Shown here: positions 1 to 34,841 of the stretch, one piece after another
Position numbering within the stretch: the stretch's first letter is position 1
How the letters are laid out: each line of letters begins with the position of its first letter
Origin: Candidatus Poribacteria bacterium
GTDB lineage: Bacteria > Poribacteria > WGA-4E > WGA-3G
Direction of reading: 5' to 3'
Assembly: GCA_028824125.1 (NCBI GenBank)
Contig: JAPPES010000122.1
Location: forward strand, 1-34,841
Length of the DNA stretch: 34,841 nt
Translations under genes and position numbers: made by a program
The notes under the pieces: model-generated
What the model was told of the DNA's origin: nothing
Seen by the model: the letters and a program-made list of their open reading frames with translations, nothing else
The model's database searches: none

Positions 1-319
1 AGTTCAAAGAGGCGCAATGAATTGCGCGACTACAAACGGCACTTTGTGAAATAATGCCGCACCTAAAGTCTGTCCTTGTCTGCGCTGCTGCGCGAAATAT
101 TTATGCACACCCCTCATGTAATTGTAAAACAATATTGGACAAATAGTTATTTAGCACAACTCGTTATAATTGTTAATTACAGAGAACATTGATATTGAAA
201 CCCAAGTTGCTACCTATAAGATTTTAGACACACAGACGCTACTTTTAATTGAGAACAGTTCGTTATTGGTGAAATATTGTACCGCAAACTGACAGTTTGC
301 AGACAAAATGCACAAAACT
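1..319. other. Non-coding left edge, no gene seen
   Basis: I find no supportable coding frame here. Near the left end is a short self-complementary stretch (GCGCAATGAATTGCGC, about positions 12-27), of the same palindromic style as repeats elsewhere in the window. The rest is AT-rich and has no recognisable RNA gene. Confidence 0.5.
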
Positions 320-588
320 AAATGAAGATTAAGTTATTAATTCGGCAATTTTTCATTATGCATATTCAGAACATTTTAAGTGCTCTTCAGTCCCGTAGGG
401 ACGATATGTTTATAGCAGCGCGGACAACCTCATCCCTTAGTCCCGTAGGGACGATATGTTTTGAAGCACATCAACAATAAATATGTCGTTCCTACGGAAC
501 TCAAGAGGGGAGAGACAACATTTTCTATAAACATTGCGTCCCTACGGGACTAAAGAAATTACCGAAATATTTTCTTAATCTTCATACA
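320..588. repeat. MITE-like cluster of GTCCCGTAGGGAC palindromes
   Basis: Four copies of a palindromic unit built on AGTCCCGTAGGGACG are present: two forward (about 389-411 and 439-461, each followed by ATATGTTT) and two reversed (about 481-501 and 536-552). The cluster is bracketed by a related sequence in opposite orientation: GAAGATTAAG...ATTCGGCAATTT from about 322, and its reverse-complement relative (AAATTACCGAA...CTTAATCTTC) ending near 587. The whole can therefore be read as one element of about 265 bp with terminal inverted repeats. The same GAAGATTAA...ATTCGGTAATTTT end recurs near 30034-30064 and, inverted, near 15213-15235. No transposase lies inside. The forward and reversed copies could pair into a long hairpin. 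Confidence 0.7.
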
Positions 589-651
589 GTTTGTGCTACA
601 TAGGTGACAACTTAGGTTATTGAAGTAGTTCCAAATTACAGCAGGTTTTCA

Positions 652-1740
652 TCATTCCAAAGGTTCATTTTCTGCAGCAATTTCTTCTTCAAGTGATTTG
701 ATTATTGCTAAGAAAGTTGCATGCGGTTCAAGTTCATAGACTTTTTGGTACATTTCAAGTGCTTTCGGTTTATCTCCAAGAAATCCAGCATAAATTTCTC
801 CCATCTCTTGCCATGCTTGAATTTCTGTCGGATCAAGTTCCACAATCCGTTCATAGACTTCTAATGCGTCTGCATAAGGTCTTGTTGCTGCTTCGCGTTT
901 CAGTGCAGTGGCACGGACGTAGAGCAAACCAATTAAGTCGTTGACAATCTCTTGCATTTCCGGTTGTTGCTGAACTGCTTCTTCTAAAAGAAGAACTGAC
1001 TGTGTTTCAAGTCGTGAAGCCTCTGCAATATCTTCATTAGTAAGTTCTCGGTCAAGAAATCGATAACTTTGGAACATCTTGTTATAGGTCCGTGATAATT
1101 GAAGACGTGCCAGCACACCGATAGGTGCTTTTTCTGATGGAACATGTGCGAATTTCGGATCACTTTCAATAGCGGCTCTGTAGTGTCTTGATGCCGCTTC
1201 ATACTGTCTACTTCCTTGATACAGAACGCCAAGAAGATAGTGTGCCTCGGCATTATGAGGGTTCTTTTCCAATACAGCCAAAAACTGTGTAGTTGCATCT
1301 TTAAGCTCGCCCTCATCACGAAAAAGCTTACCACTTAACAGGAGGACATCTTCATGATTCGGTTGGATATGGACAGCATAGTCAAGCCGTGATTTGGCAT
1401 CTTTTAACCAGCTACGCTGAGAGTAAATCTCTGCAATACGAAGGTTGGCATGCAACCGATCTGCTCTATTTTCTGTTGTTTTTTCAGTTTCAAATGCCTG
1501 AAGTGCTTGCCAATAGAAGAATACAGCTCTGCCTAAGTGTTGTTTATCAAAGTACGCATCCGCCTCCGTAATAAAGGTTTCAGCTTGAGACAACGGAGGC
1601 GATTTCGGTTCAGCACCGCCCCGTTGCGTGAAAAACGCTGCAAGCACTACGAACCCAATAATTGCAATGATTTCTGTATACAAAAGCCAACGATCAAAGG
1701 AAAAAAGTGATTTTCTTTCTGTCTGGTTATTTGATTCCAT
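652..1740 (-). CDS. Membrane-anchored TPR-repeat protein
   Basis: A 362-residue protein with one N-terminal membrane helix (about residues 20-38, YTEIIAIIGFVVLAAFF) and then tetratricopeptide repeats over most of its length. The clearest TPRs are around residues 100-200 (PNHEDVLLLSGKLFRDEGEL, then NPHNAEAHYLLGVLYQGSRQ) and near the C-terminus (DPTEIQAWQEMGEIYAGF). I use the ATG at 1738-1740 rather than a longer upstream frame because GGAGCACAC gives it a ribosome site and the protein then starts MESNNQTERKS. It lies 10 bp downstream of the dsbD-like gene and is surely cotranscribed with it. TPR proteins are scaffolds; a role in assembly of envelope or cytochrome c-type proteins alongside the thiol-disulfide exchanger is inference from position only. 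The specific function is unknown. Confidence 0.85.
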   Translation of the reverse strand: MESNNQTERKSLFSFDRWLLYTEIIAIIGFVVLAAFFTQRGGAEPKSPPLSQAETFITEADAYFDKQHLGRAVFFYWQALQAFETEKTTENRADRLHANLRIAEIYSQRSWLKDAKSRLDYAVHIQPNHEDVLLLSGKLFRDEGELKDATTQFLAVLEKNPHNAEAHYLLGVLYQGSRQYEAASRHYRAAIESDPKFAHVPSEKAPIGVLARLQLSRTYNKMFQSYRFLDRELTNEDIAEASRLETQSVLLLEEAVQQQPEMQEIVNDLIGLLYVRATALKREAATRPYADALEVYERIVELDPTEIQAWQEMGEIYAGFLGDKPKALEMYQKVYELEPHATFLAIIKSLEEEIAAENEPLE

Positions 1741-1750
1741 GTGTGCTCCT

Positions 1751-3628
1751 TTACAAAGTACTACCCTTAGCAGATTTAGCCTTAGTCTCAACATTTTTGA
1801 TTATTTTCAGCATCTCCTCTGCGTCAACGAACTTTTCAATTCGCTTGAGAATATTACGTTGGGAGTCCATAAAAATGACAACAGGCAATCCGCGAATCTG
1901 ATACTTCTCTGACAATACTTTATCGGATTTAACCGAAAAATCAAGCTTGACAGTAACATAATCCTCTAACTTATCAATAACATCTTGATTAGAAAAAGTT
2001 TTGTGGTCCAGTTCATTGCAAGCTCCGCACCAAGTTGCATAAAAATCAAGCATAACCAATTTATCTTCCTGTTCAGCGATTTGCAATGCTGCGGGTTCGT
2101 CGTAAACCCAGTTCAGATGCGGTCCAGCAACGGGCTGTTGAAGTCCACCGACTATCATAAACGCCCCAACTATTACCAGCAAAAGAGCAAACGCTTTACG
2201 GACTTTCATTCCCGTAGAAATACCACTAAAACGTTGTGTTAACTTACCGAGAAGCAGCCCTATAAGAATTAAACCTGCCGCGATACCGAAAAATGGGAGT
2301 GAATTCTGAAGGAAACTTTTTAACGGGGCAAAGAGTTTGACATCTTTGAGGAAGTAGAGTGCCATCGTTATAATTGCGATACCAAAGATATTTTCCAAAA
2401 CGTACATCCACCCGCCTGAACGGGGAAGGGCAGAGAGTAACCCAGAGAACGTACCTATGCAGATAAACAATAAACCCATGCCAAGGGCATAGGTAAACAT
2501 CAACCAAAACCCAAGCACTAAATTGCTTGTTGTCGCAATATATGCTAAGACAGCAGCCAAAGCTGGGCCTGTGCAGGGTGCTGCGATAACACCCGCGACA
2601 GTGCCCATACCGAAAGCACCAAAAAACCCTGCACCACCGACAGTATTGAGCCTGTTTTGCATTGAAGATGGAAGCCGGATCTCAAAAACACCGAACATTG
2701 ATAAACCAAGCGAAACAAGAATCACACTGATAAAACCTATTACCCACGGATTTGCCATTATCTGACCAAATACTGCCCCCGTTGATGCTACGGCTACACC
2801 TAAAATTGAATAGGTGACAACAATGCCAAAGACATATACAACGGAAAGCAGAAAAGATTTAAGTATTCCAGTAGACTCATTCGCCCCGAAGATCGAGACC
2901 GTTATCGGAATTAGAGGGTATACGCAAGGCGTCAAACTTGTCACAATTCCCCCGGCAAAAACAAACAGAAATGCAAGCCATAAATTTCCACCAGACAGTG
3001 CGCCTGCAATTCCGCCTTGATCTTCACTGCTGTCGTTTGTCGTGCTATCAAATGCGATATTGGCGAAAATAGTCTCATTAGTCTGTTGCGAAGTTTCTGC
3101 TACACTGACAACATCAATCGGTATGGAGACACTTAGTGTTTGGGGGAACAGACACTGTTCATCATTACACGCTTGATAGCGAAGTTGCATATCCAAAGTT
3201 ATAGGTTCAATCGGCGCACTTTGGAGCAAAGTTACCGGAACACCGATTGTAATCGTATCGTGGTAGACCGGTGCCTCTCCTATTGAAGCGAGATTAAGTG
3301 TTTCCCCCATCGGGTATATCGCTTCTCCAAAAGTTAAGTTCGGCGTATCAGGGGGCGTTATTTCAGTCGGGATAAGATTTTCGCCAGCAGGATTAGCATT
3401 GACATGCCATCCTTCTGCTATCTTTACAACAATTGCAATTTGGAAGTCTCTTCCGGGTTGTACTTTGTCCAAAGAGATATACCCTTCGGCACGGACCTTT
3501 TCAATAGGTTGATTGTCAGGAAGGTCGAAGTCTGGGAATTGCGCTTGTGTACAAATAGGGAGTATTGTCGTGAAACCTATTAGCAGAATCAATAATAAAA
3601 ACTTGTTTAGCTCGATCTTTTTCAACAT
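1751..3628 (-). CDS. dsbD: Thiol:disulfide interchange protein DsbD
   Basis: This 625-residue protein has the full three-part DsbD layout. An N-terminal signal peptide (about residues 7-29) leads a periplasmic domain with a cysteine pair (ACNDEQC, near residue 153). A transmembrane domain of about eight helices follows, with the paired redox cysteines in LTPCVYPLIP and AAPCTGPALA. The C-terminal periplasmic thioredoxin-like domain carries the active site WCGAC (near residue 540). In the family, electrons pass from cytoplasmic thioredoxin through the membrane cysteines to periplasmic partners such as DsbC or cytochrome c-maturation proteins. A strong AAGGAGA precedes the ATG. It is the first gene of a two-gene unit with the TPR protein. 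The N-terminal cysteine spacing (CX4C) differs slightly from E. coli, which is common among homologues. All expected redox cysteines are present, so it should be active. Confidence 0.93.
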   Translation of the reverse strand: MLKKIELNKFLLLILLIGFTTILPICTQAQFPDFDLPDNQPIEKVRAEGYISLDKVQPGRDFQIAIVVKIAEGWHVNANPAGENLIPTEITPPDTPNLTFGEAIYPMGETLNLASIGEAPVYHDTITIGVPVTLLQSAPIEPITLDMQLRYQACNDEQCLFPQTLSVSIPIDVVSVAETSQQTNETIFANIAFDSTTNDSSEDQGGIAGALSGGNLWLAFLFVFAGGIVTSLTPCVYPLIPITVSIFGANESTGILKSFLLSVVYVFGIVVTYSILGVAVASTGAVFGQIMANPWVIGFISVILVSLGLSMFGVFEIRLPSSMQNRLNTVGGAGFFGAFGMGTVAGVIAAPCTGPALAAVLAYIATTSNLVLGFWLMFTYALGMGLLFICIGTFSGLLSALPRSGGWMYVLENIFGIAIITMALYFLKDVKLFAPLKSFLQNSLPFFGIAAGLILIGLLLGKLTQRFSGISTGMKVRKAFALLLVIVGAFMIVGGLQQPVAGPHLNWVYDEPAALQIAEQEDKLVMLDFYATWCGACNELDHKTFSNQDVIDKLEDYVTVKLDFSVKSDKVLSEKYQIRGLPVVIFMDSQRNILKRIEKFVDAEEMLKIIKNVETKAKSAKGSTL

Positions 3629-3672
3629 TATTAGTTCTCCTTGAAAGAGAATTTGGATGGATTGTATTATGT

Positions 3673-3926
3673 GGTGTTAATTGATTAAGCACCATAACTG
3701 TCAATTTAAGGAATATTATCTGTCCTTTGGATGTGTTCAGTCCAGAAATTAATGTCGAATGCGCGTTTGGGCAGCTCTTATCTTCTGTAGGAGCGAGCTA
3801 TGCTCGCGACATCAAAGGAACGGTCGCGAGCATAGCTCGCTCCTACAGAAGACATCGGGATTGAAAGCCCTCCCATAAGAAAATCAGGCGCTAAATTGAC
3901 ACCTATGGTGTTAATTGATTAAACAC
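3673..3926. repeat. MITE-like element with perfect 30-bp-arm hairpin
   Basis: The core element runs 3692-3908, with inverted ends CCATAACTGTCAATTTAAG on the left and CTAAATTGACACCTATGG on the right. In the middle is a near-ideal hairpin: arms 3781-3810 and 3823-3852 are perfect 30-base complements around a 12-base loop, and each arm contains the self-complementary GCGAGCTATGCTCGC. A 20-base direct repeat (TGGTGTTAATTGATTAARCA) lies at both ends (about 3672-3691 and 3906-3925). A homologous element sits at 10649-10894. There is no coding capacity. The element fills the gap between the PorX-like gene and dsbD. Confidence 0.75.
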
Positions 3927-3942
3927 TACTCGGACACAGCCC

Positions 3943-5559
3943 TCACCGAGGCTCAAGTACAACACACGGAAGAATCATCTCTTCTAAAGAAACACCTCCA
4001 TGTTGGAAACTCCCGTGAAACATCTCTTTGTAGACGTTAAACTGTCTTTCATAAACAAAATAGTAATCCTCTTTAGCAAGAATATAGTTTTTCTCTGATG
4101 CCTCATAAGGTAATCTATATGCTTCTGGGTTATTTATAAAATAACCCACTTCAGGATCACACGATATTTCCTTACCTTCTTTTACCCGAAGTCCACTCGA
4201 AAGTTCATACTGACTTGATATTTTGGCAGCATTTTGACACAACACCGAACCGTGATCTGATGTCATTATTATAGTTATCTCCCGTTCGGCTGCAAGCTTA
4301 ATTATTTTATATATTCTGGAATTTCGAAACCAAGTTTGTACAAGCGTCCGAAACGCTTCTTCATTTGGAATAAGTTGCTGGAAAAGAGCCACGTCGCTAC
4401 GTAAATGTGTCAGCATGTCAAGAAAATCAACCACGACTGCTGCTAAACTTATTCGGTTTGCGTCAGTTAACCACTGTAGATATTGAATTTCTCCGCGTGT
4501 ATCAAAAATTTTGAAGTAGTGTGGTGACGGTTTGAGGGCAATCCCATGCCGTTCAAGTTGTAAACGCATCAACTCTTTCTCATAACGGTTGATACTTGTA
4601 TGTTCTTCATCCGGTTCAGCATATAGAGCGGGGTATCGTTCGGCTAAATCTCTCGGAAACAGACCGCTAAAAATAGCATTGCGCGCATAGTGCGTTGTCG
4701 TCGGTAATATAGAGTAGTAATAGTGTTTTGTCATGTGGAAATCACGGTAGAGCAGCGGCTCAATTTTCAACCAGTGGTCTAACCGCATACAATCCATTAC
4801 AACAAATAGTACAGATTTTCCTACTTGGATCTCAGGAATTACGTGTTTGTAGAAAACATCTACAGATAAAGTGGGCGAGTTTTCACCCTCAAGCCACCGA
4901 CTATAGCCGTTTTGGATATAGTCGGCAAAGGTCGAATTGGCTTCGCGTTTTTCGCTGGCATGGATTGTTCTCAACTCTTCAACATTAGAAAGTCCATCTA
5001 ATTTAATATCCCATTGAACGAAATGGATATAGGTATCTATCCATGCTTGCCAATCATTATCATGGTAGTGATCAACCATGGTATGCGCTTGGCTGTTGTC
5101 CAAAGAGCTCTGCTTATTAAAGTTCTCTACGTAAGCTTGAGGCGTATATGCTTCTTGTAGGTTGTGCTTTTCCAGTAAAAATGTGAGTGATGAAAGCAAC
5201 TGCCTGGGATTTGTAGGCATAATCAACACGTCGTCAACACCATGAAGACTCGCTTGCGCCATCATCTCTTGATCGCCCGCCTGCGTCAACAAAATGAGTG
5301 GGATATGTGCATCCTCTTTACGGATATATGAAAGTAAGTCATTAGTTCGTGTTGGGACATCATAATTTAATAATACCGCGTGAAACGTAATATCCCGCAA
5401 TAAAGCGATACCCTGAACGCTGCTATCTGCTAATGAAACATCGTATCCGTGATATTCTAAAAATCGAATATAAGGCTTCAACTCAGATTTTAAATGTGCG
5501 CTTGCTGGCGGTGCTTTTAATGTGCAATCGATCCACAAAATGCTCCTTGTCTTTTCCAT
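3943..5559 (-). CDS. PorX-like pseudo-receiver/PglZ-domain protein
   Basis: This 538-residue protein matches the PorX architecture: an N-terminal CheY-like receiver domain (about residues 5-130), a helical linker, and a C-terminal PglZ alkaline-phosphatase-fold domain (about 240-538). The PglZ metal and nucleophile motifs look intact: VVMDCMRLDHW, then PTTTHYARNA with the expected catalytic Thr, TSDHG, and FQHGGVSLEEM near the end. The receiver is degenerate. The acidic pair is D11-C12, the phospho-acceptor position is Asn (N65 in VLLNYDVP), and the conserved beta-5 Lys is Met (VLIMPTN). In Bacteroidetes PorX acts with PorY in control of type IX secretion and its PglZ domain is a zinc phosphodiesterase. 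No secretion genes are visible here. It is probably the last gene of the run that starts at 10491, after a 98-bp gap. AAGGTG precedes the ATG. Confidence 0.85.
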   Translation of the reverse strand: MEKTRSILWIDCTLKAPPASAHLKSELKPYIRFLEYHGYDVSLADSSVQGIALLRDITFHAVLLNYDVPTRTNDLLSYIRKEDAHIPLILLTQAGDQEMMAQASLHGVDDVLIMPTNPRQLLSSLTFLLEKHNLQEAYTPQAYVENFNKQSSLDNSQAHTMVDHYHDNDWQAWIDTYIHFVQWDIKLDGLSNVEELRTIHASEKREANSTFADYIQNGYSRWLEGENSPTLSVDVFYKHVIPEIQVGKSVLFVVMDCMRLDHWLKIEPLLYRDFHMTKHYYYSILPTTTHYARNAIFSGLFPRDLAERYPALYAEPDEEHTSINRYEKELMRLQLERHGIALKPSPHYFKIFDTRGEIQYLQWLTDANRISLAAVVVDFLDMLTHLRSDVALFQQLIPNEEAFRTLVQTWFRNSRIYKIIKLAAEREITIIMTSDHGSVLCQNAAKISSQYELSSGLRVKEGKEISCDPEVGYFINNPEAYRLPYEASEKNYILAKEDYYFVYERQFNVYKEMFHGSFQHGGVSLEEMILPCVVLEPR

Positions 5560-5657
5560 GTTTTCACCTTTTTTCTACACGGAAGTAACCGGGGAAACAT
5601 CCGATAAAAGATATTAAGACGTTAGTTCAAGAGCGATATAGACAAGCGTAACACAGA

Positions 5658-6968
5658 TTAGATACTTGAAACAAAACGCCCAGAGTTCAACAACCCAGAC
5701 GCATCAAATTTTGCTTTAACCTGTTTCATTAAGTTTTCTGTGCTACCTATTGACCCCCACACATCAATCTGCCGTTTGAGTTCAGGGGGTGCTGTCTCTA
5801 TGATAAGATTGCCTCCCAAATCTATAGCACGTTGACGCAGTTTTGTCAGGGTATTTGCAAGTCGTTGAAAATCGGTGTTAGAATTTATAATAATTTTGAG
5901 ATACAACACACCGTTTCCCAACAGTACCATCATTTCATTAGTCTCTTTACGAAGCTGCTCAGCAAATTCTGCTATATCTGATCGTTTGAGATTTATCTTT
6001 ACAAGCGAAGTCCCATGAGCATTATCAACCGCTGTAAACTCCTGCACAACATGACTAATGTTAACTCGCGATTCACCTTCTATTATTTGCACACCTAAAG
6101 CACCATTTTGTTCCATAAGTGTTTGGGTTGCGTTGAGCTGCCATGCCACAGTTTCCGAATCCCCAGCAAATCCAACTATTAGTGTCGGTTTCTTCTCCTG
6201 AAACTGATTGATAGGCACATTGACTAACAGATTTACGAAAGATGGCAATGTCTGTGAACTGACGATACTTAATCCAGTATTAACCGTTTCGCGAATGGAT
6301 TGAAACTGCGCGGCAAGTATTGCCTGATGAGCAGGCATCGGTGCTAATTTAAGAGTTACTTCGGTAATAATACCGAGCGTTCCGAATGCCCCGATATACA
6401 GTTTGTTAAGGTCGTATCCCGCAACGTTTTTAACGACTTTTCCGCCACTCTTAACAACCGTACCACTAATATGTGCTACATGCATTCCTAAAACTAAATT
6501 TCGTGGAGTCCCATATTGAAGACGTAGCGGACCGCTGGCATTTGTGGCAACAATTCCGCCAATAGTACACCGGTCTGCATAAGGCGGATTTAGCGGAAGA
6601 AACTGCCGATGTTGTGCCAACTCAGTTTGAAGTTCAGCCAACTTAATGCCCGCTTCAACTGTCACAGTCAAATCTGCCGGTTCGTATTCCACCACCTTAT
6701 TCAGCCGAGTCATTACCAACACAATATCCGTTTCTTCAGCTAAGTTGCCAATTCCGAGTTTTGTCCCTGCACCTGCAGGCATTATAGATAAACTCTGATC
6801 TGATGCAAACCGAAGGATATTTTGTATTTCTTGTACAGATGAAGGTAGAACCACTGTTTTTGGAACAATACCGTCAAAACTATACGCAGAAATCTGTTCT
6901 TCCGACAGCATGCCAGACGCCCCGACAATATGTTTGAGTTCATCAGACAACGAATTTGAAGTTTCCAT
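5658..6968 (-). CDS. glcE: FAD-binding oxidase, glycolate oxidase GlcE-like subunit
   Basis: A 436-residue FAD-linked oxidase of the PCMH/VAO type. The FAD domain occupies about residues 35-215, with the characteristic stretches MPAGAGTKLGIG, CTIGGIVATNASGP and VVKNVAGYDLNKLYIGAFGT. The last closely follows the GlcE pattern (KNVAGYDxxxL then GTLG). The C-terminal part is the shorter substrate domain typical of GlcE rather than the longer GlcD form. Known GlcE works with GlcD and the iron-sulfur subunit GlcF to oxidise glycolate to glyoxylate; neither partner is in the window, so the substrate is uncertain and D-lactate-type oxidation is possible. AAGGAA lies about 10 bases before the ATG. It follows the sulfatase-like gene after 61 bp on the same strand. 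Confidence 0.8.
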   Translation of the reverse strand: METSNSLSDELKHIVGASGMLSEEQISAYSFDGIVPKTVVLPSSVQEIQNILRFASDQSLSIMPAGAGTKLGIGNLAEETDIVLVMTRLNKVVEYEPADLTVTVEAGIKLAELQTELAQHRQFLPLNPPYADRCTIGGIVATNASGPLRLQYGTPRNLVLGMHVAHISGTVVKSGGKVVKNVAGYDLNKLYIGAFGTLGIITEVTLKLAPMPAHQAILAAQFQSIRETVNTGLSIVSSQTLPSFVNLLVNVPINQFQEKKPTLIVGFAGDSETVAWQLNATQTLMEQNGALGVQIIEGESRVNISHVVQEFTAVDNAHGTSLVKINLKRSDIAEFAEQLRKETNEMMVLLGNGVLYLKIIINSNTDFQRLANTLTKLRQRAIDLGGNLIIETAPPELKRQIDVWGSIGSTENLMKQVKAKFDASGLLNSGRFVSSI

Positions 6969-7029
6969 CTCGTTCTCATTCCTTCGCGATAGTAAAAGGA
7001 TTTAGTGTCGTGTAAATTGATAGTCTGCT

Positions 7030-8478
7030 CTATTCTTTATCTTCTTCCGGATAATCAATTGCCCACTTTCCTTTGCCATCTCCTGTAGGAGACTCTTGCC
7101 ATAGCGCAAGGAAATTCTCTGGTGCGTTATGCTCCAAAAGATGTGCCATAAAGAGTTGATGCAATTCGGTAACAAGCGCAGCGTTGTCCTTCGCAAGATT
7201 ATTCGTTGCAATTGGATCAACTGTCAAGTCAAACAATTCAGGTGTGCCGTGCGCACCAACAGGTGCGTATCCCCAACGTTCAGTGACAAGGAAGGGTGTT
7301 GTCGCGCGGCGTGGTACGGTGCCATTGCGTGAACCGATATGAGTTCCTGTTACTGCATACTCCCTGTGCTGAGAATCACCGCTAAGAAGCGCATCTGCAA
7401 AAGAACGCCCCTCAAAAGGTTTCCGCGGATCAAGTGTAACACCTGCTAAATCACACAAAGTTGGCAGAATGTCCATCGGTTGAGCAATTAGATCAAGACG
7501 TTGTCCTTGCGGCACATCGCTACCAGCAATCAAAAACATTTGATGGTTAATTTCGGGATAGGTGGGCCAATACCTCGGATCCTCAGGATCAATATTTGAT
7601 TTCCCTGTTCTCTCGTGTTCTCCGATAGACATGCCGTGGTCAGACATTACAACAACAAGCGTATCATCCCAAAGTTCAAGGTCATCAACTTTTTGGATAA
7701 TCTGACCGATGTGTCGATCCACAAGTTCGGATTCACCCGCATAATGTGCCCACAGGTTGTGCAACTCCGCATCTGTATAAATAGATGACCGTCCATAATT
7801 GGGATGAAGCATTGGCGGTCCAGAATAGGTTGGATCGTAACGTTTGACAATATATTCTGGTGGATCCCAGGGTTCGTGCGGATCAAAGAAATCAACCCAA
7901 AGGAAGAAAGGACCTGAGTGATAGTTCTCCTCTAAAAATCTTATGGCGGTTTGCGATGTCCTGCCAGAAAACGTCTCTGCCTCGTATTGATAGTATCGGT
8001 TTGTCCAACGGTGTGTATTGGGCAAGGTGTTTCCTCGGAACGAAGGATTTGGACGGGTTTTCTCATCCGGCATGATTGTCTGTATTTCATCATTGAGATG
8101 GAGTAATGGTTTGTCCCCTTCTTGTCCACGGTGTTGGAACGCAGCCTGAAATCCTTGCTGGAAGCGGGCATTGAACAGATGCGGGCAATCGCAAATTAGC
8201 TGCGTGGCGTATCCTTGCCCCCCTAAAAGTTGTGCAATATGGTTTGGTCCGCTCTGATCAATGGGCTGCCACCCGTAGTGCGGCCATCCCAATGTACCAG
8301 TCGCAACATCAGTGCGGTGTGGAATTGTGGGAAAACTGCTCATATAAAATTTGTCTATAGCAGTTGCGCGTTCTGCTTCAAATTTATCAAGCATCGGTGT
8401 ACGGATAGGTTTTTCTGCCCGTTCACCGAGGTTATCATAGCGGAACGTATCAGTAATTAACAAAACGATATTTTTCAT
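7030..8478 (-). CDS. Sulfatase-fold hydrolase with Thr nucleophile motif
   Basis: A 482-residue alkaline-phosphatase-superfamily protein of the sulfatase branch. The N-terminal metal motif is LLITDTFRYDN (D10), the C-terminal metal motif is VVMSDHGMSIGEHERTGK (about residues 262-279), and DFFDPHEPWDPPEY is a typical sulfatase segment. The nucleophile region reads SFPTIPHRTDVATG. Aligned backwards from the TG, Thr51 falls where sulfatases have the Cys or Ser of CxPSR, giving TxPHR. That Thr cannot become formylglycine, so ordinary sulfate-ester hydrolysis is doubtful; a Thr here is normal in phosphodiesterases of the same superfamily. No signal peptide is visible, so it is probably cytoplasmic. 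AAGGAT precedes the ATG. It starts 26 bp after the UbiA-type gene. The substrate is unknown. Confidence 0.85.
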   Translation of the reverse strand: MKNIVLLITDTFRYDNLGERAEKPIRTPMLDKFEAERATAIDKFYMSSFPTIPHRTDVATGTLGWPHYGWQPIDQSGPNHIAQLLGGQGYATQLICDCPHLFNARFQQGFQAAFQHRGQEGDKPLLHLNDEIQTIMPDEKTRPNPSFRGNTLPNTHRWTNRYYQYEAETFSGRTSQTAIRFLEENYHSGPFFLWVDFFDPHEPWDPPEYIVKRYDPTYSGPPMLHPNYGRSSIYTDAELHNLWAHYAGESELVDRHIGQIIQKVDDLELWDDTLVVVMSDHGMSIGEHERTGKSNIDPEDPRYWPTYPEINHQMFLIAGSDVPQGQRLDLIAQPMDILPTLCDLAGVTLDPRKPFEGRSFADALLSGDSQHREYAVTGTHIGSRNGTVPRRATTPFLVTERWGYAPVGAHGTPELFDLTVDPIATNNLAKDNAALVTELHQLFMAHLLEHNAPENFLALWQESPTGDGKGKWAIDYPEEDKE

Positions 8479-8504
8479 GTTTTATCCTTTATTCGTTTTT
8501 ATCT

Positions 8505-9458
8505 TTATACCTCTTGTCGTGATGTTCTCAACAGTAGCATTGTCACAAATAGTAACGGCAAAATAATAGCTGTAGAGACACCAATTGATACCTGTGTACC
8601 CACTAGGCACGGAAAAAAGAGTATTGAACCAATCATTGACCCTTTTAAGGCAAAATAACCGTTTTTCTCGTTCGGTTGGAGATATAGCGGGATACGGGTA
8701 ACAACAGCAGCAACCAAACCCAGAATTACCCAAACGGCATAGGATTTTTGGACAAGCGGTTGTTCCAACCAATACGGTAAAAGTGCGATGACGAATGCTA
8801 AAATCGTTGCGGCAGCAGACAAAAACAGTGCTGGACGAATACCGAGTTGCACCGGTGTTGTCGTGATACCGTGCTGTTTGTCACGGGAAATGTCTTTAAA
8901 TGTGGTTATAATATGCGTGCCTAAGTCATAGAACGTTGTAGCCCCAAATGCATACCACACTAATCGTGGGACACTATTACTTACGACCAACGCACCAAAA
9001 ACGTTCAACAACCCAATTCCCAAAGGCAGTGTCAAACTCCCTAAGATTCCTTTTGCTTTGAAAATCGCATTATAGAGATGCGAAATTGCGACTAATGCTA
9101 TTACCAACAAACCTGCTTTTACGCTTAGCAAAAATCCACTGATGACACAGAGTGCATAGATAATACTTGCTGGGACGAGTGCTTGCTTAGGTGTTAACCG
9201 ATTTGAAGGGAGTGGACGTTCAGGATTTGTCCGAGCATCTGTTTCGTGGTGAAAATAGTCATTTTTTATCATCCCTGCAAAGTAGCCGAACATCGCAATG
9301 ACGAGTGCAGCAACAACACGCCACGTCAATTTCCCTTCGCTCGCAATGAGCACCCCTGGAAGCGTCGCGACGATTGGAATTGCAAAAAGCGGATAACGGA
9401 TGAGTTCAAGATATGCTTTGACTCGGTTCATTTGGCTAAAATTTATCGTTTGGTACAC
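8505..9458 (-). CDS. UbiA-family prenyltransferase
   Basis: A 317-residue polytopic membrane protein with about eight or nine helices and the two UbiA motifs. The first, NDYFHHETDARTNPERPLPS (from residue 66), matches NDxxDxxxD except that the middle Asp is His70; the second, KDISRDKQHG (near residue 196), supplies DxxxD. Family members transfer isoprenoid chains onto aromatic or glycerol-phosphate acceptors (ubiquinone, menaquinone, chlorophyll, archaeal-type lipids); nothing here identifies the acceptor. The start used is GTG at 9458, preceded by AGAGG and overlapping the end of the lipoprotein gene by 23 bp. An ATG at 9431 (MNRVKAY) is an alternative with no clear ribosome site. The overlap supports translational coupling in the 10491-3943 operon. 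The His in a magnesium-binding motif is unusual and could change activity. Confidence 0.85.
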   Translation of the reverse strand: MYQTINFSQMNRVKAYLELIRYPLFAIPIVATLPGVLIASEGKLTWRVVAALVIAMFGYFAGMIKNDYFHHETDARTNPERPLPSNRLTPKQALVPASIIYALCVISGFLLSVKAGLLVIALVAISHLYNAIFKAKGILGSLTLPLGIGLLNVFGALVVSNSVPRLVWYAFGATTFYDLGTHIITTFKDISRDKQHGITTTPVQLGIRPALFLSAAATILAFVIALLPYWLEQPLVQKSYAVWVILGLVAAVVTRIPLYLQPNEKNGYFALKGSMIGSILFFPCLVGTQVSIGVSTAIILPLLFVTMLLLRTSRQEV

Positions 9459-10491
9459 CAGCCTCTAAGACAGGTGTATTTCTGGGATCAAGGACTTCAT
9501 CAACGCCATAAAACTGGTCGCTCTGCGTGCTAATACTCATTTCAGTAACATTCAGTCCGACCTGTTTATTTCCACTAATATAATTGTCTCGGAGTCTGCC
9601 ACCATCGTAAACTGCCCACCCACTGTTCAATGTGATATTGTTGGATATGATCTCAGGCGAGGCAGTAGAATAGCAGATGATAGCGTATTCATAGTTTGAT
9701 CGGATATTGTTATGTTGGATACGTGGACGTGAATCATCTTCACATACCAGTCCAAATCGGTTAGCATTGAATTCGTTATATTCTACTTCAGGCGCGGCAG
9801 TCCCGCGGAATTGGGCACCACTCCCATTTCTGTTGAACTCATTAGCGGAGATAGTTGGGTTCGTATTATCGCAAAGCACACCGATTTTGTTCTCACTAAA
9901 CAGACATCTTTCAATTTGGACAGAATCTGTTCCGCAAAAAATAGCAGTAGTGGCATGCTGAATACGGCAGTACGTGAGTCGGCTATTTGGACTCTGCGCT
10001 TCAATTGTGATACCCAGCCAATCCCCTGCTTTTGGCGGCTCTGCGGTCATCGCTTGAGTTGAAGATTCAGTTGGCATCGTAATTTGATGCTTTATCGCAT
10101 CTCTTGTTAACGTTTGCGACATTGTGCTTTTTGGATCTGTTTCAGTTTTTGCTGCCGATTGTTTGCCTAAAGAACCGAAGACTATCATTCTATCAGGTGC
10201 GCCTTCTGCGTAGAGTTCACCCTGTACAACCAGTTCAATGGGATTGTCTGATGGTTCAAAGCCGACAATTGTACCCGCACGAATAGTCAACGTTACACCC
10301 TCTGGAACGATAACTGTTCCTGTTACATGGATACGTCCATCCCAAACTTCATTTTCTGTTAACTCACCCGATTTTTTGATGATACCTGAGACGGAACCGC
10401 CCGTGTCAAAATTGAGGGCGCACCCTTGACTCCCAAGATAGAAACCTGTTAAGAAAATGATGCAGATAATGTTTATTTTTGTTTTTTTCAT
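9436..10491 (-). CDS. Right-handed beta-helix (NosD-like) lipoprotein
   Basis: This 351-residue protein opens with a lipoprotein signal peptide (MKKTKINIICIIFLTGF..., lipobox ending GSQGC near residue 28), so it should be lipid-anchored outside the cytoplasmic membrane. The body has regular short repeats of the parallel beta-helix type. First comes a leading cap region (HVTGTVIVPEGVTLTIRAGT), then periodic turns such as CRIQHATTAIFCG, CLFSENKIGVLC, NEFNRNGSGAQF, NEFNANRFGLVC and NNIRSNYEYAIIC, the pattern of NosD/pectate-lyase-like folds. The family binds or cleaves polysaccharides or acts as a surface scaffold; no catalytic residues can be assigned. It is the first gene of the operon running to 3943. 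A TTGACA promoter ends almost at its ATG and no ribosome site is seen, so the mRNA may be leaderless. Confidence 0.82.
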   Translation of the reverse strand: MKKTKINIICIIFLTGFYLGSQGCALNFDTGGSVSGIIKKSGELTENEVWDGRIHVTGTVIVPEGVTLTIRAGTIVGFEPSDNPIELVVQGELYAEGAPDRMIVFGSLGKQSAAKTETDPKSTMSQTLTRDAIKHQITMPTESSTQAMTAEPPKAGDWLGITIEAQSPNSRLTYCRIQHATTAIFCGTDSVQIERCLFSENKIGVLCDNTNPTISANEFNRNGSGAQFRGTAAPEVEYNEFNANRFGLVCEDDSRPRIQHNNIRSNYEYAIICYSTASPEIISNNITLNSGWAVYDGGRLRDNYISGNKQVGLNVTEMSISTQSDQFYGVDEVLDPRNTPVLEAGVPNDKF

Positions 10492-10497
10492 AACATG

Positions 10498-10526
10498 GTT
10501 TTAACATAGATATAGATTAATGTCAA
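10498..10526 (-). promoter_or_regulatory. Candidate sigma70-type promoter for lipoprotein operon
   Basis: On the minus strand TTGACA (10526-10521) is followed by a 17-base spacer and TAAAAC (10503-10498), a perfect -35 and a 4-of-6 -10. Transcription would begin about six or seven bases further on, which is at the ATG of the beta-helix lipoprotein gene (10491). That would give a leaderless or nearly leaderless transcript, consistent with the absence of a ribosome site. Confidence 0.5.
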
Positions 10527-10628
10527 GGGTAACTTGATACGGGTGTGTAAATATTTTGGCAAAAGTTTGGACTGAGGTGCGTTGTCTGATACTATAGTAG
10601 ACTTTAGAATTAATTGGACATTGTGTTC

Positions 10629-10914
10629 GGTTCGGTTAGAAAACCGAACCATAGGCATCAATTTAAGAAGACAAGCGTTCGTAGTCGCGAATTCATTGCC
10701 AAATCAACGCCAAATGCGCGCGTGGTATTGGTGCCTCTTATATTTTGTAGGAGCGACCTCCGGGTCGCGACCCGACAAATGCCAAAGGCGCATTTGGCGT
10801 TGATTCGAGGTCGCTCCTATAGAAGAAATTTGAATTGAAAACCTTATCTTTCAATGTTAAACGGACATTATACCCACTAAATTGACGCTTATGGTTCGGT
10901 TAGGAAACCGAACC
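10629..10914. repeat. MITE-like element, second copy, bounded by matching hairpins
   Basis: The core runs 10649-10894 with inverted ends CCATAGGCATCAATTTAAG and CTAAATTGACGCTTATGG, matching the ends of the element at 3692-3908. Inside, TAGGAGCGACCTC (10748-10760) and GAGGTCGCTCCTA (10807-10819) form the arms of a long hairpin, with a nested GCCAAA/TTTGGC. At each end lies a 22-base palindrome centred on GGTTAGRAAACC (10629-10650 and 10893-10914). The two end palindromes are nearly identical to each other but unlike those on the 3.7-kb copy. No gene lies between 10492 and 11101. The remainder of that gap (10915-11101) is AT-rich and includes a fragment GATTTTACTATAA near 10976-10989 that resembles the end of the element at 13286. 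Confidence 0.75.
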
Positions 10915-11101
10915 TACCACGGGTGTTGTAGCACAAACTAATAGTCTGATGCTTAGAAGTGTCTCATTAATTATAGATTTTACTATAAATTTCTTGAAAA
11001 AAGAACTTCTCTTGCCAACCTTCATCCGCGTCCTCCGCGAAATCCGAGATTCAGACAACACACATGCAAAAAACTTTACACACTCCAAGGTTAAATTTTA
11101 T

Positions 11102-11130
11102 TTGACATTTCCTTTATGAGGTGTTATAAT
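11102..11130 (+). promoter_or_regulatory. Consensus sigma70-type promoter of the ilv operon
   Basis: TTGACA (11102-11107), a 17-base spacer, and TATAAT (11125-11130) form a full-consensus promoter. Transcription should start near 11137 and produce a leader of about 425 bases before ilvB. Such a strong promoter is what one expects where control is exerted afterwards, by the T-box attenuator. Confidence 0.88.
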
Positions 11131-11136
11131 TAAAAA

Positions 11137-11501
11137 GGAAAGATAAATACTTTCAAAACACCGTAATCTTTAGCAAAACGGTGTGTATAATACAATTAAA
11201 TAGATTACTGAAAAGCGTTGAAGGGGAGGAGTAAGTCCATCGGGCTTGCAAGAGAGGAAGACTCACAGGCTGAAAGGTCTTCTCAAGTTCCTACGACTGA
11301 AGGTCGCCCTGGAGCTGCTAATCTGAACAACTGTAGGAGCGATTCTCCGAATCTCGATAAGTAGGGTTAGTCGGTATGATGTCCGTTATCGCATCCCAAA
11401 AGTGCTTTTCCTTGAAAACAGGGAAAGAATTGGAGTGGTACCACGGTAAGGTCATTTTATGTATCCTTCTCGTCTCCAAAGTTGGAACGAGAAGGTTTTT
11501 T
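11137..11501 (+). promoter_or_regulatory. T-box riboswitch leader, probable valine specifier
   Basis: The leader before ilvB has the T-box parts in order. Stem I: lower stem AGGG/CCCT (11222-11225 with 11307-11310); specifier loop with AGTA (11230-11233) facing GAAGGTCG (11299-11306); AGTC/GACT above it (11234-11237 with 11295-11298); AGAGAG (11251-11256); and a distal hairpin GAAGAC/GTCTTC with GGCTGAAAG in its loop. The codon after GAAG is GTC (11303-11305), that is Val. Stem II is CTAATC/GGTTAG with an internal AGTAG. Stem III is CTTTTCC/GGGAAAG (11405-11411 with 11421-11427). The T-box core AGTGGTACCACGG (11434-11446) holds TGGT to pair with a tRNA ending ACCA. Antiterminator pairs GGAG/CTCC (11432-11435 with 11474-11477) and ACG/CGT use the terminator's own 5' arm. 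Uncharged tRNA-Val should therefore permit read-through. The class is firm; the codon assignment is by analogy with known leaders. Confidence 0.9.
11465..11501 (+). terminator. T-box-controlled intrinsic terminator
   Basis: CCTTCTCGT (11465-11473) pairs perfectly with ACGAGAAGG (11487-11495), extended inward by TCCAA/TTGGA (11475-11479 with 11482-11486), and six T follow directly (11496-11501). The 5' arm is shared with the antiterminator, so the two structures exclude each other. Confidence 0.9.
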
Positions 11502-11563
11502 ACTTTCAACAAACTTACGGCACAACGGAATGTGTCTTAGGACCGTTTATGAGGGAAATTGGC

Positions 11564-13240
11564 ATGGAACTTTCAGGAGCGCGAATCCTGGTTGATTGTC
11601 TTAAACGTGAAGGTGTCGAATATATCTTCGGTGTGAACGGTGGCGCGGCAATGCCGATTTTCGATGCCCTGTACGACGAAACAGAAGTAAAATTGATTCC
11701 GATGCGGCATGAGCAGGGAGCTTCACATGCTGCGGATGGATATGCGCGCGTCACAGGGAAGGTCGGTGTTGCACTTGCTACCTCCGGCCCCGGCGCAACT
11801 AACCTCGTCACTGGAATCGCAACTGCCTATATGGATTCTATTCCGATGGTGGCGATTACCGGACAGGTATTAACTGATTTTATCGGAAGCGATGCTTTTC
11901 AGGAATGCGATGTTATCGGCGTAACGCGACCAATCTGTAAGCACAGTTATCTCATCAAAAGTTGCGATGAAGTAGCAGATGTCGTCGCGGAAGCATTTCA
12001 TATCGCAAGTACAGGAAAACCTGGTCCCGTTATAATTGACATCGCTAAAGATGCTCAGAAAAATGAGACTCTATTTCAGTACCCAGAAACAGTTGATATT
12101 CGCAGTTATAAACCGCAAGTGGACGGCGATCCTGCGCAAATTGCAAAAGCCGCAGCCTTAATTAAGGAAGCAAAAAAGCCGATGCTTTATGCTGGTGGTG
12201 GTGTTGTGCTGGCGAATGCAAGTGAAGAACTCCAAGAGTTGACGCTAAAAACACAAATTCCTATTACCGTCACATTGATGGGACTCGGCGCGTTTCCCGA
12301 AACGCATCCGTTGGCGATGGAGATGCCCGGCATGCACGGTTCTTGCTGTGCGAATTATGCTTTCACTGATGCGGATCTCATTGTTGCCATCGGTGCAAGA
12401 TTTGATGATAGGGTTACTGGTGACCTTGACAAATTCGCTCCGAATGCGAAAAAAATCCATATTGATATTGATGCGTCCTGTATCGGGAAAAATGTACCAG
12501 TAGATGTACCAATTGTTGGCGATGCCAAGAACGTTCTCACCGAACTAAATAAATTGGTTGACACAGCGGATATTGACCCGTGGCGTAATCAAATTCAGGA
12601 ATGGAAACAGAAATATCCGTTTGAATACGAGCAAAAAGCCAATAAAGTAATGCCGCAATATGTTATAGAGCAGATTTATGAACATTATAGGGATGCGATT
12701 GTTGTAGCAGATGTTGGGCAACATCAGATGTGGGCGGCACAATACTTCAAATTTACCGAACCGCGTCAATGGCTAAACTCAGGTGGCCTCGGTACAATGG
12801 GTTTCAGTTTGCCAGCAGCAATCGGTGCACAACTCGGATGTCCGGACAAGACTGTTGTTAATATCAATGGTGATGGTTCCTATATCATGACTATTCAAGA
12901 ATTAGTACCCGCGATTACCATGAAGTTACCACTTAAAATCTTTATCATTAACAATATGTATTTAGGGATGGTGCGGCAATGGCAGGAACTTTTTCATAAT
13001 AAACGTTATTCTGCTGTGGATTACCACGACAACCCTGATTTCGCCTTGCTTGCACAAGCATTCGGGGCAACCGGTCTACGCGTTGAACACCCTGAAGATG
13101 TTGAACCCGCATTACTGAAGGCAAAAGGGATTAACGATGGTCCTGTCGTGATTGACTTCATTGTTGATGAAGATGAGAACGTATTCCCGATGGTGCCAGC
13201 CGGGGCAGGGCTTGGAGATGTTATACGCGGACTGTCCTGA
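11564..13240 (+). CDS. ilvB: Acetolactate synthase large subunit
   Basis: This 558-residue ThDP enzyme condenses two pyruvates to acetolactate, or pyruvate with 2-oxobutyrate, the first common step to valine, leucine and isoleucine. The catalytic Glu is E50 in RHEQGASHAADGYAR; the FAD/central domain follows (DADLIVAIGARFDDRVTG); the ThDP-binding motif starts GDGSYIMT (G436) and ends IINN. The frame is open from 11459, but an ATG there would lie inside the T-box terminator. I take the ATG at 11564, which has GAGGGA eight bases upstream and starts the protein at the conserved MELSGARILVDCL; ATG 11549 is possible. Length is normal for the family. Expression should depend on the T-box leader. ilvN follows only after an unusual 282-bp gap filled with repeats. 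Confidence 0.95.
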   Translation: MELSGARILVDCLKREGVEYIFGVNGGAAMPIFDALYDETEVKLIPMRHEQGASHAADGYARVTGKVGVALATSGPGATNLVTGIATAYMDSIPMVAITGQVLTDFIGSDAFQECDVIGVTRPICKHSYLIKSCDEVADVVAEAFHIASTGKPGPVIIDIAKDAQKNETLFQYPETVDIRSYKPQVDGDPAQIAKAAALIKEAKKPMLYAGGGVVLANASEELQELTLKTQIPITVTLMGLGAFPETHPLAMEMPGMHGSCCANYAFTDADLIVAIGARFDDRVTGDLDKFAPNAKKIHIDIDASCIGKNVPVDVPIVGDAKNVLTELNKLVDTADIDPWRNQIQEWKQKYPFEYEQKANKVMPQYVIEQIYEHYRDAIVVADVGQHQMWAAQYFKFTEPRQWLNSGGLGTMGFSLPAAIGAQLGCPDKTVVNINGDGSYIMTIQELVPAITMKLPLKIFIINNMYLGMVRQWQELFHNKRYSAVDYHDNPDFALLAQAFGATGLRVEHPEDVEPALLKAKGINDGPVVIDFIVDEDENVFPMVPAGAGLGDVIRGLS

Positions 13241-13285
13241 TTTTCCTAAACCACATCTATCCACTACAGATCAAAGGACGATTTA

Positions 13286-13397
13286 TAGTAAAATTCACAA
13301 TTATCTTTACGTTGGCGAGGTTAGGAAACCTCGCCAGCACGAGCGTGTGTGGGAATTGTTGTTCATTGAAATGTCCACATATTTTCGGATTTTACTA
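13286..13397 (+). repeat. MITE-like element A (112 bp, TAGTAAAAT ends)
   Basis: The ends are inverted repeats, TAGTAAAATTC on the left and GGATTTTACTA on the right, which fits TA-dinucleotide flanks around GTAAAATYC. Inside is the perfect hairpin GGCGAGG/CCTCGCC around TTAGGAAA (about 13314-13335). A second copy in opposite orientation is at 15237-15346, roughly 85-90% identical by eye. It lies between ilvB and ilvN. Confidence 0.8.
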
Positions 13398-13403
13398 CAA
13401 CCT

Positions 13404-13489
13404 ATCTCATAAATCGTAGGAGGGGTTTCTAACCCCGATTCACTGGACACGCGATCCGGTAAATTTGGACAAAATTGCATTTATGAGAT
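13404..13489. repeat. 86-bp element with perfect 11-bp terminal inverted repeats
   Basis: ATCTCATAAAT (13404-13414) and ATTTATGAGAT (13479-13489) are exact inverted ends. Between them is GTAGGAGGGGTTTCTAACCCC, a hairpin that combines the GTAGGAG start of the repeats at 3.8 and 10.7 kb with a GGTTTCTAACC stem. It follows element A directly and ends 33 bp before ilvN. Part of its interior (CCGGTAAATTTGGAC) resembles, inverted, the sequence at the start of the ABC gene near 28168. Confidence 0.7.
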
Positions 13490-13501
13490 ACGCTGTATAA
13501 T
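13475..13501 (+). promoter_or_regulatory. Possible internal promoter before ilvN
   Basis: TTGCAT (13475-13480) and TATAAT (13496-13501) are spaced by 15 bases, shorter than the usual 17. The -10 is perfect, and the -35 would lie at the edge of the 86-bp repeat element. If used it would let ilvN-ilvC be expressed without passing the T-box. Weakly supported. Confidence 0.3.
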
Positions 13502-13522
13502 AAAAAGTAGAAGTTAAATATA

Positions 13523-14020
13523 ATGAGTAAAGAAAAACGACACATATTTTCAGTTTTGGTCGAAAACCGATTTGGAGTCCTTGCACGCGTCGCAGGACTT
13601 TTCAGTGGGCGTGGTTTTAATATTGATAGTCTCAACGTCGCTGAGACTCACGACGAGAGCATCTCACAGATTACTCTTGTTACGCATGGCGACGCACAGA
13701 TAATTGAGCAAATCTATCAACATTTGAACAGATTGATTGACGTTATTGAGGTTACAGACCTTTCCACTGGCACACATGTTGAACGTGAACTTGTTCTTAT
13801 CAAGGTTGCTACCGATGATCCACAAAAACGCACCGAGATTCTACAAGTCGCAGAGGTCTTTCGTGGACGGGTGATAGATATGAAACCTGCCTCTCTTGTG
13901 CTTGAGATTACTGGGGATGAGGGTAAATTGAAAGCGGCGATTGATATTTTCAGTACGTACGGTATCATTGAGTTAGCGCGCACTGGCAAAATTGCGATGA
14001 TGCGGGGTGCTACAAAATAG
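13523..14020 (+). CDS. ilvN: Acetolactate synthase small regulatory subunit
   Basis: A 165-residue ACT-domain protein, the usual length of IlvN/IlvH. The ACT domain is at the N-terminus (HIFSVLVENRFGVLARVAGLFSGRGFNIDSLNV), with the glycine-rich turn where valine binds at the subunit interface; the C-terminal domain follows with ELVLIKV and EVFRGRVIDMKP. It binds IlvB, raises its activity and confers valine feedback inhibition. The gene has only a weak ribosome site (AGAAG) before ATG. In most bacteria ilvN abuts ilvB; here the two are separated by two tandem repeat elements, which may supply an internal promoter. ilvC begins 59 bp after it. Confidence 0.95.
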   Translation: MSKEKRHIFSVLVENRFGVLARVAGLFSGRGFNIDSLNVAETHDESISQITLVTHGDAQIIEQIYQHLNRLIDVIEVTDLSTGTHVERELVLIKVATDDPQKRTEILQVAEVFRGRVIDMKPASLVLEITGDEGKLKAAIDIFSTYGIIELARTGKIAMMRGATK

Positions 14021-14079
14021 GAACTCGTTGGTGGGCATAGACTTTATCAGAAAAGATTCAAAAGAGAGGAAAAAATTGT

Positions 14080-15072
14080 ATGGCAACAATTTATTACGAT
14101 AGCGATGCCAATTTTGATTTACTAAAGGAGCGTACCGTCGCCATTATCGGTTATGGTGCGCAGGGCAGGGCACAAGCACTAAACTTACAAGATAGCGGCG
14201 CAAACGTTGTTGTTGGGTTATATGAGGGCAGTCGTTCAAAAGCACGCGCGGAAGCAGAAGGCATAACTGTCAAAACGGTGGAAGAAGCATCAACGATGGC
14301 GGATATTGTCCAGATTCTGATCCCCGACGAAAAACATTCTGCCGTCTACCGCGAGCAGATAGCCCCGAATATGCAAGCAGGAAACATGCTGATGGTATCA
14401 CACGGGTTTAGCGTTCATTTTGGACAGATTGTCCCTGCAGACGATATTGACGTTACGATGATCGCCCCGAAGGGACCTGGTTCTCTTGTCCGTGAAGTAT
14501 TTGAAGGTGGTGGCGGTGTGCCGTGTCTCATTGCTATCCATCAAGATACCACTGGTGCTGCCCGCGATATTGCACTCGCTTATGCAAGAGGCATTGGCGG
14601 CACACGCGCTGGGGTCATGGAAACGACATTTCGTGAAGAAACTGAAACCGACCTTTTTGGTGAACAAGCTGTGCTGTGTGGCGGCACCGCTGCCCTCATC
14701 AAAGCAGCTTTTGATACACTCGTAGAGGCAGGTTATCAACCAGAGATGGCATATTTTGAATGTCTCCATGAGTTAAAACTAATCGTAGACCTTATCTATA
14801 CCGGCGGATTGAGTAAGATGCGCAACGATGTGAGTAACACCGCTGAATATGGTGACCTGACACGCGGCCCGCAACTCATTGACGATGATGTTCGAGAAAA
14901 AATGCGCCAGATTCTAAAAGACGTGCAAGGCGGTGTTTTCGCACGAGAATGGGTGCTTGAAAATCAGGCAAATCAACCTGTACTGCAAGCACTTCGCCGA
15001 CAAGAAGCTGAATTGGAAATTGAGGCAGTTGGCAAGAATTTACGTAGTATGATGAGTTGGCTTGACGAATAG
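14080..15072 (+). CDS. ilvC: Ketol-acid reductoisomerase (class I)
   Basis: This 330-residue enzyme isomerises and reduces acetolactate to dihydroxy-isovalerate (and the isoleucine counterpart) with Mg2+ and NAD(P)H. The Rossmann motif is [15 protein letters not shown] (G24-x-G26-x-x-G29). The catalytic His lies in [10 protein letters not shown], and the metal-binding acidic residues lie in [14 protein letters not shown] and in the knotted C-terminal domain ([16 protein letters not shown]). Length and single C-terminal domain mark class I. The cofactor loop reads [16 protein letters not shown]: the Arg usual in NADPH-type GLRxGSxS is Tyr, though the loop serines remain, so cofactor preference cannot be called safely. 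AGAGAGGA precedes the ATG. It is the last gene of the T-box-controlled operon; ilvD and leu genes are not in the window. Confidence 0.96.
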
Positions 15073-15123
15073 ATTGGTTACATAGCAGGTTTGTATTATG
15101 GAGTCAAAATTGACATATCCCCT

Positions 15124-15362
15124 CAGCTGATGAAGAGTGAAAAAATAAATCGGTCCTGTGGCGAGGTTAGGAAACCTCGCCAGCAGCAGGGCACGCGTGC
15201 TTCGTGCAGACCGAAAATTACCGAATTAATAAATTAAAGTAAAATCCGAAAATATGTGGACATTCCAATGAACAACAATCCCCGCACCATAACGCTGGCG
15301 AGGTTTCCTAACCTCGCCAATGTCCAGGTAATTGTGGATTTCACTATAATCCTCATCAGCTG
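15124..15362. repeat. Composite inverted repeat between convergent genes
   Basis: The 332-bp gap between ilvC and the first WD40 stop codon is almost all repeat. Outer inverted arms CAGCTGATGA (15124-15133) and TCATCAGCTG (15353-15362) bracket it. Inside lie a GGCGAGGTTAGGAAACCTCGCC-type hairpin (about 15160-15182), an inverted copy of the GAAGATTAA...ATTCGGTAATTTT repeat end (about 15213-15235), and the element at 15237-15346, which carries a second, inverted copy of the same hairpin (about 15296-15319). The two hairpins could pair with each other across 115 bases. These structures may serve as terminators for both convergent genes, but no clear T-run follows them. Confidence 0.65.
15237..15346 (-). 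repeat. MITE-like element B, inverted copy of element A
   Basis: The reverse complement of this segment matches 13286-13397: the same GTAAAAT-type ends, the same central hairpin, and the same right part (TTGTTGTTCATTG then TGTCCACATATTTTCGG). Differences are scattered point changes and a short variable stretch right of the hairpin. With element A it brackets ilvN-ilvC. Confidence 0.78.
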
Positions 15363-15404
15363 GGGGAGTATATCAAAACCTGCGTAGCCATGAACCATGA
15401 TTGA

Positions 15405-17459
15405 TTATGAACACACGTCATCCATATAAGGTTTCATATCCCATAGCAGGATAGTACCATCAAAGCTACCACTCGCCAAAAGCGTTCCATCCGGCGAAAA
15501 TCCAAGCGACTGAATGTCTGTCGGATGTCCCCAAAGAGTAGCGATATTCTCACCACTTGCAACCTCCCATAACCTAATTGCCATCTTCTCCATTCCTTCA
15601 TGCCACCAAGTGCCGGACGCGAGATAACGTCCACACGGCGAAAATGCCAAAGCATAAGGGTTCTCTGATTCAGGCTGCGGTATTGCAAAAAGTGTTGTTA
15701 GGGTTTCGGCACACCAGATTCGTAGTTCGCCGTACATCCCGCCCGCAATCAAGTTACCACACGGTGAAAATGCAATCTCCATCAGTATGCTGGGTTTGTC
15801 CAAAGGCAGTGTAGCAATCTCTTTGCTTGTCTCTACGTCCCACAGTCGAGCAGTTCTATCACTTGAACCACTTACGAGTCTTTTGCCATCCGGTGAATAT
15901 TCCACCGACCAGATGAAATCGGTATGTCCAGTGAATGGTTTCAGTTTCTCTTTAAGTTTGAAATCCCAGTGATAGATTGTGCCTGCTCTACTTCCAACTG
16001 CAAGTTGATCGCTTGTCGGTGAGAATGCTATTTTCCAAGTTAATTGTGCTTTTTCTGTAAATTCAGCGATCAGTTCGTCAGGATTCTCAGCGTCCCACAC
16101 ACAGCCATAGTCATCATTGGCTTGGATATACGCACCGATGATGTTTCCACAAGGTAAAACAGTGAAAGAGGTAATGCGCTTATCCTCAAGTAATGTTTCC
16201 TGCACCTGTTTACTTTCAATATCCCATAACACAATTCCCCTACGATCACTTGTGCTTGCAAGCGTCTTTCCATCCGGTAAAAATAGGACAGGTTGCGGAA
16301 CATTGTCAAATCCGCGAAGCGTTGTGGTTAAGTGTATGTTATTTCCCACCTTAGGCTTTTTACTATGTGTGATGTCTATCAGAGCCTGTTGTGGGAACTC
16401 TCTAAACCACATAGCATCAATGCTGCGAGGATGAATTTCTGGAATGGGAAGTTTTTCTCTACCTTCCACATTCCACACTTCAATAGTATGTTCCCCATCC
16501 ACAATCGTAAATAATTCCCCTTCTTCGGAGTAGAATGGTACTACCCGAGTCGTTTGAAAATCAGTATAAACTTCCTTTTGCCTACCCTTTACGATGTCCC
16601 AGACGCGCAAGCTTTGATCCCTACTACTTGATATGAGGAATTTATTACAAGGTGAGAAGGTGATAAAATCTACCCAATCGTTATGTCCTATGAAGTGCGC
16701 GATACGTTCACCTGTCGCTATATCCCACACTGAAACACATGGGGCAATCCAATCACCATCGTTAACGGATTCGTCAGGAGTCGCGGCAGCCAATAAGCGA
16801 CTATCTTGAGAAAAGACAAACTCTATACCCGCGAATTTAAAAAATAACTCACCTGTCTCTGGACACCAAATATAAATTTGTGTGCCTTTTGTACCAAGAT
16901 CATCTACAGTAGTAGCGACGTACTGTCCATTTGGAGAGAATTCTGATTCGTAAATATCAGCTGATATAACTTCACGTTCGCTTCGATCCATTTGTGCGAC
17001 GCACACACCGCGATGAACATCTAATACCTCTACGATTCCCTGCTGATTCGCGGTAACAATCCATTTACTATCCGGTGAAAAGGCAATTTTCCAATAGATA
17101 TTATGTTCTTGCATCCGTTTCATCTGTGCCATGCACTCACCACTCTCAACATCCAGTACTTTAATGATACCGTCGTAACTTCCGGTAGCAATATATTCTC
17201 CATTTTGTGAAAAATCGAGGGCGGAAATCATCCCTCGTTCTGTTTCCCACAAAGCGATAGGTGATTTTGACGACATATCATACCACCAAAGTCCCATAAG
17301 TGTCCCGACAGCGAAATACGCATTATTGGGTGAGAGTGCAAATTTAGCACTTCTTCCTTTCCCAAACCGAGCAATTGCGTTTTCTGGCAATGCCCATGTC
17401 GTTCCTTCAGTGTCACCCGCAACGGCATTGAATGGTGCGGGTTTTCTATTTTGTTTCAT
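15405..17459 (-). CDS. WD40-repeat protein, array copy 1 (most divergent)
   Basis: This 684-residue protein is made of WD40 beta-propeller blades throughout, probably enough for two propellers. Clear blades include HFIGHNDWVDFITFSPC...LRVWDI (about residues 255-300), FTGHTDFIWSVEYSPDG...ARLWDV (about 515-555), and the last, GHPTDIQSLGFSPDGTLLAS to ILLWDMKPY. No signal peptide, membrane helix or enzyme domain is present, so it is likely a cytoplasmic protein-binding scaffold. It is the most diverged of six paralogues and the last in the direction of transcription: its N-terminus (MKQNRKPAPFNAVAGD then TTWALPENAIARFGKG) only partly keeps the family start DITTWELPEGA-ARLGQG. AAGGAGA precedes the ATG. 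The molecular partner is unknown. Confidence 0.88.
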   Translation of the reverse strand: MKQNRKPAPFNAVAGDTEGTTWALPENAIARFGKGRSAKFALSPNNAYFAVGTLMGLWWYDMSSKSPIALWETERGMISALDFSQNGEYIATGSYDGIIKVLDVESGECMAQMKRMQEHNIYWKIAFSPDSKWIVTANQQGIVEVLDVHRGVCVAQMDRSEREVISADIYESEFSPNGQYVATTVDDLGTKGTQIYIWCPETGELFFKFAGIEFVFSQDSRLLAAATPDESVNDGDWIAPCVSVWDIATGERIAHFIGHNDWVDFITFSPCNKFLISSSRDQSLRVWDIVKGRQKEVYTDFQTTRVVPFYSEEGELFTIVDGEHTIEVWNVEGREKLPIPEIHPRSIDAMWFREFPQQALIDITHSKKPKVGNNIHLTTTLRGFDNVPQPVLFLPDGKTLASTSDRRGIVLWDIESKQVQETLLEDKRITSFTVLPCGNIIGAYIQANDDYGCVWDAENPDELIAEFTEKAQLTWKIAFSPTSDQLAVGSRAGTIYHWDFKLKEKLKPFTGHTDFIWSVEYSPDGKRLVSGSSDRTARLWDVETSKEIATLPLDKPSILMEIAFSPCGNLIAGGMYGELRIWCAETLTTLFAIPQPESENPYALAFSPCGRYLASGTWWHEGMEKMAIRLWEVASGENIATLWGHPTDIQSLGFSPDGTLLASGSFDGTILLWDMKPYMDDVCS

Positions 17460-17494
17460 ATTTTCTCCTTGATTATGTTTTGATGTAACATAAG

Positions 17495-17513
17495 ATTATA
17501 GTTGGCAATTGCC
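17495..17513 (-). promoter_or_regulatory. Candidate -10 box and palindrome before WD40 copy 1
   Basis: On the minus strand a perfect TATAAT (17500-17495) lies about 36 bases before the ATG of the gene ending at 15405. Directly upstream of it is the perfect palindrome GGCAATTGCC (17504-17513), placed where a repressor could block the promoter. The -35 region is poor, so this is a candidate only. Confidence 0.3.
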
Positions 17514-17530
17514 TTGCACACGCTGAGGTG

Positions 17531-19552
17531 CTAACTTTGAATGTAAGGTGTCATATCCCAAAGCATGATTGTGCCATCATAACTGCCACTTGCTAAAATT
17601 GTTCCATCTGGTGAGAAAGCGAGGTCTTGAATATCGCTACTGTGCCCCCGGAAAGTGACGATATTTTCACCGCTTGCAATATCCCACAACCTAATTAGCA
17701 TGTTATCCATCCACTTGTCCCACCAGGTGCCGGATACGAGGTATCGTCCACACGGTGAAAATGCTAACGCATACAGTAGCTCCCAACTATCCTTCGGCTG
17801 CGGAATGGTCTTGAGCATTTCGCGATGCTCAATATCCCATAATAGAATCTCTTTTTCTCCACAACAAGCGACCATGGTACTACACGGTGAAAATGCGATG
17901 TGTGGGGTTTTATTTGGAAATGCGTCAATTGCTTCACCACTTTCAACATCCCACAATCGAGAATTAGTTCCACCATAAAAACTGATACTCACGAGCTGTT
18001 TTTCGTTTGGACTAAATGCAACAATAGGTATCCGAGCGGTATGTGCTTTGAGTTGGTGTAACATCTCTTGCTGCTCCACATCCCACACATAAAGCGTGCC
18101 TTCAGTGTCCCCACAAGCGATTAAGTTACGGACTGGCGCAAATATTGAACTACACGGTCCTACTCGATTTCCTTGCTCAGGAAAGAAGAAAAAAGCGATT
18201 GGCGTCTTGTCGTTTGCAAGTTCCCATACTCTAATCATCCAATATCCCGTAGTATCGTATTTATATTCAGTAGCATACAATTTTCCCATCGGTGACGTAG
18301 AAAAAATGAAGTTTCCTCGTGCTTTGTCAAAACGGCTTGATGGTTGAGAGAGATTGGCAGTGTCCCAGAACATCAATGTATTTCCCGGAGATGAGGCTGC
18401 AAGGGTTTTTCCATCCTGAGAAAAGGCGAGGGAATAAGGTACATCGATATACGAATAACTCAATGTCTTGGGTTGGGTGTCGCCAACGTTCCATACCTTA
18501 AATTCGCTTTCGGTTAAGGAGACGAAAGGGCATTCTTTTGGTAAATGGTTACCTTGAAGTCCGTGATGTGCTTCAAGGTAAGTATCGGACTTTTTCTCAC
18601 GTTCTACGTCCCACACGGTGAGGGTATCATCAGAGACTTCAGCAGCATATAGGACGCTCTCTGGTGAATAGAAGACTTTCTTTGGTTCTATTCCATAGTC
18701 GTGGAATTCTTGTGTCATTTTCCAATCGTCAAGTGTCCAAACCCTAACTGTACCTTTCTGCCCGCTGGATGCGAGAAACTTCCCACACGGTGAAAAGCAG
18801 AGACTCACAGCAGAATCCGTAGGTTCTGTAAGACAAGCGATATGTTTGCCGCTTTTCAAATTCCATACTGCAATATAGTTAAAGGAGTTTTCTGGAATTC
18901 GAATTCTATCTAAAGAGTCTGCACAAGCAAGCAAATTGTAGTCGGGCATTGTGCAGGCAAGTAGTGAACCATCAGCGGAGAAGGCAATAGGACGAGGTTT
19001 GCCACGGAACCATCTGAAATTGGTTTCAACATGATATTTTGCGACCCTATCACCTGTCTCTGTGTGCCAAACATAAACGATATAGTCCGCATTGGCTGAG
19101 GAGGCAAGATACTGACTATCAGGGGAAAAGACTAAATGTGAAACAAAATTAACTCCAAACATATTTTGTGCAATTTTCTTCGTCTCATCTCTTTTCAACC
19201 TTGAAATGCAGGCACCGCGTTTCACATCCCATACCTTGACTATCCCTTCCCCGTCTCCCGTAGCAAGCCATTTGCCATTGGGTGAAAAAGAAATAGCAGT
19301 AATCCATCCCCTACCTGTATCCCATAAAGTAATCGGAGTCATAGTAGAAAGATCATACCACCAAACTCCTATTGTATTGCCTACAGCGATATATCTCCCA
19401 TCTGGCGATGGAGCAATTGGTTGCGGTGTTATATCGTCCATCATTTGTCCTTGTCCTAATCGGGCGGTTGCGCCTTCAGGAAGTTCCCAGGTCGTTATAT
19501 CACTGTTTTCAGGCTGCCTAATAGCAGGTGACCATTTTTCATTATTTTGCAT
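17531..19552 (-). CDS. WD40-repeat protein, array copy 2
   Basis: A 673-residue all-WD40 protein. The N-terminal tag MQNNEKWSPAIRQ and DITTWELPEGATARLGQG is shared almost exactly with copies 3 to 6. First blades: VWWYDLSTMTPITLWDTGRG and ISFSPNGKWLATGDGEGIVK; last blade: FRGHSSDIQDLAFSPDGTIL to IMLWDMTPYIQS. No signal peptide or membrane segment is seen. The first three or so blades and the last two are the most conserved between copies, while the middle (about residues 270-430) differs most, including a stretch (EAHHGLQGNHLPKECPFVSL) that is not WD-like. ACAAGGAAACTGATTTT before the ATG is identical to the site before copy 4. The gap to copy 1 is 71 bp. Scaffold or binding role is inferred from the fold only. 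Confidence 0.88.
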   Translation of the reverse strand: MQNNEKWSPAIRQPENSDITTWELPEGATARLGQGQMMDDITPQPIAPSPDGRYIAVGNTIGVWWYDLSTMTPITLWDTGRGWITAISFSPNGKWLATGDGEGIVKVWDVKRGACISRLKRDETKKIAQNMFGVNFVSHLVFSPDSQYLASSANADYIVYVWHTETGDRVAKYHVETNFRWFRGKPRPIAFSADGSLLACTMPDYNLLACADSLDRIRIPENSFNYIAVWNLKSGKHIACLTEPTDSAVSLCFSPCGKFLASSGQKGTVRVWTLDDWKMTQEFHDYGIEPKKVFYSPESVLYAAEVSDDTLTVWDVEREKKSDTYLEAHHGLQGNHLPKECPFVSLTESEFKVWNVGDTQPKTLSYSYIDVPYSLAFSQDGKTLAASSPGNTLMFWDTANLSQPSSRFDKARGNFIFSTSPMGKLYATEYKYDTTGYWMIRVWELANDKTPIAFFFFPEQGNRVGPCSSIFAPVRNLIACGDTEGTLYVWDVEQQEMLHQLKAHTARIPIVAFSPNEKQLVSISFYGGTNSRLWDVESGEAIDAFPNKTPHIAFSPCSTMVACCGEKEILLWDIEHREMLKTIPQPKDSWELLYALAFSPCGRYLVSGTWWDKWMDNMLIRLWDIASGENIVTFRGHSSDIQDLAFSPDGTILASGSYDGTIMLWDMTPYIQS

Positions 19553-19605
19553 AAAATCAGTTTCCTTGTAAGATTTATAAATTGGGTTAGAGTTTTTTGT
19601 GGCTG

Positions 19606-19621
19606 AGTATAGCGCTATACT
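19606..19621. promoter_or_regulatory. 16-bp perfect palindrome before WD40 copy 2
   Basis: AGTATAGCGCTATACT is a perfect palindrome about 55 bases before the ATG of the gene ending at 17531. A one-base variant, AGTATAGTGCTATACT, occupies the same place before the next paralogue (21703-21718), and a decayed version is near 23786-23803. It contains TATACT, which could be a -10 box on either strand. It may be an operator copied with the genes, or only duplicated spacer. Confidence 0.4.
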
Positions 19622-19641
19622 TGTTGGTTAATTGTTAGTGT

Positions 19642-21657
19642 TTAGGAGTCTATATAGGGTCTCAAATCCCAAAGCAGGATTGTACCGTCATAACCGCCAC
19701 TCACCAAAATCGTGCCATCTGGTGAGAAAGTGAGACACTGCACGTCTGTTGGGTGTCCTCGGAAGGTAGCAATGTTCTCGCCACTCGCAACATCCCACAG
19801 CCGCACCGGACACTTCTTAATACCGAATCCTCTTATCCACGATGCACCGGAAACCAAAAATCTACCACATGGTGAAAATGCCAATGCAAATGGATACGTA
19901 CTATCCATCGGTTGAGGTATCCTAATTATAGTTTCACCACAGTTGATATTCCATAATACTATTTCTGACGGACGACCTATCTGAGCGAGTGCGATCAAGG
20001 TACTACAAGGTGAAAACGCAAACGCATAATTTCTTTCTGGAAACGTTTCAATCGCTTCACCGCTTTCAAGGTCCCACAACTTGGAAACAGGTCCGTCCAT
20101 TGTTGCGCTCACAATATTCTTTTCATTTGGACTAAATGCTATAAAATTAATCCATTCGGAATGCGCTTTAAGCGTGTGTCGTATGTGCTGTTGCTGCACA
20201 TCCCACACATACATTGTGCCTTCACTATCCCCACATGCCAGCAGGTTGGTTTTGTGTGCGAATGATGCTGTTGATACCTGTCGCTCTTGTTCGGCAAGTG
20301 GGCTTTTTTCGCTGGGAAGTGTAAAAGTGGCGGTGGGTGTATCAGTGTTTCCAATGTCCCATACCTTGGTAACAGGGCCATCACGACCCGTTCCGTAGAT
20401 TTTTCCCTGAGGCGAAACAGAAGGAACATAATCTCTTCCGGGTAGGTTGACACTGGATGGTGGTGAGGAAGGTTGGGTAATATCCCATAACATTACTTCC
20501 TCACCTTTGCTCCAATACCCACCTGCGAGTGTTTTCCCATCTGGCGCAAAAACAAGCGAAAATGGTACACCAGTATGTGAATGCGGAAGCGAACGCGGCT
20601 CAGAATCACCGACTGTCCATTTCCGAAATTCACGAGGGTTGGTGAAAGGTAAAACGAATGGTGTTCCCTTGGGAACATGGACACCTTGAAGAGAACTATG
20701 TTCATCTAAGGAAAAGTCGCATTTTTCACCGCTCGCAACATCCCACACGACAAAGGTTTCATCAGATTTTTGGGAAGCGTGCAGAACACCAGATGGTGAA
20801 TAGAAAACTTGCATCCGTCCTGTCCCAAAAAAATCGCGGTACTCCTTAGTCTGTTGCCAATTGTCAACAGACCACACCCGAATTGATCCACCCCGTCCAC
20901 CAGCGGCAAGGAGCCGTCCACAAGGTGAAAAACAAACGCTTCGTACAACCCCATCGGTATTTGTGAGGCAGGCAAGTTGTTCTTGTGTTTCTATGTTCCA
21001 CACAGCAATGAATTCGGTAAAATTCTCAGGAAGATGAATGGTTCCACCAGGTTTGGCTTGTATGGCTAAACTGTTATCAGGTATTGGACACGCCAATAAA
21101 CGGCTATCTGCAGAAAAAGCGATGGGTCGCCTGGTGCGATCGCGCCATCTAAATTTATTCGGGTCGTCATTGAGTTTCGCAATACGTTCACCGGTTTCTG
21201 GGTTATAGACATATAGGATATAATCACGTGTGCTGGACACTGTAAGACGTTGACTATCGGGTGAAAAGACGAGGTAAGAAACATAATGGTAAGATCTCTC
21301 CTCTTCATCCCGCTCCATTTGCTTGATACATACACCGCGCTGCATATCCCATACCTTGACGAGTCCGTCCCCATCAGCTGTGGCAAGCCACTTGCCATTT
21401 GGGGAAAAGGAGACAGCAGAAATGCATCCCCGATCTGTGTCCCATAGTGCAATAGGGGTCATGGTGGATAAATCATACCCCCATAACCCTACAGCAGTTC
21501 CAAATGTAATGAACTTGCCATTAGGCGAGTATGCCATATCAGACATTATTTTCCCTTGTCCTAATCGGAAAACCGCACCATCGGGTAGTTCCCAGGTAGT
21601 TATATCATTGCTTGCAGACTGCCTAATAGCAGGCGACCATTTTTCACTATTTTGCAT
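19642..21657 (-). CDS. WD40-repeat protein, array copy 3
   Basis: A 671-residue all-WD40 paralogue starting MQNSEKWSPAIRQ and then DITTWELPDGAVFRLGQG. It is closest to copy 4. The two share long near-identical nucleotide tracts, for example the segment encoding CGDSEGTMYVWDVQQQHIRH and the one encoding FPERNYAFAFSPCSTLI. The last blade is FRGHPTDVQCLTFSPDGTIL to ILLWDLRPYIDS. No signal peptide, membrane helix or catalytic motif is seen. AAGGATACT lies before the ATG. The spacer to copy 2 (89 bp) contains the 16-bp palindrome. The closeness of copies 3 and 4 implies recent duplication or gene conversion between neighbours. Confidence 0.88.
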   Translation of the reverse strand: MQNSEKWSPAIRQSASNDITTWELPDGAVFRLGQGKIMSDMAYSPNGKFITFGTAVGLWGYDLSTMTPIALWDTDRGCISAVSFSPNGKWLATADGDGLVKVWDMQRGVCIKQMERDEEERSYHYVSYLVFSPDSQRLTVSSTRDYILYVYNPETGERIAKLNDDPNKFRWRDRTRRPIAFSADSRLLACPIPDNSLAIQAKPGGTIHLPENFTEFIAVWNIETQEQLACLTNTDGVVRSVCFSPCGRLLAAGGRGGSIRVWSVDNWQQTKEYRDFFGTGRMQVFYSPSGVLHASQKSDETFVVWDVASGEKCDFSLDEHSSLQGVHVPKGTPFVLPFTNPREFRKWTVGDSEPRSLPHSHTGVPFSLVFAPDGKTLAGGYWSKGEEVMLWDITQPSSPPSSVNLPGRDYVPSVSPQGKIYGTGRDGPVTKVWDIGNTDTPTATFTLPSEKSPLAEQERQVSTASFAHKTNLLACGDSEGTMYVWDVQQQHIRHTLKAHSEWINFIAFSPNEKNIVSATMDGPVSKLWDLESGEAIETFPERNYAFAFSPCSTLIALAQIGRPSEIVLWNINCGETIIRIPQPMDSTYPFALAFSPCGRFLVSGASWIRGFGIKKCPVRLWDVASGENIATFRGHPTDVQCLTFSPDGTILVSGGYDGTILLWDLRPYIDS

Positions 21658-21702
21658 AAATTCAGTATCCTTATAAATTGGATTAGAGACTATTTGTGGC
21701 TG

Positions 21703-21718
21703 AGTATAGTGCTATACT
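21703..21718. promoter_or_regulatory. Near-palindrome before WD40 copy 3
   Basis: AGTATAGTGCTATACT, one base away from the perfect palindrome at 19606-19621 and at the same distance from its gene's start. Flanking bases (TGGCTG before, TGTT after) are also shared, so the whole spacer was duplicated. Confidence 0.38.
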
Positions 21719-21739
21719 TGTTAGGTTGATTGTTGGTGT

Positions 21740-23731
21740 TTAGGAGTTTATATAAGGTTTCAAATCCCAAAACAAAATCGTGCCATCATAACCGCCACTC
21801 GCCAAAATCGTGCCATCTGGTGAGAAAGTGAGACACTGGACATCTGTAGGATGCCCACGGAAGGTAGCAATGTTTTCACCATTCGCAACATTCCACAACC
21901 GCACCGAGCATTTCTTTATATTCATGTTTCGCATCCACGTTGCCCCAGAAGCGAAATAATGACCACACGGTGAAAATGCTAATGCAAACGGGCTCCAACT
22001 ATCCTTCGGTGGGAGGATACTCATGACAGTTTCACGACAGTTGATATCCCATAAAAGAATCTCCTCTCTTCGACCAAGGACAATCAGCGTGCTACAAGGC
22101 GAAAAAGCAAACGCATAATTTCTTTCTGGAAACGCTTCAATCGGTTCACCATTTTCAACGTCCCACAAGCGAGAGTTAAGCCCGGACTCTGTCTTACTCA
22201 CAATATTCTTTTCATCGGGACTAAATCCTATAAAATCGATCCAACCAGTATGTGCTTTGATCTTGTGTCTTATGTGCTGTTGCTGCACATCCCACACATA
22301 CATTGTGCCTTCACTATCCCCACATGCCAGCAGGTTGGTTTTGGGTGCGAAAACAACCGTTGACATGACCAATTTAGATTTTTTTTCTGCGTCGGGAAGT
22401 TTGAAAGTAGCAATGGGTGTCTCAATGTTTCCAATGTCCCACACCTCTGCAGTTTTACCATCGCAACTACCGGCTGCGTATATTTTTCCTTGTGTCGATT
22501 CGGAGACAACATAACTTTCCCCAGATAGATTGAGACGAGAGGGTGGTGAAGATGGTTGAATCATATCCCATAACCTCACCTTATCGTTCCAATACCCGGC
22601 TGCAAGTGTTTTCCCATCTGACGTAAAAACAAGCGAAGTAGGAACACCGGTATGTAAATGCTGAAACGAACACGGTTCAGAATCTCCGCCTGTCCATTTT
22701 CTAAATTCACGAGGTCTGTAGAAAGGTAAAACGAATGGGGTGCCCTTAGGAACGTGGGCACCCTGAAGCACACTCTGCACTTCAACGGATAGTTCACATT
22801 TTTCACGGCGCGCCACATCCCACACGACAAAAGTGTCATCAGACCTTTGGGCGGCATGCAGAACACCCGATGGTGAATAAAAGACTTGCATCCGTCCTGT
22901 GCCGAAATCGTGGTAGCTATGTATCCGTTGCCAATCAGCAACCGACCAAACAAAAACAGGACCACCCCATCTACCGGAGGCGAGGAAACGACCACACGGC
23001 GAAAAACAGAGACTCTGCACAAAACGTTCGGTATCTGTGAGACAAGCAATTTGTTCACCCGCCTCTACATCCCACACTGCGATAAAATCGATAGAACCAT
23101 CAGGGAAACGAATCTCACCATTAGAGTCTGCATGCACCATAAGACTTTCATCTGGCATTGTGCATGCCAATAGACTGCCATCTGCAGAAAAAGCTATGGG
23201 ACGCCTGGTGCGACCACGCCATCTGAACTTATTCGGGTCATCATAAAGTTTGGCAAGACATTCCCCGGTTGCTGGGTGATAGACGTAAAGGATATAATCA
23301 CGGTTGCTGGATACAGCGAGGCGTTGACTATCCGGTGAAAAGACAAGCTGTGAAACTATATGATAAGATTTCTCGTCTTCATTCCGTTCCATCTGTGCAA
23401 CGCAAACACCGCGCTGCACATCCCATACCTTTACAAGACCGTCGCCATCCCCAGTAGCAAGCCACTGACCATCCGGAGAAATGGAGACTACGGAAATAAT
23501 ACCACGATCTGTATCCCACAACGCAATAGGGGTTATGGTAGATAAATCATACCACCAAACCCCTATAGTGCTACCGAATACAAAGTGTTTTCCATCGAGA
23601 GAATATGCAATGTCAGACATTATTCCCCCTTGTCCTAATCGGGAAATTGCACTATCAGGAAGTTCCCAGGTAGTTATATCACTGTTTTTAGTTTGCCTAA
23701 TAGCAGGCGACCATTTTTCATTATTTTGCAT
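21740..23731 (-). CDS. WD40-repeat protein, array copy 4
   Basis: A 663-residue all-WD40 paralogue, the shortest of the six. It starts MQNNEKWSPAIRQ and then DITTWELPDSAISRLGQG; the last blade is FRGHPTDVQCLTFSPDGTIL to ILFWDLKPYINS. Compared with copy 3 it lacks a few residues in the linker before CGDSEGTMYVWDV but is otherwise parallel. The ribosome site and 5' spacer are the same as for copy 2 (ACAAGGAAACTGATTTT), although its body is closer to copy 3. That mosaic pattern suggests exchange between copies. No signal peptide or enzyme motif is seen. It is probably cytoplasmic with a binding role; the ligand is unknown. Confidence 0.88.
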   Translation of the reverse strand: MQNNEKWSPAIRQTKNSDITTWELPDSAISRLGQGGIMSDIAYSLDGKHFVFGSTIGVWWYDLSTITPIALWDTDRGIISVVSISPDGQWLATGDGDGLVKVWDVQRGVCVAQMERNEDEKSYHIVSQLVFSPDSQRLAVSSNRDYILYVYHPATGECLAKLYDDPNKFRWRGRTRRPIAFSADGSLLACTMPDESLMVHADSNGEIRFPDGSIDFIAVWDVEAGEQIACLTDTERFVQSLCFSPCGRFLASGRWGGPVFVWSVADWQRIHSYHDFGTGRMQVFYSPSGVLHAAQRSDDTFVVWDVARREKCELSVEVQSVLQGAHVPKGTPFVLPFYRPREFRKWTGGDSEPCSFQHLHTGVPTSLVFTSDGKTLAAGYWNDKVRLWDMIQPSSPPSRLNLSGESYVVSESTQGKIYAAGSCDGKTAEVWDIGNIETPIATFKLPDAEKKSKLVMSTVVFAPKTNLLACGDSEGTMYVWDVQQQHIRHKIKAHTGWIDFIGFSPDEKNIVSKTESGLNSRLWDVENGEPIEAFPERNYAFAFSPCSTLIVLGRREEILLWDINCRETVMSILPPKDSWSPFALAFSPCGHYFASGATWMRNMNIKKCSVRLWNVANGENIATFRGHPTDVQCLTFSPDGTILASGGYDGTILFWDLKPYINS

Positions 23732-23823
23732 AAAATCAGTTTCCTTGTAAGATTTATTAATTGTATCTGATATTATTCGTGGCTGAATATAGGCGTTATA
23801 CTTGTAGGGTTAATTGTTGGTGT

Positions 23824-25824
23824 TCAGGAGTCTATATAGGGTTTCATATCCCAAAGTAGGATTGTACCGTCATAACCGCCACTCGCCAAAATCGTGCCAT
23901 CAGGTGAGAAAGTGAGGCACTGCACATCACTGCAATGCCCTCGAAAAGCAGCGATGTTTTTACCACTCACAACATCCCACAACAGCACTGGACACTTCTT
24001 AATACCGAAGCCGCGTATCCACCACGCACCAGAAGCCAAATAGCGACCACACGGCGAAAATGCTAACGCAAATGGATTCCAACTGTCCTTTGGCTGAGGG
24101 ATATTCATGACAGTTTCACAATGCTCAATATCCCATAAAAGAATCTCCTTTCCTTTACCGATGGCAATTAAAGTACTACAAGGTGAGAAAGCAAACCCAT
24201 AAGTTTTTTTAGGAAACGTATCAATTGCTTCATAACTTTCTACATCCCACAATTGGGAGACAGGTCCAGTATTCCTAATGCTCAAAAGCAGTTTTTCATT
24301 TGGGCTAAAAGCAAGTGAATTAATCCACCCATCATGTGCTTTGAAGGCATGTTGTATGTGCTGTTGCTGTACATCCCACACATACAACATGCCTTCACTA
24401 TCCCCACATGCCAGTTTGTTGCTTTTGTGTGCGAACACTGCTGTTGATACCTGTCTTTCTTGTTCGGCAAGAGGGATTTCTTCGTCAGGAAGTGTGAAAG
24501 TGGCAATGGGTGTCTCAGTGTTTCCAATTTCCCACACCTTGGCAATTGTGTTATCACGACCAGTTGCATGGATTTTTCCGTGTGACGACGCAGAGACGGT
24601 ATAATTTCCTCCAGGTAGGGTGAAACTGGATGGTGGCGAAGATAGTTGGGTAACATCCCATAACATTACCTTTTCATTTTCGCTCCAACACCCACCTGCA
24701 AGTGTTTTTCCATCTGGCGTAAAAACAAGCGAAAAGGGAACAGCAGTATGTAAATGGGGAAATGAACGTGGTTCGGAATCACCTACCGTCCATTTCCGAA
24801 ATTCACGAGGGGTGTAAGAAACTGAAACGAATGGGGTGTCTTTCGGAACGTGGGCATCATGGAGAGAGTTATGCTCTTCAAGGTAGAAGTTGCCCTTTTC
24901 ACCGCGCGCTACATCCCACACGATGAAGGCATCATCAGAAACTTCCAAAGCGTGCAGCACACCCTCTGGAGAATAGAAAACTTTCTTCCGTTCCGTTCCA
25001 AGATTCTGGAAAGTGTGGAGCAATTCCCAATTTATGACTGACCAAACCCGAACCGTACCATCTCGTCCTCCAGATGCCAGAAATTTCCCGCAAGGTGAAA
25101 AGACAAGACTATAAACAAAATCAGGATGTTCTGTAATACAAGCTATTTGTTCACCTATTTTGATATTCCATACAGCAATGTAGTTAGAAGAATGTTCAGG
25201 TGTGCGGATTGTACCGCCGCGATCTGCATGTGCAAATAAGTTCTCATCTGGCATTGTACAAGCGATCAAACTCCTATCTGGAGAGAAAGCAATAGGTCGT
25301 AAGAGAAAAGGCCACCATCTATAATTGGTATTGTCGTGAAATTTTGCAATCCGTTCCCCTGTTTCAGTGTTCCAGACGTATAAGATGTAGTCACGCCGAC
25401 TAGAGACAGCGAGCAGCTGACTATCAGGTGAAAAGACGAGGCGGGAAACAGAATGATAGGGTTTCTCCGCTTCATCTCGCTCCATTTGGGAAATGCAAAC
25501 ACCTCGCTGCACATCCCATACTTTGACGAGTCCGTCTCCATCACCTGTGGCAAGCCATCTGCTATTCGGAGAAAAGGAGACAGTTGAAATATATCCTCTG
25601 TCAGTGTCCCAGAGATCTATAGGAGTCATAGTTGATACATCATACCACCACACCCCTATGTCACTGGAAACGACGAAATACTTTCCATCTGGCGAGGGAG
25701 TGATACTTTGATCTATCCTGCCTTGTCCTAATCGGGCGGTTGCGCCTTCAGGAAGTTCCCAAGTCGTTATATCGTTATTGTTATGCTGCGTAAAAGCAGG
25801 TGACCGATTTTCATTATTTTCCAT
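23824..25824 (-). CDS. WD40-repeat protein, array copy 5
   Basis: A 666-residue all-WD40 paralogue. The reading frame is open further upstream, into the end of copy 6, but I place the start at the ATG 25822-25824. It has AAGAGGACA upstream and gives MENNENRSPAFTQ and then DITTWELPEGATARLGQG, in register with the other copies. The body is intermediate between copies 3/4 and copy 6: the block around CGDSEGMLYVWDVQQQHIQH resembles copies 3 and 4, while the N-terminal tag (SPAFTQHNNNDITTWELP) matches copy 6. The last blade is FRGHCSDVQCLTFSPDGTIL to ILLWDMKPYIDS. There is no membrane or signal sequence. The spacer to copy 4 is 92 bp. Confidence 0.88.
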   Translation of the reverse strand: MENNENRSPAFTQHNNNDITTWELPEGATARLGQGRIDQSITPSPDGKYFVVSSDIGVWWYDVSTMTPIDLWDTDRGYISTVSFSPNSRWLATGDGDGLVKVWDVQRGVCISQMERDEAEKPYHSVSRLVFSPDSQLLAVSSRRDYILYVWNTETGERIAKFHDNTNYRWWPFLLRPIAFSPDRSLIACTMPDENLFAHADRGGTIRTPEHSSNYIAVWNIKIGEQIACITEHPDFVYSLVFSPCGKFLASGGRDGTVRVWSVINWELLHTFQNLGTERKKVFYSPEGVLHALEVSDDAFIVWDVARGEKGNFYLEEHNSLHDAHVPKDTPFVSVSYTPREFRKWTVGDSEPRSFPHLHTAVPFSLVFTPDGKTLAGGCWSENEKVMLWDVTQLSSPPSSFTLPGGNYTVSASSHGKIHATGRDNTIAKVWEIGNTETPIATFTLPDEEIPLAEQERQVSTAVFAHKSNKLACGDSEGMLYVWDVQQQHIQHAFKAHDGWINSLAFSPNEKLLLSIRNTGPVSQLWDVESYEAIDTFPKKTYGFAFSPCSTLIAIGKGKEILLWDIEHCETVMNIPQPKDSWNPFALAFSPCGRYLASGAWWIRGFGIKKCPVLLWDVVSGKNIAAFRGHCSDVQCLTFSPDGTILASGGYDGTILLWDMKPYIDS

Positions 25825-25913
25825 ATATTTGTCCTCTTGGTAATTGGTATAATTTAGATTGAAGTATTTTGAACTTGCATGCCACGTATACTTATTGGAT
25901 CTGTTCAAGGGTT

Positions 25914-27920
25914 TTAAGAACCTATGTAAGGTTTCATATCCCAAAGGAGGATGGTACCATCATAACTCCCACTTGCTAAAAGCGTACCGTCTGGTGAAAA
26001 AGTAAGAGCGTGCACATCTGTTGGATGTCCTCGGAATATAGCAATATTCTCACCGCTTTCTACATTCCACAATCTAATCGGGACCCTCTTCATACCTATA
26101 TCGCGTTCCCACGAAGAACCAGAAGCCAAATACTGTCCACACTGAGAAAATGCTAATGCATTCGGCCACCAGCTGTCCTGTGCGTGTGGCAATGTCATGA
26201 TGATTTCATTACGTTCTACATCCCATAGCAAGATTTTTTGTCGCATTCCACAGGCAATTAGATTGCTATTCGGTGAAAACGCTACGGACACATTCGCATT
26301 CGGAAACGTCTCAATATCTTCACCACTTTCAACATTCCACAACCGGGATATGGGACCGTCCTGTCTGATACTTACAAGTAGTTTTTCATTTGGGCTAAAA
26401 ACCACCGAATGAATCCATCCATCATACGCCTTGATAGCGTGTCGTATGTACTGTTGCTGTACATCCCATACATACAGCATGCCATCATTATCCCCACATG
26501 CCAGCAAGGAGCGCGTTGGGGCGAACGCGACTACTGTAACTTGTCTTTCTTGCTCATGGAGAGTGTCTTTCTGCTCAGGAAGTGTGAAAGAAGTAATTGG
26601 CATCTCCGCGTTTCTATTTTCCCACACCTTTACAGTGATACCATCAGGCACAATTGCTTGAAGTTTCCCATCTGGTGATACTGTAACAGACTTTGCATGA
26701 TTTCCATGAGTATTGAAACGAGTTGGGGGACGCGATAGATTGTCAATATCCCACAACATTATTCCCTTTCCGCGACATACACTGAAGAGAATCTTCCCAT
26801 CCGGTGAAATGAGGAGAGAATCAGGAGTCCCAATATGTGTATAATTAACTGTTCGTACTTGTGAAGTCTTTAACGACAACGTTTTAAAACCAGTCAGTAA
26901 TTCTCTTTCAACGGTAATAAATGCTAGCTGATTCTGGTTTGAAACATGTATGCCATGGATACTGTGATGTTCGTCTTGGTATGTGTAGGACTTTTCACCT
27001 GATGCTACGTTCCATACAGAAACAGTAGACTCAGACGCACCTGCCGCATACAATACGCCTTCTGGCGAATAGAATACCTGCTTCCTATCTGCTCCATAAT
27101 TGTGGAAAGCATTAGCCAATTCCCAGTTGATTACTTTCCAGATTCGAACTGTGCCATCCTGACCACCTGAAGCAAGAAATTGGCCACAAGGTGAAAAACT
27201 AAGACTATACACAAAATCGGTGTGTTCCGTGAGGCACGCTATTCGTTCACCAGTCTTCATATTCCATACTGCTATTTTGTGAAAAGAATGGTCGGAAGAT
27301 CGAATCCTACCTTGGTAGTCCACACTTGCAAACAAACTATCATCTGGCATGGTACATGCTAACAAACTACCGTCTGCAGAAAAGGCTATAGGACGTTCGG
27401 TCCCACGCGACCACCTAAAATTTGTTTCCTCATGGAATTTTGCAACTCGTTCACCAGTCTCAGGATTCCAGATATATAAAATATAATCACGGCGACTGGA
27501 TGCAGCAAGATACAAGCTATCATCCGAAAAAACTAATCGAGAAACTAAATGATAAGGTTTCTCTGTTTCATCTCGTTCCATCTGATCGACACAAACGCTA
27601 CTCTCCACATTCCATACCTTGACGATTCCATCTCCATCTCCAGTGGCAAGCCACTGCCCATTTGGAGAAAAGGAAGCAGCCGTAATAATTCCGCGATCTG
27701 TATCCGACAGTGCAATTGGGTTCATGGTGGATAAATTATACCACCAGAGTCCAATGGTAGTTGGCATGACAAAACATGTGGCATCCGGTGAAAACGCTAC
27801 ATTCCCCATTAGGTTCCCTTGTCCTAATCGCGCCATTGCACCACCAGGAAGTTCCCAAGTCGTTATATCGTTATTGTTATGCTGCGTAAAAGCAGGCGAC
27901 CAATTTTCGCTATTTTGCAT
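25914..27920 (-). CDS. WD40-repeat protein, array copy 6 (first transcribed)
   Basis: A 668-residue all-WD40 paralogue and the first in the direction of transcription. I choose the ATG at 27918-27920 (AAAAGGACA upstream), giving MQNSENWSPAFTQ and DITTWELPGGAMARLGQG; a start at 27977 would add 19 residues absent from the other copies. The final blade is FRGHPTDVHALTFSPDGTLL to ILLWDMKPYIGS. The middle region (residues about 330-430, e.g. NQNQLAFITVERELLTGFKT) is the least like its sisters. Upstream is a 232-bp divergent gap shared with the ABC transporter gene; I saw no convincing promoter or palindrome there. No signal peptide or enzyme motif is present; the fold is sure, the role unknown. 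Confidence 0.88.
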   Translation of the reverse strand: MQNSENWSPAFTQHNNNDITTWELPGGAMARLGQGNLMGNVAFSPDATCFVMPTTIGLWWYNLSTMNPIALSDTDRGIITAASFSPNGQWLATGDGDGIVKVWNVESSVCVDQMERDETEKPYHLVSRLVFSDDSLYLAASSRRDYILYIWNPETGERVAKFHEETNFRWSRGTERPIAFSADGSLLACTMPDDSLFASVDYQGRIRSSDHSFHKIAVWNMKTGERIACLTEHTDFVYSLSFSPCGQFLASGGQDGTVRIWKVINWELANAFHNYGADRKQVFYSPEGVLYAAGASESTVSVWNVASGEKSYTYQDEHHSIHGIHVSNQNQLAFITVERELLTGFKTLSLKTSQVRTVNYTHIGTPDSLLISPDGKILFSVCRGKGIMLWDIDNLSRPPTRFNTHGNHAKSVTVSPDGKLQAIVPDGITVKVWENRNAEMPITSFTLPEQKDTLHEQERQVTVVAFAPTRSLLACGDNDGMLYVWDVQQQYIRHAIKAYDGWIHSVVFSPNEKLLVSIRQDGPISRLWNVESGEDIETFPNANVSVAFSPNSNLIACGMRQKILLWDVERNEIIMTLPHAQDSWWPNALAFSQCGQYLASGSSWERDIGMKRVPIRLWNVESGENIAIFRGHPTDVHALTFSPDGTLLASGSYDGTILLWDMKPYIGS

Positions 27921-28152
27921 ATAATTTGTCCTTTTGGTAATTGGTATATTTGGGATTGTGATAGTGTTCCTTCTCACAATTAGAAGTTGAACAGACTGTC
28001 ACGTAATATAAAATAATGATTCACCTATACACATTCTTGGATGCACCTTTTGCTTTCAACCACGACACAAACGGTTACAATATCCAACGACTTTAACATT
28101 AAACTGATTAAACACCCACCCCAAATTCACGTCAAAATGCAATACCTATTTT

Positions 28153-29964
28153 GTGCAACGCGCGGGGTCCAAATTTACTGGCGCGGGAAGGATATCCACC
28201 ATTCGTAGTCTACTCGGTCTCAAAAAATACGTTAAACGTTATCAATACGCCATCTCGTTCAGTTTCATCCTTGTCCTTTTAACAAATGGACTTTTGCTAA
28301 TCAGTCCGCAGATATTGAAAGCGTTTATTGATGAATTAGAACAAGCATTTGACGACCCAAACTTGACGGTGTCCCAAGAGCGAATTCTCTTTTTCGCTGC
28401 CCTTATTTTCGGTGTCGCACTGTTTGGTGGAATTTTGCGTTTCGTCCAACGCCGCACGATTCAAGGTGTCGCTCGGCAGATGGAATTTCATCTGCGCGCC
28501 GACTTTTTTCTCCATCTCCAAAAACTCTCTACTGCCTATTACGATAATGTCCGCACTGGCGATTTGATGACACGCGCTACAAGCGACCTGAATGCTATTA
28601 GGATGGTTCTTAGCAGTGCTATCATGTATACGGCAGATGCAACGGTATTTTTTGGATTAGCACTCGTGATTATGTTGCGTATTGATACCGCCTTGACTCT
28701 TGTCGCTTTGTTCCCCTATCCTATCCTTGTTGTCATAATTCGTTTACTTGGAAAACGGCTACATGTCCATTACGAGGGAATCCAAGCAGCTTTTTCAACA
28801 ATGAATACAAAGGTTCAAGAGAACTTGTCAGGGGTCAGGGTTGTCAAAGCATATACGCTTGAGGCGGATGAGGTTGAACACTTCAAGGAACTGAATCAAG
28901 AATTTGTCAATCGTAATCACAAGCAGATACGATTGATGAACTTCTTCTTTCCACTGTTCCGTTTTCTACCAGGGATTGCTGGTGTAGTCGTGCTTTGGAT
29001 GGGGGGACTCCATGTAATTCAGGAAAAAATAACACTTGGTGATTTTATTGCTTTCAGTGCCTACCTGATGATGCTTGTTCGCCCAATGATTATGCTCGGT
29101 TTCATTGTCAACACATTTGAACGTGGTGCCGCGTCTATGGATCGGATAAATGCAATCCTCAATGAAAAACAGGAAATTTACGATGATGAAAATGTCAAGT
29201 GGAACATGAAAGGTATTGAAGGTTCAATTGAATTTAGGAATCTAAGTTTTTCATATCCTGATGGACAGCTTGTGCTAAAAAACATCAATCTTAAAATCAA
29301 ACAAGGAACTACGCTTGCAATTGTAGGGGGAACGGGATCAGGGAAATCCAGTCTTGTCAATCTCATTCCGCGCATCCGCCAAGCTGAGCGCGGTACTATT
29401 TTTATTGATGGTGTAGACATCCAGGATATACCTTTGAGCATCCTTAGATCCAATATCGGATTTGTAGAACAAGAACCTTTTCTGTTTTCAGATTATCTAA
29501 GGAATAATATCGCTTACGGCGTAGACACACCGAACGATGATGAAATAAAGGAAGCAGCGCACAGTGCGGATCTGCTGTCGCAAATTGAGGAATTTCCAGA
29601 CGGATTGCAGACCTTACTCGGCGAACGTGGAATAACAATATCTGGCGGACAACGCCAACGTAGTGCACTTGCACGCGCTATTATAATAAAACCAAAAATC
29701 CTTATCCTTGATGATGCATTTGCAAATGTGGACACACAAACTGAGGACACAATTCTGAGTAGGCTTGCTGAAATCATGAAGGGGCGAACAACTATTCTCA
29801 TTTCGCATCGGATTTCAACAGTTAAAGCAGCAGACCATATTATCGTTTTGAATGATGGCAGTATCGTTGAATCTGGTACACATGAACAGCTTCTTGAAAA
29901 GGATGGTATTTATGCTGGCATCTATGAAACACAACTCTTGCAGGATGAACTTGAGGAATTTTAA
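28153..29964 (+). CDS. ABC exporter half-transporter, degenerate-site subunit
   Basis: This 603-residue half-exporter has a six-helix transmembrane domain (about residues 30-320) then an ATP-binding domain. Walker A is GGTGSGKSS (392-400), the signature is ISGGQRQR (from 496), and Walker B reads LILDDAFANVD, where the catalytic Glu after LILD is Asp521. In heterodimeric exporters of the TM287/288 and BmrC/BmrD type exactly one partner carries this Asp, and the next gene is the canonical partner. The export substrate cannot be told from sequence. The start is GTG with no good ribosome site, and the surrounding bases resemble the repeat at 13450-13480, so the true N-terminus is uncertain by a few residues. 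A palindrome (29978-29998) follows the stop. Confidence 0.88.
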   Translation: MQRAGSKFTGAGRISTIRSLLGLKKYVKRYQYAISFSFILVLLTNGLLLISPQILKAFIDELEQAFDDPNLTVSQERILFFAALIFGVALFGGILRFVQRRTIQGVARQMEFHLRADFFLHLQKLSTAYYDNVRTGDLMTRATSDLNAIRMVLSSAIMYTADATVFFGLALVIMLRIDTALTLVALFPYPILVVIIRLLGKRLHVHYEGIQAAFSTMNTKVQENLSGVRVVKAYTLEADEVEHFKELNQEFVNRNHKQIRLMNFFFPLFRFLPGIAGVVVLWMGGLHVIQEKITLGDFIAFSAYLMMLVRPMIMLGFIVNTFERGAASMDRINAILNEKQEIYDDENVKWNMKGIEGSIEFRNLSFSYPDGQLVLKNINLKIKQGTTLAIVGGTGSGKSSLVNLIPRIRQAERGTIFIDGVDIQDIPLSILRSNIGFVEQEPFLFSDYLRNNIAYGVDTPNDDEIKEAAHSADLLSQIEEFPDGLQTLLGERGITISGGQRQRSALARAIIIKPKILILDDAFANVDTQTEDTILSRLAEIMKGRTTILISHRISTVKAADHIIVLNDGSIVESGTHEQLLEKDGIYAGIYETQLLQDELEEF

Positions 29965-29977
29965 CTTTTTTGGCTTC

Positions 29978-29998
29978 GGTGCGGTTGGAAACCGCACC
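29978..29998. repeat. GGTTGGAAACC-type palindrome after ABC gene
   Basis: GGTGCGGTT and AACCGCACC form a 9-bp-arm hairpin around GGA, 13 bases after the stop codon of the first ABC gene. It belongs to the same palindrome type as those at 10629, 10893, 13314 and 15160. A second, incomplete copy begins at about 30023. No T-run follows, so I do not call it a terminator. Confidence 0.6.
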
Positions 29999-30029
29999 TA
30001 CCGTGGATAGAACCGTAGTTTCGGTGCGG

Positions 30030-30160
30030 TTGGATGAAGATTAATTTATTAATTCGGTAATTTTGGAGAAACTCGGCAGAATACGCCAAATCAACGGTAT
30101 GAATCATGGTGAATACGCGTATGGTATTCGCCATGATTCCCCGTATGGTATTCTGCATTG
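30030..30160. repeat. Cruciform-forming insertion splitting a palindrome
   Basis: The left half-palindrome (CGGTGCGGTT, about 30022-30031) and a right part (GGTTAGGAAACCGTACC, about 30160-30176) are separated by about 130 bp that start with the GAAGATTAA...ATTCGGTAATTTT repeat end (30035-30064). Inside, GCAGAATAC (30076-30084) pairs with GTATTCTGC (30148-30156), and GAATCATGGTGAATAC (30101-30116) pairs, with one G-T, with GTATTCGCCATGATTC (30124-30139). This looks like a small element inserted in the gap between the two ABC genes. Confidence 0.55.
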
Positions 30161-30217
30161 GTTAGGAAACCGTACCTACAAAAGTTGGATAGAAGAACTT
30201 TAGAGAGGAACGCACTT

Positions 30218-32023
30218 ATGTTTGGAATGGGTAGCAACCTATATGAATATAGTGATGAAGAGCAAGACCTCGGCAAAGTATATGACCGGGTATTGATGAA
30301 GCGCCTGCTTGCATACCTCAAGCCTTACAAATTTCAATTGCTTGTCATCGCTTTTTTTACCGTAGGAAGCACACTCTCGCGACTCGTCGGGCCATATCTT
30401 TGGCAAATCGGTATAGATAAACATATTACACCTGGTCAATTGGACGGTTTGAGCACAATAGCGGTTTTTCTTATATTGGGATTGATGAGCGATTTTGTAT
30501 TTACCTATTTTGCGGAGTACCACACGCAAATGACCGGACAAAAGGTCATGCACGATCTTCGCCAAACTCTCTTTTCGCACCTACAACGTTTGGACGTGCA
30601 GTATTTTGATAAGAATCCGGTGGGTAGGCTGATGACGCGTGTCATGGGAGATGTCCAAGTTCTCAACGAGTTATTTACTTCTGGTGTAATTACCGTTTTT
30701 GCTAACCTGTTGGATATATTGAGTATTATGGTGGCAATGCTGCTCTATAACTGGAAACTTGCGCTTGTAACGTTCACAGTATTACCAATTATCTTTGGGG
30801 CAACGCTTATATATCAAATTTATTCGCGCCGTGCTTTTCGTGAGCAACGCAAGCAATATGCACGTATCAATGCGTTTTTGCAAGAAAACATCGTTGGCAT
30901 GACAACGATGAAATTATTTGCGCAGGAACGCAGAAGTTATCTCCGTTTTAATGAACGCAACCGCAGGTATCTTGCAGCAAATTTGAGAAGTATCTTCTAT
31001 TTTTCGCTTTTCCATCCTTTGATTGAAGTAACAGCATCGCTTGCTACAGCAGTGATTATCTGGTATGGCGGAGGACAGATTGTGAAAGGTGCGTTGACTT
31101 TTGGGGTGTTAGTGGCATTCATCCGCTACGCAGAACGGTTCTTTTGGCCCATCCGCGAACTCAGCGAAAAATATACTATTTTCCAAAATGCGATGGCATC
31201 ATCCGAACGTATTTTCCAACTGCTTGATACCGAACCGACTATCGTTTCTACCGTAGATAAAAGCGGAAGAGAAACGCTAAAAGGTGAGATTGAATTTCGG
31301 AACGTTTGGTTTGCCTACAATGATGACGATTATGTACTGCGAGATGTATCGTTCACGGTAAAGCCGGGCGAAAAGGTCGCGCTTGTGGGACATACGGGTG
31401 CAGGAAAAACATCTATCATCAACCTATTGTGCAGATTCTATGAAATCAACAAGGGACAGATACTGATTGATGGTGTGGACCTCCGAGAAATGAATCTTGA
31501 GGAGCTGCGAAGTGCAATTAGCATTGTCCAACAAAACATCTTTCTTTTTTCCGATTCAATTGAACGTAATATCAGTCTGGGGAGTCCATCAATTTCATCG
31601 GGACAGGTGGTACGCGCCTCTAAAGATGTACATTTGGACAGGTTTGTGCAAAAAATGCCGGACGTTTATGACACAGAGATCAAAGAGGATGGCGGTGGGT
31701 TATCTGTTGGACAAAAGCAGTTAGTCGCATTTGCACGTGCCTTAGCGTCTGATCCGAGCATCTTAATCCTTGACGAAGCTACATCAAGCGTTGACACCGA
31801 AACCGAAATCTTGATTGAAGATGCGCTCAGTCGTTTGATGGAAAATCGGACATCTGTTGTGATTGCGCACCGCCTTTCTACAATCCAAAATGCTGATAAA
31901 ATTATTGTGATGCATCGTGGTGAAATCCGAGAAACTGGCACGCACAACGAGTTGTTACAGAAAGAGGGTATCTATTATCGGTTGTATCAGTTGCAGTATA
32001 AGGGGCAGGAGGAGAAAGGATAA
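30218..32023 (+). CDS. ABC exporter half-transporter, canonical subunit
   Basis: This 601-residue half-exporter pairs with the preceding gene. The transmembrane domain spans about residues 25-320. The ATP-binding domain has Walker A GHTGAGKTS (391-399), signature LSVGQKQL (495-502) and Walker B LILDEATSSVD with the catalytic Glu kept. The signature deviates (LSVGQ for LSGGQ), which fits: in asymmetric heterodimers the degenerate site combines one partner's Asp with the other partner's altered signature. The frame opens at 30158, but that lies in a repeat; the ATG at 30218 has GAGAGGAA upstream and begins MFGMGSNLYEYSDEEQDLG. Gap to the first ABC gene is 253 bp, mostly repeat. Multidrug or lipid export is possible, unproven. 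Confidence 0.9.
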   Translation: MFGMGSNLYEYSDEEQDLGKVYDRVLMKRLLAYLKPYKFQLLVIAFFTVGSTLSRLVGPYLWQIGIDKHITPGQLDGLSTIAVFLILGLMSDFVFTYFAEYHTQMTGQKVMHDLRQTLFSHLQRLDVQYFDKNPVGRLMTRVMGDVQVLNELFTSGVITVFANLLDILSIMVAMLLYNWKLALVTFTVLPIIFGATLIYQIYSRRAFREQRKQYARINAFLQENIVGMTTMKLFAQERRSYLRFNERNRRYLAANLRSIFYFSLFHPLIEVTASLATAVIIWYGGGQIVKGALTFGVLVAFIRYAERFFWPIRELSEKYTIFQNAMASSERIFQLLDTEPTIVSTVDKSGRETLKGEIEFRNVWFAYNDDDYVLRDVSFTVKPGEKVALVGHTGAGKTSIINLLCRFYEINKGQILIDGVDLREMNLEELRSAISIVQQNIFLFSDSIERNISLGSPSISSGQVVRASKDVHLDRFVQKMPDVYDTEIKEDGGGLSVGQKQLVAFARALASDPSILILDEATSSVDTETEILIEDALSRLMENRTSVVIAHRLSTIQNADKIIVMHRGEIRETGTHNELLQKEGIYYRLYQLQYKGQEEKG

Positions 32024-32175
32024 CTAAATTCGGAAGATTGAGGTTGGGTGAAGTGTAAGAATTTGATTGTGTAATGTGTAGCGTTTATTGTCTGAATCAG
32101 GATTCACAGGATTATATGTCATTATTGTTTATCTGAAGCGCGGATTGGAGCGGATAGATGTACCTCCAATACTTC

Positions 32176-32760
32176 CTAGTCTTCCGGTATTTCGAACACG
32201 ACACCGTCCTTTTTCTTTTCGTAGAAAATCATTTTAACTTCTATGGATTCCGCTAAGCTTGGCATTGCTTCATAGGTACTAGGCTTAATGGAATAGGCAT
32301 CTTCGCCTACGAACCCATCTATACCTTGGGACTCTTCAGAGGGTTCAGCCAAACGGTAGTCACAACCTTTCATTTCTGCCAATTTTCTTAGAATTGCTTC
32401 CTGAAATTTAAGTCCCGTATATGTCTTGACAAGTACCAGATCTTCTACCCACGCTTTAACCATAGCCCGATCAATTCTGACAAATGCCTCATTAAGTTTG
32501 TCAATCATTATAATTATTTTTTCTGTTGCATCATCAATGGCATCGGGATATCTTTCTTGATACCACCTAACCCATTCGTCAAATGTTTGTCCTGGAAATT
32601 CTTGAATCAGATCTGTCATTTGTCCAACGTATTTTGGACGCGTTGCTTGCGAATTTTGATTGGCGAGATTTATTAATTGAGTTGTGTACTTAGGAAATTC
32701 GTAAGTAGGAGTCTTCACCACATATTCCTGAATCTCAGCATTTTTTAGTTTTACTTTCAT
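32176..32760 (-). CDS. MjaI-family type II restriction endonuclease
   Basis: A 194-residue protein with the features I know from the R.MjaI family. The N-terminal part is MKVKLKNAEIQEY and FPKYTTQLINLANQNSQATR, followed by DLIQEFPGQTFDEWVRWYQE and DLVLVKTYTGLKFQEAIL. The likely PD-(D/E)xK-type active site lies in EESQGIDGFVGEDAYSIKP (about residues 143-161; Asp and Lys of the catalytic group). R.MjaI cleaves CTAG. Length is as expected for the family. It lies 24 bp downstream of the DNA methylase on the same strand, the usual order methylase then endonuclease, so the host is protected first. Its stop codon TAG itself forms part of a CTAG site. The specificity is inferred from the family, not shown by the sequence. 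Confidence 0.82.
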   Translation of the reverse strand: MKVKLKNAEIQEYVVKTPTYEFPKYTTQLINLANQNSQATRPKYVGQMTDLIQEFPGQTFDEWVRWYQERYPDAIDDATEKIIIMIDKLNEAFVRIDRAMVKAWVEDLVLVKTYTGLKFQEAILRKLAEMKGCDYRLAEPSEESQGIDGFVGEDAYSIKPSTYEAMPSLAESIEVKMIFYEKKKDGVVFEIPED

Positions 32761-32784
32761 AATGCCTCTTTGTCCGATATGAGG

Positions 32785-33927
32785 TTACTGCTCGTTGAAT
32801 ATATTAAGTTGAGAATTTCTATTGTAAGACTTCATTTTCTTTTCGATCAAGGATTCCGATATTTGTTCAAAATTCAAAGTTTGCGGTTCCTCTGAATAGC
32901 TGATTTCAAAGATATTATCTCCGCAGACTTGAACTTCTTCTAGGTTATTGAAGAAAATAGACTGCTCTTGACTTGTCACTACCGGAAATCTATAATGTCT
33001 GTTTGTATATTTCAACGAACCTGAATTTTCCATTCTATTTTTGACAAACTCAAAATGTCTTAGCAATCTATCGTACAAATAATCATTTGAAAAATTGACA
33101 ATACTGCATGCAATTGGATGAATCGCCTGTTCAAAACTCTTATCAATTTCAACACCGATGCTACAACGTCCAGATGTCATTGAAGCTGCAATTGTTGTAC
33201 CCGTACCTAAAAACGGATCAAGAACCATATCACCCTTCACAGAATACATGTTGATTAGTCGAGATGCTAACTCATAGGGAAATGCCGCACTTCTTAATCG
33301 TGATATATTATTTGATAGTTTCTGACATTTTCCTTTAATGTCTGTCCAAACATCAGAAAACCATATATTCCGTTCTTCCCAAAACAGTGCGCTTTCACGT
33401 CTGTTTTCTTTTTCTTTTTCTGTTTTAAATTCTCTTTTAGAGCCTTTTCTCACTATCAGAATGTACTCGTGTTCCAGCGTTACATAAGCACCTGCGGGTA
33501 ACATACCGGATCCCATAAATTTGTTAGGAGTGTTAGCTTGTTTTCGCCAGAGGATATCGGGTAATGCCGAAAACCCAATTTTTAAGAGATAGGTCAAGAT
33601 TCTTGCGTGGTTCGGATACAAACAAAAATCACCTTTTACCGTTCTGGTTGCGTCACCGATATTGATACATGCAAATCTACCATCCTTCAAAACCCTAAAA
33701 ACTTCGTCCCATACAGAATCGAGAATCTCATGCATTAGAGCATAAGCTTGCTTACCATCACCGAAGGTTAAAGCATCTTGAATTTCCGGGTTCTGATTAC
33801 CAAACATATCATCCCACATCTCAATCATAGGATATGGTGGTGAGGTGACCACCATATCAACACTTTCTGATGGTATATTTTTTAAATTACGCGAATCTTG
33901 AAAAAGGGTTTTATGGGTAGTTTTCAT
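32785..33927 (-). CDS. DNA cytosine-N4 methyltransferase (MjaI type, CTAG)
   Basis: A 380-residue beta-class amino-methyltransferase: the catalytic motif IV comes first (TSPPYPM, about residue 28) and the AdoMet-binding motif I later (DPFLGTGTTIAAS, near 238), followed by SIGVEIDKSFEQA. SPPY is typical for N4-cytosine enzymes, and M.MjaI is of this type. It lies just upstream of the MjaI-like endonuclease, so it should protect the same sequence, expected to be CTAG. The C-terminal 100 residues (from about 280) are beyond the core and have no motif I recognise. The gene starts at ATG 33927; no strong promoter is visible in the 45-bp gap to the protease gene, so it may be read from further upstream. 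Confidence 0.88.
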   Translation of the reverse strand: MKTTHKTLFQDSRNLKNIPSESVDMVVTSPPYPMIEMWDDMFGNQNPEIQDALTFGDGKQAYALMHEILDSVWDEVFRVLKDGRFACINIGDATRTVKGDFCLYPNHARILTYLLKIGFSALPDILWRKQANTPNKFMGSGMLPAGAYVTLEHEYILIVRKGSKREFKTEKEKENRRESALFWEERNIWFSDVWTDIKGKCQKLSNNISRLRSAAFPYELASRLINMYSVKGDMVLDPFLGTGTTIAASMTSGRCSIGVEIDKSFEQAIHPIACSIVNFSNDYLYDRLLRHFEFVKNRMENSGSLKYTNRHYRFPVVTSQEQSIFFNNLEEVQVCGDNIFEISYSEEPQTLNFEQISESLIEKKMKSYNRNSQLNIFNEQ

Positions 33928-33950
33928 AGAAGGTATTCCGTAAATAAAGT

Positions 33951-33978
33951 CTCTTAAAGCATTTATGTGCTTTTAGAG
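33951..33978. terminator. Weak hairpin between protease and methylase genes
   Basis: CTCTTAAAGC (33951-33960) and GCTTTTAGAG (33969-33978) form a hairpin with one mismatch around an 8-base loop, overlapping the protease stop codon. Only a short T-rich run follows on either strand, so termination would be partial. Confidence 0.3.
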
Positions 33979-34386
33979 AATTTTTATTCTCCATTCTCCA
34001 TCGTGTGCTGGATTATAAATCAATCCATTTTCTATATCAACACAGAGGTCGAGAGCCTCCAAGATCATGTGTCCAATGAGTACAGGCGCGTCCTCAGGGA
34101 GGTCTGTTACCTTGATGGAGTCACTTCGTTCCAAGACAGTATATTGCACCTCTGAATAAATGGTGCGTTCCGCGATGCCGTTTGCGGTTTGTGCCCTTGT
34201 TTTTCGAAGCGCGGTGAGTCCAAGTTGTTCAACCAGCGATTTGGGAAGGCAGAGTCCTGTTGCGCCAGTATCAACGAGCGCATCTTCAATAATGAGTCTA
34301 CGCACATCTTCGGGTTCGAGAACACCTAATTCTACTGCATGTAAATCTTTTAGATTTTCAAGTTCAATTCGGGTTGTATGTTCCAT
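33973..34386 (-). CDS. Retropepsin-like aspartic protease domain protein
   Basis: A 137-residue single-domain protein with the retropepsin (clan AA) active site ALVDTGATGLCLP (Asp near residue 40), the following hydrophobic-Gly stretch (VLIGHMILEALDLCVD, near 105-120) and a short C-terminal strand. Such proteins work as dimers, each subunit giving one catalytic Asp. Small stand-alone versions are common in cyanobacteria and planctomycete-like genomes, where their role is unknown. No signal peptide is present. AAGGAAG precedes the ATG. It is upstream of the restriction-modification genes on the same strand with a 45-bp gap that holds a weak hairpin; a functional link is possible but unsupported. 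Confidence 0.82.
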   Translation of the reverse strand: MEHTTRIELENLKDLHAVELGVLEPEDVRRLIIEDALVDTGATGLCLPKSLVEQLGLTALRKTRAQTANGIAERTIYSEVQYTVLERSDSIKVTDLPEDAPVLIGHMILEALDLCVDIENGLIYNPAHDGEWRIKIL

Positions 34387-34841
34387 TTTTATTTCTTCCT
34401 TGTTTTTTGAGAGACAATCCTATCCTTCAGTTTTATTTCCCCATTCTCCAATTGCAGAGTTCCACCACAGAATCACGTTAATATGATTTTACAACGGACC
34501 AACACAATTTGCAAGTGATTTATCGCTTTATCCCAACAAAAGTAATTTATCCACACACCACAGCAGATCAGTTACTTCCAAGCGACTGCTATTGCGCCCC
34601 GAGCGCAACAAGCGCGATGATAGTAGTCTGTACAGTCTAAAATTGTGGGTATAGTCGTTTTAATTGGATGCGCGCATCATCCGTAGTGAAGTGCTTGTCC
34701 ACTTGCGTCACCTCACTATTATGCCTTATTTCTAGGCTTTTGTCTGTTTTCAGAGCGTTTCTATGTCAGGAATACGGCGACACAAAAGACATTATATAAA
34801 TTTAATTTAAATTACAGTTGATTTCTGGCATAATAAAGAAA
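34387..34841. other. Non-coding right edge, no gene seen
   Basis: No frame in these 455 bases looks coding. The region would hold the promoter of the protease gene, but I see no strong -35/-10 pair. It contains a CTAG at 34732-34735 and some imperfect GTGAAGTG/CACTTGCG self-complementarity near 34685-34720, too weak to call. Confidence 0.45.

Follow-up and report, generated by a model that had tools for sequence, protein, structure and literature searches.

The question raised by the stretch of DNA in front of ilvB in this contig is whether it encodes a genuine T-box switch, which tRNA such a switch would sense, and whether a member of this family can be placed in Poribacteria at all. T-boxes have been recorded in Firmicutes, Actinobacteria, Chloroflexi, Deinococcus-Thermus and a few deltaproteobacteria (Table 3 of PMC2494555, and the part of PMC3766115 that deals with their distribution), and no report of a Poribacteria T-box was found in the open-licence literature. 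The window, as the whole analysed stretch of 34,841 nucleotides is called here, had been described in an earlier note, made from the sequence alone, as carrying at 11137-11501 a T-box with a valine specifier that controls ilvB-ilvN-ilvC, possibly in a Poribacteria-like host. The host assignment is borne out by the IlvB protein, whose best named relative belongs to Candidatus Poribacteria bacterium isolate jk18xAbins.24 (94% identity), with the next named relative at 57% or less.

A search of the window with the Rfam T-box covariance model RF00230 (gathering score 93 bits) gave a single match at the gathering threshold, at 11209-11480 on the forward strand, with 104.9 bits, an E-value of 2.3e-22 and the full length of the model (positions 1-219 of 219). 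The landmarks seen in the earlier note do run 5' to 3' in T-box order, starting with AGTA at 11230-11233, and neither of the two outcomes that it had named as fatal to its reading (the lack of a covariance-model match, or a specifier outside the branched-chain amino acids) was found. The features of the locus are as follows.

11102-11130 (+): sigma-70-type promoter TTGACA-17-TATAAT with TG before the -10 box, 12 of 12 consensus matches
11137-11208 (+): 5' leader ahead of stem I, with a hairpin at 11158-11184 predicted in the single-sequence fold
11215-11315 (+): Stem I with specifier loop and distal AGAGA / GCTGAAA (RF00230 alignment; covariation)
11303-11305 (+): specifier codon GTC (valine), register GAA-N-NNN-R from the RF00230 alignment
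11318-11370 (+): Stem II with S-turn AGTA at 11360-11363 (pairing and covariation)
11332-11357 (+): palindromic repeat in the Stem II terminal loop, a diverged copy of a genome repeat
11372-11395 (+): Stem IIA/B pseudoknot with F-box CCGTTA at 11383-11388 (CGG/CCG plus GATG/CATC)
11405-11427 (+): Stem III (pairing and covariation)
11430-11479 (+): antiterminator, helices A1 TTGGAG/CTCCAA and A2 ACGG/TCGT, bulge TGGTACC at 11436-11442 (RF00230 alignment)
11465-11501 (+): intrinsic terminator, stem 11465-11495 followed by six T at 11496-11501 (inverted arms, fold, direct reading)
11564-13240 (+): ilvB, acetolactate synthase large subunit (TIGR00118, 797.6 bits against a cut-off of 538.35, scored on the frame 11459-13240)
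13523-14020 (+): ilvN, acetolactate synthase small subunit (TIGR00119, 190 bits against 56.9)
14080-15072 (+): ilvC, ketol-acid reductoisomerase (TIGR00465, 452.5 bits against 226.15)

The leader shares with class I T-boxes (the Bacillus subtilis tyrS type, RF00230) a long stem I with distal motifs (here AGAGA at 11251-11255 and GCTGAAA at 11269-11275) and a specifier in an internal loop, as well as Stem II with an S-turn, a IIA/B pseudoknot with F-box, Stem III, a UGGN antiterminator and a terminator. Specifically, the S-turn AGTA and the pseudoknot place it in class I, and the presence of Stem II keeps it out of class II, in which that domain is absent. The translational classes III and IV, in whose definition (in the section of PMC10482949 on classes) stem I is short or of intermediate length and lacks the distal motif that binds the tRNA elbow, do not accommodate a long stem I with AGAGA/GCTGAAA and a six-T terminator. 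It differs from the known class I examples in its Poribacteria host and in a Stem II loop that holds a palindrome repeated in the genome. The repeat (of the type TGTAGGAGCGAtctccgaaTCGCGA) has 41 sites in the host genome within 3 mismatches of a 25-base consensus, against 0 for the reversed control; one of the 41 lies at 10746-10770, and the copy in the leader is more diverged and falls outside the 41. The same repeat or diverged kin also occurs in the Stem III loops of six other copies (L200, L204, L212, L214, L216 and L217). In these terminal loops of T-box stems the repeat lengthens a hairpin and apparently leaves the conserved parts undisturbed.

At the 3' end, the inverted arms 11465-11473/11487-11495 and the fold reveal the terminator, which a generic terminator scan of the window did not list, probably due to a bulged C in its stem. 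As the earlier note had seen, the 5' arm of the terminator (11465-11478) is shared with the antiterminator, overlapping its 3' arm (11470-11479) in bases 11470-11478; the two hairpins, one in the terminator fold and an antiterminator-like one in the fold of a shortened stretch, are mutually exclusive. Folded to minimum energy, the leader as a whole does only mildly better than shuffled sequences (z -2.1, with 3 of 100 shuffles as good), and this fold misses part of stem I. By eye, the region ahead of stem I (11158-11184) had seemed likely to hold a further conserved hairpin or pseudoknot, which was dropped after RNAalifold returned zero pairs for 27 relatives (27 of the 31 copies from genera g1 and g2 plus L062, with L154, L162, L166 and L182 left out). 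Taken on its sequence, the leader is a genuine, ordinary T-box switch in an unusual host, and it is almost certainly a class I T-box that would attenuate transcription of ilvB-ilvN-ilvC.

The host is far from a single case, and the range extension suggested in the earlier note turns out to be wider than proposed: T-box matches are present in 78 of 84 Poribacteria genomes examined, the host included, and exceed the cut-off in 60 of the 84. Among the nearest 59 genomes, 54 have a match, and the specifiers were read in 96 copies, namely all 95 matches in these 59 genomes together with the named locus L062, which may duplicate a genome already counted (the T-boxes of the 25 further genomes lie outside this set). 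The copies divide into 51 of the Val/Ile type and 45 of the Phe type, and the T-box is near-universal at two loci throughout the Poribacteria genomes examined. Three of the 96 copies, two of them at contig ends, have no identified gene.

The codon itself depends on the register. In the window, the RF00230 alignment places the specifier loop GAA-G-GTC-G at 11299-11306, and with it the valine codon that the earlier note had read. It could be argued that the register is misread and that the leader senses another tRNA (through GGT, TCG or a Leu/Ile codon, for instance), since the loop varies in some copies, one of which (L054) has ATC and another of which (L190) is one base shorter. This is very improbable: the same register, GAA-N-NNN, yields TTC before pheS in 44 of 44 copies, GTC before ilvB or ilvD in 48 of 49 (L190 being included despite its shorter loop) and, in a Bacillota control, GTC before valS, and the neighbouring registers in the window, GGT and TCG, are Gly and Ser codons unrelated to the genes. 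The remaining ilvB/ilvD copy reads ATC, so that GTC stands before ilvB in 47 copies (including L190) and before ilvD in one (L157), and ATC before ilvB in one (L054). Indeed, the specifier fits the downstream gene in all 93 copies in which that gene is identified; the 51 Val/Ile-type copies comprise 50 with GTC (one with the shorter loop, two without an identified gene) and one with ATC. An apparent TCG specifier in L190 was set aside in favour of GTC in the one-base-shorter loop.

Some individual copies deserve mention. L054 (genome G039) reads ATC (Ile) and L043 (G036), in the same genus and before the same gene ilvB, reads GTC (Val), which, judging from the codons, would be a natural specificity change on ilvB. 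In G050 a GTC T-box (L157:204-441) precedes ilvD (dihydroxy-acid dehydratase) and not ilvB. A second GTC T-box in G003 is the candidate L154, which lies at a contig end and may be contamination, and a second TGGTACC in L202, near the coding start, was not accepted as an antiterminator.

For covariation, 47 of the 51 Val/Ile copies were aligned with MAFFT, L154, L156, L162 and L192 having been excluded before counting (contig ends, long inserts); the structure counted followed the Rfam alignment, to which two further pairs in the antiterminator helix A1 and the IIA/B pseudoknot were added by eye. Overall, 94.2% of 2341 cells pair and two-sided changes occur in 33 of 50 pairs, against a shuffled mean of 13.6 with 0 of 500 shuffles reaching 33 (the shuffles ignore relatedness), and sliding the partners by 1-3 columns lowers pairing to 41-53%, a comparison tilted towards the structure counted, since one of the aligned sequences is its source. 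By element, the five helices of stem I are 93-100% paired and 14 of their 19 pairs show two-sided changes, Stem II is 97.6% paired (6 of 7 pairs), the IIA/B helices 95.0 and 94.6% (5 of 7) and Stem III 92.9% (6 of 7). Compensatory changes, present in every one of these helices, support the stem I, II, IIA/B and III parts of the structure. The antiterminator helices are less informative in this respect (A1 87.6% paired, 2 of 6 pairs two-sided; A2 89.2% paired, 0 of 4), partly because MAFFT misaligned eight rows with an extra hairpin. This hairpin lies between the antiterminator arms in eight genus g1 copies (L166, L178-L183 and L185).

These helices also bear on a different kind of attenuator. 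In Corynebacterium, ilvBNC is subject to attenuation or to control through an upstream reading frame (as stated in parts of PMC11857589 and PMC10272879), and a ribosome-dependent leader peptide could likewise be imagined here in place of a tRNA-binding leader; as the leader matches the T-box covariance model in full and its T-box helices covary, this explanation is barely credible. Nor is there much to be said for a degenerate T-box that has lost its switching, a negligible prospect in spite of variable Stem II and Stem III loop interiors (palindromic repeat included), as the copies that were read retain the core, the specifier and the terminator, with compensatory changes, and most Val/Ile-type copies still have a promoter match. 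More specifically, the pattern TTGAC[ATC]-16-18-TAT[AT][ACT]T is matched upstream in 36 of the 51 Val/Ile copies (a contig end truncates one or more of the 15 others) as against 0 of the 45 Phe copies. In the window the promoter ends at 11130, which puts the start given in the earlier note, 11137, close to the expected transcription start.

The class I T-box reading also agrees with the genes and the tRNA. All three downstream genes score above their NCBIfam cut-offs, as expected from the earlier note's ilvB-ilvN-ilvC, and the GTC specifier at 11303-11305 agrees with the amino acid pathway that they serve. The start of ilvB is presumably the ATG at 11564, the longest frame (from 11459) extending back into the terminator. 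A gap of 282 bases separates ilvB from ilvN, which makes control of ilvN and ilvC by the switch putative; a scan of 13100-15420 listed 4 promoters (4.6 in shuffles) and 1 terminator (1.9 in shuffles), no excess over chance. Further along the window, six adjacent reading frames of 663-706 aa occupy 15405-27977 on the reverse strand, and the one of the six that was tested (15405-17459) encodes a WD40 repeat protein.

The host genome has 47 tRNA matches (Rfam), with tRNA-Val anticodons GAC, TAC and CAC (ARAGORN). The earlier note had asked for a tRNA-Val(GAC) ending in ACCA: the discriminator A is encoded and the gene ends there, but the CCA is not, and the ACCA end would arise only after CCA addition. 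The TGGT that it had placed in the T-box core is indeed there, within TGGTACC, and the corresponding UGGU of the bulge (11436-11439) complements the discriminator A. The TAC and CAC tRNA-Val genes, checked by eye, also have discriminator A, so that the choice of the GAC isoacceptor falls to the specifier alone.

A mechanism can be proposed from these parts. Transcription would start near 11137, as the promoter suggests, and stem I would offer GUC for pairing with the GAC anticodon of tRNA-Val, its distal motifs stacking on the tRNA elbow, with the Stem II S-turn and the IIA/B pseudoknot bracing the codon-anticodon pairing. With uncharged tRNA-Val, the 3' end (discriminator A plus CCA) would pair with the UGGU bulge, the antiterminator would hold and the polymerase would read into ilvBNC; with charged tRNA-Val, the 3' arm would be released and the terminator at 11465-11501 would form. 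That this leader binds tRNA and responds to its charging is inferred from the biochemistry of the family (as set out in parts of the review PMC7583486), and read-through would follow the same logic; in hand are the sequence parts, the covarying helices, the mutually exclusive hairpins, a matching tRNA gene and the downstream genes.

Bacillota T-boxes with GUC before ilv operons or valS have the same specifier and pathway, and GUC makes up 29% of the Val specifiers in TBDB (according to the portion of PMC7778990 on specifiers). Examples are L114 (Syntrophomonadaceae, ilvD-ilvB-ilvN), L093 (ilvE-ilvD-ilvB-ilvN, its GTC read by position only in a loop without a clear GAA) and L257 (valS), from which the window differs in having ilvB-ilvN-ilvC directly. 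Of 18 comparison loci scanned, three had T-boxes: L114 and L093, with GTC before ilv operons, and L141 from Bacillus, with CTC (Leu). The specifier pattern gave 30 readings on 50 Bacillota loci, some of them plainly false, and only the alignment- or gene-backed L257, L259 and L262 were used. The arrangement and the specifier are thus already known; the new part is the host phylum.

The second host T-box, L002 (C88:88503-88707, reverse strand, outside the window; 86.4 bits, under the cut-off), lies between rplT and pheS with the specifier TTC (Phe); an A-rich stretch of about 20 bases takes the place of Stem II and the F-box. In this it resembles class II T-boxes (the B. subtilis glyQS type), with a long stem I and a single-stranded linker replacing Stem II. 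In the host's genus and a sister genus (g1 and g2), 24 of 26 pheS T-boxes pass from stem I to Stem III without a Stem II or an F-box; the other two, L199 and L212 (both g2), have short inserts with F-box-like CCGTTA and CTCGTTA and no S-turn match, perhaps remnants. In g3 and the other families, F-box and S-turn match are kept in 19 of 19. L217 is a variant with TGGTCCC in place of TGGTACC.

In an alignment of the 26 copies of g1 and g2, 94.9% of 1116 cells pair and two-sided changes occur in 16 of 43 pairs, against a mean of 7.9 in 500 shuffles, none of which reached 16; slid versions pair in 33-53% of cells. Stem I and Stem III carry this signal, and the antiterminator is nearly invariant. 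All 45 Phe copies together are 92.1% paired with 28 of 43 pairs two-sided, a count reached by 3 of 500 shuffles. This covariation, counted in Poribacteria copies alone, argues for function of the Stem II-less pheS T-boxes. In all 45 Phe copies rplT lies upstream, and the simple pattern matches no promoter ahead of any of them, so that the pheS T-box would attenuate inside an rplT-pheS transcript, from what would be an rplT-pheS operon.

Stem II-less (class II) T-boxes are described as glycine-specific in the passage of PMC10482949 that treats them, and no report of a non-glycine one was found in the open-licence literature. For comparison, 13 Bacillota genomes were checked, 12 of which had matches; 20 shorter ones among the matches listed were fetched and eight were aligned to Rfam. 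Four of the eight lack Stem II, all with GGC (Gly) and UGGA, and the other four keep it, shortened in three. L002 differs from these glycine examples in reading UUC and having UGGU, and its specifier is A-U-rich, yet Stem II is absent. On the evidence of these alignments, and against a small Bacillota sample of eight, the pheS elements of Poribacteria would depart from the class II rule. The sister pheS element therefore offers a natural with/without test of the role of Stem II, in which the same codon is read by relatives with and without the domain. More broadly, Poribacteria adds a phylum to the range of the T-box, which bears on whether the family spread from Firmicutes or has an older origin.
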